From positions 21,751,606 to 21,815,605 of the forward strand of contig JASXTE010000001.1 of NCBI GenBank assembly GCA_030280995.1: 64,000 nt of DNA, given 5' to 3'. The stretch comes from Hemileia vastatrix. Its lineage: Eukaryota > Basidiomycota > Pucciniomycetes > Pucciniales > Zaghouaniaceae. This document shows, piece after piece, positions 1 to 64,000 of this stretch. Every line of letters starts with the position of its first letter. Position 1 is the stretch's first letter. Position numbers and translations under genes: made by a program. The notes under the pieces were generated by a model that was given only the letters and a program-made list of their open reading frames with translations, did no database searches and was not told the origin of the DNA.

Positions 1-1830
1 CAGCTCTTATTTCTCTCCCCTCTCTCTCACAAACATGCCTCTCATTAGGCTATATTGATGACATCATATTTCTGGCTGCTAGCCAGCACTCAGATTGGGT
101 TGTAGACAAACTAGTGGCCCTTGGAGAAGAAGCCCTCTCATGGGGAAAAAAACACACCACTGTCTTTGACCAATACAAAACCTAATTTATCTTCCTCACA
201 AAAAGACAGCCCCTACTAAAAAACCCTCCCACTCTCTATTTTGACTCTCGCAACATCTCTCCCCCCTCTACCCTCAAATGGCTGGGGGTGCTCCTTGACC
301 CTACAGTATCATACAAAGCAAATGGTTCCAGCCTCTCTGCCACTGGTTTCCACGCAGTCTCCAGCATCCACTGACTGGCTTATTCTGGAGGGGGAATACC
401 ACTTCTCCAATAAAAAATTCTTATTTCATCACTAATCCACTCCTGCACAGATTACGCCGCTATTTTATGGCACAAACCAAAAAAAAGCATCAAGAACAAC
501 CTGTATGCTTCAGGTAGTAGATAAAAGAGCCATGAGAAGAAAATTGGGCTCCTTCTGTATCACCCCTGTATGTATTCTCCTTCATGACACTGCATCATTC
601 ACTTTCCAGCAATGTCTTGACTACACTATCTACAAGGCTTGGCTCTAATTACTTTCCATCCCACTGAGCAACCCCATGGTAAGATTAGTAAGAGATCTTG
701 CCTCCCTCCAGGATCCCAAATCTTACCAAAACCAACTACACATGCTCTCTCATCCCTTCCCCCCTCATCTCCCCCTCACTGGCCTTGACACAAAATGCCC
801 TCACCTGCTTCCACCATGGGCACCCCCTCTCTTTGTAGCAGACATTGGGTCCTGCAAAGACTCTGAAAAAATAGAAGTTCTTTCCTCTATTTCATTCTCT
901 CCCCTCTCATCCCACTTCATTTACACTAATGGCTCAAAGTCAACAGCATCTACATTTCTTCAGCCTATGATCCTAGTCTTAACTTCCCATTTGTCTCTCA
1001 TTTGGGAGATTCCCAATTATATACAGTATTTGAAGCTGTACTGATTGGCATTTTACTAGGTCTTCATCTCTTCCTAAACAACCCCCTTCACTACATTACA
1101 AACTCTCTTACCCTACTTGTTGACAACCAAGAAACAATCAAAAATATCACCATATCTCCCCTATCCACTCACAACACTGCTGATTTCCATACTATTACAC
1201 ATGTGGTGTCGCAACTGAAACATAAAAACCCACTCATTTCCCTTACCATAAGATGGTGTCCAGGATATTTGGGCATCTCAGGCAACAAAATAGCTGACTC
1301 ATTTGCAAACAGCTCCCACCCCCTAGAACCTGCAGCTGTCTCTGCCCTCTGCTTTTCCCCTTCTCCCCCATCTTCAGCCTCACTCAAATCTACCTTGTAA
1401 ATTCACTACAAATTTATCCTATTTACTGCCCCCAATTCTGACATCCTGAGAAAACTCAGAGGAAGATTTTCCCCTCTCACCATCTTCAAACTATTATCTG
1501 AGCTATCTGCACACAAGCTACAGTCTTCACTCAAGTTTTTTAAGGCCACTGTAATCTTAACAACTATCTTTCACATTCCAAAATTGTGGAATCACCAAAT
1601 TTTCCCAACTGTGACTCCAACAGCAAAGATACTCCCAAAAATCTCCTCCTCTTACGCCAAGCCCACTCAGATATCAGGCCTGCACTTATCCGCTCTGCCA
1701 CTAAACCCAAAATCCTTCTTAACACCTCTTCTCTACTTTCTCACTCTCCCATTATATTAGATGTTGCTAAATTTTTACTAAAAACAAAAAGATTTAAAAA
1801 TAACTTGCCACTCACATGTTGAATTCCCAG
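1..1830 (+). mobile_element. Decayed LINE (non-LTR retrotransposon), 3' part
   Basis: Remnant of a LINE reverse-transcriptase ORF running in from outside the window. Seen directly: the RT catalytic box GYIDDIIFLAA at 48-80, followed by a downstream RT block ending in STLKWLGVLLDP near 270-303 in the same frame, then SLIHSCTDYAAILWHKP near 425-475. An RNase H end follows at about 1080-1330, including RWCPGYLGISGNKIADSFA, the usual W-P-G-H-x-G-x-x-G-N-x-x-A-D site with H replaced by Y. At 1586-1822 there is a C-terminal segment with FPNCDSN, resembling the CCHC-like tail of fungal LINEs with the metal ligands partly lost. Frames change and stops interrupt it (for example TAA near 184), so it is inactive. 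The LINE assignment is firm; the exact clade is not resolved, and I saw no clear poly-A tail or target duplication. Confidence 0.8.
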
Positions 1831-2490
1831 ATTTTCTCTCCCTTTATATAGTTTCTGATCATTTCCCTGCTGTTCCTCTACTAGTAATCACACAGATGTA
1901 AATACTCATGTTTGAATGGTCCTTCATACCCCTTTTTGTGTGAGATTGTATGAAACTTTTTAAAAGAAAAACATGCACCATTTGAAATTTTGTGAAACTT
2001 GTTAAACATATCATTATAACCATAAATATATTAGGGGATGTCAAACATTACCATATATGCCTGGCGTACTTCAGTCTAAAAATTCCATTCCCAGAGGCTA
2101 TCATAAATGGCAGAATTGGGGCTAGACATGTCAAACATTTGGTCAAATACTTCCTATTCTCACACCATAACCCCAACCACAATTCAGCCCACCAATACAC
2201 ACATTCCCTCAATCCACTGTACATCAGACCCCTTTTCCCCCAACCCTACATCATCCTGGACTCCCGCTCAAATTTATATATTCATCATCACTGTAAGTTT
2301 TTCCGTTTCTTATCTTTTATCATCACCTTACCAATCTCATGTTTTTTTCTTTTTTCTATTTCAGTTTGTCTTTTATAACTAAATCTTTGTTAGGATTTCA
2401 CTTTTTAAACCATCAAAGTTTACCATGCACTAATTATATTTTATTCTCCATAGTTTTAATTCCACTATTCCTTTCCAAAAAACCATTGCT
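1831..2490. other. AT-rich intergenic stretch, no supported gene
   Basis: Short overlapping open frames occur here (for example 1992-2378) but show no family motif or codon pattern I can support. A possible splice-like stretch near 2296-2364 could belong to an upstream exon of the Myb/SANT-like pseudogene that follows, but I cannot prove it. Confidence 0.5.
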
Positions 2491-3752
2491 CAAAATTATA
2501 CTCAACTGACCAAGAGTGACCTTCAGATTGTGATCAATTGGTTTCAAACAAAATCAAATTTTTATGTCTGATTTGGCTGTGAAAAGTCTACACGTGTGGG
2601 ACACCCACCTGCCTCAAAAATCAGTGGGTACCAGAAAATGGCAATTGTACTAAAAAATTAAACAAAAGGTAAAATGGACTTAACAACCAATAAAATGAGG
2701 GATAAATTCAAAAATTATCATTCAAAATGCAAGAAAGTAAAAATGGCTTCTTCTTCTACTGGCTTTGGAGTATCAGAAGAAGATCAAAAAAATGGAATCA
2801 CCTCAATCACTGAAAAACTCTATTCCATGTGCACACTCTATCAACAGATGGATGATTTCTTTAGGAAAAGAGCTGATGTAAATCCTCTACACACTGATGA
2901 TTCTCAACTACTGGGTTCTGAAATTAACTAAGATTTAGACATGCTGATTTATCCAAAACTAAATACACAAGATTTAGAGAATACTCAAAACAATTATAAC
3001 CATGAGAAAGATGATGCAGTTTTTGTGAGTTTAAATGGCTTTTATCAAAAACCTCCCTCCAACTTTTACTACAATTTTTTTCTTTTTTGACCTAATAACA
3101 TCTATACCAATCATGAATCAGACCCCAGCTGGAGTGAATCAAGATATTTTTCATGAATATTTGGATGTTGTGAGCAGTGTAGAAGATGAGCCAATCAAAA
3201 CCCCAAACAGACTTAAAAGAAGAGATTTGACATCTTTCACAAGTAATCAATCAAGTTTGAAATTAGTCTTATCCACTTAAGGAGAAATTGTGTACAAAAA
3301 TGAAGAAGGTAAGGCTTATTTTATTTGCTTCATTTTTTTTATAATTTTTGTTTTTGACTTTTCTTTAATTTTTAATTAAAACTTGTTGTGTCAAAAGAAA
3401 TGGCCCAGATAGAAATTTTGAAAATGGAGTCTCAAGAGAAGTCTTCAATCTGAGAAATTGACCTTAAAGAAAAAAATAATTCTTTCACCTCCTCAAAAAG
3501 GATGAAAATTCTTTAGAAATTGAGAAATATTGTTTAAAGATGGAGATAAAGAACTCAAATCTTGAAAGGGAAGAAAATCTTATACTCAGAAATCAACAGC
3601 TTCAGATGGAAAGAGAAAAATTACAGTTTCAACATGAAAAATTAAATCAAAAAAGTGAAGAAAAAACTAGCAGAAAAAACTTGATGTTAGCATGTCTGAG
3701 TGCAGGCAAATCAACAGATGAAATCAAACAGTTGCTAGATTTACTTTATTAA
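2491..3752 (+). pseudogene. Broken Myb/SANT-like protein gene (multi-copy rust-type family)
   Basis: One frame from 2491 to 2931 reads as a SANT/Myb-like DNA-binding region: WFQTKSNFYV, then VGHPPASKISGYQKMA, then a second half MRDKFKNYHSKCKKVK followed by STGFGVSEEDQKNGIT and LYSMCTLYQQMDDFF. It is broken by TGA at 2569-2571, TAA at 2659-2661 and a terminal TAA at 2929-2931. Further pieces in another frame (3035-3280) and at 3540-3752 look like its C-terminal half; the last is a charged coiled coil ending in SAGKSTDEIKQLLDLLY. From memory, this layout (TGxG-x-x-EED-x-x-x-GI plus a closing coiled coil) is typical of a family expanded in rust fungi and related to the Myb/SANT proteins that accompany DNA transposons. 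Whether it was a transposon accessory or a host gene is open. Two stops plus at least one frameshift make it non-functional. Confidence 0.55.
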
Positions 3753-3979
3753 TTTAACATTTCATATGCTGACTTTACAAAGGTCTTTATTTTAATTTTT
3801 TTGATCAAAATTTGAAAATCTCTTAGAATCTTTCTTAAAAAAGGTGTTGAATTACATAATTAGTTTGTAGCTTATTTTTTCTTTCATAGTGGACATGCAA
3901 TTTATATGTATTCAACTTTCCCTGTGGGAAAAGGCCTTCAACTCATTCCCTTGAAACTTTTCCATATTGCATTTTGCAG

Positions 3980-4039
3980 CACATTTCATAACACATTTCA
4001 AAACACATTTCTGAACACATTTCATAACACATATCCTAA
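3980..4039. repeat. Five tandem copies of a 12-bp unit
   Basis: Consecutive 12-mers CACATTTCATAA, CACATTTCAAAA, CACATTTCTGAA, CACATTTCATAA and CACATATCCTAA. A short plus-strand open frame over it (3906-4106) encodes a matching TFHN/TFQN/TFLN repeat, but nothing else supports it as a gene. Confidence 0.8.
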
Positions 4040-4251
4040 TCATCATCCAATTCTCCTTCCAGATTCACCAACTCTCTTCTTCTTTACATCTTTTTCTGCC
4101 CATTGATCAAGGTATGTTTTTTTTTCACAGCTTCACATGTTCCTCATATTTCTCTTCAAGCCCCTTCCAAAACTTACCTAAGTTGAGTGCTACCTTGTCA
4201 TGCTTTTCTTTTTACTAATTTTTTTTGAAACTTTTTTTGGGGGGTTTTTGG

Positions 4252-4610
4252 CCAATTCGCTTTGGAAACAGTCCCAGAACAATTCTAGACTGTTTCAGAA
4301 TGTTTTTGATAAGTTTTTTTCTTTTTTCTTTTTTTGCCTTAGAAACATGCTAGCAGCATGCCCAGCACCTTTCCAAGTGTTTTACTAACGTTTTTTTTAC
4401 TCCAAATCACTTTGGAAAAAGTCGCAGAAGAGCTCTAGACTGTTTCCTAGCACTTTTGGTAAGTTTTTTTTTGCCTTGAAAACATGCTGGCAGCACGCTC
4501 AGCACATTTCTGAGTGTTTTACTAAGTTTTTTTTTTGCATTTTTTTCTTTACTCCAAATCACTTCAGAAACAGTCCCAGATGAACTCTAGACTGTCACCA
4601 CGGGAAATCA
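4252..4610. repeat. Diverged tandem repeat, about 150-bp period
   Basis: Three starts of the same unit at about 4252, 4402 and 4554, each beginning CCAAATCRCTTYRGAAA followed by a conserved CTAGACTG block about 25 bp on. The first two are followed by AAACATGCT-GCAGCA-GC-CAGCAC and by T-rich runs; the third is truncated near 4600. Diverged tandem duplication without coding content. Confidence 0.7.
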
Positions 4611-5494
4611 GGGGGTGAAATGCTAGCAGTTCCCTCTTTTTGAAACTTTCAGGAAGAGGTTGGGAAATCATTGGGGAAATGTTTTGAAAGAATTAGGAAA
4701 CTGTTTTTAAATTATATGAAAAAATTTTGAAAAAAAAGTTGGCCCTAAATTGAGCCTCGATTTATCCCTTCTTGAGCAGAGCTTTGGATTTAAGTTGAGC
4801 ATCAGTTGGAACAAATTTGAGCAATGGTTGAGCCACAACACTTAACATACCATAATATTCAATTTTATATATAGATCCATTTAATGTTGGGAGGTCAGGT
4901 TTGATATTAGTAGAAATATCTTAAATGACACATAGTACACTAGGTCTGGAATATTATTTCAATTATCAATTTTATTTCCACAAATATATAAAAAAGAGTA
5001 CTATTTAAGTCCTTTTTAAAAATTTTATTAATAAAAATATAACTCTGTAAAAATATTTGCACATAGTTTTAAATTTTCTAGACAAAAGTTGATATTGAGC
5101 CCTTATCAATAGAAATTTCTCATTGTTCCTTGGAATAAAAAAGTATAAGACAATGTTCAAAAAATTTAATGTAGGAGAAAAAATATATATTTTTTTTATA
5201 AGGGGAAAAAATAGTAATGTATTTTTTAAAAAATTTACACTATTAAAGAAACTAATTTTAATATATTGGCACAAAACTTAGGCTCTAAAATAATGCACTT
5301 TTTTTAATTATTTATCTGTATTTAGTTATTATTAAAATGTGAGTCAACATTAATTATTAACATACATGAAAAATTCAATTTTGAATATTCATCTAATATT
5401 ATATATATTCTCTACTTTATTCTCTTTCAAAACTTTGCTCTCACCCTCTCTTTCTTTAAACTACCACCATCACCATAAAATTCATTTAATTAAA
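4611..5494. other. AT-rich non-coding stretch upstream of the SNF2 pseudogene
   Basis: Very A+T-rich, no supported ORF. A minus-strand frame at 5005-5274 is low-complexity K/F/N/I sequence of the kind chance produces in AT-rich DNA. The last ~130 bp should contain the promoter and 5' leader of the following SNF2-type gene. Confidence 0.5.
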
Positions 5495-7924
5495 ATGTCA
5501 AATTTAAGATGCATTGGACAATTCTCTATAAATTTTAAACCTATTTTTCCAAAAGAAAGATCTGTATTTGATGAAGTATCCACTCCATTTATTATGCAAC
5601 GAGGAAGATCTTTAGTTCATGTTTTTGGATTATTCAAAGAAGGAGAAGAAAAACCTATTGGTGATCTTTCTAACGAACAGAGCAGCCAAATTGGACAACT
5701 ACTTGGAGAAATTGGATCTGGAACTCAAATTTTAACTGAGGAAAGGGCTTTAAATCCCCAAATACCTTATTATTTTTTCTCTTACTTGGTTCTACTATTA
5801 AAGAGGCAGTATAGAATTTGTGGCCTCCTTTTTTGTTTGACTGATTTTATTAGTCAGGCTAAAGAAGTATTTCTAAATGCTCAAATGGATTTGACACCAA
5901 TTCCACACTACAATCCAACCGTCTTCTTCAATATTCCTCATTCTTGTATTCACACAACTTCTGAAATTTCTGGGACAAGGGATAATCAAATGGCAAATCT
6001 ATCTATACGTGGTATTAAAACAACTCTGAAAATGAATCAGATTCAAGCTATCAATTTTATGATAGACAATGAAAATAACTTATCCAAAAAGTTAGAAAAC
6101 CTGTGGAGGCATGCAGACAAAAGCTGGCTGAGAGTAGGTTTTAATAATTATTATGAACAATTTCTTGAAGAAAAGCTATCCTCTGCAGGAATTGGTTCAA
6201 TTCTAGCTGATGATATGGGCTTGGGAAAGACCCTCTCAACTCTTGGCCTAATTACTGCAACTCAAAGTGAAGCCAGACGATTCCAACTCTTGGGTGGTGG
6301 ACAAGAGAAAGATAGGACATCAGCAACTCTCATCATTTGCCCACTTGCAACATTATCAAACTGGGTCAATGAAATAAGAATTCACTTTGAAGATAATGCA
6401 CTACCTTTCAAGGTTCTTTATGGGAAGGATTCAAAGAAAATTAATTTTGAGGAGCTTCAGAACCACCTAGTTGTTTTGACTACCTATGAGACAGCAAGTC
6501 CATCTTCTTCAAAGAAAACTCCTCAACCTATTCCGCCAGTAACTCATAAACTCATTTGGTACAGAATAATTTTAGATGAGGCTCAGTAAGCATACATTTG
6601 AATTACTAATAATTTTGAACAGAATATTATAAAAGCTGATGAAATGTTTAACATAATTTAAAAGTTTAATTAAGAATCCCCAGTCGCACAAGAATCAGAA
6701 TATATTGGCCTTGGAGGCTGAGTATCGACTATGCTTGACAGGGACACCACTTCAGAACCAGACAACTGATCTTCAAAGCCTTATATCATTCCTCAGAATC
6801 AAAAGATTGCAAGAAAACTGTTTGTGGATTAATTTTCTTATGAATGGCTTAAACAGAGGAAGCTCTAGCTCAATAAAATTGATAAATACTTTCATGAATG
6901 TAATATGCCTGCGGAGGACAAAAGAAGCAATCTTATCACTTCCTCAAAAAATTGAGCAAGGAATATCTGTAGAATTATCAGAACCTTGGCACTCAAAACT
7001 TACGAAGCTTCAAGAACGTTTTTCTGAGTATTATGGGCCTTCTTGAAACACCAACCTCCATTGGGACTCAGCTGAATTTCTCCAAGAACTGTCAATTTTA
7101 TGGCAATTTTGTAACCACTCTGTCTACGAAAACCCAGATCAACCTCCAACATTTCCTTTCACATGGAAACATTCAGCAAAGATTATACATCTAATCAGTC
7201 ATTTAGAAATTTTCTTAAGGGGATAACGGGGGATAATTTGTCCCAAGGCTGTTATATTTTCAGAATATGCGGACTTTTTGGAAATGTAAGGAATTCTATT
7301 AGTTATCTCAATAACTTATTTTTAGCTTAAACAACATTTCAATATTCTATCCATTGAAACAGTATAAAAAAGGCTTTAGATGACCATGGAATTAGCTACA
7401 CAGAGCTTGTAGGAAAGTTGAGCATGAAAAAAAGGGATGAAAATCTGGACAAATTCAAAAATGATGAAAGATGTCAAGTTTTGCTTGGTACAATCAAGGC
7501 TGCAGGAGTTGGAATAGACTTGAGGTGTGCACAAAATGTATATATAATGGTAAGTCAAAGAGTCTTATATTGAAATAGAAAAGGTTGAAAAGAGAATTTG
7601 TTTAAAATATTGAAACAGGAGCCTAATTGGAATCCAGCAGTTGAACAGCAAGCAGTTGATTGTCTGTATAGAATGGGCCAACAAAATGAAGCTCATGTAC
7701 TCAAGTATTTTGTAAGCAGAAGTATTGAATTCAGCATTTATAAGATACAAAGAAAAAAGATTGAGCTATCAATGTATGTGAAATTTTCTTTATATAAAGT
7801 TGCATCATAGCTAAAAATATTTACCTGTTCTAATTTTTTAAGGTTAAGTGTCCCAAGCATTGGAAATGAGGAATATGAGTCTGCTAGATTATTGATTAGG
7901 GAATTCATCAATAACTCACATTAG
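5495..7924 (+). pseudogene. SNF2-family ATPase/helicase gene with two in-frame stops
   Basis: Five exons reconstruct cleanly: 5495-6585, 6665-7285, 7363-7549, 7619-7773 and 7843-7924; the sum is 2,136 nt, exactly 712 codons. All introns are GT-AG and 69-79 bp. SNF2 motifs appear in order: ADDMGLGKT (Walker A, near 6206), LIICPLATLSNW, the DEAH box split by intron 1 and continuing LIKNPQSHKNQ, LCLTGTPLQNQTTDLQ, then CLRRTKEAI, FCNHSVYE, PKAVIFSEYADFLE, GTIKAAGVGIDLRCAQNV and EPNWNPAVEQQAVDCLYRMG. These proteins use ATP to move along or remodel chromatin or stalled DNA. I saw no RING finger between the two lobes, so a Rad5/Rad16 name is not justified. TGA at 7044-7046 and TAA at 7224-7226 interrupt exon 2, with no frameshift anywhere. 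The start at 5495 is preferred over the in-frame ATG at 5366 because the extra 43 residues are low-complexity. It ends tail-to-tail with the next gene, overlapping by 17 bp. Confidence 0.85.
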
Positions 7925-9055
7925 AATTTGAAATTTGTTCAAGTATGTAGGAAATGTTTATTGGGGCTTGACAATTAAGAAGTCTTAATTGTTGAGGATT
8001 AAGAGAAGCGAGATATAATGAAGAATAGCAGTCACTTGGCAAACCCCTGGGGACTGGAAAAGAATTAAAGTGAGTCTTGATTGAGGATACCAAATTTAAT
8101 CTATCATATAATTCCAAGTTCTTAAGTATTTCTCCTGAATAAGAGGAAGATTCTCGGAATTTGAATGTGTTTCTGGTCGAGATTTTGTGCAAGTCTTGAG
8201 AATTCTTCAGATCTCCATGGCAATAAAATCCGCTTAAAAGAACCTTCATCATCAATTTTGGTGTCTGAGCAACATTTTACGTTTTTGAAAAGATTCTCAT
8301 AGGCTTCACCACTTGGAAGTTGTTTAAGAAGGTGAGTTTGGTTAAAAGAATTCTGAAAAAGATTGTCAAATTTATATAAGCTTGTGTAAAAAAAAGATAA
8401 AAATATTAGTTCTTACTTTCTTTTTTATTTTATATTTATACTTTCTTATTTTAACTATTTCACAGAAACTATCAGAATCTTTTCCGAGTTGTCATTTATC
8501 AGCATAACCTATAAAACAGCGGTGAAGAAAACCCATTTGATTTAGGTAGGAAATATGAGTAGAGTCCATTGAATAAGAAACCAAATAATTATTTTCCAAA
8601 GCTTTATCCCAGTGCTTAATAATAATTTTTGCCAAAACTTGATTCCACTCGTGAAACCAATCAAGATTCCAAGCAAACATTTTTCCAGGAAAGTTGCATT
8701 GAAGAAGAAAGTAGATAAAAGCATTGTGGAATATAGCAGGGATTTTTTCAGAAACACGGTAATTTCATTCAGGATATGGCAAATTAATATCAATGTTGAG
8801 AGAGCTTATATTTAACAATGAAAACCTATGTAGTTGCTCTTCGGTGGGGTTCAGCTTCCATTCATTAGACTGAGGTGAAATATTCAAAAGCACACAACAG
8901 AAATTGTAAATAGACCTGCAAAAATGAGAAGTTGATTGAGGGAGTATCTCATTGAATCTTTTATTTAGTACACGGGTATTAGTAGGTATTTTTCCCTGAG
9001 GAAAATAAGAACAACTAGAGCTCATCATATACGTTATGAAAAGCAAAATGAACAA
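7908..9055 (-). pseudogene. Broken gene of a probable rust-specific multi-copy family
   Basis: On the minus strand from 9055 the frame reads GKIPTNTRVLNKRFNEILPQ, SHFCRSIYNFCC, then after a TGA at 8765-8767 continues in the same frame with IPAIFHNAFIYFLLQCNFPGK, EWNQVLAKIIIKHWDKALEN and FLHRCFIGYADK. A probable intron ends at 8353 (TTTTTCAG on the minus strand), and the next exon begins NSFNQTHLL and carries LPWRSEEFSRLAQNLDQKHI. A frameshift between about 8160 and 8100 then leads into VPRGLPSDCYSSLYLASLNP and ends at 7908. The order of these blocks fits my recollection of an uncharacterised protein family repeated many times in rust genomes; function unknown. The N-terminus is probably truncated. 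It converges on the SNF2 pseudogene, sharing 17 bp at the 3' ends. Confidence 0.55.
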
Positions 9056-10045
9056 AAATATAAAATTTTGAAAGGATATGGCAACAAAAACACTACTATA
9101 ATAAATTTTTTATTTTGAAAATAGTTAATAATGAAGAGTTGAGTGGACGGACAGATGAGCTTTCTCATGAATATCTTTCTCTATAAAATATGGATATCTA
9201 TGTATGTTCATAATTAATTCAAAAGGAAATAACTCAGCTGTAATAGAAAATTATTGCATGATAAACGGGTAAAAATATAATGCAGAATCATTTTGATTTT
9301 CCAACTTATTTTGATAATATTTTAATGCAAATAATGACCTTATTTGAGCTTGTTGATTGTGCTGACAAACATATTTTAAAAATTTATATTAGCAACTTAT
9401 TGGTATGTATATATTTTATTTACCAAGATTACTCGGAAACCATACCAATTTTTCAGAGTTTGGAATAAGCAGCTTAATGTAAAAATTCTGTTTTATGGAT
9501 TCTGGAACCTTTACTTTGATGACCTCTTAGATTTGAAAATTTTAAAATAATATATTTTAAATTTTTTTATATCTTATAGTGATTATTAGTGAAAACCTTT
9601 CTGTTACTTGGCAGAATTTTATTAATTCAGCTGATTGCAGAAAAAAAAAACGGCAACACTTAAATAACTTTATTATTATAAATTAAATGGTATTATTTTG
9701 ATTCAAGTTATATCATAGTTTCTCCTATATTTAAAAATGCGATCAATTTGTATTCTCTTATAGTATTATGCTTTGTGCAAAATAAGCTGTTTGATAAACA
9801 TTTATGCAACATTGTAAAATGTAGCAAGTCTGAAACATTTTGCTGATGCACAGTATGGATACCTACTTAATGCATGGTTGATCTGCACGAAACAAACATT
9901 CAAAGAAATCCATGGTAACCAACTTGTTGATAAACTTCTTGAGACTTAAAAATTAGCTTATTTTAGTAAGTGCTTCACAATAAATAAATAGTTTGTTCAA
10001 TTGCTACCATCCAGTAACATATTTCTTATATCCAGAAGTCTTAAA
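9056..10045. other. AT-rich spacer before the Tnp2 gene
   Basis: About 1 kb of A+T-rich DNA with no supported gene; the small frame at 9280-9468 has no motif. It should hold the 5' end of the Tnp2-type element, but I could not find a convincing CACTA-like terminus here. CACTACTATAATAAA at 9090 has no matching inverted copy that I could see downstream. Confidence 0.4.
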
Positions 10046-13000
10046 ATGACACCATTTTTTTGCGTTTGTAAATGTGAAGAGCTTGGATGTTCATCAAGAA
10101 AGCATCAGACCTCATTGGGAAGCTTTGAAGTTGGTGTAGCTTTCAAAACATCTCAGTCATACTCCAAACATGAAGAGGAAAGAAATCGCAAAGCACAGAT
10201 GGTTGGTACATCCAGCGCTTCACCTAACTTAGGATCCAACATCCCAGATCTTGTAAGACATCAATATTTGGTAAATAAAGAGAAATTATGTTTCAATTAA
10301 TCTCTATTTTTTTTCTTTGCTTAGGGGCAGCCTGTTTTGGAACCAATTCAATCTCTACCACGGTCAAACAATTTGAATTTGGAAGAGCCTTATAGCCAAA
10401 AGATAATGTGGCAAGCAGCGAAACTTTCTCTTATCCATCATTTAAGCAAAGAAGGTTGTGCTGAATTTTTGCATGATGAAGTCAACAAACTCAAACTTCT
10501 TAGTGACATAGGCAAACTAGATGCTAGCAGAATCATCAGCCTGATTCCCCCTTCTATAGAGACAGTTTTTAGTCGATTGCAACTCAATCCATTATTTGTC
10601 ACCAAGACATGCTGTGCTAAGTGCTTTGCTCTTTATGAGTATATCCCCAAACACCAACCATTGATCTTATCTTGTACTCAACCTTTTTATTCATCCTCAA
10701 AGAGCTATTTGAAAGATTTAGGACAGAGAGAAGAAACTGTCAATTGTGATGAAAATTTGTATTTGGCTAAGTACAAACAAGAAGAAGCAATCTACCATCC
10801 TCGTAAAAAATTTCATCACAACAGTTTGGTTGAATGGCTTTCAGGAAAGTTTAAACTAATAAAATTCGAGACGCTGATTGAGAAAAAAAATGATTTTCTA
10901 GAAAACATGGAAAGGGATGTCATGAAAGATGTATATGATGGTTTTGTATGGAAAAATTTTCCAGATATTTCTACGACTTGAAATAGAAGTGTCAATGGGT
11001 ATACAAAAACACGAGGTAATTTAATGTTTAGTTTATATGTTGACTGGTTTAGGCTGGGTGGCAATCGTATTGGAGGTCATCAGAAATCTGTGGGTAATAT
11101 CTTGTTGGTGTGTATGAACTTGCCTACAGAAGATCAATACAAAACCGAAAATCTATTTTTGTATGCTATTATTCCCGGTCCAACTGAGCCAATGAGTGAA
11201 CAAATAAATCATCTTCTGAAGCCTCTTTTCGATGAACTAAAGACTCTATGGGATGGCATATTTGTTGAAAAAACACCTCACTATCCAAAGGGCTGAAAAA
11301 AAGGGCTGCATTATTCTCTTTAATAGGAGACATTCCAGAGATGCGAAAGATTGCTGGTTTTGCAAGTCACTCAGCCACTAAGTTCTTCTCTGTCTGTCAT
11401 ATTTCAAAAGATGAAATTGGTGAGCATCAAGTCAAAAAATTTTCCTTACATACTCATGAGGATCATATGCACTGGGCAGAGAAGTGGAAAAAGTGCCAGT
11501 CACATTGGGAGCGGGTATCTATTGTTAGGAGTCATGGGGTTCGATGGAGCGAGCTAAATAACCTTGTATATTGGCAACCTACGGAATATTGCTCAATTGA
11601 CTTGATGCATTCACACATGCTTGGAAATCTTAAAGATCACAGTCTAACTTTCTATCTAATACAAAATGCCGCAATCGACCTAGAAAAAAAGCTGACAAAG
11701 GAAAAAAATTGGCATGTAAGAAGAGAAGATGATGATGCACGTTCTGATATATTTCTAAATAAGCAATATAAAAAATGTAGAAGCAGCTTAATCAGCACTG
11801 ATGCTGATAATATTGAACCAGTGGGACGGCAAAAAAGACTATGATATACAAGTACAATGAGACAGTCACAAACATATCTTAGAATGGATAGTGGAGGAGC
11901 TGAATTGGAAGGATCAAACAGCCGGACAAAGTCATCAAGTTCTGAACATCACTTTCAAACCTTAGAGTTTGGCTCTGAACATGCTTCTGAAAGTGGAAGT
12001 CGAAATTCAACCTATAACTTAAGGCAAAAAAGTATCAGTATATCCGAAAGTGAAAGATCTAATTCATCTGTTGAGACTATTAGAAGTAAGGAAGATAAAA
12101 AGAAGGGCAAAGAGAAAGAAAGTGAAAGAACTAGGAATCCACGATTGTCAGCCACTGAGCTAGAGGCAGTGTGGAATGTGATAGAGCAAACAAAAAAACC
12201 TTCCTGGATTTCACGAGTGCCAAAACAAGTAGGATCTAAAAATTCAGGTTCCCTCAAAGCTGTGGAGTGGCATGTACTTTATACTGTTCACTTTCCTTTG
12301 TCACTTATCCCCCTTTGGGTAGAAAAATTAAATCAAGCCGAGACATCCGTGACATCAGACCACAAACCTAGAGAATATTATCTTCTCAAATCACTCACCA
12401 CTTTAAGTTCAATTACCGACTTTTTAACTTTAAAAAATGTGTCTGCCGATGAAGTTGATGAATTAAAACAACTGCTATTGGAGTATCGTAACTGCTTGGA
12501 AGAAGGTTGGAAAAATATCAGCTTTAAGCCAAATCTTCATTTCACTCAACATTTTCCAGAAATGATTAAACGTTTTGGTCCACCCGTAGGTATGGCTACT
12601 TGGGCTTCTGAAAGAGTTAATGGTATATTATCAGAAATTCCAAACAATCATCATCCAGGTATTTAGTTTGGTAATTGGGTGCTTAAAAATGCAAATGAGC
12701 TAATTTATTTTTATTGAACATAGAAGAAATACCACGGACCATTCTCAAGCACTGGCATCGGAAGTCTAGGGTATTGGAACTAGGTGAAGCTGAAGATGAT
12801 GCTCAGTATGGATCTAATATTAAAAAAATTGAGTACGATACAAAAAAAAGACATTTCCATTTAACTGAGGCATTATTTACAAAATGGGTAAGGGCACGCT
12901 TAAGAAAAGAGACATCTAAACGGGCTTTGTTACCATCAGAGAAGGCAGGAGACAGGGTAGTTGAAAATATAGCAAGCATATTGGTCCATGGAAAGAGTTA

Positions 13001-13411
13001 TACGACTCATGACCAGAATCCTGGGAATTCTACCATTGAACTCTACTTTGGAAAAGATAGTCAGTTTGGGCATATTGATCAGCTTTTTAGTTCAAAGGAC
13101 AATAATGAAAAAGTCTATCTAATCGTTAGTCCATTTAAAGAGCTTATACCAGAAGATACAAAAAAGGATCCCTATGAGGTGTTTCCACAAGTGCATTGCC
13201 ATTTAGTAAGAGTAGAAAAAGCGACACAAATTGTGATAAATCAGGATTCAATTATTGGACATGCCGCCACTTTACAGCACCAAAGGGGAATGTTTGGAAT
13301 AAAGTACGATGTTATCACTGCTGTTGGACTTCAGACACTAGTAAGTAAAAAATTAAACAACATGGACATTTTATTTTCGTTAATATGGTTGAAATTATTT
13401 AGGATTGGTAA
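10046..13411 (+). pseudogene. Tnp2-type (CACTA/EnSpm) transposase, inactivated
   Basis: Exons 10046-10270, 10325-12658, 12724-13340 and 13403-13411, with GT-AG introns of 54, 65 and 62 bp. Family hallmarks in order: N-terminal CVCKCEELGC; NLMFSLYVDWFRLGGNRIGG; YAIIPGPTEPMSEQINHLL; EMRKIAGFASHSATKF with a CH-containing follow-on; SHGVRWSELNNLVYW; YCSIDLMHSHMLGNLKDH; KPSWISRVPKQVGS with SLIPLWVEKL; LHFTQHFPEMIKRFGPP; WASERVNGILSEIP; and the closing GHIDQLFSS and FPQVHCHLVRVE. This matches the Tnp2 transposase family (Transposase_21) abundant in basidiomycetes. It cuts and pastes CACTA DNA transposons. Breaks: TGA 10979-10981, a one-base frameshift near 11295 (frame changes from PHYPKG to KKRAALFSLIGDIP), and TGA 11842-11844; total exon length modulo 3 also fits one missing base. 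Start 10046 was chosen because the Cys-rich family N-terminus begins there. An intact gene follows about 420 bp downstream on the same strand. Confidence 0.85.
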
Positions 13412-13834
13412 GGATTTGAAAGATTTGGAAAGTTTGTAATAGATCTTTGGAACAGCTAGGTGCAAGATTAATAAATAAAACTTTTTGAGATGTTGCCTAA
13501 ATGTTTAAGAAAACAATAACAAGGCCATTCATTACGGTTTAGAAACCCTGCTATTAATGAGTGACATTTTATTGTAAATGTAATTCCAACTAAAAGGAAT
13601 TCAATGTACTATACAAAGTCTACCTATACTTGAAAAATATTATAAATAGTTCAGAAACAGGGTTGAAAAATCTAAGGACCATATTTTTCAAGCCAATAAA
13701 ACTGAGTTTTCCACTAATTTTTTCGCTTGAATATTTTATTCATTAAACTCAAAATTAAAATGTATAACTAATTTCTCTTTAATATTATCTTGTCTATATT
13801 CTGAAAGTTAATAATTTTTTTTATAAAGCACAGA
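13412..13834. other. Non-coding spacer between Tnp2 and the next gene
   Basis: A+T-rich, about 420 bp, with no supported ORF. Expected to hold the 3' end of the Tnp2 transcript and the promoter of the following gene. No obvious terminal repeat separates the two genes, so both could lie in one element. Confidence 0.45.
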
Positions 13835-15510
13835 ATGTCTAATACTGGTGATGCCATGCAGGTTGATCCTCCATTAGAAAGTAATGTTGGAGTGCAAAAT
13901 AATCCTCCCCCTCAAAATCCTAGAATGCCTCTATTGGGTCCTGCTCCCCCTGAAAGACCTAGTGAAAATCCAGGTAAACCCTAACCTCCTCCTCAGTCTT
14001 CATCAGATCCCCAAATTTGATCAACTGATTGCTCTTCTAATATCACAAATACAGATTGCAATCCGCACCTGGTAATTTTCAGCAGGAAGCAGAAAGTGTA
14101 GGTAATGATTGGGCTAGTATGTTGTTGAATCAGTCTCTTGGAAGTGGTGGGGGATCCACTTCTACTAACCCAGCCGCAAGTACCAGTGGACCTGGTGAGT
14201 AAACTTTTTCAACATGCTTTTATGTTTTAAAATAGGTTTACCAATTTTTATTTTCAAAAATTTGCAGTTAATCCCTCTCTTATAATTCGAGCTACTGATC
14301 AGTGCAGAATACTTGATGCTGAGTCACTTCAAAATGACCAAAACTTGCGAATGGTTAGAAGCATAGTTACGAGGTGTGATGTACCAAGGAGCTCAGATTC
14401 TATTAACCAAAATATCTATCACTTTTTGAAGTTCTGTCTTGGTGGACCCATTAATTTATCTGAGTTTCCTATAGGCACAACAAATGAAGAACTTACAGAT
14501 TGGAAAAATTGGCATGAGTACAAGCTATTGACGATTGAAACAGCATTAAAACAGGTTCAAAACGCACCGCAGGCAACTTCAGCTGCTGATCGTCAATTTA
14601 TTTTAACAAATACTGCTATATTCTTACGTTCCAAAATTCATCTACCAACTTTTATTTCAACACCTGAGCCCCGAGGACTAAAGGGAGGAGCTGCTGTACC
14701 GATCTCTGTAAAACAGCATTTGGAACAAGAGCTTCAAGAGAAAGGATTTTGTCGACTCGCTTTTGATTGGAACTGTCAAAATTTTTCTGAGTCACTATGG
14801 AATAAAGTAATGGGGAGTGTAGTATCAGACCATTGTACTAAGTGGCTCTCAACATTGAAAAATATTGATTCAGCAAAACTCAAGTTTACACCAATCATCG
14901 TCAAGCAATGGGTGGTCAACAAGGGAAAGGAGATTCGAAAGGTGGCTGGTCAAAACTGTGAGGTGATTGAGGCAAGTAGAAAGGAAAAGAGTTCAAGAGC
15001 ACAGATAAAGCGTTATCAAACAAAGGTATTTATTCAAAGAATAATAACTAAAGAAAGTCTATTACTAATTTGATTTGATTTTAGATTTCAAAAAACCACT
15101 ACAACATTGCAAGAAAAAAGTACTTTGATCAGCCAGGCTTTGTAGCACTTTTTCATGATACAAGTCTCATGTCTGATTTAGAAGAAGCCCCACCCGATCC
15201 AGAAGAGAATTGTCCTAAACAAGTAGTTCCTGGAAGGATAAATCCAAAACTCGATGAAATTTTAGATAAAATGGACAACTTGACTAAAAAGACGGCCCAT
15301 TCAAATTTTGAAAAGGCTTCAATGAAGAAACTTTATGATCGCTCAACTAAAAAGACAGCTTCAACAGATGGTATCTTGAATGTGCCCAAATTTCTGCCAA
15401 AAATCTGCTATTCACCTGGATATTTAGCAAATTTGTCAATTAATGAGAGGGAGTTACTTGACGTTCGAGAAGATATAGATTTTGCCAAAGTTAATGAAGC
15501 ACTAGATTGA
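13835..15510 (+). CDS. Uncharacterised 474-residue protein, possible Tnp2-element second gene
   Basis: A four-exon model gives an unbroken reading frame: 13835-13973, 14093-14194, 14268-15025 and 15085-15510 (1,425 nt, 475 codons including TGA). Introns are GT-AG (119, 73 and 59 bp). The least certain junction is the acceptor before 14093, chosen because it restores frame; others nearby run into stops. The protein starts MSNTGDAMQVDPPLES, has a proline/serine-rich N-terminus of ~85 residues, then a hydrophilic core with LRMVRSIVTRCDVPRSSD, CRLAFDWNCQNFSESLWNKV and KVAGQNCEVIEASRKEKSSR, a basic stretch, NHYNIARKKYF, and an acidic tail near FAKVNEALD. I recognise no domain or catalytic site. 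Its position just 3' of a Tnp2 transposase on the same strand, and its resemblance in layout to accessory proteins of CACTA elements in basidiomycetes, suggest (inference) an element-encoded DNA-binding partner. It is striking that this frame is intact while the transposase is broken. Confidence 0.6.
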
Positions 15511-16037
15511 GCAGCAGCACCTTAAATTTTTTACCCCACTGGTAACCATGTATATAGGGTGATAGTAATCATTTTTTAAATATAACATTATTATTCTTTC
15601 TTATAAAAAATTCCAATTGATGTATAAGATAAACGAGAGCAAAAGAATTAACGATTTTAAAATTATTGAGGATAGAAAAACAGATATATATTTTTGTAAA
15701 ACTTTAAGACATGATAAATGTTTTAATTAAATAAATGTGAATTTTTTTTATGCACAATAAATGAACTTAAAATAAATTAAATTGAATCTCTTCTCAGAAA
15801 CTTACAACAAGATCAAATTAAAGCCTAAAACAAGAATAGAATTAGACTCTGAATTTCAAATTAAAATACCTGTTTTTCAATAATTATAATTGCTTTTTTA
15901 TTGGCTAAACGCCACCAATGATTAGTATAAAAATGCACATGTGAAAAAAAATGAAAGTGAACACCATCCCTCACCAAAAAAGAAAGATCATTAAAGGCAC
16001 TCAAAAATCCATTACCATAGTTAATAAACAAAATATA
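15511..16037. other. AT-rich non-coding stretch
   Basis: No supported gene; the minus-strand frame at 15861-16043 is low-complexity. The 3' end of the Tnp2-type element might lie here but no CACTA-like terminus was found. Confidence 0.4.
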
Positions 16038-16924
16038 CACCACGCAATATGGGGGGCGGACTTGCTAGCAAGTCCGCAACCTTGAACCCTAATTCATATC
16101 TTTTTGAGCACACATTGAGGAAGTGATGAAACCATCATGAAGAAGTATTGAATTTACTTTGAACACACCTTGAAGCTCATGTGAACACAAATGGGGCTAC
16201 AAGGGCTGGAAAGGCTGGAGAGAGGGGTGAGGAAGGGTGTATGGGGTAGCGAAAAGGTTGGGAAAGAGTTGGAAGGGAAGATTAAGGGTTCCGAGGCATT
16301 TTAAATGAAGAAAAGGGTCTGGGAGAGGTTGAGAGGGGTGAAATGGGGATCAAAAGAGGATGGCATACAATGGGGCTGGGAGGATAGCGAAAGGCATGGG
16401 AAGGGAAGACAAGCATGTGTTGATAGAATTGAAAGGGATGGAGATTGGTGCAAACAGAGTGTGAAAATAGGAGGATGAACTCTGTTCTTCGGGCGAAGAA
16501 CAGAGTTCACTTCCATAAAATATTAGCTGAAACATAGTTTTCAATTCTGTAAAAACAGTTGTAAGTAATAGAAAAAGTCACTGATTTTTTTTATATGTAA
16601 TCTGAAATTTTTTAATAAAATTATTGTATTTAAGAATTGCAATATTGTCAATCAATTTTTATTGATCAAATTAATTTAATAAAGTATTATTTTAATAAGC
16701 TGTTTCAAAAAATACTTTGCATTGAGTAGACTCATGGAATGATTTTTTCTGGCTTCCATTCAGTTATCCTCACACTTTCACTATGTTTTCAATATAGATC
16801 CATTGTTATTTGTGTGATACTTCAAGTGAAAGTTCAGTATTACTTCAGTCTGAGTTCCATCTGATTTCCATCTGACTTCAAGTTGCGGACTTGCTAGCAA
16901 GTCCTCCCCCTATATTGCGTGGTG
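16038..16924. mobile_element. 887-bp MITE with CACCA...TGGTG ends and palindromic terminal repeats
   Basis: Terminal inverted repeats of about 48 bp: the left end begins CACCACGCAATATGGGGGG at 16038, and the right end is its near-perfect reverse complement ending CCCCCTATATTGCGTGGTG at 16924. Flanks are ATATA on both sides (16033-16037 and 16925-16929), so the target duplication is ATATA or a shorter sub-run such as ATA. Inside each terminal repeat sits an 18-bp perfect palindrome, GGACTTGCTAGCAAGTCC (22 bp at the left end). The interior is purine-rich (16200-16400) with no transposase, so it is non-autonomous. The CACYACGCA end is shared with the MITE at 43490-44874, pointing to the CACTA superfamily. 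A diverged copy lies at 62781. Confidence 0.8.
16476..16509. repeat. Perfect hairpin, 16-bp arms, inside the MITE
   Basis: Arm TGAACTCTGTTCTTCG at 16476-16491, a 2-base GG centre, then the exact reverse complement at 16494-16509. It is in the MITE interior, away from the terminal repeats, and no T-run follows that would suggest a terminator. Confidence 0.9.
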
Positions 16925-17152
16925 ATATACAAAAAATTAAAGCATTCAAACGATGGGAATTTGTTTACACAAGGATCTTAAGAAATTTTTTTTTTAAACT
17001 TCACTTTTTGCAACAATAATTGAAAATTATTAATCATTAAAAACCAAAAAATCATCAATTTATATTTGGTTTTCATTCCTTAAAAAATAAAAGAGGCTTT
17101 AATAACATGTAATTGATAAACATACTTCAGTAGAATCTAAGTATTGTGCTAT

Positions 17153-20100
17153 GTGTCCAGTACAGGTTTGGCCAAACTTAAGCTGGACACTTTGGCCAAG
17201 ACCAGTGACTAAAAATTGCAAGGAAAACCAAAAAACAATAGGCTATAAACGGAAGTTAATTGATGGCATCAAATTGTTTTTTGATAAAAGTGTCAAGCAC
17301 AAGTTCGGCCGAACTTATGCTGGACACTTTTCCAATTTGAAGTTTGTAAGGTGTATGTTTTTTTAAGAGAAGTGAGGTGTTCCTCATAAAAGTGTCCAGC
17401 ACAAGTTTGGCCAAACTTGTGATGGACACTTTTACCAAAAAAAAAAATAAATGCCATCAAATATGTTCATTTTATAGCCTAATTTTTTTTAATTTCCTTG
17501 AAGTAATAAGTTACTGTACATGACCAAAGTGTCCAGCACAAGTTCGGCCGAACTTATGCTGGACACTTTTATGAGGAACACCTCACTTCTCTTAAAAAAA
17601 CATGCACCTTACCAAATTCAAATTGGAAAGGTGTCCAGCACAAGTTCGGCTGAACTTATGCTGGACACTTTGGCCAAGACCAGTGACTAAAAATTGCAAG
17701 GAAAACCAAAAATCAATAGGCTATAAAAGGAAGTTAATTGATGGCATCAATATTTTTTTTGGGAAAAGTGTCCAGCACAAGTTCGGCCAAACTTATGCTG
17801 GACACTTTTCCAATTTGAAGTTGGTGAGGTGTTCCTCATAAAAGTGTCCAGCACAAGTTTGGCCGAACTTGTGATGGACACTTTTACCAAAAAAAAAAAA
17901 ATGATGCTATCAAATATGTTCATGTTATAGCCTAATTTTTTTTAATTTCCTTGAAGTAATAAGTTACTGTCCATGACCAAAGTGTCCAGCACAAGTTCAG
18001 CCAAACTTATGCTGGACACTCTTATAATTTGAAGTTGGTAAGGTACATGTTTTTTTAAGAGAAGTGAGGTTTTCCTTATAAAAGTGTCCAGCACAAGTTC
18101 GGCCGACTTGTGCTGGAAGCTTTTACCAAAGACATTAGATAGCATCAATTATCTTCCTTATATGGGCTATTTTTATTGGTTTTCCTTGCAATTTTTTGTC
18201 ACTGTTCTTGGCCAAAGTGTCCAGCACAAGTTTGGCCAAACTTATGCTGGAAACTTTTATAATTTGAAGTTGGTGAGGTGTATGTTTTTTTAAGAGAAGT
18301 GAGGTGTTCCTCATAAAAGTGTCCAGCACAAGTTCGGCCAAACTTGTCCTGGACAATTTTACCAAAAAAAAAAAATAGATGCCATCAAATATGTTCATGT
18401 TATAGCCTAATTTTTTTTAAATTCCTTGAAGTAATAAGTTACTGTCCATGACCAAAGTGTCTAGCACAAGTTCTGCCGAACTTATGCTGGACACTTTTAT
18501 AAGGAAAACCTCACTTCTCTTAGAAAAACATGCACCTTACCAACTTCAAATTATAAAAGTGTCCAGCATAAGTTCGGCCAAACTTGTGCTCGACACTTTG
18601 GTCATGGACAGTAACTTATTACTTTGAAGGAAATTAAAAAAAATTAGGCTATAACATGAACATATTTGATAGCATCATTTTTTTTTTTGGTAAAAGTGTC
18701 CATCACAAGTTTGGCCGAACTTGTGCTGGACACTTTTATGAGGAACACCTAACTTCTCTTAAAAAAACATGCACCTTACCAAATTCAAATTGGAAAAGTG
18801 TCCAGCACAAGTTCAGCAGAACTTATGCTGGACACTTTGGCCAAGACCAGTGACTAAAAATTGAAAGCAAAACCAAAAATCAATAGGCTATAAAAGGAAG
18901 TTAATTGATGGCATCAATATTTTTTTTGGTAAAAGTGTCCAGCACAAGTTCGGCCAAACTTATGCTGGACACTTTTCCAATTTGAAGTTGGTGAGGTGTA
19001 TGTTTTTTTAAGAGAAGTGAGGTGTTCCTCATAAAGGTGTCCAGCACAAGTTTGGCCGAACTTGTGCTGGACACTTTTACCAAAAATAATATTGATGCCA
19101 TCAATTAAATTTCTTTTATAGCCTATTGATTTTTGGTTTTCCTTGCAATTTTTAGTCACTGGTCTTGGCCAAAGTGTCCAGCATAAGTTCTGCTGAACTT
19201 GTGCTGGACACTTTTCCAATTCGAATTTGGTAAGGTGCATGTTTTTTAAAAGAAGTTAAGTGTTCCTCATAAAAGTGTCCAGCACAAGTTTGACCAAACT
19301 TGTGATGGACACTTTTACCAAAAAAAAAAATGATGCTACCAAATATGTTCATGTTATAGCCTAATTTTTTTTAATTTCCTTCAAAGTAATAAGTTACTGT
19401 CCATGACCAAAGTGTCCAGCACAAGTTCGGCCGAACTTATGTTGGACACTTTTATAATTTGAAGTTGGTAAGGTGCATGTTTTTTTAAAAGAAGTGAGGT
19501 TTTCCTTATAAAAGTGTCCAACACAAGTTCGGCCGAACTTGTGCTGGACACTTTTACCAAAGACATTAGATAGCATCAATTATCTTCATTATATGGGCTA
19601 TTTTTATTGGTTTTCCTTGCAATTTTTAGTCACTGTTCTTGGTCAAAGTGTCCAGCACAAGTTCGGCAGAACTTGTGCTGGACACTTTTACCAAAAAAAA
19701 AAAATAGATGCCATCAAATATGTTCATGTTATAGCCTAATTTTTTTTAATTTCCTTTAAGTAATAAGTTACTGTCCATGACCAAATTGTCCAGCACAAGT
19801 TCGGCCGAACTTGTGCTGGACACTTTTATGAGGAACACCTCACTTCTCTTAAAAAACATACACCTCACCAACTTCAAATTATAAAAGTGTCCAGCATAAG
19901 TTCGGCCGAACTTGTGCTGGACACTTTGACCAAGAACAGTGACTAAAAATTCCAAGGAAAACCAATAAAAATAGCTCATATAATGAAGATAATTGATGCT
20001 ATCTAATGTCTTTGGTAAAAGTGTCCAGCACAAGTTCGGCCGAACTTGTGCTGGACACTTTTACAAGGAAAACCTCACTTCTCTTAAAAAAACATGCACC

Positions 20101-21088
20101 TTACCAACTTCAAACTATAAAAGTGTCCAGCATAAGTTCGGCCAAACTTGTGCTGGACACTTTGGTCATGGACAGTAACTTATTACTTCAAGGAAATTAA
20201 AAAAAATTAGGCTATAACATGAACATATTTGATAGCATCATTTTTTTTTTGGTAAAAGTGTCCATCACAAGTTCGGCCAAACTTGTGCTGGACACTTTTA
20301 TGAGTAACACCTCACCAACTTCAAATTGGAAAAGTTTCCAGCATAAGTTTGGCCGAACTTGTGCTGGACACTTTTACCAAAAAAAATATTGATGCCATCA
20401 ATTAACTTCCTTTTATAGCCTATTGATTTTTGGTTTTCCTTGCAATTTTTAGTCACTGGTCTTGGCCAAAGTGTCCAGCCTAAGTTCGGCCAAACTTGTG
20501 CTGGACACTTTTCCAATTTGAATTTGGTAAGGTGCATGTTTTTTTAAGAGAAGTGAGGTGTTCCTCATAAAAGTGTCCAGCACAAGTTCGGCCAAACTTG
20601 TGCTGGACTCTTTTACCAAAAAACAATTTAATGCCATCAATTAACTTCCTTTTATAGCCTATTGATTTTTGGTTTTCCTTGCAATTTTTAGTCACTGGTC
20701 TTTGCCAAAGTGTCCAGCATATGTTTGGCCAAACTTGTGCTGGACACTTTTCCAATTTGAATTTGGTAAGGTGCATGTTTTTTTAAGGGAAGTGAGGTGT
20801 TCCTCATAAAAGTGTCCAGCATAAGTTTGGCCGAACTTGTGCTGGACACTTTTACCAAAAAACAATTTAATGCCATCAATTAACTTCCTTTTATAGCCTA
20901 TTGATTTTTGGTTTTCCTTGCAATTTTTAGTCACTGGTCTTGGCCAAAGTGTCCAGCACAAGTTTGGCCAAACCTATGCCGGACCCTTTTATAATTTGAA
21001 GTTGGTAAGGTGTATGTTTTTTTAAGAGAAGTGAGGTTTTCCTCATAAAAGTGTCAAGCACAAGTTCGGCCAAACTTGTGCTGGACAC
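17153..21088. repeat. Array of 34 regularly spaced 38-bp palindromes
   Basis: Each unit is a self-complementary 38-mer with half-site GTGTCCAGCACAAGTTCGG followed by its reverse complement. Unit starts: 17153, 17290, 17392, 17529, 17631, 17768, 17844, 17982, 18084, 18217, 18319, 18457, 18559, 18696, 18798, 18935, 19037, 19174, 19275, 19412, 19514, 19648, 19786, 19887, 20021, 20123, 20258, 20334, 20471, 20573, 20710, 20812, 20949 and 21051. Spacing alternates 137 (133-138) and 102 (101-102), with two 76-bp steps. Spacers fall into a long module L (about 95-100 bp, TTTTACCAAA...GGCCAAA, three sequence variants) and a short module S (64 bp, TTTTCCAATTTGAAG or TTTTATAATTTGAAG...CATAAAA), each present in both orientations. 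Units vary mostly at two central CpG sites. Apparent ORFs inside (repeating VQHKFGRTCAGHF and similar) are translations of the repeat. Not CRISPR: the spacers are not unique. No flanking recombinase or transposase is visible. Confidence 0.95.
20015..20064. repeat. Perfect 50-bp palindrome (best-preserved array unit)
   Basis: Unit 25 of the array is fully symmetrical over 50 bp: GTAAAA, then the 38-bp core with both central CpGs (TTCGGCCGAA), then TTTTAC. It is the natural reference sequence for the family; most other units differ from it by one to four substitutions. Confidence 0.9.
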
Positions 21089-22391
21089 TTTACTCAAAAC
21101 AGTTTGATGGATTCAATTGTCTACATATTCCTTACCATTGTCTTTTGGTAAAGAGGGAAACCTTTAGCTATTGGTAGTTGTTTTGAGTATATTATGAGTA
21201 GTTGATATTTCCATTTTAAGGTAAAAGAGTACAATATTTTTAGCAATTACCAGTAATTTATTTCCCTCAATATTTCTAAGATATTGGTTATAATTTTTAT
21301 AACACCTATTTCTAATATTCCTCTTTGATTTGATTATTTATTTTAGTCCTGATTTAAAGGTTTTTACTATTTTATCAAACAAGCTTTACATCAATGTAAA
21401 AAATACCCTGATTAATCCTGCTATATTTTTTTTGACTGTTCCTATTCAATAATAACTCAATTTAGAAACATATATCCATTATCTATTTTCTTTTTCAAAT
21501 TAGTTATCTCAGTGGAAAGTGTTCATCAATTTCTATTGAATGATGTTTACAGTACGTAACCTTGTACAAATCTGTAAAATACTTTAAAAAAATTGTGACT
21601 TTGGTAGTTGGTTATTGGATTTTATATGGCAATAATTTCAAATAATTTTATACTTTATTCATATGCTAAGATTCTTAAGTGTTTCTATTTTGGATTTATT
21701 ATATCAATTTAACTTTAACTAAGTTTAGACTAGGTTTGTGCCACGGGGTGTCAGCGCAGCCCAAACAAGCTCCTATCATAGAATAAATTAATTTTTTTTA
21801 ATAATTTTATATAATACTATTTAGTGTTATCTTTTTTTATCCCCTTTTTTAAATTATCTTTTTCCTTTGTTTTTGTCCCCTATTTTTTATAACACATAAA
21901 GATGCCAAAACTTCCAATAATAGATCCCTTTGTCATATTGCATGATGTCAATATTTAAAAATTAATTTAAATATTTAAATTAGTTAAACTTATATTCTCA
22001 ACTATTTACCCTTTGCAATTATCAAATTGTAAATTGGACATTTTCTTTGTTTGTCAACCTTTTAAGCCCCCAATGTTTATGTCTAGTTACTTCCCTTTTA
22101 CTTTTAACCCCATTATTATCATCAGAATATTTTACAATATGCTTGCTAGCTTGATGCCATTGTAAAAGAACCCCTATCAAAAACCTGCTTCTGGTAATAT
22201 ATAAACCCTCTTGTTTAGTACCACATTTGTCAATTCATTAATTTCTCTCAATTTTACTACTATTATATTTTGGTTATCACATTTATCTGTGTTAGTACAG
22301 CTTGAAAATACAAATAGCAATATATATTTTTTATCTCTTTATTACCTTGATATAAGAATTTTTCATTTTTTTCAAGTAATAAGTCATTAAA
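21089..22391. other. AT-rich stretch after the array, no supported gene
   Basis: The first ~50 bp after the last palindrome look like a diverged long spacer (TTTACTCAAAACAGTTTGATGG). An 11-bp inverted pair TACTCAAAACA (21091) and TGTTTTGAGTA (21179) follows. The rest is A+T-rich with no supported ORF or element end. Confidence 0.45.
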
Positions 22392-24801
22392 ATGCCTTGT
22401 GATAAACAGACACCTCCTTTATGTAAGATCTATTGCTTTATCTCTTATATCTTCTTAGACTAACTTTTCTTTTCCATTAATATATTTGATATATTAGCAC
22501 CAAGTAGCTATTTGACGAAATCTCATCAGCATCCTCAATTTGAATCCTTCAAACTCAAGAAACAACCACCTCTAGGCATGTCTCCAAACCCCCCTTCTCT
22601 TGCCAATGAAAGGACTGAAATTACCCGATTTCAATATGGCAAGATACTTGAGTTTGCTAAAGGCAAAGCTGAAGAACTACTTTCAACTCTTAGCGAGAAG
22701 CCTTTGCCATCTTATATTTCGAATGCCTACAACAATGTGCTTGAATACATTGATGACCTAGAAAAATGTAAGTAATTATTTTATATTAAATTCTTTAAAC
22801 TCAGAACAATAAATTATGGACACTTTTTCTTTAAAACTTATTCAAATTCAGCTTATGAAAAAGGTATTGTTCCTCCTGATGATGTCATTATCATCAAAGA
22901 TGATAATGATAATGAAATACCTGATGCTGAAGGCTATGCATCAACATCTCGAGGGGGAGATAAGACTATTCTTCAACGTTCAAAAAGAATGAGACTTTCT
23001 AGGGGCTCTAGTTTTGTCAGTGCTACTAAAACTCCTCCTGCCAAGGATTCCTCTTACTCAGCATCTCAAAAATCTTAACAAACTAGCCAAGATGTGTCAA
23101 AAGGGTATGTCATTTCTTTCATGAGTAATATAGCAATCAATTTTATATTAGTGTTTAAAGATATCTCCAAATTGTTTACTTTCTTATTTATTATTTCTTG
23201 TCTTTTTCTTATCTTTTAATCCAGCTCTAAAAACGACAATCACTCCAAAGCGTCAACTAATAGCAAATCTTGCTCTAATGAAGAAGAAGAAGATGAAGTT
23301 TCAAAATATGAAGCTTCTCTAATTCAAAAAGATGATTAAGCTACTTCTGCTGATGAGGTTGAGAAAACACCGAATGAAGAAATTGATCCACCTAGCCAGC
23401 CACAAAAAAATACTTCAAGTTCAAAGAAACATCTTATAGTTGCCGTATCTTCAAAATCTAAAATTGAAATTCCCCAAATCCTACAGTCTCTATCATCATC
23501 AATAAAAATTTCTAATAACTCCCTTCCTTATACTCCAACAATGATTGGAAACTCAAAATTACAGAAGTAAATAGCTGAAATTCATCGATTTTTTGAAGGT
23601 AGAATCAATGGTCAAAAGGTACTTAGGGCATGTCCAGAAATTGATCAGTTATTTGAAATCCATTTGTCTGCTTCTCTTGAAAAGCCACACAAAATTTCGC
23701 ACAAATTCAATTTTCTATGGATGAAATCTGCTCATGACAAAATGCTTACAAAAATTAATGAACTCTGTATGTATCACTTACTTGAAGTTGGATAATTTAT
23801 TTTATGATAACTAATTGTTTTGTTATTTTTTTAGCTTTGGATTTTCTTAATGTTGACACTTTGCAGATCTGGGTGGTCAATAATTTGAACTTTGAAAATT
23901 TGGAAAATTTTTGTAACTCTGAAGAACCAAACTCAAATAATCTTTCTCCGTTTAAGAAGACTGATCACCCTGAATCATCGATGATACGCATGCTATCAAG
24001 ACTAGTTAGCCCAAGTGCTCACCAGCATTCTTTTTGGGCATCCCTCGTCACATCATCTCTTTATCTTGCTTCTCAAGAGTTTACCCTTCCTGCTGAAGAA
24101 TCCGACTTCAATCCAGATTGTCCTATTTAACGTGCCCTACATATTCTAGCCCACCTTACACATCTGAAAAGCAAATTTCCCAATACATTCAACAGCTCAA
24201 CATCACATTTAATTGCTGCAAATTTTTCAATCACTCCCCTATGCCAATTTAGAAACATAATAATTGACGTCATAATTTCAATAATTATTTTAAAATCTAG
24301 AGAGGCTTCTGCAAATATAACTCAAGCTGAAAGCAAGAAACAACAACGTTCGAGGAATAAAAAAAAACAACAGATATGCAGCAATTTGATGAGTCTCATA
24401 ATGATTCTATTCAGAAGATGAATCAAGAATATGCACACCATAAATATCAATCATTTACTTTTTACTTGGTTGATGGTGTTCGTGGATTATTTCTTTCCTC
24501 ACAGGACCACCGGCTTGTGTCAGCTTCAGACTGCTTAGAATTCATAACACAACTCGGCCTCCTTAGAAAATACTGTGATAATAATAATCTGGGGGGTGAA
24601 AAAATCTGGAAAAACCTTAATTTTTATATCTTTAATATTATCAAACCCTTAATATATAATTCTGGGCCTATTCCACTTAATTTTAATACTCCCACCATGA
24701 TCCATATTGCTAAAGCAATGGCAGCTGATTTTCTTGATTATTGGAATCTTATTAAGCCGAATTCTTCATTTTTCTCTATTGTTGACGTAATTAATACATA
24801 A
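22392..24801 (+). pseudogene. Multi-exon gene of unknown family with four in-frame TAA stops
   Basis: Exons 22392-22422, 22498-22767, 22852-23104, 23225-23766 and 23835 onward join in frame through GT-AG introns of 68-120 bp. The protein starts MPCDKQTPPLSPSSYLTKS, has a charged helix ERTEITRFQYGKILEFAKGK, an acidic/serine-rich middle, then EIHRFFEGRINGQKVLRACP, KFNFLWMKSAHDKMLTKINE, LDFLNVDTLQIWVVNNLNFE and SRLVSPSAHQHSFWASLVTS. In-frame TAA codons occur at 23076-23078, 23337-23339, 23568-23570 and 24128-24130, and a frameshift in an A9 run near 24360 precedes the last block, SLMSLIMILF giving way to MQQFDESHNDSIQKMNQEYA, with HIAKAMAADFLDYWNLIKPN near the end. I recognise no domain. Splice sites and phases are well kept although the frame is broken, so decay is probably recent relative to gene birth. 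It may be another lineage-specific multi-copy family. Confidence 0.6.
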
Positions 24802-26047
24802 TCCTACTTCATGTAAATATATACTTTATCTTATTGCTACATTTTTTTGTGTAACTCAAATTATTTATTTATGTGAGATTTATTACTGAATCTGAATAAA
24901 GATGCTTAAACTATCAATAAATATTATTGTATAAATTTCTTACACCTTTTTGCTATTCAGTAAATATTATTGCAATAATCATAACTCAAAATCATGATGG
25001 ATCAAAAATTTGAAGAAAAATTAAGAATACATTATAAGTCATTTTTCTCATAACACTATATATTTCTTTAAGATGGCAATACATCTTAGCATTTGTTGCA
25101 AATTTTAAGATAATTATTACAAAAAATTGAAAAAGTTTTCTATCAATTCTTTTCAGCATGTTAAAAAGTTAAAAATATTAAGTGTAATGAATTTTTGCTC
25201 ACAATTCATCAAAGCTTTTTCTTAAGTAGACTTTTCTTAATCTAATATCTATAATTTCTAGGTGCATAATTATCTTAATTATACTAAGTATTCTCTATGA
25301 AAAACTCCTGGAAATAATATTCGATTCATTTAATAATAGTAACATATATATGTACCATGATAAAATAATATCTAGACATTTAAATAATGAGAAGCCATCA
25401 TATTGGTATGAAATCATATTAAAGTGTCTTTGAAAAACTAGTTAAATTTAAAAAATATCTTTTTATAAGTGTCAATTATTTTGAAAAACAATATTTACTC
25501 TACATTTCGATGATCTATAATTTAGCTTGCTGTATTTTGATTCATATTTTATATTGATTATTTTTTACACTTACAGATTCATGTATAGATATCAAATTTC
25601 GTTCAATAATTTGGTAAAAAAGATATTTAATTCTTTCTATGAAAGCAAAAAAATAAAAGAAAGCAACTAGGGTACTCCTTATTAAGAATTTAAAAATATT
25701 ATTTCTATAAATATTAAAACAAACCCTTTTTAGATTGCCATCCTTCTTGGTCATCCTTAAATGTCAATAATAAGTTATTGAAATGTTATTTTTCTTCTAA
25801 AATTTCATATGAATCAAATTCTACTTACATCTACCTTAATAGATCAACTTCAATAAAAATGTATCTACAATATTTTTCTTGGTTTTTAAGATTCATTCAA
25901 CTCCAAGAAAAAAGAAATATTCTTCCACAACTCTTATAATTAATTCAATGGATAAATATTCAAACACTTTAAAATAAATTTCAATTTGATTTTGTTATAT
26001 TTATCTTAAAATATATTGAGGTCCACTCTCTGACAAAAGTAAAAGCC
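24802..26047. other. AT-rich stretch, no supported gene
   Basis: About 1.25 kb of very A+T-rich DNA. The only frame above 60 codons, 25542-25754 on the minus strand, is low-complexity and unsupported. No element ends were recognised. Confidence 0.5.
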
Positions 26048-26096
26048 CTTTACCAACACGGCTGGGGATTCTCTTATCCATTTTGGATAAGAGACG
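26048..26096. repeat. Left half of a ~100-bp palindrome flanking the Tc1-like foldback
   Basis: CTTTACCAACACGGCTGGGG followed by ATTCTCTTATCCATTTTGG and ATAAGAGACG; its near-exact reverse complement lies at 35968-36016. It also contains a small hairpin, CTCTTATCCA-TTT-TGGATAAGAG. Joining the two halves across one TA gives a near-perfect palindrome centred on ACGTACGT. Confidence 0.8.
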
Positions 26097-26422
26097 TACA
26101 GTGCCCTACCAAAAGTCTGTGAACGGTCTTTTTTTGATGTCACTCACTCAATATTGCTCAGAAAAACTTCTAGAATTGTATTCTGGTTCAAAAGCATGTT
26201 TCTAATCAAGATAATCATATATAAATACAAAATCACTATGATAACATAAAAATTAAATTGAAATCCAAAAAGCAAATTTTTCAGCTACCATAAATAATTT
26301 TTTTAGCCAGATGAAATACATACCATTAGATAGACCAGACATCATAGAATGTCTCCCCAAAAAGAAATTTCAAAAAAAAAATATTAAAAATTTTTTTTTC
26401 AAAAATAAAATAAGTCCCCTCC

Positions 26423-27563
26423 TGTCGGTCAGTCGTCTAGAAGATATAAGAGAAGAGGGAAGAAAAGAGAGGAGGACAAGAAGGAGATAGTAGTTTAGAA
26501 ATAAAAGAAATAAAAACAATTTAATTTATTTAATTTATTTGAGAGAAAGCAACGACGAGTGATTTGAGAGGTGACAACAAATTGGTTTTATTAATATTAA
26601 TATTATTTAAGTAAGAGTTCTGCGCGGCAAACACTATAATTACTATCAGACTTAAGGCAACCTTTAAATTGTTATTTAGAATTTTTAATTAGAATTTAAT
26701 ACTAATAAAAATAATAATAAGCGTAATAAATTTATCTTTAAATTGTTGAGTGTGTAATAAGTGATGAGGCTACAGGGGATTATCCAAGGCCCTTTTATAG
26801 GCAATGGGTCCTCTGAAGCGCTACTATCTTTGTAAATACAATGATTAGAATGGAATAAAACAAATATATCAAAAGAGTAAATGAAACATAACAATATAGA
26901 GAAAAACATGAAACAATTAATTAAAACCCCAATTAAGAAACCAATTTTCCCGCCATTAATTCCCAAATCAGTAAGTGAAAATAGTGAATAACTAAACAAG
27001 ATTGGAACATAGGAACTATGAGAAAAATAATTTCAAACAGATGGTACAATCTGATTAAAGGATATTTTAAGTGAAACAAAAAAAATACTTTGACGCAACA
27101 AATCATGTAATTAATCTCAATTTAGTATAAATTAATTTATTTGTTTTTTCTAACACAATTAAGGGTCAAAAGAAGCGTCATTAATTATTGTTTAGTATTA
27201 TATGAGAGGTGTTATTTAATATATAAATTTAAATAATTAATTTAAATATATTATAAGTCAATTTTACACTTATAATTATAATATATGTTTTTTCAATTAA
27301 TTAAATATAAATTTATAATTATTAAATACATAAAAATGCGCCATTATTTGTAGAATATATTATATTATGTTCAATTTAACTGTATATAAAAATATATATA
27401 ACCAATAAATTTAATGTAACACTTTTATATAATAAAATACTTATATAATTTCATTATGCAATAAAATATTAAGTTATATTCATTAAATACAATTCTTACC
27501 CACTCTTTAAGGTTTTATAATTTATATATCATTTACTGGACTCCTGGAATAGCCTGGCTGACA
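26423..27563 (-). repeat. 3' LTR of the chromovirus
   Basis: 1,141 bp, identical in length to the other LTR and nearly identical in sequence. It should carry promoter and polyadenylation signals. Open frames in it (26685-26999) are present in both LTRs and have no motif support. Confidence 0.95.
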
Positions 27564-27574
27564 CTCCCTCACTC
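27564..27574 (-). other. Polypurine tract of the chromovirus
   Basis: On the minus strand GAGTGAGGGAG lies immediately before the 3' LTR, preceded by a T-rich run. It fits the usual primer site for plus-strand DNA synthesis. Confidence 0.7.
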
Positions 27575-27597
27575 TAAAAAAACAATAAAAAAAAATG

Positions 27598-30500
27598 CTA
27601 AGATTTTTTCTTTTTGTATTTTTTCAACAGAGCAGGCAGATTTGAAATTTCCTTGCCAGGTATCCATGCATCATGTTCAGATGATTTTTTCTTATATCTC
27701 AATAAATATTCAGTACCTCTTTCAGAAGTGATAATTCTATCATTGAGAATTTTATCAATTTCTGCTGTTTCTGTGACTTCCTGAGGGTTCTTCTTAGGTC
27801 TTCCTCTTCTTTTTGGAAATAAGTCACTGTTGGAAGTATAAGGTTTAAGCAAAGAAATGGGAAAGACAGGATGTTTCCTATCATATGGAGAATACAATAC
27901 AACTTCTACTGCATTATCACCAACCATTCTTTTAACAACAAATGGTCCTACAAAAGGATCTTTTAATTTGTGGTTACCCTGTAAATTGAAATGGACAGTA
28001 GAGATCAACACTTCATCACCCTTGTTAAATGTGTATTCTTTATGGGATTTATCCCATCTTTTCTTTTCATATTCAAATGCTTTATCAATACAACTTTGAG
28101 CATGTTTTCTGCATAGCTGTTGCATTTGCATAAAAGATTTTACACCAGGGTGTAGTTCCAACTTAGGTAATTTATTATTGAGAATCTGAGCAGGAGTGTT
28201 TGGGACATAACCTAACCAAAGCTCAAAAGGCTTTTTCTCAGTGACAGAATGAACAGTGCTATTATATGCAAATTCAAGACCAGGCAAAAGAGTGACCCAA
28301 TCATGAGTAAATCTGTCATTGTCTTTATATTCTAAACCAAAGGCACAATACCTTCTAATCATATCTTCCAGAGTTTGAATCATTCTTTCAGCTAGACCAT
28401 CAGTCTGAGGATGGTGAGCTGTAGACAATTTCAACTCACAGCCACAAATATCCATCAAAGAGGTCCAAAACTCAGAAGTGAATTTTGGATCCCTATCAGA
28501 GATAATGGCTTTTGGAAAACCAATAATATTAAACATGTAAGACCACCATAAGAAAGCTAATTCTTTGGTGTATACATCTTTGTGGGTTGGAATAAATTTG
28601 CACATTTTTGTGAATCTATCCACTATTACCCAACAAGAGTTAAAGCTGTCTTTTCCTGCAACAGGAAGACCAGTGACAAAATCCATATTAATGATTTGCC
28701 AGGGAGCACTAGGTGCTTCAATATGTTGTAATAACCCTGCTCTCTTACCTGTTAACCTTTTAGATTTTTGGCAGGAATCACAAGATTCAACATATAATTT
28801 TGTGTCTTCAGACATATTAGCCCACCATGCAGTGTTTTTGATTCTAATCAATGTTTTTTCAAGATCAAAATGACCAGCTAATATGTCATCATGACAAAGT
28901 TTGAGGATAGTTTCTTTCATTGAAGGAGGAATAACAATTACATTGGTAAGCTTCCTTCTATAATATATATAACCATCTTCAATAGAAAACTTTCCTTTAC
29001 TTAAAGCATTTTGGTACTTTGCAGGAAGAGTTTTTATTAATGCTTGAATTGAAGCATTCTTAGGATCATTCAAAATAGTAACTAATTTATTTAAGTCAGA
29101 ATCTTTATCATATGAATCCAGTATTAACTGTAATAACTCTTCTTCCATATCAACTATAAATATACCATGTATATGAACAGTATCATCTTCAGGTACATAA
29201 GCAAGATTGGAGTCATTATTTGGCAGAGGCAATCTGGAGAGCATATCAACATTAGAATGAACATTTCCAGCTCTATGGATAATAGTCATCCTTCCTCTGT
29301 ATTCTTGAACAGCAAGTTGCCACCTGAACATATGTCTGTTAGGTGTTTTGAGGTTTAAGAGAGATTTCACAGCACTACAGTCAGTTACCAACTCAAATTT
29401 TTGGTCATCCAAGTAGTAATGAAGTTTCTCAAGAGCCCAAACAACTGCTAAGCACTCCAATTGAGTGGCACCATATTTCAATTCACTATTTCTTAAGGTT
29501 CTTGAAATATAATAAATTACAACCTCTGAGGATTTATCATTAATAATTTGCTTTTGGTGAAGGGAAGCTCCCAGACCAATAAAGCTAGCATCTGTATAAA
29601 GTACAAATGGCTTGTTAAAATCTGGAAGAGCCAATATAGGGGCTGTCATTAAGCAACTTTTCAATGTATTAAAAGCTTTCTGACAGTCATTATTCCAGAG
29701 AAAAGCAACATCTTTTCTGGTTAGTTTTGTAAGAGGCAAGGCTATGACCTGATAATTTTTAATATATTGTCTATAATAGCCACACATACCCAAAAAACTT
29801 TGGATTTCTCTTACAGAAGTTGGTGCTTTCACATTTTGAATGGCAGCAACTTTATTATGGTCTACACAAATTTGTAAGCCTGACACAACATGGCCAAGGA
29901 CTCTCAAAGATTGAAAACCAAATTTACACTTTTTTAAAGATAAGGTCATATTGATTTCATCCATTTTTTGGAAAACTCTATTCAAGTGAATCATATGTTC
30001 ATCAAAAGTTTTAGAAAAAACAATAATATCATCAATATAAACCATGAGCCAACCTTCAATAATTTCTTGATGGAAAGTGTTATCCATGACCTTCTGGAAA
30101 ACTGAAGGAGCATTTTTAGGGCCAAATGGCATCCTAACATACTTATATATTCCCATATGAGTAGCAATAAGCAAAAAATTTTGAGAATGTTTCTCAACTG
30201 GAACTTGATGATAACCTTTATTACCATCCAGACAACTAATAAATTTTGCACCTTGCAAGGTAGCATGTATAGAATTAATTCTGGGTAAAGGATAAATATC
30301 ATCAACAGTATAAGTATTTAAAGCTCTGTAATCTCCACATAATCTAGCTTTATCTTTTTCATAAGAAATTAAGACTGGGGAGATGACACAATATTTGGGG
30401 GTGACATCCACTTTCTCAATGATATTTATTTTCAATAATGTTTCAATATTATCTTCAATATCTTTTCTTTTTGATGGAGAAGCAGGATATGGTTTTTTCT

Positions 30501-30903
30501 TAAGGATAGGAGGAATATCACTCAAATTACAGGATAAGGTAATCGTCATTTCTTCTTGAACAATTCCCAAGACATGAGACCCATGAGCAAAAGCCATAGT
30601 GAAAGAGGTAATAGAGGCAACAATAGAATCTTTTTGTTCACAAGTCAACTGATCACCAAAAGAAGCAGTATTTATTTCATGTAATAAATCATCCATTTCA
30701 GTTGTTGTTCTACCTTTACATTGGGTCTGTGAGTTACAAGATTTCAACAAATGCCCAGAAGGTCTAGGAGAAGAAATTTTGAATTTTCTTTTCCCATTCA
30801 TTCCTAAGGTAAAGCAATTATTTGCTGGGTCCAGTTTCACACCAAACATGGTTAAAATATCATTTCCCATAATAAACCAATTGCTCAAATTATCATTTTT
30901 CAT
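27598..30903 (-). CDS. pol: Chromovirus Pol: RT, RNase H, integrase, chromodomain
   Basis: 1,101 codons uninterrupted. It copies the element's RNA to DNA and integrates it. The first residues (WFIMGNDILTMFG, ~9-21) are the end of the aspartic protease whose active site is in the upstream ORF. RT spans about 140-390 with catalytic MVYIDDIIVFS (YIDD at 289-292) and FLGMCGYYRQYI. RNase H has LYTDASFIGLGA (D438). The integrase zinc finger is H671, H678, C708, C711; the catalytic triad is D741, D803 and E839 (D-D-35-E), within MDFVTGLP, ISDRDPKFTSEFW and HPQTDGLAER. A GPF motif (DPFVGPFVVKRM) follows, then at about 1045-1098 a chromodomain (EIDKILNDR, EYLLRYKKKSSEHDAW) expected to steer insertion to modified histones. 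The first ATG is probably not the true start: the frame continues upstream to the TAA at 30967-30969, so this part is likely translated only as a fusion or made by a related intact copy. Confidence 0.95.
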   Translation of the reverse strand: MKNDNLSNWFIMGNDILTMFGVKLDPANNCFTLGMNGKRKFKISSPRPSGHLLKSCNSQTQCKGRTTTEMDDLLHEINTASFGDQLTCEQKDSIVASITSFTMAFAHGSHVLGIVQEEMTITLSCNLSDIPPILKKKPYPASPSKRKDIEDNIETLLKINIIEKVDVTPKYCVISPVLISYEKDKARLCGDYRALNTYTVDDIYPLPRINSIHATLQGAKFISCLDGNKGYHQVPVEKHSQNFLLIATHMGIYKYVRMPFGPKNAPSVFQKVMDNTFHQEIIEGWLMVYIDDIIVFSKTFDEHMIHLNRVFQKMDEINMTLSLKKCKFGFQSLRVLGHVVSGLQICVDHNKVAAIQNVKAPTSVREIQSFLGMCGYYRQYIKNYQVIALPLTKLTRKDVAFLWNNDCQKAFNTLKSCLMTAPILALPDFNKPFVLYTDASFIGLGASLHQKQIINDKSSEVVIYYISRTLRNSELKYGATQLECLAVVWALEKLHYYLDDQKFELVTDCSAVKSLLNLKTPNRHMFRWQLAVQEYRGRMTIIHRAGNVHSNVDMLSRLPLPNNDSNLAYVPEDDTVHIHGIFIVDMEEELLQLILDSYDKDSDLNKLVTILNDPKNASIQALIKTLPAKYQNALSKGKFSIEDGYIYYRRKLTNVIVIPPSMKETILKLCHDDILAGHFDLEKTLIRIKNTAWWANMSEDTKLYVESCDSCQKSKRLTGKRAGLLQHIEAPSAPWQIINMDFVTGLPVAGKDSFNSCWVIVDRFTKMCKFIPTHKDVYTKELAFLWWSYMFNIIGFPKAIISDRDPKFTSEFWTSLMDICGCELKLSTAHHPQTDGLAERMIQTLEDMIRRYCAFGLEYKDNDRFTHDWVTLLPGLEFAYNSTVHSVTEKKPFELWLGYVPNTPAQILNNKLPKLELHPGVKSFMQMQQLCRKHAQSCIDKAFEYEKKRWDKSHKEYTFNKGDEVLISTVHFNLQGNHKLKDPFVGPFVVKRMVGDNAVEVVLYSPYDRKHPVFPISLLKPYTSNSDLFPKRRGRPKKNPQEVTETAEIDKILNDRIITSERGTEYLLRYKKKSSEHDAWIPGKEISNLPALLKKYKKKKS

Positions 30904-30966
30904 GACAAAAAACTCACAAATAGCTCTGACAAAACCACCATTATATTTGAAGAAAACAGAGGTTTT

Positions 30967-33765
30967 TTATTTGCCAATAGGAAATAAGGTAGAACCATAC
31001 CCTCTCCATTTTTCAGAAGTTATAGGCAATAATTTACTCAAATATTCCTTATCCACTGAAGCCAAAGCTTTTTCAGATACTACACTTCCTCCAGCACCAG
31101 AATCAAGAACTACATCAACATTTTTACCATTAATGATAACAGGTGCCTTTAAAGGGGATATAGGAATAGAATTGTTAGTAATATCTTTAATTATCTCAGC
31201 ATTTTCTACTGAAGATAAATTCAATACACAATCTTCAGATATATTATTTAAATAATGGACATCATGTTCCAACATTAAAACATCTTTAACAGATTCATTG
31301 TCATAGGAGATATTACTTTCACAGTCACTGGAAGAATTATTGACATCAAGTTCAACTTCATCAGTGTCTTCATTTTGTTCAACAAGATGAATTTTCTTGT
31401 CACAAACATGACCCTTCTGCCACGGTTTGTTACATTTATAACAAGTATTTGTTGCATATTTTTTAGGTGCAACTGGGGCAGAGGGTTTACCAGATTTTTC
31501 TGGGAGCTTTATAGAAGGTTTATTCTGATCATTATAAGATTTACTAAGGTAATTCTTTGGTTCATATCTATGGTTGAGTAGTACTTCATTACAGATATTA
31601 ATGAAAGAAGAATTTTCCCTTACATGCTCAGTTCTAGCAACAATCGAATCCCTAAGAGAATTTGGTAATTTATACAAGATTTTATCTCTCCAAATATCAT
31701 AATCCAACTTTGGATCAATTGCTCTAAGGATTTTAGTTATTTTCATCAGAAAAACAATGGGCTTTTCAACAGAGGAGGATACATATCTAGTATTCTCATA
31801 CAGTCTCTGCTGAGCTAACCTGAATTTTGAACCACCAAACTGATTCTCAATCAAGGATTTCCGATTATTCCATGTATAATGATTGTTATCTAAGAGGACA
31901 GATTCATACCACATCAAGGCTACATTGGAAAATAAAGAAATTAGCTTAGAAACAATTTCCTCATCAGGTAGTTTATAAGATCTCTTTAAATTATCAATTC
32001 TCTGGATAAAGTGTTGCCAATCAGAGGAAGAATCACCATCAAAGGTAGGATATTGGTCTAACTTAGGCCAATTTTTCTGACTACTGGGATGGTCCACTTT
32101 TTGGTTTGAATTATTCATTATTAATAATTCCTGAAGTTTAGCCAGGTGTTCAGAAATTTCATTATTTACAGAAACAGCTGGTGCATGACCATCACAAGAT
32201 TTTTTGCTAGTAGCAAAAGATTTTACAGACTCATTGTCAGTTTGTTTAATGGTTGAAATATGAGGAAGAAAGGATGAACTTTGCTCAGGTCTTTTCCCTT
32301 TATTTTTATGCAGCTTATTTACAGAAATCTCATTTAATTCATTATTGGTGTTTAAGGTTGAGAACTTTTCCTGTAGGTCAGACACATAGTTTCTTATCCT
32401 TGGAATTTCAGACATCTGGTCATTTACTTTTGCAAGAGATAGAACATTTCTGTCTTCAGAAACTGAGTGTTTGGTACTTAGTGCATGGAAATCATTTTTT
32501 AGCTTCTTAAACTCATTTTGCAGAGATTTTATTTCATTTTTGAATGAATAATTTTCCTCAATAAGGGGTTTCAATTCACTCAAGGTCTTATGTAGACTGA
32601 TATTTCTATCTGAGATAGCTCTATGGTCACTTCTTATTTGTTTTTGTTGACTAAGAACAATATTCAAGGTTTCTTTGATTTTTAAATAAGCTGTATCTTG
32701 TACAGAAGAACTCACTTTACATTGCAAGTGTAAATTATTTAATCTATCATTTTCATGGATTAACACATCTCTCACATGTTTGTCTTTTACAATATTAAAA
32801 TCAAGGGTATCTTTCAATATTTCCTCAGAAGTTTTTTCAATTAAGGTATAGATTTCAGGGGGAACAGAATCATTTTTAATTGCAAGAGAAGGATTAATTA
32901 AAGATGTAGAAGTTAAATGTAAAGGTTCATCAAATGACAATTTGCTAATTACATCAATAGGGCTACTAGTTACAGGAAGCTGTCTTTTAACAGGTTTAAC
33001 TGTTCTTTCACCATGTTCAATAATATTACCTGCAGAAGAAGATTTATTAGAAAACATACCCAAGTGACTATCAACCAAATTACTTACCATGGCAGAGGAG
33101 GAAACTTCCCCTGGGACTGGGTTTGGGATTGTGCTTGGGCCTTCTTTCTCCTGCCTTGTTGGTAGGGATGAGGAGGTGGATGGAAATTGGGTGTTCTGGA
33201 TGGGCCAGGCTGATGATGAGGAGGGTGTTGCACATTCTGTTGGTAGTGACTCATTAGATAATCCCATTTCCATTGCTCTACTTCCATAGTATTTGGATTT
33301 TGGATGGTTGAGCTGGGTGGCTGTGAAGGTTGAGCCTGAAACTGAGGCTGATTGGGAGGCAACTGAGGAGGGGCCTGGGCCTGAATCTGGTTCCTGAGTT
33401 CTTGGACCTGATCCCACAATGTGTCTACCTTTGCTTTGTACGTCATATTTTCTGTCTTCAACTCTTTTATATGACTGGATAGGTTGCTGATTTGTTGTGG
33501 CAGAGGAAGCTTTTTTATTTTGAAGCCTTTTGGAAGACCTTCTTGAGGCACTAGAGGCTTTACTTCCTTCTGTGGTACTGGGGGAAGGGGGTTTGGTTTG
33601 TTTGCATTTCCTGTCATTTCCACATCCTGCAGTATGTGAATTCTTTGTGTTAGTATAAGATTTTTTATGACCAACTTTAGAAGAACTTACAGTGTCAGCA
33701 TCATAGTCAATTTCTATTTCATCCACTTGCATGTTATCCATTTTTTCTGCCAAATTGTTGGACAT
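30967..33765 (-). CDS. gag: Chromovirus Gag-protease ORF, stopped inside protease
   Basis: 932 codons. N-terminal ~210 residues are Ser/Thr/Lys/Pro-rich and overlap a second long frame. The middle (~290-480) is coiled-coil-like (SELKPLIEENYSFKNEIKSL). A capsid-like region follows near 565-740 (YPTFDGDSSSDWQHFIQRID, NVALMWYESVLLDN, RDKILYKLPNSLRDSI), then a zinc knuckle CYKCNKPWQKGHVC at about 775 (C-x2-C-x7-H-x-C), then an aspartic protease with VVLDSGAGGSVVSE near 887. The frame ends in TAA at 30967-30969, in the same frame as pol, between the protease active site and its C-terminal half. With pol, the fused protein would be about 2,054 residues. Either a recent inactivating mutation or, less likely, translational readthrough. 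The start at 33765 lies about 680 bp from the 5' LTR. Confidence 0.9.
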   Translation of the reverse strand: MSNNLAEKMDNMQVDEIEIDYDADTVSSSKVGHKKSYTNTKNSHTAGCGNDRKCKQTKPPSPSTTEGSKASSASRRSSKRLQNKKASSATTNQQPIQSYKRVEDRKYDVQSKGRHIVGSGPRTQEPDSGPGPSSVASQSASVSGSTFTATQLNHPKSKYYGSRAMEMGLSNESLPTECATPSSSSAWPIQNTQFPSTSSSLPTRQEKEGPSTIPNPVPGEVSSSAMVSNLVDSHLGMFSNKSSSAGNIIEHGERTVKPVKRQLPVTSSPIDVISKLSFDEPLHLTSTSLINPSLAIKNDSVPPEIYTLIEKTSEEILKDTLDFNIVKDKHVRDVLIHENDRLNNLHLQCKVSSSVQDTAYLKIKETLNIVLSQQKQIRSDHRAISDRNISLHKTLSELKPLIEENYSFKNEIKSLQNEFKKLKNDFHALSTKHSVSEDRNVLSLAKVNDQMSEIPRIRNYVSDLQEKFSTLNTNNELNEISVNKLHKNKGKRPEQSSSFLPHISTIKQTDNESVKSFATSKKSCDGHAPAVSVNNEISEHLAKLQELLIMNNSNQKVDHPSSQKNWPKLDQYPTFDGDSSSDWQHFIQRIDNLKRSYKLPDEEIVSKLISLFSNVALMWYESVLLDNNHYTWNNRKSLIENQFGGSKFRLAQQRLYENTRYVSSSVEKPIVFLMKITKILRAIDPKLDYDIWRDKILYKLPNSLRDSIVARTEHVRENSSFINICNEVLLNHRYEPKNYLSKSYNDQNKPSIKLPEKSGKPSAPVAPKKYATNTCYKCNKPWQKGHVCDKKIHLVEQNEDTDEVELDVNNSSSDCESNISYDNESVKDVLMLEHDVHYLNNISEDCVLNLSSVENAEIIKDITNNSIPISPLKAPVIINGKNVDVVLDSGAGGSVVSEKALASVDKEYLSKLLPITSEKWRGYGSTLFPIGK
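33084..33674 (-). CDS. Overlapping 196-codon ORF inside Gag, different frame
   Basis: Lies wholly within the 5' part of the Gag ORF, in another frame on the same strand, and is open for 591 nt. Its product looks like real protein: an N-terminal proline-rich part (NKPNPLPPVPQKEVKPLVPQ), a heptad-like coiled coil (ISNLSSHIKELKTENMTYKA, then LWDQVQELRNQIQAQ), and a Pro/Gln/His-rich tail (QPGPSRTPNFHPPPHPYQQG) with a basic RRKK. The Gag frame over the same bases is Ser/Thr/Lys-rich and less structured. Possible explanations: a genuine overprinted accessory protein, an older Gag N-terminus reached by frameshifting or splicing, or chance. No Kozak or splice evidence decides this. Confidence 0.5.
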   Translation of the reverse strand: MVIKNLILTQRIHILQDVEMTGNANKPNPLPPVPQKEVKPLVPQEGLPKGFKIKKLPLPQQISNLSSHIKELKTENMTYKAKVDTLWDQVQELRNQIQAQAPPQLPPNQPQFQAQPSQPPSSTIQNPNTMEVEQWKWDYLMSHYQQNVQHPPHHQPGPSRTPNFHPPPHPYQQGRRKKAQAQSQTQSQGKFPPLPW

Positions 33766-34428
33766 ACTAGTGGGAAAATTTATAATTTACTTTTTATTTT
33801 ATAAAAAAAATAAAAAAGTTAGTCAATAATTGCTCCAAATAATAAAAAAAATTTTATTAATTAAATTATAGAAAAAATAATTTTCAATATAAAGTAATAA
33901 TTAAAAAAAAATTAATTTTAAAAAAATGGATTGCAAAGTTAAATTGGGAATAACAATCAAGTTAATTCAACCAATTAATTACCAATATTAAATATGGCAA
34001 TATATTTGGGACTAAGCACAATGTACTTTTAAGTCAACCAAAATTAACAATAATTAATAAAAAAAAATTAAGTTAATAATTCAATTTTGTATTAAAATAT
34101 GTCAATTCTTCTAGGACTAAGAGGATTTAACACTCTATAATGGTCAACTAGGAAAAAAAAAATTTTTAAAATTGAACACTTACACTCAGTGAATCAGCAA
34201 TTAAGCCACAATCACTGTTATTGCAATAAAAATATAGTAATAAGAGTGAGAGGCGCAAAGGTGAACTTACTATAGTGATCGAAAAATCACTTCAAAATAA
34301 TATAAAAATTAATATTATATAAACCTAAGATGTCGAACCCAAGTTCAAAACACAGTCGCGGCAAAAGTTTCGTTTTGCTAGGTGGTCCGTGCGTTTTGTC
34401 GTTTGTCGCCAGGCTCGATTGTCGTCGT
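33766..34428 (-). other. Untranslated leader of the chromovirus
   Basis: About 660 bp of A+T-rich DNA between the primer-binding site and the Gag start, with no supported ORF. The plus-strand frame at 34330-34524 is a shadow. The leader would be expected to hold packaging signals. Confidence 0.6.
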
Positions 34429-34446
34429 CGTTTGGAAAGGTCCCCA
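34429..34446 (-). other. Probable tRNA primer-binding site
   Basis: Reading the minus strand from the 5' LTR end (CA), two bases are followed by TGGGGACCTTTCCAAACG. It starts with TGG, complementary to a tRNA 3' CCA end. The tRNA species was not identified. Confidence 0.6.
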
Positions 34447-34448
34447 GT

Positions 34449-35589
34449 TGTCGGTCAGTCGTCTAGAAGATATAAGAGAAGAGGGAAGAAAAGAGAGGAG
34501 GACAAGAAGGAGATAGTAGTTTAGAAATAAAAGAAATAAAAACAATTGAAATTATTTAATTTATTTGAGAGAAAGCAACGACGAGTGATTTGAGAGGTGA
34601 CAACAAATTGGTTTTATTAATATTAATATTATTTAAGTAAGAGTTCTGCGCGGCAAACACAATAATTACTATCAGACTTAAGGCAACCTTTAAATTGTTA
34701 TTTAGAATTTTTAATTAGAATTTAATACTAATAAAAATAATAATAAGCGTAATAAATTTATCTTTAAATTGTTGAGTGTGTAATAAGTGATGAGGCTACA
34801 GGGGATTATCCAAGGCCCTTTTATAGGCAATGGGTCCTCTGAAGCGCTACTATCTTTGTAAATACAATGATTAGAATGGAATAAAACAAATATATCAAAA
34901 GAGTAAATGAAACATAACAATATAGAGAAAAACATGAAACAATTAATTAAAACCCCAATTAAGAAACCAATTTTCCCGCCATTAATTCCCAAATCAGTAA
35001 GTGAAAATAGTGAATAACTAAACAAGATTGGAACATAGGAACTATGAGAAAAATAATTTCAAACAGATGGTACAATCTGATTAAAGGATATTTTAAGTGA
35101 AACAAAAAAAATACTTTGACGCAACAAATCATGTAATTAATCTCAATTTAGTATAAATTAATTTATTTGTTTTTTCTAACACAATTAAGGGTCAAAAGAA
35201 GCGTCATTAATTATTGTTTAGTATTATATGAGAGGTGTTATTTAATATATAAATTTAAATAATTAATTTAAATATATTATAAGTCAATTTTACACTTATA
35301 ATTATAATATATGTTTTTTCAATTAATTAAATATAAATTTATAATTATTAAATACATAAAAATGCGCCATTATTTGTAGAATATATTATATTATGTTCAA
35401 TTTAACTGTATATAAAAATATATATAACCAATAAATTTAATGTAACACTTGTATATAATAAAATACTTATATAATTTCATTATGCAATAAAATATTAAGT
35501 TATATTCATTAAATACAATTCTTACCCACTCTTTAAGGTTTTATAATTTATATATCATTTACTGGACTCCTGGAATAGCCTGGCTGACA
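34449..35589 (-). repeat. 5' LTR of the chromovirus
   Basis: 1,141 bp; differs from the 3' LTR at only four positions I could see (three near 34546-34663 and one near 35450). Followed on the plus strand by the duplicated target CCTCC. Confidence 0.95.
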
Positions 35590-35967
35590 CCTCCCCTCTC
35601 CTCCACTCCTGTAAGCTACCAACGAGTTGATCCTCCATGGTTATCAAATTTTATTTTTGAAAAAAAAAATAATTTAATTTTAATTTTAATTTGAAATTTC
35701 CTTTTGGGGAGACATTCTATGATGTCTGGGCTATCTAATGGTATGTATTTCATCTGGCTAAAAAAATTATTTATGGTAGCTGAAAAATTTGCTTTTTGGA
35801 TTTCAATTTAATTTTTATGTTATCATAGTGATTTTGTATTTATATATGATTATCTTGATTAGAAACATGCTTTTGAACCAGAATACAATTCTAGAAGTTT
35901 TTCTGAGCAATATTGAGTGAGTGACATCAAAAAAAGACCGTTCACAGACTTTTGGTAGGGCACTGTA

Positions 35968-36016
35968 CGTCTCTTATCCGAAATGGATAAGAGAATCCCC
36001 AGCCGTGTTGGTAAAG
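35968..36016. repeat. Right half of the ~100-bp palindrome around the foldback
   Basis: CGTCTCTTATCCGAAATGG followed by ATAAGAGAATCCCCAGCCG and TGTTGGTAAAG, the reverse complement of 26048-26096 with one clear mismatch in the hairpin loop (CGAAAT against CAAAAT). Confidence 0.8.
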
Positions 36017-36306
36017 TGGTTTGGTATGTATATTTTACCGACTTATTCCCCAATCATTGCTCAATTAGACTCTAGTAACTAATTTATTCTGTAGTCATAT
36101 AATCAAATGAGCAAAGTTGCTTGAGTAGCTTCTGTAATTGCCAAAACCTTGCGCCACTTTTTTTCAACTCAACCATTACCTACTGAAGCCAGACGGGCCT
36201 CATTAATTACTTATCCGTTTTTTCACCCTCACTTCACACAACAATAGCTACTACTATTCATTCAATTACTACATATATTTGCATTAAACACTTCAGCCAC
36301 ACCTTC

Positions 36307-36745
36307 TCATCTATAATATCTCAATAATAACTCATTTATGTTGACTGAATCTAGGAAAAAAAGGCCTCCTAATTGACAACCCCAAGAAGAACAACTTGCT
36401 TTGTCATGGATAAGCATTAGCGAGCAACCCAAGTGCTTCACATTTGACTTACAGTCCTCTGTGTCCAATATACACATTTTGTAGCTATATATTGTTAGGA
36501 ATTTAAAGAGATAGAGTTTTCCCAATACAAAAATGGCAGTGAAACATGGTTGATTTGTAGGTACTATTTGTATTACAGTAGTCTTTCATAAGCTGGTGAT
36601 GTCCATCAATGCGATAGCAATTAATAAATAATTTCTTATGAGCTTTATTACTTGATTTCATTGACTCTAAAAGATCTCTAAATATGATTTCTTCTTCTCC
36701 AATAGATTGTAGTTCATCTATAATGTGCATAAATCTTTGTGCCAT
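36307..36745 (-). pseudogene. Decayed PIF/Harbinger-type transposase fragment
   Basis: On the minus strand from 36745, MAQRFMHIIDELQSIGEEEI, then HHQLMKDYCNTNSTYKSTMF and CHFCIGK match, in order and spacing, the N-terminal H-x-x-L-M-x-D-Y-F ... Y-x-x-x-x-F-x-x-x-F-x-M block of Harbinger-like transposases. After a frame change, VCILDTEDCKSN-like sequence and FFLDSVNINELLL recall the SIDC-x-x-W...FFG-x-x-x-x-NDINVL region, with catalytic context badly eroded. A GGATGCTCTAA terminus about 200 bp upstream (36957) fits a PIF/Harbinger end. Much of the gene is missing. The assignment rests on motif order recalled from the family, so it is moderate. Confidence 0.5.
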
Positions 36746-36935
36746 GTTATTGAGGATGTGTGTGCATGAGTTGAAGTATGAAATGGATGTGTGCTAGTAG
36801 TTATTGAATGAGTTACACGATTGATGAATATTTTTTTAACGCGCGTTTAGTTAAAGAATTTGCATACGGCTGATGAATATTGCAATTAAGTAACAAATGG
36901 CGCCAGTAAAATGCATATAGCTACTGAATATTTGC

Positions 36936-36957
36936 TGTAACGGCTGTGGATGCTCTA
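36936..36957. repeat. Probable PIF/Harbinger element end
   Basis: The minus strand reads TTAGAGCATCCACAGCCGTTACAGC outward from 36957 (shown here as the end TTAGAGCATCC then ACAGCCG). Many PIF/Harbinger ends resemble GAGCATCCACAGC and are flanked by TTA/TAA. The opposite end was not found. Confidence 0.4.
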
Positions 36958-37696
36958 AGGGACAAACGGGTGCGGTATGCTAACTATATACATGCGGGCT
37001 GCATTGTGCCCTTACCTAATTTCCTTCTATCACCATTCTTTAGTCTCAACAAGTAAAAGATACTGCATAGGGCGGTTGAATATTGAAATTCATTATGAAA
37101 TGACCAAGTAAAATGTAATTGTATAATTATTTTTTACCGACACGGAGACAGATGCCCTAAGTAGAGACTAAATAGGAAACAGAGTAGTAGTTATTAAAAA
37201 GGGGAATAACACTGTTGTGGTAATAAGTTGCACCAGCCATCAACCATTGTGAATATGGCTGTATGACATTCATTGTTTCTTAAGCTCATGTTTTTAAAAA
37301 TTTTCCTTGCCTTTTTTGCACTCTCTCATTATATAAGCAAAATTTATGATCAAGCTCCCAAATTTAGTTAATTTTTCCAAAACTACCAGCACTAAAATAA
37401 TTTCATCTTTGTAGCCAAGAAATCTTTTCATTTTATTCATGATGGCAATCTATGGATACACTAAAGCCTTGTTAAGAAATGAGACATCTATAATTATTGA
37501 TATATCATCTTATTCAATAGATTATTGTTATTTTTTTATGATTTTTAATAGGCACCAGGTATTAATTTTTTTATTGTTGAAAAAATTGTTGTTTGCTACC
37601 TCAATCTTGTTTCCTTGGGTTCGAGTCTTGCATAAATAAAAGACCTACATGTGCTTTAACTAAATGGTGAAGCTGGTTTCAGCAGGGTGCGATGAG
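36958..37696. other. Non-coding stretch
   Basis: No supported gene. The frame at 37439-37639 is short and without motifs. A box-B-like GGTTCGAGTC at about 37618 lacks a partner A box at a suitable distance, so no tRNA or tRNA-derived SINE is called. Confidence 0.4.
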
Positions 37697-37722
37697 TTGA
37701 CTTGCTAGCAAGCTATCCCCCC
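37697..37722. repeat. Relic of the palindromic MITE terminal repeat
   Basis: TTGACTTGCTAGCAAGC followed by a C-run resembles the end of the 16-kb MITE (GACTTGCTAGCAAG palindrome then CCCCC). No complementary end was found nearby, so it is a fragment at best. Confidence 0.4.
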
Positions 37723-38243
37723 AAAAAAAAATTCCACGATACATAAGAGGTATTTTACGAGCTTTCAAATATCACATGAAAAGTTTTTACACTACAGAAG
37801 AATAAAAAACACCGAAGTATTTAACCAAATAATTACAAAAAAGGACAAAAAAGAGCTTCATATTAAACCAAACCACGATGACATCCCTTTAAAGTTATTA
37901 TTATAAAATTAAAAAAATAAATAAAATTCAATAAGACAAATAGGCAAAAACTGTTCTCGATAATCCAGCTTCATACCAACTTAAAGAAACTATAAACGTT
38001 CGCAATCGTATTTTTAGCGTTACAATATGGCTAGTGATAGCAAAAATCCGGGGCATATTCTAGATTTTGCTGAATATGAATTGCAACACCAGTCCATACT
38101 GCGGTTATTGATTACGTTGCGAGAACAAAAAATATTCCCACTTTTGCAAACCCACTCACTAACCCAAAGGGCCAATATTGCATGAGAACATGGCGATTTG
38201 GAAAGAACCAGTAACAAAGAAACGATCACTTTCATATCCTTAC
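37723..38243. other. 3' flank of the PH-domain gene
   Basis: Mostly A+T-rich; no supported gene. The minus-strand frame 38020-38235 lies just downstream of the PH-domain stop, next to a donor-like GTAAGG, but has no motif and is left out. Confidence 0.45.
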
Positions 38244-41200
38244 CTAGTTTCTTTGATACTCAGGATTCTCTGATTGCGCCGCGGATAGTTCATCTGCGCT
38301 TTGAAATATATCTAAATCACATAAGGAAAAACTTGAAATATTAATAGCCTTTTGGTATTTCTCATCGCGCACTGGCTTAGTTTTGGTATAGTAAGACTCG
38401 ATAGATCCATCCGTAATACAAATTATAGTTGGGTGATGAGATATATTATCGGGTGATGGGGAAGTGATGGATTGACCAGATGTTGACCGACATTCGTCTG
38501 ACAGTGTACAGGCAGATGGATCAAGGGGTGGTGTTAGAGGTAATGGCAACGACGAAGGTGGGCCGGATGTTGGAAGCTGTCGTTGATGATCAAAAAGGCT
38601 TTTTAGTAAAGCATTTGTTGCAGGTATATGGGTAGGGGAGGAGCGAGGAGAAGGTGAATTAGACACCATCGGTGATGTCTTTGTAATGTTAGTTGGTAAT
38701 GCAGATAGCTCTCCATCGATTACCATGTGTGATAACTTCTCATTACTCTGCTCCAGCATTGCAAAAGAATTAGGTGACTTAATGATTTTAGGGGTGGTAT
38801 CATGAGGCTTAATAAAATATTGATGAGTTGCAGAGAAAGGCTTGGCTTCATCGGCTTCATCTTCATTGTCTACAGGATTAGAACAATGATTTGATACATC
38901 TTCATCCTCTGAGTTATCACTGGAAGTATACTCCTGAGGTATCTCTGGCAAACTAGATGTGGGAGGGGGCAATGGAGGAGGAAGATAGGTGTTAATAATT
39001 GACTGTAACTTGATGTGACAAGATTCTTCCCCAGGATCCACAAAACTTTTAGACTTTTCAACATGCTCTGTATCTACTGATTTCCCCCCATTGATTTCAA
39101 TATTGGATTGCTTCACCGATGAAATTCCCGAAATGATGGAGCCATTACTTTTTCGAAAAGTTTTTTTTTGATAATCAATATTCTTAGCAGCAGATGTTTT
39201 TCGGAATGATTGCATATTTGCAGGAGCGGAAGGAGGTTTTTGATAAGAATGTAAATGGAAGTCCTGTAGGTGACTGGGTGGGAGAGAGAGAGAGGGCAAC
39301 GGGCGAAGTCTGGAAGCAGTACGAATCGATTGAACTTTTGAGCTAGAGAAAGAATGAACCGAAACAGTATCGTTGGAGCACTTGGACGATGATGCATTCG
39401 AGACTAAGAGAGGGGGGGGGGAGGGGGAGAGGAAGGAATTGAATAAATCAAAACAATTGAAATACTGTTGAAAGTAGAAAAAATTCTACCAGGATTTTTG
39501 GGCCTAGATGGATGACCAGCATTGAAGAAAGAAAAAGCAGGGCTGTTGGCATCATTGAAATCTGCTGGGGAGCCAAAAGAAGAAACGCCGTCATCAGAGC
39601 CTAATAAAACATAGCATACGAAAAAATCAGAATAAAGCATTCAAAACTGAAATAATAAGAAAACAACATGGACTGATTAATTCTTACTATGTATTTCAAA
39701 TGAATCATCGGCCGGGCTAGTTGTGACAATTGAATTGTCTCCAGAAATCATTATATTTTTTTTGTTTAGGGCCGATTGACAATTATCACTTTGCAGACTG
39801 CATCTACTTGGGGTCTCGTAAGTTGAAACACTATGGAATATAATACTAGATATAGAGACGTGCTTATTATCTCTATTAGTTCCTTCAACTCGAGCTGTTT
39901 GGCCTTCGGACTCGCATATGCATGAATCATTCAGCGGAATTGCAGCCAAAGTTTTGGGTGAAGTGATTGGAGTTGACGGAACTTGCATTGTTGAACTAGT
40001 CTTTGATACTCGTGATGTCTTTTCAGCTTGCACGGGAAGTATTTTTGGACCATTTTGAGATTGAGTTGATAAACGACGAAATTCAGTTTTATTAATCAAA
40101 CAATTAGCCTTGTGCCGTGGTGGTAACGGAAGAGATGGCATAGATAATGCTGAAGGAGTCACCACTGGAAAATTAGACTTGAAAGTCAGTCCTTCATCCA
40201 ATGGCAGCAATGTTGATGAGGTAGAGATCTTCTCCCCATGGTGCACATTTCCCTCAATAAGTTTGTCAGATTCAAGCTCAGATATATTGCGATCTTCTGT
40301 GTTTGTGGATGGAGAAATGTGGCCTTTTAAATGAGCACCATTAGCAGAAGATGAAGGAGCATGCGAGCTAGTGAGGACTGTGTGTGCTGATAGATTGTGA
40401 GAGGAGAGATCGCTGCAAAGAGAAACTTCTTGCTGATTTTGGCTACCGTTGGAAAGATTCATAGGGGGGACAGAAGGGGGATATGAGGCGCATGGTACCT
40501 TGGTATTGTCTTTTGATGGTAGATAGGAAGTGTGATGAACAGGAGTTTGGAGGTCGTTCACCATTTCCTTCAAGACCTTCATCCATGATTTTAAATGTGC
40601 AACACCTTCCATTGCAAAGAGCCAGGTAGCCGATACCTCTTCGTAAGACATATTTGCTGAATATGAATCAACTGAATGCTCGCTGCTAAAAAGCTGGCTA
40701 TGCTTCCCCGAAGAACCATGAATAGCAGCTTCTGAGGAAGTATCTGGTACTACTTCTTGTCCAGTAACTTTCAAGACTAAAGATTGACCTTCTAGGCGAT
40801 CTTCCAGAACACAAACCACGCTGTCAGAGGTTAATCTGAGTCTCTGCCATTCTTGGTCATAAGGTAATGGTTGTGGTGAGACAAAGCAGTGAAGCGAGTA
40901 AAGAGTTTTTTCGGATTGGTGATTTGGATGATTGTGAGGAAAAATTCCAGATATGCAGCAAAAAACATTTTTCCATACTTTCTGAGCTTTATGAGGCCAA
41001 AAACCAGATGATGATGATGGTGTATATTTGAGCAAGAGACCTCGATGTCTATGTTTATGCAAGGAAATGGATACTATTTAGGATTACGAAAAAAAAAAAG
41101 AGAAAAAGAAAAAAAAAAAAACAACACACTTCATGCTACCTTCAAGGGTTTCTTTTGAAGAGGGAAATGCACCCAGCTCGTTGGCCCAAGCCATCCGACC

Positions 41201-42145
41201 ATTTGTGATTAAGCCGGCCGAAAACGGGACACGCCGATATTTTGAATCGTTTGAACTTTCACTTTTGGATGATCCAGAAACAGAAAATAGCTCCGAGGAC
41301 TTCGAGTTTTTGAATGATTTAGTAAATGAGGTGGCTTTGGTAGATGGAGCACTTCCGCTAGAGTTTGATACCGAATGAGGAACGCTAGAACTGGATGTTT
41401 TTAGTAATAACCGGCGAGTCTTTGACGTTGGAGAATGTAACCCATGTTGTCCGTAGGGGACCACTGGTACAGTTGGTTCTATAGAGGAGGAATGACGATC
41501 CTTACTTTCATCAGTTAGAAGCCCAAAAGATGGCAACCTCCGACGCCTGGAAAATAAAGAGGAGTTGGGTGAAATAAGATTGTCATCGTTCGAGAACGAG
41601 GGCGTAAAACTTGGTGACATCTGTTCACTTGAAAGGCGAGGCATGGTAAGACTCTTCAATTTCACTTGGTCTGAGGCGCTTGAGGAGTGTTCACTCAACG
41701 AGTAATCATTTTTACGTGATTTGAGTTTCAATGTCAAGCTAGTTAGCATGGATTGTCGATTGTTACCGAAAATTTTCTTTCTTTCCTTACTACTGGCATT
41801 GGTATTTGTCATTGTGGACAAAGAATTATGAGAATGTGAAGCACTGATAGATGACCTTGCGATAACTAAGTTATCAATCCCGTGCTCTTCCACAATGCTA
41901 TGGGGGTTAGGTTCTGTTGCCCATTGAAAATTAGAAGGGCGGTCAGTAGCTGAATGATATGAAATGGGAAAAAGATCATAGATGAATTGATTATTACTGG
42001 ATATAGAAGAAGATTTGTTGCTTGAAGCGGGAGCACCATGTTGACCTAGATCAGTATTACTATCACTGTCAACTACAGGAGGTGCCAATGTGGACCAGTT
42101 TAAAGCTGACGTCTTGGATTGAGGTAGATTCCGCAAAGACTTCAT
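38244..42145 (-). CDS. PH-domain protein, 1,220 residues, intact host gene
   Basis: Four exons on the minus strand: 42145-41140, 41073-39688, 39600-39490 and 39403-38244; the sum is 3,663 nt, exactly 1,221 codons. Introns are GT-AG, 66, 87 and 86 bp. The N-terminal ~325 residues are Ser-rich and basic (RRRRLPSFGLL). A pleckstrin-homology domain spans roughly 334-500: VSISLHKHRHRGLLLKYTP at its start, KVWKNVFCCISG, TLYSLHCF, WQRLRLTSDSVVCVLED, an acidic/serine insert, and a C-terminal helix TWLFAMEGVAHLKSWMKVLK with the conserved Trp. The remaining ~700 residues are Ser/Pro/Thr-rich, probably disordered, with YLPPPLPPPTSSLPEIP and an acidic patch SSDNSEDEDVSNH. PH domains bind phosphoinositides or proteins, so a membrane-associated or polarity/signalling scaffold is the likely role (inference); no enzyme domain is seen. 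The stop TAG is followed directly by a donor-like GTAAGG. It is the only clear non-transposon gene in the window. Confidence 0.85.
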
Positions 42146-43120
42146 GGGGTAAATGAGCTGGAGGTCGATAGAACCAGACTATTGGTTGGGGTAAAATGTC
42201 GCAAAGTACGTATCAGTTGAAAAGTTACCACGTGAATTAAATATAGATGAGCCTCCCAAAGAATTAGTAATTAGATCGAAGCCAAAATTGAAGTGTATCT
42301 TGATAGACTGACAGAAAATAACATAAGATAAAAGTACAATTTTAGTCACCAAGATAAAGAAAAAATATATAGCAACTGACCACAGTTTGGATGGAGAAAT
42401 TCAAAGAAATAGTGTGCTAGCCTTGGATCACCGACAGCTGTAAAGACTTATTATACACTTTCAAATGCACCTATTTGCTACTCTCCAGAAAATGACCTTG
42501 AGGCCAAGGAGTTACAATATTATATTAGGTCAGCTACAAAATGCGGATAAGTGTTGAAGTCCAAGAATGAATATATGAGAAGTGGACCAACCGAATGCAA
42601 GAGATAAATAAAGAATATAAAATATAATGAGAGCGGAACGTACCTTGATAAGGCACGTCTACAATTCAAAACTAAACAAAAATTGAACTGAACGAGAAGG
42701 CTGAGGATCTTCTGTGGGAGACACAACCGCCAAATTTCAACCCAGTACGCCACAGAAGAATAATGTTTGGAAGAAGAATTATATGTCCAAGCAGATTTCC
42801 AACCAAGCAACGAGTATTACAAGTGTGACCCCCAATCAGCCTATCAACCAACACATTAGCTGAATATAAGTGGTCTATAAACGCTTATACGCTTTGGCTC
42901 TCCGCAGCTATTCTCTTTTAATTACATCATTCTTCCCATCTACAAACGCTTTATCCTGCACATTACAGCTAAACCGAAAAAGCTTGCGAGTTTCTTACCA
43001 CTTATTCCCTGCCAAAAGCGACCTAAATTCATGTTTTTGGCGGGGGATCGGAGACGAGAATCCCGCAAGTTCTTCTGGTTTTGCTGTACCCTGTGTATAC
43101 TCGTCTCGAATAATTACATC
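42146..43120. other. Upstream region of the PH-domain gene
   Basis: No supported gene; small frames on both strands (42520-42810, 42870-43181) lack motifs. The part near 42880-43110 is less A+T-rich and keeps CpG dinucleotides, unlike neighbouring transposon sequence, so it may be promoter or 5' leader DNA of the host gene. Confidence 0.4.
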
Positions 43121-43287
43121 TATACCAATAATTGTTGGTGCACAAGTTGAACAAAAATTTCGACTTTGCACCCCATTGTGACAGTCAGCTGAATTGACAA
43201 TACATGCCAACAATTCATTCGGCCATCAAAATGCTGTACAAAGTTGCAAAATTTTTGTCAACTTGTGCACCAACAATTATTGGTATA
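43121..43287. repeat. Small foldback with ~47-bp arms
   Basis: Arm TATACCAATAATTGTTGGTG plus CACAAGTTGA... at 43121-43167 and its near-perfect reverse complement at 43239-43287 (ending CAACAATTATTGGTATA), around a ~70-bp loop. There is no coding content and no clear target duplication beyond a possible TA. Confidence 0.75.
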
Positions 43288-43489
43288 GCTGTACATACAT
43301 ATTCATTAATGTATCTTGTGGTACACTTCCTTCATGCCCCTTGCTGGTTGAGAGTGTATGATACAGCTAGACCAAAAACGCTTTGTGGAAAATGCAAAAA
43401 AAAACTTCAACTTTTGACAAAAAATTTGCACTTTTTTGGGAAACGCCTTTATCACCCAATCAACCACATTTGTTCAACTTACAACCATT

Positions 43490-44874
43490 CACTACGCACC
43501 AAGTGAGATATCCCTGATGGCGATATCCAGCGCGAGTTGGGGATATTTTAGGGAGGGACATAAGGATAGAAAAATATGCACGAGAAAAATATGTGTAAGG
43601 AAAATATGTGCGAAAAAAATATGTGAGAAAAATAAGTGTAAGAAAAATATTTTGCAGCCATGGGAAATTTTGTATTTTAATTTTTTTTGGGAAAGCCTTA
43701 AAGAGACCACCTTTCTGAGCTGCAACGGAGACCACCTTTCTATTTTTAGTGTTTCCCCTCTATTAAGTTAGCAGTATCACTCGCTTGGGTCTGCCCTCTA
43801 CTGATGATAGTGTTGGATTATCCTTCCTTCTTTCTTTTGTAAAGGTCAGTGTTGGATTCCTATCACTATTTGATTCTCTAGAGGTTAGCGTTAGATTACC
43901 ATTACTTCTTCTCATTCTTCAACTTGGCGTTATTGTTCTGGTAGCTGGTTAAGGTGAAAATGCACAAATGAGACTAAAAATAGAAAGGTGGTCTCCGAAG
44001 CAGTAGAAAAGGTGGTCCCTTTAAAGCCTCCCTTTTTTTTTCTCCGAAAAAATGATTTTTTATGGTGAGCAGTAAGGACACAGGGTAATTATTAATATTT
44101 TGGTTCGGGCACAGACTTGCGTACCACTATCAATTCAATTTTTTTTTCTTTTGAACTGCAACGTCTGTATGTACTACCTCCTAGATTTCCATCAAATTCT
44201 GGTAACTAAGTGATCAACTTTGCAGCGGTGCTTCGAATCTGCAACTTCAAATGACAATGTCGTTTTCTGTCTTTACACAGGCTGATGAGAAAAGATGATT
44301 TTTTAGGGAGGCCTTAAAGCAACTACCTCTTTGGCAGTTTTGAAGACTGTCTTTATTTTTTTTAGTCTCATCTGGCCATTTCATCTTAACTAGCTATCAG
44401 AGTGATAACGCTAACTTCAAAGATAATGAAACATAATCGTAACCTAACTCTAACCTCCAAGGAATGAGATAGTGAAGAAAATCTAACACAAACTGAAGCT
44501 CCACTGCAAAATTGACCACTCGGTTACCCGATTTTGATGGGAATTCGGGAGGTAGTACAGAGGTTGCAGTCCAAAAAATAAATAAATAAATTGGTAGTGG
44601 CGCCCAAGTCTGTGCCTGAACCAAAATACTAACAATTACCCTGTGTCCTTACTACTCACCTTTTTTTTTTTTTCTGTTTTTTCACAATTTTTTTTTTGAA
44701 AAAAAAAAAATTCTCATGGTCGCAAATGATTTTTTTTACACTTATGTTTCTCGCACTTATTTTTCTTGCACTTACTTTTCTTACATTTATTTTTTTGACC
44801 TTATGTCCCTCCCTAAAATATCCCTAACTTGTGCTGGATATCCCCATCAGGGATATCTTACTTGGTGCGTAGTG
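43490..44874. mobile_element. 1,385-bp CACTA-type MITE with 3-bp target duplication
   Basis: The left end begins CACTACGCACCAAGTGAGAT at 43490, and the right end is its reverse complement, finishing TTGGTGCGTAGTG at 44874. The flank is ATT on both sides (43487-43489, 44875-44877), the 3-bp duplication and CACTA/TAGTG ends of the CACTA superfamily. Inverted matching runs past 150 bp at the ends and recurs inside (44060-44130 against 44590-44660), so the element is a nested foldback. Near the left end AAAAATATGTGYRAG-like 14-15-mers repeat about six times, and their complements occur at the right end (44740-44800), as expected for subterminal transposase-binding repeats. No transposase is encoded. 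Open frames inside reflect the repeats. Confidence 0.85.
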
Positions 44875-45184
44875 ATTAAGGTATTTCAATGTACATTTTC
44901 TGTTTTTTCTTCCACTTCACTTCTTTTGGAAACATCACTACCACCCAATCATCCAGATTTGTCCAACTCACAACCACTATGGATATTGCGTGCTTCAAGT
45001 TTGCAGTGACCAAAAAAAAACAAAAAAGTCACCACATGTCAATTCTGTTCTACCTTCTGGACCCAATCCCCATCTTTCTTTCTCCCCCCCTAATTTATTT
45101 TTTCTACTCTTTTTTAATTTGTAAGTCTTTCTCTATCCTACTTTTTTTATATTAACACTGATGATGTTTTTATGTTATAGCTCA

Positions 45185-46646
45185 ATGTTAAGTGAACAAG
45201 TTTTTATCACTGAATTGCCTTCTATAAACTATGGAGGTGATGATTCCTCTACCCATGATTCAGACAATACCCAATCCCAAGGCTCTCCCATAGAACCTGA
45301 TGAAGATTTGGAACTACCTGCACATAATTTTATAACTGTGTATACAGAATTCATTTTTTTCATTCCAAAGGATGAAGCTACTGCTGGATCACAAAGAAGG
45401 AGAATGACTGGGGCTTCTAGATGTCAAAAATTTGAAAAAGTTATCTTGGAACCACACAATCTTTCTTTTGTTTGGCCTTTCAATAACACTGACTTCTCAG
45501 CTTTTAAGGATGAAGAGATTACTTCTATCAATAATGGGGAAAACTATCTGTGGGCTGAACACATTTGTGAACAAGTGGAACTTGACACACTATCTTGGTT
45601 TGTGGTAATTCCTAATGGTATGATTTTTTCTGCAAGGAGGAAGACTTGTTGCAATTCAGATCAAATATTAAAAAAAATTTTAAACATGGCAGAATCACTA
45701 AATGAAGAGCAGGCTATTTTGTTTCATATTGAACAAAAGAACCCAAAGTGGGCTGTTCAGGTAAGTTATTGTTCTAATTTTTTTTGTAAAAATATTTACT
45801 CATTAATTTGTTATGAATTTAGAGATTTTCATTCTCACAGCATTTACAAAGTGATGTTCCTGGAAACCTCAACAATACAAATTTGCATGCTTCTATTGGT
45901 CCTGGTGTGGAGCACACAGCTGAACATTATGACCTCCTTTAATTAATTCAGGAATCACACCCTCCACTGGAGGACCTCACTGGCCTATTGGAAGCTTACT
46001 GTTGTGTCAACCCATCCAACCCACTTGAATATTTTATTGTCACACCTGCATTGGGAGATATTTGGGCTTGAGCTATTGTAAGTAACATTTTAGATTTTTT
46101 TTGTTAAAAGAAACTAATTGATTTGTTTATAATACAACCTACTTATATAAGCAAAACAATCCAACACAAATAACTCATTTGATGCCTCCAGTGACTCCAC
46201 AGTTCAGATACCAACACCTTCAACAAGGGCTGACTTGCTATGTGCAAAATTAAGATGTTACAAACAATAACCTGAACACCCTCAATGTTTTGGCAGCAAT
46301 ATTAGGTACCACTATTAACGCTCTAAGTCAATCATCTGGTCTCCAGCCTGAAACAGCTCAGAATCATCAAAATCTTTTGTGTTCCATCCCTGTTTTGAAC
46401 AATGACAATCTTGAAAGTGATTCATCTATGTTGGACTTCTTTCATTATGCAAATGTTGACCCAAACGATTCCACTTTGAAAAATTCTTTAAAACAAATGA
46501 AGCTTAACCACTAATCTTTTTTTGGTGACTTTGAAGCAAATGAATTGGTTGAAAATGGAATGCCTACACCTTGTACTTGTGCTTTGGTCCAATGTGCAAA
46601 AACATATCCAGATGACTTAATATCTAAACAGATTCAAAGGAAATGA
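45185..46646 (+). pseudogene. Broken multi-exon gene of unknown family inside the Tc1-type element
   Basis: Starts at MLSEQVFITELPS just after an acceptor-like TTATAG. Exon 1 runs to 45761 with QRRRMTGASRCQKFEKVILE, HNLSFVWPFNNTDFSAF, ENYLWAEHICEQVELDTLSW, FVVIPNGMIFSARRKTC and HIEQKNPKWAVQ. The next exon, 45841-46080, reads HLQSDVPGNLNNTNLHASIG then, after TAA 45940-45942, ESHPPLEDLTGLLEAYCC and EYFIVTPALGDIWA, then TGA 46069-46071. A third piece (46290-46646) contains SSMLDFFHYANVDPNDSTLK and CTCALVQCAKTYPDDLIS, with stops. I recognise no domain. The SRCQKFEKV, WPFN and WFVVIPNG blocks look globular and structured rather than random. It lies inside the inverted repeats of a DNA element, on the strand opposite the transposase, so it could be element cargo, a captured host gene, or an older gene the element jumped beside. 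Confidence 0.55.
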
Positions 46647-47099
46647 TTCTTAAAATTATTTATCTTTATATTTATTAATTAGATAAAAAAATTTAAATAA
46701 AAAATAACAATTATATTTATTATAAAGGTAAAAAAAATAAATACAAATATTATGTTACTCTTTACAATTAAAAAAATTATAATGATATTTTAAATAATAC
46801 TTATAAGAAATATCCAATAGAAATTTAAACAAAGAATTACCTTTCCTGCTTCTTACCATCTATTATCTATTATGTTTATCATGTTAAAACAAAATTAAAT
46901 TGGGAAGTCAAATTATATAACAATTGGTTGGTTCAACTTATTTTAAAGATTGGATCATTTATAAAATGCTCAGTAAGTGCTTCATCATTAAACAAACAAG
47001 TGGTTAAATTTATATAATCTTATTTAATTTCTGCAAGTGCCTCTAAGGCCTTATATATCACCCATCCACATCAGAAAAAATTATGTCATGCTATGTAAC
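46647..47099. other. AT-rich non-coding stretch inside the Tc1-type element
   Basis: No supported ORF. It separates the 3' end of the unknown pseudogene from the 3' end of the transposase; the two are convergent. Confidence 0.45.
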
Positions 47100-48184
47100 C
47101 ACTTGCCTGAAACATTTTTTTCGATAAGTATTTAGTAAATAAAATTTTAACCCAACCTTGAATCACCACTTTATCTTCCAGCCCACCACAAAATTTTGCA
47201 TGTCTTTTAAGGTTAGATTAGAGCACTTAGAAAATTTTTTCAATAGGATTGAAATTGGGGGGGGGGGTAAGCTGGTAAATATAAAATTCTACATCCGCAG
47301 TTCCTCACAATCTCTTCTATTCTGCCCCCATGATTGAAAGTAGCATTATAAAAGACAAGAATGCTGTTTTCTGTTGGGTAGGGATTCATCATGGGCAACT
47401 ACAAAAACACTATATGGAAAATTAAACATTGTAGAAAAATATACACCTCACAAATAAATCTCACCAATATTTTCTCCAAAAAGAACTCAAAATGGAATTG
47501 AGTTAAAATATCTTTCTGGATCATGCTTGCCACCAAACCAGTTAGAAAAACCACTGGGATTAAGTTGAATTGATATCTGGCTCTAACATGATATACACTA
47601 TTTGTACGCTGCCCCTGTAAAGACCAACCTTCCTGACAATAGACATTATCAAGGGATATACCACACTCATCTAAACCAAAAAAAAGTTATAAATCAAATA
47701 AAAAATATTATTAAAAGCTCGTCAGTAAACACTAAAAAAGAAGGGTCTAGCATCTCAACAGTTGCAAAATATTTATCTCTTTGATAAGGGCTCTGTTCTG
47801 CATTGAAACATTGTAATTTTTTTTACTGAGATGAAGGCAATATACAAGCTTGTTACCTATAGTAGATTTAGATACTTTAATATTGTGCTCTTTTTGTAAC
47901 CTTTCCTGAATTTCATCTTGATATATTTCAGGATCTTCTGCTATCATTTTGAGAATAAATTGCCTATGTTCTTCTTGTAAAAGTAATGGAATAAAAGTTT
48001 TCAGATAAGTTTTTGGATCTGTTATCACAGCTTTTGTGGTTTTGTATAGCTTAATCCAATTAAAAAGAGAATTTTCATGGATATTACAAGAATGTTTTTG
48101 ATTTATATCATGAAGGCCTTTACCATTCAATACTTCCATGATGACAAGAACTTTGAATTTGGGTCTATATTTCAAGTATGACAT
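47100..48184 (-). pseudogene. Tc1/mariner (DDE_3-type) transposase, inactivated
   Basis: The 145-codon frame 47747-48184 is the N-terminal half: a helix-turn-helix DNA-binding region with KVLVIMEVLNGKGLHDINQK and SLFNWIKLYKTTKAVITDP, then EEHRQFILKMIAEDPEIYQD and IQERLQKEHNIKVSKSTIGN. Continuing on the minus strand with stops and frame changes: GWSLQGQRTNS, NPYPTENSILVFYNATFNHG, RIEEIVRNCGCRILYLPAYP and NFNPIEKIF, the usual D-N-x-x-x-H-H...YLPPYSPDFNPIE end of the catalytic domain. The second catalytic Asp position (normally MDNA) reads FYNA, so the active site is lost as well. The enzyme would have mobilised the element bounded by 43364-48663, being about 480 bp from the right terminal repeat. 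Confidence 0.75.
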
Positions 48185-48665
48185 TATTTTATCTAAAAAG
48201 TTGTAGGGGAAAAACTATTTCAAAATTAATTAATAAAAGATTTGGAAAAAAAATAAAACCCCCACCAAAAAAAATCAATAAACAAGAGTAAAAAAATGAT
48301 AATATAAGCTCCATATATAAAAAAATTATTAAGAAGTGAAAAATAAAAATAATCCATAAATACCTGAGGTTGTTTGGAGCCACCAAATGAGCAGCCAACA
48401 GCAATGGATGCTGGAGGGGGAGGATAGAAAAACCTAGCAAGAGCAAGAGGAGGAAAAAAAAAATGGGGAAAGAGGGGGGCACATTAGTTGACAGTGTTTC
48501 ACTGGTAGATTTGAGAAGTTATCAGATAATTATCTAAAAGAAGATGTTAGGGTGAGATTTGGTGATAATGTCATTGATAATGGTGTTTCCCAAAAAAGGG
48601 CAAGTTTTTTTGTTAAAAGTTAAAGTTTTTTTCATTTTCCACAAAGTATTTTTGGTCTAGCTGTA

Positions 48666-49289
48666 TAAAAAATATTCATTGATTATCTGGAATGTTCTCA
48701 CCTCCCACACAGCATGATTCCACTGAACTCTTCTGGGAAACATGATAAGACCAATTTTGTATCTAGCTCAATAAAGGGTTTGACCCCAATCCTAAAACTT
48801 GAACTTGATGCAAATCCCAACTTGATTTTCTCACTTGGAAATTTTTCTCATTTCTTCTTTCAATCTAGTTGTAGTCAAGTTGAAATTGCTCCATTTTTTC
48901 AACTTTCAATTAATTCTACTAAAATATATTTTACACACTTTAATCCAAAAAATTTATATATGTTTAAAATAGCATGTCATTAAGAGCTATTCTTACAGCT
49001 TTTTTCCTAAACAATATTATTGAAGAAGGGAAGGACAAGTGAGTTAATTAAAACAAAAAATTCAAATAAAACAAAGTAAAACTTGAGAAGATGAAATCAC
49101 AACAAAAGTTTTCTGAGGAACTAATTACCAATCCAATGCAGCTTTTATCTTAGAAATATATCAGGTGCTCTGTTGTAATAAGGAAAACATAAACAAAAGA
49201 GTGTGAGAAAAATGAGACAGAAACCAGAGAAGGAAAGTTGAGCTAAAACTTGGCATAAAAAGTATGGAACTGCCTAAATAGACACACTA
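48666..49289. other. Non-coding stretch between the Tc1-type and copia elements
   Basis: No supported gene; the frame 48714-48983 has no family motif. The minus-strand frame 48189-48482 just upstream, inside the Tc1-type element, is low-complexity leader sequence. Confidence 0.4.
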
Positions 49290-50773
49290 CCAAAAATTGT
49301 AGTTTTGTGTCAGTGGCGAACTCCTAGAACAATAATTTATCATTAATTTACCTGAAGTTTTGCATCAGTGGAAAACTCTGACAACAATCTGTCATGGTGT
49401 TACCATACTATGTACTTAGCTAGCCTCGCTTCAGTATATAGTGTAGCATCCAAGTACACCTGATATTTTTTCTTAGCTCTGAAAGGCATCATTCTCTACA
49501 CAATTGGAGTTTTTCAGATGTGCAACTAACAGGTCTTATACACAAGTCACATAGTAACAGAATATATAATATGTATATGTACATAAAAGCCCCCCATTTC
49601 ATTACCAAGGTGAAGGAAAAGAAAAAAAAGAAATGGAAATAGAAAAGGAAAATAAAAAAATAATGAAAAATAAAATGAAGAAATACCCCAATGATAATGT
49701 TTCTCTACAGTATGGATGGAACCTACATTCTTAGTCAATATATCTTCATACTTTACTGTACCTGCTACCCAATACAATACAATATTTTTTCTGTATAATT
49801 TCTCATTCACCAGAAAGAAATAGCTATCTGAGTGTCTGGTCCTTTTGTTTGAGGGATTGTATTTTTCTGGGGAGACTGCACTTTCATTTTCAAACTTCAA
49901 AAAACACTGTAAATAGGTCCACAAACATCAGTAAGAAGATTGTGTATCCAGATACCATCTTTTGTTGCCAGTAACATTACTATAAATTCATCAAAGCAGG
50001 TGGAATCAGAAACTGCAGTTTTATGTTTTGAGGAGCATAAGATAGGACATCCATTCAGATAGACTATGTGACCACTTGTAGATCTAGACCATTCACCACC
50101 CCAAGAAGCATCAGAGTATTCAGTTAGATTTATCTTTGACCTTGAGTCAGGATATAAGCAAAGTTTGAAATCTTTGGTTGCTTTTATATATCTGAGTAAA
50201 CAAGTTAAATCTTTCCACTGAAAATATAGAGGCCTAGATGAGAACCTGGCCAGAAAATTTACTGAAAATGACATATGGACATGTTGAAATAGAAATTTTA
50301 TTTAAACTACCAATAATTGACAGAAATTGAGTTGAATTGATGTCTTCATCTTCAGGTTTGGAAGAATCCAGTTTGATGTCTACTGGGAGAGGAGTCTTGA
50401 ATTTCAAACCACCAGGATTATGATCATGTAAAAGAGTCTCTATCAGCCTGTGACAGTCCAGTTCAAAGCCCTTTTCTAACCTCTTCACTTTCATTCCAAC
50501 AATACCATCTAAACTTTCAAAAAATTTCACCTCTAGTCCCCAGGACTGCCATTTCTCTAGCTTCTCAAATACAGCATCACTACTACCAGTGTCTATTCCA
50601 CAATTCACATGCAACCATACTAAGCCGGTTGATGAAAAATATTTTAAAACATAAAGACTTGTATCATATTGACTAGCATGAAAGCCTAGAGTTTTGAGCT
50701 TTTCAGAAGTATGAAGCTACCAACAATGAGAAGCCTATTTTGTGCCATAGAGAGCTTTATGAATTTTGAGAAC

Positions 50774-51595
50774 TGTTAGGATAAATTGTATCTAAGCAGT
50801 CTATATCCAGTATACAGATATCTTGGAATAATCTCAAAAGCGTCCTAGTTCATCGGCTTTCACCTAGCTATAATTGGAATAGTTGTGACACACAAGATGT
50901 AGTATTCTTACAGATGTATAGGGATGTTTCATTAAAACGTGAATAGTGTTTTATGTAGGATATGTTAACAGTATAAATACACTACAATGCACTGATGTAT
51001 TTTCTCATCTGTTTGTTTTTCCTCAAAACTAAGTATACATTGATATTTCCAGGTGTGTAGTCATACAGTAGTAATCAGTTATTTCTTTGTTAAATCTCTG
51101 GTTTTATAGGTTAGCGCAGTTCTTAAACGTCAGCATCAGTGATTATCATAAAGATAGAAATCACTTATGCTAGTATAAAGGTGTGCTTAACCATACATAT
51201 GTTCAATAGTATGATCTTACTTATTAATTCTATAATCTAGGTCAGCAAAGTCTGTGTACAAACTACATACGTTATAAAGTAGAATTACTTACATTTCACT
51301 CCAGGTGTGCTGTTATCTGAAATCTATAATCTGTTTGTTTTTCTTCAAAACTAAGTATACATTGATATTTCCAGGTTAGCGCAGTTCTTAAACATCAGCA
51401 TCGGTGATTATCATAAAGATAGAAATCACTTACACTAGTATAAAGGTCAGCACAGTCTGTGTAAAAACTAAATACATTATAAAGTAGAATTACTTACATT
51501 TCACTCCAGGTTAGCGCAGTTCTTAAACGTCAGCATCAGTGATTATCATAAAGATAGAAATCACTTACGCTAGTATAAAGCTCTATCCTCTAACA
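50774..51595 (+). mobile_element. Solo LTR with AGAAC target duplication
   Basis: 822 bp beginning TGTTAGGATAAATTG and ending ATCCTCTAACA, with short TGTTAG/CTAACA terminal inversions, flanked by AGAAC at 50769-50773 and 51596-51600. No internal retrotransposon domain remains, so it is a recombined solo LTR. A TATA-like GTATAAATAC at about 50969 suggests the plus strand is the transcribed orientation. It sits inside the copia RT region and is therefore younger than that element. Confidence 0.85.
51109..51580. repeat. Three 72-bp direct repeats inside the solo LTR
   Basis: Copies at 51109-51180, 51374-51445 and 51509-51580, each starting GGTTAGCGCAGTTCTTAAAC and ending CTAGTATAAAG with few differences. 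A second unit (CAGTCTGTGTA...ATTACTTACATTTCACTCCA) recurs between them at about 51245-51305 and 51448-51508. The pattern is a tandem amplification of the LTR's R/U5-like part. Confidence 0.85.
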
Positions 51596-53769
51596 AGAAC
51601 ATGCCCAGGTTATTTTATATTTATACCAGGAGGAGCTTCAATCCACAGATCCTTTTCCACATTTCTATGTAGATAAGCAGATGTAATGTCAAAAGATCTC
51701 ACCTTCCAACAAAAAATAGCAGAACAAGTTAATAGAATCCATCAAGAAGAAAGTGTTTCAGTAGGAGAAAAATTGTCCTAATAATCAATTCCATCATGTT
51801 TTTTCAATCCTTTAGCCACAAATCCTGCCTTTAATCTGATAGGTGAATCTTTCTTTGAATTTTTAATAGCAACAACCCATTTGCCTTTGAGAGGTACAGC
51901 ACCATGTTGAAGAGGAACTTCTGGAAAAATTTTAAGTGTTAAAAGTTATTCATTTCAGCTTTACAAGCCATTTCAATTCAGTGGATTCTGGTTATTTCAT
52001 ATTTTGAAGAAATGTTTTAGGAACAGGGATTGGTGAGCAAGTAGTGGCGATTTGCATTGCTTCAATAGATAAATCTTGCTCATAAAAAGTTTTTTTTCAG
52101 AAGTGAAATTAACAAAATAAAGAGAAGTAAGAATAGAATCAAGAGATCCTTTGGAAGGAAGAGGGTTTGGGGCTTTTTGTGAAAGATAATTTAATTTGGG
52201 GTCACTGGTGGGAACCATAGCCATTTCAGATTCAAAGAGTTGTCCTTATTCTGCATTCCAGAACAGCCATCCATAGCTATTTTGTGAATATCCAGCTACT
52301 CTGCACTCAAGTGTCTAATTATCCAGCTTTTTTTTACTTTTTTGAAAAAATGAACAAAAGACTTTTCACCAACGGTACTCATGTTTTTGAAATTTGGTTG
52401 AGTACCATAGAATACCTGAGGAGGTTTTGATTCTGTGATATTTCTGATTGGTATTTGGTTATGAACAAACAATACCCACTTGTATGAAATGCCCCAGAAG
52501 TTTTTTGAATTTCCACTTGTAAAAGAGAAGTCCCAAAAATGTCACAAACTTTCTGCTTAAATTGTTCAGCATTATAAGGCATAGTCAACTCATGGACAGC
52601 ACCTATTGAAGAAAGATCTGATTTCATTAAATTACTGTGAAGCTTACCTTCATCTGTCCTAAGTACAAGTAATCTCCTTCCAGTAACAGAAGTGAGTTTG
52701 TCATAAAAAGCTTTGAAGGCGCCCATAGCATCACTTTTGTTTTTGAGAAGAAAGACATTTCCATAAGTAGAGAATGAGTCCCTGAATAAAGCTGCCCATT
52801 TATAACCACCATTTACTGTTGGATCTTTTATTGGTCCAATCAACTCTTTAACTACCAATAAAAATAAGGATATTTATTTCATTTCACATTGAGCTGTAGT
52901 TTTTTGTAAATTCCCAGAAATAGCAAAGTCTGTAAAATTAACCTTTCCTTTAGGACCTTCAGATGGTAAACCAATAAAAAGGGTGAGTTTTATGAGTTTG
53001 CATAGAGCTCAGTCACTAGTGTTGCCCAATCAATGATGCTAATCAAGAAGTTAATCAGGAGAAGCATAAGTTTGATGAATTGAAGTAGAATTAACATCAT
53101 CAATAAACACATTTGAATGTGAAATTTTAGTGTTTGGTATTGTTGGAACAGCAATGGAGTAACTTGAAACTGAATCCCTATTACTAGTAAATGAAAACCT
53201 GTTACAAACAGTTTTACTTACATGAGATATTACATGATTATCAATTAATTTTTTACTGTTAAATGCTGAAATAGTCACTTGATACTCTTTTCAGAGGTTT
53301 TGAATGACTGCTTCATTCATTATAAATGTTACATAGTCATCAGTTGACATTGTGAGACTATCACCTAGTAATTCAATTGCACAGTTTACATCTACTGAAA
53401 AATTAGTGAAAGAAGTTAGTAGAAGTACTTGAGTCATGATGGCCTTTACAAAGTCATTGGTGAATGTAAAAAAATTCTGAATAATGATGTCTATTATTTT
53501 ATTGACTTGTTTTCAATGTTTGATGATGGATTCAAAATGTTGGAGAGGCACTGATATCAATGCTTTGAAAAATGATGTGAGATGTGTGCATTGCTCTATT
53601 AAAATTTTTGAACAAAACTAGACATGCAGCATGGTGTGAGCTATTCCAAGGTAATAGACATTAGATTTTAATATCAATGATATTAAAGATAATCATCCAA
53701 GCTTTTTTATCAAAAAAAGTATTGCTTAAAGATTAAGCATCCATGGTCACATATGAAGGTGATCCAGCA

Positions 53770-53979
53770 TTATTTTGTCATTGCAATTTGGACTATCCGT
53801 TCCCAGTCACACCAGTAAGATCCATCTGAAAGTAGCTTCATGATACAAATGGTAGCTTTATTCACACCATTGATTAGCTTTTGGAATTGCTCAAGCTCAT
53901 CAAGAGATAAAGGGTGGGGAGGATAAGATTGAGAAGTCATTTTAGGTGGGTTATAAGAGTTAGAAGGTAAAATAGTCAT
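53770..53979 (-). pseudogene. Copia Gag N-terminal fragment
   Basis: A 69-codon piece, MTILPSNSYNPPKMTSQSYP, then SLDELEQFQKLINGVN and KLLSDGSYWCDWERIVQI. The L-x-x-D-G-S-x-Y-x-x-W pattern is the usual start of the copia capsid-like domain. The rest of gag (53000-53770) has only scattered open pieces (for example 53051-53278), so the ORF is decayed. Confidence 0.55.
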
Positions 53980-54335
53980 ATGAGAGGAAGGTTGATGAAA
54001 AATGTGGGGAAAATTGTTTCAAAAAATATTGATGGGAAAATGGGGAGGGGTCAAATTGGTGTAATGACCAGAGAAAAGAGATTGGGGGAGGCTAAATTGG
54101 TGTATTAGAAAAGCGGAAAATCAGTGCATTTCCCTAACAATAGCTTAACATCTGAAAATACAGATTTTGAATATCCCAAGTAAAGAGCTTCCTTATTTAA
54201 TGATGAGCAAAAAAAGTGTCCCATAATCTGTAGTTTTGTGTCAGAAGAAAACTCTGAGAACAATCAGAGTTTTTCAGACATGTAACTAACATTTTTTACA
54301 CACAATTCACACAGTAACAAAATCTATAATAGGGG

Positions 54336-54738
54336 TTTTCAGTTCTGGAAAATCTGCACTTAACTTAAGTGTGGATTTAAAAGAAAAGCAGCACTTAAAT
54401 TTTGAAAAAAAATAAATATCTGCAAATTTTTTTTTAGGCAGTTGGAAGTGGGTGTTACAGGATAGGTATTAGAAAAGTGGGGGTGCCTGTATAGCTCTTA
54501 ACATTTCATTTCTGTTCAATTTTTAGAAAGGAGGGTTGGTGCTGAAGGATTTTACATTTCCAGGCAGAAAGTAAACATGGCTGGCTGTCTTTTATATGTT
54601 GAGGGGGGTGGATGGTGATGTGCTTATTAATTTTATTAGCCAGAAAGCCATAAGCCTGTCTGGCTTGTTATTTATATTTTGGGCTAGGTGGTGGTATAGG
54701 TAGGTAGACTAGGGGAAGTAGGGTGAGTTTTAGGTACC
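54336..54738. other. Non-coding stretch, T/G-rich
   Basis: Spacer between the copia 5' LTR and the G-rich minisatellite. No supported ORF. Confidence 0.4.
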
Positions 54739-55062
54739 ACAACCAGGAATAAAAGATGCCTTTCTGGGTTTTACAAGGCCAGGGAGGTGGGAGACAGGTG
54801 GGGAGATGGCAAAGTTCTCCAACCAGGTATTTTTGCTGCCTCAATGGGGTTTACAAGGCCAGTGAGGGGGGGAGAGGTGGGGGAGGGTAATGGTCCCGCA
54901 GCAAGGCAGATTTTCTGCCTGGCTGTGGCTGCTGAGGCAAGAGGAGGGAGAGAAATGAGGTATGGGAGGGTAAATTTACCCCAGATAGGCAGGGAAGCTG
55001 CCTGGATGGGGTTTCTGAGGCCATTGAGGGGGGGGGGGAGAGGTGGTGAGGTGGTGGAGAGT
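54739..55062 (+). repeat. G-rich minisatellite, four units of about 80-85 bp
   Basis: Units start near 54739, 54820, 54902 and 54984 with AACCAGG / CAGCAAGGCAG / CAGATAGGCAG-like sequence followed by CTGCCT-x-x-ATGGGGTTT, (C)AAGGCCA-x-x-GAGGG and GGAGAGGTGGGG-like G-rich tails. Runs such as GGGGGGGGGGGG near 55028 could form G-quadruplexes. The open frame 54787-55128 (MGDRWGDGKVLQPG...) is a translation of the repeat, not a supported gene. Confidence 0.75.
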
Positions 55063-56289
55063 AAATGTCAGTGTATGCTAGTACTTAAGTATGATTTAAT
55101 AGTATATATTAATGGTCCTACTACTTAATAATAAATGATTTATAGATTTAACCTCAGGGAAAGATTAATAAAACTTTTACGCTCAATTTTCAACTCAAAA
55201 TATATTTGAATTGGTGAAGAATAGTGGTGGAAAATTGGCTAATAGAATATACTTATAGCTAATATAAAGAAAGTATCAATTTATAAGGGCTTTAAAAGAT
55301 ATTTGTATATGGTAATAATTTTTTAAAATTTTTATCTGATTTTTTGTAATTGGTGTTCAATAACCTGCCAAATACTTCTTTACTTATACCAAAATCTGCA
55401 AGAGTGCACAGACCTTCAATACAGATGATGTCACTACTATCCCCTGAAATTAAAGCACTGTGAGGTCTCATCAACTCCCCATGTAATTCAATTCAAGAAT
55501 TTCCAACACCCAGACCTCCAGTAAGGACCCTCCATCACAATTAATAATATCATACACCCATACCATAAATAGAGAAAGTAGATAAAAGCAGATACCATAA
55601 GGAAACAAATAAAATAACTCACCCAAAGAAAATATAATGAAAAGAAAAGAATATAAAGGAACCAAATCATCTTTCCAAGCCCCCAATAGCATCCCCAAGC
55701 ATCCAAATTAACCCATTAATCATATACCAACCCATAATTTAGTAAAAATCCATTAAAGGAAGCAGATTAAGTAGTCCAAACTGGATATATGTGCCTGTAA
55801 AAGGTGTATATGCTTGTGTAGGTGTGGTGAGTCCATTAAATACATCCATAGGACCTAAAATAGGCAGAAAAATATAGCTTATAGGCTATTTAGAGGGTTA
55901 AAACTGCATATAGACCTATATATACACAGTATAAATAAATCTGAGGATAATGAAGAAAGAAAATAAAATCAATTTTTGTGAAGATCAGAAAGATCATGGT
56001 ATGTCCCTCCATAATGAGGTTAAACTGCCCAATTTGGGCCTCCATAATGAGTTTAAACTGCACAAGTTTAGAAGATGTGATTCTGTGGATGAATCAAGAT
56101 TTTAAGATTTGAAAGATCTGAGTGAAGATGATGATAAAAATGTGAGGAAAAGATTTGGAGTGGTGAGATTAGGGTTTAAAATTAATTCCTCCCAATTGTG
56201 CACTTCTAGGGTTTCTTATACACCTTTCAAAAATAACCTTGTCCACACATGTGAGCATTGGGTAAACCCTTGGTTTTTGTTCTAGGTCT
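55063..56289. other. Presumed 5' region of the gypsy element at 56.3 kb
   Basis: No supported gene. Short frames at 55292-55706 on the minus strand lack motifs. Two near-copies of CCTCCATAATGAGKTTAAACTG occur at about 55998 and 56038, a motif that recurs in the gypsy 3' part. LTR limits could not be fixed. Confidence 0.4.
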
Positions 56290-59200
56290 GGTAAAGAAGA
56301 ATTCCTGAAGATTCCTCAAGTTGAAGGTGGAGCAGAAAAATATAAGAAGGTCACTCAGAAGATTAGGCCTTTCAATTAGCTTATGCCTGTGGGTTTAAAT
56401 CCTCCTTTGAAGAGACCTCCATTTTCAAGAGATCCATACTGTACTTGTCTGGTGAAGAATCCTCCTGATTTCGTGTAAAATTCTAGGTTGACTGTGGAAA
56501 GGTTGAAAGCTGTTAATTTTGGTTCTGATGGGTGTTTTTCTGAAGAGGAAAATAAGTTGCTGCACATTATTGTGCTGAGGGAGTAGGCTGTGACATTTGT
56601 AGAGGAGGAAAGGGGGGTGTTGAAACACTCTTATGGGGAACCTTACTTGATTGCTGTGGTTTGTCATGAACCTTGGAAAATAAAACCTATTCCAATTTTG
56701 GCTGCTATCAGAGATGATTTTGTAGAGATTCTAAGGGAAAGGGTCAGGACTGGGTTATATGAACAGTCAACCTCCAGTTATTCAACCCCTGTTTTCTGTG
56801 TGAAGAAGTAAAATGAGATGTTAAGAGTGGTTCATGATCTTAGAGCTATTAATAGAATCACTAAAAAAATGCTGGTATGCCACTAAGTGCAGATGATTTT
56901 GTTGAAGCTTTTTCTGGAAGAGTGTGTTATGCTTTGGGAAATATTATGGGTGGAAATGATGAGAGGAAACTTAATGTGGAGTCAAGGCCTCTCACAACTT
57001 TTGGGACTCCTTTGGGAATATTTAAGCTCACAAGGTTGCCTCAAGGAGCAACAAATTCAGTGGCAGTTTATCAAGCACAAATGTCTTGGATTTTTCAGGA
57101 TGAGGTTCCAACTCATGCTGGAATTTTTATCGATGATGGTGAAATTAAAGGATCATCCATTGATTATGGTAATGAGGTTTTGAAAGAAAATCCTGGTATA
57201 AGGAGGTTTGTTTGGGAATATTTAATAACTCTAGAGAGAGTATTGTTTAGGATTGAAGAGGCTGTTTTGACCATATCTGGGTCAAACTTTTGTTGTTGGT
57301 TTCCTGCTTTAGCAATTCTGGGTCATGTGGTGTGTAATGAGGGAAGGATTATGGCAAAGAAGAAGATTAATAAAATCAAGTTATGGCCAAGACCTAAAAG
57401 TACTACTGAAGTTAGGGGTTTTTTGGGAGTGTGTGTGTATGTCAGGATTTTTATTGAGGATTTTTATTTGTTGGATTCATCTTTCAGGAAGCTGGCCAGA
57501 AAAGATGCAGACTTGGAATGGACCAAAGAGTGTCATGAGGCTTTTCAGAATTTGAAAAAGGTGGTAGGTGAAAATATTATTCTTCACAAGTTGGATTATG
57601 GTGTGGGTGCTGGAAAAAGTTATCTGGCAGTGGACTCAAGCTATATTACTTCTGGTGCTGTTTTGTCTCAGGAAGATAAAACTGGGAGGGTCAGGAAAGC
57701 AAGGTATAAGTCAGTGGTGTTTGATAAGATTGAATCTAGTTATTCTCAGCCTAATTTGGAGTTGTGTGGGGTGGCTATAATCTTGAAGAAGCTACAGTTT
57801 GTTTTGTGGTGTCAGAATTTTGAGCTGCAGGTGGATGAAAAATATTTGGTTCATATGATCAACACACCTAGTCTTATAAATTATCCAATGACTAGGTGGG
57901 TGGCATTTATTCAAAAATTTTCTTTTTACCTGGTTCACAAGCCAGGTAAAAATTTTACTATGCCTGATGGGTTGTCAAAGATGCCACCTACAGATGAAGA
58001 TTCTGATTTTGAAGAGTTTGATGAAGATTTTCCAGTGGTTAGGTCCAGCACAAAAGGTGCTGAAGCTTTTTCTACTCCCCCCATGAGGTTAAACTGGCTG
58101 GTGATATTTTTGTTTCTGATGAAGGTCTAGACCTCCCCCATGAGGTTAAACTGGCTGGATCTGATCTTCATTCAGGTGGTCAGGATGATTTTATTAATAA
58201 AAAAGGGGCTGTTGTTTGGGATGGCTCAAATTTTGAAAATGGTGTTTTACTTGGTGCACTGGATTCTCTAAAAATTCAGTGGAAAGAGAAGGATGTGCTA
58301 AAATTTAAAGATTGATGTCCTATATGGGCTGGTCAATTGTCCCATGTGTATACTGGTGATTTTGATGACAGGGTTGTGCCCTTGGATGTTATTGTGTTGA
58401 AGTTTGAAGATGAGACTTGGGGTCAGTCTGGGTTTTATTTTTTTATGGTGGAATATCTGTTGACCTTGGAAAGGACAGATAGTTTTTATTATTAGACTTT
58501 TTTAGAAATAAAGAGGAAGAGTCCTGGATTTTATGTGTCAGGGAGAAGGTTGATGAGGAGGAGGCATCCAAATCCTCAAGTTGTGGTGACTCAGAAGAAG
58601 GGTAAAGAGGTAGTTTTGAAGTCTTTTCATGACAACCTTGGTCATAGAGGCATTGGGGAGACTTACAGAAGAGTAGCAGACAGATTTTGGTGGCCTGGTA
58701 TGAGTTTGGCTGTGCAGGGTTGGGTCAAAACTTGTGAAGAGTGTTGAAGAAGAAGTCACCTTAAACCAAAAAAAATTGGTCATGCTACTGGTGAATCAAC
58801 TGTGTTTGGAAGAGTCAGTCTGGATGCTGCCCATATTAAAGAGGGCAGGTATAAATATTTGATTGTTGCCAGGGATGATTTGTCTGGTTGGGTTGAGGCT
58901 GTGGCTCTGGTTAATTTAACTGCTAAAAATGTGGCAGATTTTTTGAAAAAGGAATGGGTTTATAGATATGGGTTAATGAAGTTGGTGACTGTTGATGGTG
59001 GGCCAGAGTTTGGAGCTGAATTCAAAGGAGCTGTGGCTATAATTGGCTCTAAAGTTAGAGTGGCTACGCCTTATTATACTGAAACTGAAGGCATGGTTGA
59101 AAGAGGCCATCAAGATATCAAGAATGCGTTGGTGAGAATTTGTGGAGATAGTGCTGAAAAGTGGAGGCAGTATTTAACTTTGGTGTTGTTTGCTGATAGG

Positions 59201-59689
59201 GTCACTGTGAAAAGGACAACTGGCTATTCACCTTATGAGTTAATGTTTGGGAAGAAGGTAGCTTTACCAGTGGACTTAAATGCTGTTTCATATCTTGGAA
59301 TTGATTGAGATGAGGTGCATTCAGTAGAAGATTTTCTCTGTGCTAGGATGCAACAGTTGGAATGTAAAGAGGAATTTCAGGAGAGAGAATACTCTAGAAT
59401 GATAAAAATTAGAGATCAATCAGTCAGATATTTGGACAATAATTTGGCTCATAGACTCAGGAATCTCTTAAAGCCTGTTTGATTGGTGTAGGTTTATAAT
59501 AGAAGTTTGGAGAGTCAGTGGGGAAAAATGTTTTCTGAAAGATGGAACTGATCTTACAGAATCAGATCTCAGGTATGTTGAGGTTCTTATTTTTTGGAAG
59601 AGCTGGATGGTGCAGTCTTAAAGAAAAGAGTAGCTGCAGATCAAGTGAAGAGGTTTTATCCTAGAGACACAAGATGTGAAGAAGACTGA
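56290..59689 (+). pseudogene. Ty3/gypsy Pol, second type (basidiomycete FIDD class), decayed
   Basis: N-terminal part 56290-56815 in broken frames (SYGEPYLIAVVCHEPWKIKP, SSYSTPVFCVKK then a stop). RT and RNase H are largely open at 56877-58130: AFSGRVCYALGNIMG, LTTFGTPLGIFKLTRLPQGA, then THAGIFIDDGEIKGSSIDYG, where the catalytic box is FIDD rather than YxDD, ENPGIRRFVWEYLITLERVL, ILGHVVCNEGR, EVRGFLGVCVYVRIFI, RNase H YLAVDSSYITSGAVLSQ and VHKPGKNFTMPDGLSKMPP. Integrase 58535-59308: HDNLGHRGIGETYRRVADRF, TCEEC, TGA at 58745-58747, then DAAHIKEGRYKYLIVARDDL, VTVDGGPEFGAEF and TEGMVERGHQDIKNA (D, D, E present). Further stops follow at 59306-59308 and beyond. Several breaks mean it is inactive, although single domains are well kept. 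It is not closely related to the chromovirus in this window and has no chromodomain that I can see. Confidence 0.8.
58078..58158 (+). repeat. Direct repeat in the gypsy Pol spacer
   Basis: CCCCCATGAGGTTAAACTGG followed by CTGG occurs at 58078-58101 and again at 58135-58158. Related copies CCTC-x-ATGA-x-x-TTAAACTG are found near 55998, 56038, 59941 and 60161, all inside or beside the same retrotransposon. Confidence 0.7.
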
Positions 59690-59796
59690 ATCTGCAATGA
59701 GGATAAACTATGGACCATTCTTTTAATTTTGGATTTTCGTTTCTGCAGAGCAACTTTTGTGTTTGAAAATTTTTTTTTAGAGGTAACCATGGGCGG

Positions 59797-60180
59797 GGCT
59801 CTAGATTTGATTTTGGAAAGTGTGGGGGTAACTGATAGGCTGGCTTCTCTATCAACAGTTTCCCCAGATTGTCTGTTTCCGACCCCTTCTCTTAATTTGT
59901 TTGAACCCTAGTATTGGTTTCTTTTCACAGATTTTTTAGTCCTCTATGAATTTAAACTGGTTTATCTTTAGTCTTCAAGTGCTGGACTCTTCATTATTAT
60001 TTGTTTTTTTGGGGGCTTCTAGATATTATTTTGGCAAGTGTGGGGGTAACTGATGAGCTGGCTGCTCTGTAGAACAGTTACCCCAGAATGTATGTTTCAA
60101 GTCTTTTGTTTGTTCTAGTTGAATTCTAGTTCTGTTTTTGTCATTCATGTTTTAGTCCTCTATGACTTTAAACTGGCATG
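59797..60180 (+). repeat. ~220-bp tandem duplication at the gypsy 3' end
   Basis: Segment starting TTGGAAAGTGTGGGGGTAAC near 59812 and continuing CTGATAGGCTGGCTTCTCT recurs from about 60032 as TTGGCAAGTGTGGGGGTAAC, and both copies run to a CCTCTATGA-x-TTTAAACTGG block. GTGTGGGGGTAACTGA could mark a polypurine tract and LTR start, so this may be the beginning of a duplicated 3' LTR. Confidence 0.65.
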
Positions 60181-60431
60181 GAATGTTGGTTTCTTTTGAA
60201 TGGCTGTGGATCACTGGTGGTCTCCCATCATTTTTACTTATTGGAGGGAGCCCACCCAGTGATCTTTTCTTTGGACTGGACTTGAACTTTGATTTCTCTT
60301 ATTTTTTATGTTATTTTATGTGTTTATGGATGTAGTTTTAGATTATTTTCTTTTTTCTCTTTTTTTCTTTTAATTTTTTATGGGGGTTAATTAGATAAAA
60401 AGGCAGATAATTACAAAAATATAAATTATAT

Positions 60432-60719
60432 GGTGTAACCACATCAGGGCCACCTGGATATGGGTAAGCATTGATAGGGAACGGCTCCTCAATTGGCCGG
60501 GAAACAATATTTTTCTATTTTCTATTTTATTATTTATTATTATTATTATTATTATTTAGCAGTTTTATTTATTTATTTTTTATTTTTCATTTTTAGTATT
60601 TTTTATATTTTATTTCAGTTCAAAATTATTCAAAAATTATTTAAAGGTGTATCCAGATCATGGTGCACTTGGATGTGGGTAAGGTATCAGGGGATCAGCT
60701 TATCAATTGGATGGGGTAT
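60432..60719 (+). repeat. Second ~214-bp duplication, LTR-like
   Basis: GGTGTAACCACATCAGGGCC at 60432 and GGTGTATCCAGATCATGG at 60646 begin two similar ~75-bp blocks that continue GGGTAAG...CAATTGG, separated by poly-(TTA)-rich sequence. The period is close to that of the duplication just upstream. Probably LTR sequence of the gypsy element. Confidence 0.5.
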
Positions 60720-61383
60720 ACCAATTGCATTTATTATTCATTTTATTTTATTATTATTCATTTTATTTTATCAGCTCTCATATTTTTTGGGCATTATGGT
60801 TTTAATTCTTTTAAGTTTTTTTTAGTATGTTAGTGGTTATAGGTAGTAATCTGTAAAAAATTTTTTTTTTAGTTGTTAATTATTATTAATTTTTTTCTTT
60901 ATTTATTTATTAATTTAATTTATTTATCTTTTTTCAATAATTTACACCACAAATAATTAAGTGGCATGTGCTAGTGGGTGGCTATCCCTATATTCAGTTC
61001 TGATTTGAGAGAAAATTTGATTTTATGTTTCCCAAGCTAGTGTGCTCATTTTTTAGTGCAAAGTTTTTACAAAATAATTCCAGCAGAGCTAAAATTGAGT
61101 GAAGTCAAAGATAGGGATTGGAACCTGCTATCAGGTTCCCATGATTTTTTTCTGGTGTTAATGTCTGGAAGAAGAAGCTTCTGGAGGTTGGTTGGGATTG
61201 TGTTGAGGCTTTTGTTTTTTGTTGGGGTTTTCAGATTCACTGTTTTTCTTTAAAGTGCACTCTTCTGGAAAGATGGTATGGGTTGTAATGGTCTGGAACC
61301 TGTTTGGAAGGTAGTTTGTGGGAGGAAGAAGAAGGGGATGAAATAGAATGTTGAAAGGTGTGCTTGATTATTCTTGACATCTT
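60720..61383. other. T-rich non-coding stretch
   Basis: No supported gene; the plus-strand frame 61056-61253 has no motif. It should contain the 3' end of the minus-strand zinc-finger-like pseudogene and the outer end of the gypsy element. Confidence 0.4.
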
Positions 61384-62706
61384 TCAGTGGTTGTTCTGAA
61401 ATTGCTTCCTCAGGGTCTTTTCAAATTCATTCAATATTCCATGAAGAGTAAAAGCCTTTAGCATGTTCAAACACACAAGGCTTAGGTTTTTCTTTATATC
61501 CTCATAATCCAGGGTTAAAGGAGTTTCAACAGGTTGGCCAACTCCAATAGTAGTTTCATGAGGAGGGATTCCATCTAAACAAGAAGAAATTTGCTCAGAA
61601 GTTTTTTTTTGTTAATGAAATTGGATGAAATATTATGGTACTTACAGATGTGAATCTCACCAAAATTGTAATCCATAGGGATTTGTACTTCTGAAAGAAT
61701 GGAAATGTGTGTGGTTGGAGGATCATCCAGAGATAAATATGGGTTGTTTTCATCTTCTTCCATTGGGTTCTGAGAAGGTGAACTGAGATTAAACTTTTCC
61801 TGGGGCCTAGCTGGAGAAGGAGATTTTTTGTTGGTGGTGTTGTTGTTATTGATATCCTGCTGAGTTGTATTGGTTTCTGGTGCTGGAGAACCAAAGTTGT
61901 TGTATGATGGGGCAGGTGAAGGTGATCTAGGGGCAGACTGTTGTATTCTGGATGAATTTCTGGAAGAAAATGAACTGTCAGAAGAATAGTTGGCAGGCAG
62001 AGAAGAGGTGTAGCCTCATCTTCCGGATAGATAAAATAATTTTGGGTTTGGAGCAGTTTTGGGTGTTCTGATTCTTCCTTGGGGAGCGATAGTAGTTCTT
62101 CTAGAAGTTTGGGAAGTTTTTGAATTATTGGAATTTGTAATTTTTTTTACACTGCTCTGGAAGAGCTAGGAGGTTGCTGTGTAGAAGTTTTGTTGTTTTC
62201 TGGATGACTTTGGCTTTTTCCTAGCTGAATTTTGAAGTTTTGAGCCTGAATTTTGTTTCCTAGTGAGGTGGGCCAGCTGGACACGGTCTAGAATTCTAGG
62301 AACTGATTTTGAAGCACTTGGAGCAGAATTTTCAGAGTTAAAAGCAGATGTTTGAGAAGGTAAAGGTACCCTTTTAGAGAGTTTTCTGGGGACTTATTTC
62401 CTGGAGTTTCTGGAAGGAGCTGAATATAAATAGGAAGAGGCTGGACCTAGTTCTAGGGATCCAGTAGGGGATCTGGAAGTGAACTTTTGGGAAGTTGAAG
62501 GTGGAGGTAGAGGGTAGTTGGTGTCTCTATCACATCTTTTCTTTTTGGAGTTACATAAGTCACAAGCCTAATTGTATAGTTTGGCTTCTGGAGTTGGTAG
62601 AGTAAAAGTGAAGGGTCTGCACATGTGGATGCACTGTTTATAAGAATTGTCCTTGGGAGAAGTGAAGAAAGAAAGATTATGGGTCAAAATCAGGGGATCC
62701 AAGGTT
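61384..62706 (-). pseudogene. Broken gene with half a Zn2Cys6-like motif and Ser/Pro-rich body
   Basis: Minus strand. The frame starting near 62706 reads TLDPLILTHNLSFFTSPKD, then NSYKQCIHMCRPFTFTLPTP, a TAG at 62568-62570, and directly ACDLCNSKKKRCDRDTNYPL (C-x2-C-x6-C, as in the first half of fungal binuclear zinc clusters). A long Ser/Pro/Asn-rich region with further stops follows (APRSPSPAPSYNNFGSPAPE, EKFNLSSPSQNPMEEDENNP, LSLDDPPTTHISILSE). A GT-AG intron at 61575-61645 leads to a last exon, YGIPPHETTIGVGQPVET, ending LNEFEKTLRKQFQNNH and TGA 61384-61386. The usual second half of a Zn2Cys6 cluster (P-x-C-x2-C) is missing after the motif; instead a C-x3-C pair lies upstream. It may be an unusual zinc-binding protein family of rusts; a transcription-factor role is only inference. 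The exon-intron layout is intact but the frame is broken. Confidence 0.5.
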
Positions 62707-62780
62707 TAACATGATTTGTGGTGAAACAAGAATAAAAAAAAGAAAAAGATAAGGAATTTTTTTTTTATCAGTGATGGGTA

Positions 62781-62930
62781 CACCACGTAATATGTGGGGC
62801 CTACTAGCTAGAAATTCTGCAACCTTGAACCTAAATTCATATCTAATCAAGAACACATTGAGGTAGAGATGAAACAATAAGGAATAAAGTGTGAAAATAC
62901 ATTGAACCTCTAATGAAGCTAGCTTGATTA
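62781..62930 (+). mobile_element. Diverged partial copy of the CACCA MITE
   Basis: CACCACGTAATATGTGGGGC at 62781, then CTGCAACCTTGAACC and ATTCATATCT...GAACACATTGAGG, match the left end of the 16038 element over about 100 bp with substitutions. The central palindrome is eroded (ACTAGCTAGAAAT instead of ACTTGCTAGCAAGT). No right end was found in the window; it may be truncated. Confidence 0.65.
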
Positions 62931-64000
62931 TTTATTATAGACATTTTAACATTTTTTGAAACAATATTGAAGCATTACAAACACAATTTTGTAATGGTAT
63001 GTTGAAATCAACCCTCCTCACATCTAAGCCCATCTGGAAAGCTACAAAATGTTAAAAATAACTTTATAATCTGTTGCATGTAAAAGTAGACACACCCCAA
63101 TTTAAATTGAAAAAAAGTGATCTTAAATGTTCAAATAATTTTACTTAATTGTTAATATATGGTGAAATTATAAGGCCCTATAGTAAATAATTCAATAAAA
63201 ATATTTTGGGAATTAATATCTTCCATTAAATTTCACCAGTATGAATTGAAACAAAAATTTAATTCTAGTTATTCAAAAAGATTTTATTAACCATTATTAA
63301 TATTTAAAATATCTGAGAAATGTAAAACACTTATAAAAATGAAGGAAATAATATTTTGGTGATAAAATTTAGCTCTAATATAAATATCTATTCTGTTTTC
63401 TATTCAATAAATAAAAAATATATGCATTTAATAGTATTTTTTACAATAGATTAACCCTTTATATTTAAAATATGAAAAAAGAAAGACATAAAATGAAATT
63501 TCATTAGAATGAATGGTATAAAAATGGTTTGTTTGATTTTAATTTGATTTTTTGAGTTGATTCCATTCTTTTTTCCATGCTATATAACATATTTATCATG
63601 TTTTATTATTATTTTATTTTGTAGAACACTATGAATTACCCCTCCATTCCTAACTTCTGTCTTACATAAAATTTTTTCTTCAATATTATTTCCCTGTTAA
63701 AAATTTCTTTTCTTTTCTCTCAACACAATTATTTCCATTATTTTAAACCCTTTCTTCTGCTATCAAATGATCTCTGACCCTTTAAAAGTGTACCTACCCC
63801 TTTCCACTTCTTCCCATCCCTATTTATCACTTCCCAAGACCTTTATGCCTTTTATAGCTCATAGAAACTAAGAGGATTTTTTTGAGAAGGAAATGAAAAG
63901 CGATTTATGAGAGGGTAAGTGTAGAAACAGGCAAAGGGTGATGATAAAAATTGGAGATATGGGTTGAAAAAAGGGGTAGAGAGGGAAATTAAATGGGTTT
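62931..64000. other. AT-rich end of the window, no supported gene
   Basis: No ORF with recognisable motifs. It may contain the rest of the MITE copy or an unrecognised element; nothing else could be supported. Confidence 0.45.

What the first reader, a model, noticed from the sequence alone, without database searches (positions are those of the whole stretch)
17153..21088. Array of 34 perfect-type 38-bp palindromes with alternating fixed spacing
The sequence shows 34 self-complementary 38-mers (half-site GTGTCCAGCACAAGTTCGG) over 3.94 kb. Starts alternate 137 and 102 bp apart with almost no drift. Neither a simple satellite (two spacer classes, each in both orientations) nor CRISPR (spacers are repeated, no cas genes) explains it. 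Every unit could extrude a long hairpin or cruciform. Possible roles, all inference: a MITE-derived satellite, a dimeric protein-binding array, a source of hairpin RNAs feeding small-RNA silencing, or a recombination/replication-fragile site.
Basis: seen in the sequence. Interest (0 to 1): 0.88.

Follow-up and report, generated by a model that had tools for sequence, protein, structure and literature searches.

The report
Palindrome array inside a jumping gene
The striking row of 34 near-identical palindromes is an internal part of a very common fungal DNA transposon whose fuller copies also carry a gene for a DNA-demethylation-type enzyme, and the palindromes look like docking sites for a protein that helps the transposon rather than a free-standing satellite.

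Summary
The array is real: 34 copies of a 38-bp (44 bp with AAA/TTT) palindrome at 17153-21088, mostly 137 and 102 bp apart. It lies inside a truncated copy (4596-26051) of a high-copy EnSpm/CACTA-like transposon: termini CACCACGGG...CCCGTGGTG, 3-bp target duplications (2 of 3 copies), tnp2-type transposase, SNF2 gene and, in a fuller copy, a Tet-like dioxygenase ORF. The genome holds about 29,700 half-sites per strand. In 20 stretches sampled on one contig the palindromes fall into two classes: 102/137 arrays, and ~608-bp-period arrays; where ends were read or listed, both lie near the same terminal repeats. Both classes have the identical 44-bp palindrome consensus, while spacers have diverged almost beyond recognition. 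Palindrome arms mutate independently, so nothing suggests hairpin selection. In the window array 35 of 37 CpGs lie in palindromes, nearly all TCG on one strand, the context reported as hypermutated in rust repeats. Best reading: a binding array for a transposon-encoded dimeric protein, probably for anti-silencing or activation, like VANC targets or TnpA sites but central, palindromic and longer. Identity is well supported; function is inferred and no binding protein was identified.

The parts
4596..26051 (+). Truncated copy of a high-copy EnSpm/CACTA-like transposon that contains the array
   Evidence: 39 other listed places match from window 4589-4596 onwards, 32 of them from 4595 or 4596; C121 copy collinear at 95.7-96.9% on both sides of the array; 39 other listed copies match up to 26050-26051, but the four other copies read there run on with a shared sequence, so 26051 is a truncation of the window's copy; the element goes on at least 3.4 kb
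4596..4634 (+). Left terminal inverted repeat CACCACGGGAAATCAGGGGGTGAAATGCTAGCAGTTCCC
   Evidence: matching right ends CCCGTGGTG on other copies, with 3-bp target duplications
5354..7573 (+). SNF2-family helicase gene in pieces (5354-6589, 6657-7046, 7358-7573)
   Evidence: Pfam SNF2-rel_dom 2.1e-25 and 7.1e-20, Helicase_C 1.6e-8; the stretch is collinear in the C121 copy
10325..13439 (+). CACTA/Plavaka-type transposase region (ORFs 10325-10981, 10982-11296, 11269-11844, 11845-12666, 12699-13439)
   Evidence: 10982-11296: Transposase_21 (tnp2) 1.3e-7, over cut-off; 11269-11844: Plavaka 3e-5, 23.8 bits, under its cut-off of 26.3; the other three ORFs have no transposase match
14231..15510 (+). 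Two orphan ORFs (14231-15073, 15085-15510) just left of the array; candidate for the binding protein by position only
   Evidence: ORFs; no Pfam match for either (C121 and C26 counterparts); for 14231-15073 also no homologue, no solved structure and an unusable AlphaFold2 model, mean pLDDT 37
16038..16924 (.). Nested element with its own CACCACG...CGTGGTG ends and ATA target duplication; not part of the array-bearing element
   Evidence: absent from the C121 copy; ends and duplication
17153..21088 (.). Array of 34 palindromes of 38 bp (44 bp with AAA/TTT), with A spacers (96-100 bp) and B spacers (63-64 bp, two shortened to 38 bp) in both orientations
20021..20058 (.). The one copy identical to the consensus GTGTCCAGCACAAGTTCGGCCGAACTTGTGCTGGACAC
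21089..26051 (+). Right flank belonging to the element; holds a decayed, interrupted gene of unknown function (about 22464-24801)
   Evidence: first 600 bp found at 39 other listed places, 38 of them over the full length, at 97-98%; abuts a 102/137 palindrome array in the 14 of 14 other loci read; ORFs; no Pfam family over its cut-off for the ORFs scanned

Best explanation
The array is an internal, non-coding, cis-acting part of a high-copy EnSpm/CACTA-like DNA transposon group whose fuller copies carry a tnp2/Plavaka-like transposase, an SNF2 helicase and a Tet-like dioxygenase. Shown: location, termini, target duplications, gene content, the same palindrome in other elements near the same termini, and concentration of CpG in the palindromes. 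Inferred: each palindrome is a double-stranded binding site for a dimer of a transposon-encoded protein; many sites together recruit enough of it (with the Tet-like enzyme and SNF2 protein the likely effectors) to keep the element unmethylated and active or competent to move, and relatives without these genes keep the sites so as to be served in trans. The array grows and shrinks as a 239-bp dimer and its blocks invert by recombination at palindromes.
For: Inside a transposon: the right flank abuts a palindrome array in 14 of 14 other loci read; collinear copy; sharp left end in 39 other listed places; terminal repeats plus matching 3-bp duplications, AGT for the 608-type element C2:95901-114723 and ATT for the window-type copy C2:820975-851697. 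Gene content; Tet-like PF20515 1e-14 in the C121 copy. Sharing: the consensus of 263 window-type palindromes and of 118 608-type palindromes is identical at 44 of 44 positions, with spacers nearly unalignable. Deletion derivative L018 keeps five palindromes. Eight of 14 listed terminal-repeat places on C2 lie within 3 kb of a listed palindrome, random mean 0.57. CpG: 35 of 37 in the window array lie in palindromes; CpG observed/expected 0.04 in spacers, 0.40 in palindromes. Duplex binding rather than hairpin: arms mutate independently. Precedents, passages read: VANC motif arrays, CACTA subterminal repeats bound by TNPA, TnpA-linked demethylation as cited.
Against: No protein-DNA binding is shown and no DNA-binding domain was recognised in the orphan ORFs (folds unusable). 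Within one spacer type palindromes depart from their consensus about as much as spacers do (0.042 against 0.024-0.057 per non-CpG site). Palindromes were collected by similarity to the consensus (at most 12 or 10 mismatches of 44), which favours uniformity. Palindrome CpGs are partly decayed: 79 copies keep both, 124 one, 60 none of 263. Homogenisation by recombination could preserve palindromes without selection. Four of the 14 terminal-repeat places have no listed palindrome within 17 kb, and one of the 14 is L018, from which the pattern was taken. The window's own copy is truncated before the Tet-like gene.
Confidence: 0.5

Rival explanations
1. Neutral minisatellite: a tandem repeat that arose inside the transposon, spreads with it and is kept uniform by unequal exchange and inversion at palindromes, with no function for the palindrome itself.
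For: Array length and module order vary between copies; within-type divergence of palindromes and spacers is similar; transposons carrying satellite-like arrays are known (Tetris, oyster Helentron elements; search listing only).
Against: Identical 44-bp palindrome consensus in two element classes with diverged spacers; nearly all CpG of the window array is in palindromes; CpG sites differ 5.3-fold more than other sites in palindromes against 12.1-fold elsewhere in the element, though saturation may explain part; in the two 608-type stretches profiled most ~608-bp units hold one intact palindrome while the palindrome 137 bp away has decayed.
Confidence: 0.25
2. Transposition-only array: sites for a TnpA-like accessory protein that brings the element's ends together, as in En/Spm, without a role in methylation.
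For: CACTA subterminal repeats are cis-determinants of transposition bound by TNPA-like proteins, and in soybean Tgmt* they can form 2 + 12 palindromes (passages); the palindrome occurs near the same terminal repeats in different elements.
Against: The array is central, not subterminal: in the C2 copy about 11.7 kb from the left end and 15.6 kb from the right end. A fuller copy carries a Tet-like ORF, pointing to methylation as a live problem.
Confidence: 0.2
3. Hairpin function: palindromes extrude cruciforms or are transcribed into hairpin RNAs that feed small-RNA silencing.
For: Single strands fold strongly (-22.7 kcal/mol for the perfect copy, z -9.6).
Against: No excess of compensatory change: at the variable CpG position both arms changed in 32 copies (27 still pair) against 28.6 expected by independence; at position 14 in 4 against 26.8, which reflects which spacer the arm adjoins. 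Elsewhere only 8 pairing double changes were seen. Fold energy follows from the palindrome itself and is no independent evidence.
Confidence: 0.04
4. Tandem insertion of MITEs whose terminal repeat is the half-palindrome.
For: Two half-palindromes face each other around every spacer.
Against: The terminal repeats of the host element are a different sequence; the array occupies the same place in the 14 other copies read; in the 20 stretches sampled on C2 the palindrome occurs in arrays, or pieces of arrays, of two classes.
Confidence: 0.01

Closest known systems
TET+ EnSpm (CACTA) transposons of rust fungi (Kojima 2025, PMC12730594: abstract, sections 3.1, 3.2.2 and 4.2 and find passages read)
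   Same: CAC...GTG termini, 3-bp target duplication, transposase with Plavaka similarity classed as EnSpm, TET/JBP-type gene
   Different: In the parts read no internal palindrome array is described; 'SNF2' has 0 occurrences and 'palindrom' 1 (unrelated) in its main text
VANDAL21/VANC anti-silencing targets in Arabidopsis (Hosaka 2017, PMC5735166; PMC10398659; passages read)
   Same: Tandem arrays of a short motif in non-coding parts of a DNA transposon, rapid array turnover, an unrelated element sharing a motif, related classes with different motifs
   Different: VANC motifs are short (9 bp for VANC21) and lie in the same orientation; here 38-44-bp palindromes; a Tet-like ORF is present here; binding and demethylation are untested here
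Subterminal repeats of CACTA elements bound by TNPA (Tgmt* of soybean, PMC2613891, passages read)
   Same: CACTA element, repeated motifs able to form palindromes, cis sites for an element-encoded protein
   Different: 4 + 24 repeats within 159 and 732 bp of the ends there; here a central array of 5 to 34 regularly spaced palindromes in the six window-type arrays read from end to end
Satellite-like arrays carried by transposons (Tetris, Helentron elements; search listing only)
   Same: Tandem array inside a mobile element
   Different: Listed there in connection with satellite DNA; here the conserved unit is a palindrome shared between element classes

Membership tests
EnSpm/CACTA transposon | Terminal inverted repeats beginning CAC and ending GTG | tested here: met
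   CACCACGGG...CCCGTGGTG in the window-type C2 copy; the 608-type C2 element ends CCCGTGATG and L018's right end CCCATTGTA, both departing from GTG
EnSpm/CACTA transposon | 3-bp target site duplication | tested here: met
   2 of 3 copies with both ends read: AGT/AGT and ATT/ATT; the third (L018) has a decayed right end and no match. Ends were paired by position; a 3-bp match has a 1 in 64 chance on even base use
EnSpm/CACTA transposon | tnp2-type DDE transposase | tested here: met
   PF02992 1.3e-7 over cut-off; Plavaka PF18759 3e-5 under cut-off; catalytic residues not checked
EnSpm/CACTA transposon | Repeated motifs in the subterminal regions | tested here: not met
   These repeats are central, more than 11 kb from either end in the C2 copy; subterminal placement is the plant pattern, whether fungal elements need it is not known to me; other subterminal repeats were not sought
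TET+ transposon | Encodes a TET/JBP-type dioxygenase within its ends | tested here: met
   PF20515 1e-14 in the C121 copy, in sequence shared by 36 other copies over essentially the full 3.4-kb query; absent from the truncated window copy; the right end of the C121 copy itself was not reached
VANC-type anti-silencing target | Motif array in non-coding DNA of a transposon | tested here: met
VANC-type anti-silencing target | Bound by an element-encoded protein that removes methylation | not testable with these tools
   no binding or methylation data held
Classical satellite DNA | Long tandem arrays not bounded by transposon ends | tested here: not met
   Dispersed short arrays in or near elements with terminal repeats in the loci sampled
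CRISPR | Unique spacers and cas genes | tested here: not met
   Spacers fall into A1-A3 and B1-B2 types; cas genes were not sought separately, none among the domains found in the ORFs scanned

The most novel reading that the evidence does not exclude
Fungal transposons have evolved a sequence-addressed demethylation system of their own: a palindrome array serves as the address, read by a dimeric transposon protein that brings a transposon-encoded Tet-like dioxygenase and SNF2 remodeller, and relatives lacking these genes have kept the same address to be served in trans. The fossil class-2 palindromes would record an earlier address that was replaced.
Probability: 0.25. Interest if true: 0.85.

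Novelty: new variant of a known kind. Interest (0 to 1): 0.62.

Why it matters
Tet-like genes look heavily expanded in this genome (10,849 first-look candidates; 150 scored, all over cut-off; 0 of 14 control genomes), yet how transposon-borne copies could be aimed at their own element is unknown; Kojima 2025 (section 4.2 read) says their function is not experimentally validated. A repeated palindromic address that holds nearly all the CpG of its array, shared by different members of one terminal-repeat group, would be a concrete answer that methylation-aware long reads could test. Even if the mechanism fails, the array accounts for a repeat with about 29,700 half-sites per strand and should not be annotated as satellite or CRISPR.

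Tried and rejected
Rejected: chance or assembly artefact; CRISPR; tandem MITE insertion with the 38-mer as terminal repeat; hairpin selection; the first idea that 26051 was the element's right end (seemed to show it; one search showed that other copies run on); the first idea that 608-type spacers are wholly unrelated (searches show faint similarity, 69% over 186 bp, and the same 137/100/76 spacing in the fossil region). Led nowhere: viral contigs 0 matches; genome contigs 1 match in a Tannerella bin, not a palindrome, taken as chance; homologues of ORF 14231-15073 and of the Tet-like ORF none; solved structures none useful for these two; folds with mean pLDDT 44 and 37, not searched further; the half-site as text in papers 0; a live sister family with intact class-2 arrays was looked for and not seen among the 100 places listed. 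The species was not identified; 'rust' rests on the Tet-like expansion and element type resembling the literature and is inference.
Full report
Thirty-four copies of a 38-bp palindrome lie at 17153-21088, 33 found within 10 mismatches and one with a 1-bp deletion. AAA and TTT extend the symmetry to 44 bp. Only 1 of 33 measurable copies is exactly self-complementary; 30 have one to three non-complementary arm positions and 2 have four. Steps are mostly 102 and 137 bp, with two of 76 bp. Spacers fall into three A types and two B types, 11-31% apart within a class, in both orientations; the basic unit is a 239-bp dimer with inverted blocks, and as far as classifying whole spacers can show, switches of orientation lie at palindromes.

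The array is not free-standing. The 600 bp to its right were listed at 39 other places at 97-98%, 38 of them over the full length. In the 14 other loci read, the flank abuts a 102/137 palindrome array. A copy on contig C121 is collinear with window 4595-16039 (apart from small gaps) and with 20808-26051, at 95.7-96.9%. Thirty-nine other listed matches begin at window 4589-4596, 32 of them at 4595 or 4596. The right limit at 26051 turned out to be a truncation of the window's copy: the four other copies read there run on with a common sequence, shared over at least 3.4 kb with 36 other copies over essentially the full query and with three more in part.

The element is EnSpm/CACTA-like. Its left end reads CACCACGGGAAATCAGGGGGTG. 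A short deletion derivative, L018, showed the right terminal repeat, and a pattern from it (4,589 places at up to 3 mismatches, control 0) led to full elements on C2. The window-type copy at C2:820975-851697 has target duplication ATT on both sides (in the element's orientation); a 608-type element at C2:95901-114723 has AGT on both sides; L018, with a decayed right end, has no match: 2 of 3. The window copy holds SNF2 (2.1e-25) and tnp2 (1.3e-7) pieces, with a sub-threshold Plavaka match. Beyond the point where the window's copy breaks off, the C121 copy has a Tet-like dioxygenase ORF (PF20515, 1e-14); that the C121 copy has the SNF2 and transposase stretches rests on collinearity. Kojima 2025 (PMC12730594; abstract, sections 3.1, 3.2.2, 4.2 and passages read) describes TET+ EnSpm families in rusts with CAC..GTG ends and 3-bp duplications.

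The palindrome is shared more widely than the element's body. The half-site 16-mer has 29,695 forward and 29,714 reverse places at up to 2 mismatches, against 58 and 46 for the reversed control. I fetched 20 stretches covering the 100 listed places, all on C2 up to 4.7 Mb: 3 hold 102/137 arrays and 17 hold ~608-bp-period arrays or pieces of them. Of 14 right-terminal-repeat places listed on C2 up to 4.2 Mb, 8 lie within 3 kb and 10 within 17 kb of a listed palindrome; random means are 0.57 and 2.02, highest of 5,000 draws 5 and 7. Four lie further off, and one of the 14 is L018, the source of the pattern. Both lists are truncated, so this is a sample and not a census. Of 35 ORFs of 90 aa or more in the 20 stretches, 23 lie in the 17 608-type stretches, and none of these 23 resembles the coding parts of the window element or of the held C121 remainder, array left out; ORFs of the window-type stretches L017 and L020 do. 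Only part of each 608-type element was read, so that they lack genes is not proven.

Within the two classes the palindrome is the same: 118 palindromes of the 17 608-type stretches have the same 44-bp consensus as 263 window-type ones, 0 differences. The copies were picked by similarity (at most 10 and 12 mismatches of 44), which favours uniformity. Spacers of the two classes align only faintly. The flank of the 608-type arrays also holds decayed palindromes of a second class (consensus AAATTGTCCACCTGAAGTTTGGCC...) at the same 137/100/76 spacing, and in the two stretches profiled (L023, L012) most ~608-bp units hold one intact class-1 palindrome and a recognisable decayed one 137 bp away. Class-2 half-sites number 3,758 and 3,632 against 598 and 598 in the control, isolated among the 100 listed places.

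Mutation pattern. Arms of 263 window-type palindromes vary independently: at the variable CpG site both arms changed in 32 copies, 27 of which still pair, against 28.6 double changes expected by chance; at position 14 both changed in 4 against 26.8, because the change goes with the side next to a B spacer. This gives no sign of selection for a hairpin. CpG is depleted in the whole window (observed/expected 0.27) with excess TG+CA (1.18); in the array 35 of 37 CpGs lie in palindromes, with spacers at 0.04 and palindromes at 0.40. Of these 35, 33 are the two core CpGs and 34 read TCG on one strand, the trinucleotide reported as hypermutated in Pucciniomycotina repeats (Kojima section 4.2). The C of TCG is changed in 80 and 94 of 263 (top and bottom strand), the opposite C of CpG in 39 and 34. 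The sites are partly decayed: 79 of 263 palindromes keep both CpGs, 124 one, 60 none. Between copies, CpG sites differ 12.1-fold more than other sites in the rest of the element but 5.3-fold in palindromes. This hints at protection or selection, but saturation and recombination could explain part of it. Against constraint, within one spacer type the palindrome departs from its consensus about as much as the spacers (0.042 against 0.024-0.057).

Interpretation. An internal array shared between different members of one terminal-repeat group, with a fixed palindromic sequence amid changing spacers, is what a binding array for a transposon-encoded dimer should look like. Two precedents fit in part. 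VANC proteins bind short-motif tandem arrays in non-coding parts of VANDAL elements, and an unrelated element can share the motif (PMC5735166, passages). CACTA subterminal repeats are cis-determinants bound by TNPA and in soybean Tgmt* can form palindromes (PMC2613891, passages); TnpA activation of Spm correlates with demethylation (as cited in PMC10398659, passages). Here the array is central, about 11.7 and 15.6 kb from the ends in the C2 copy, which favours the VANC-like over the subterminal reading. Which protein binds is unknown: ORFs 14231-15510 and 22464-24801 are candidates by position only, and the searches and folds run on their pieces were empty or unusable.

Context. Tet-like domains look heavily expanded in this genome: 10,849 first-look candidates, 150 scored and all over cut-off, 0 of 14 control genomes. 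The A. psidii paper (PMC12774611, passages) reports CpG depletion, preferential methylation of transposons and CACTA as the second largest class there. None of the titles and abstract openings listed describes this array, and the half-site as text gave 0 papers; those searches cover open-licence PubMed Central papers only, and one search listed 20 of 1,059.

Noticed in passing
16038-16924: Nested element with CACCACGCAATATGGGGG ends, inner palindrome GGACTTGCTAGCAAGTCC and ATA target duplication, inserted in the transposon just left of the array
   Followed up: partly
26423-35589: Chromodomain Gypsy retrotransposon (ORFs 27598-30966 and 30967-33786, minus strand) between two LTR-like repeats (about 26423-27563 and 34448-35589), right of the truncated transposon copy
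   Followed up: no
5354-7573: An SNF2-family gene lies inside the transposon between left end and transposase; the word does not occur in the main text of the TET+ transposon paper
   Followed up: partly
own genome G000: Apparent large expansion of Tet-like 2OG-Fe(II) dioxygenase domains: 10,849 first-look candidates, 150 scored and all over cut-off
   Followed up: partly
L023:8451-9412, L012:7385-8345: Fossil class-2 palindromes (AAATTGTCCACCTGAAGTTTGGCC...) with the same 137/100/76 spacing as the window array
   Followed up: partly
4596-4634: The terminal repeat itself contains an inner palindrome; other copies read GAACTGCTAGCAGTTC
   Followed up: no
47747-48214: ORF with weak Tc3-type transposase helix-turn-helix match (8.9e-5, under cut-off)
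   Followed up: no
L029:328-380: GC-rich repeat of GGACTCCGT-like words near a 608-type array
   Followed up: no
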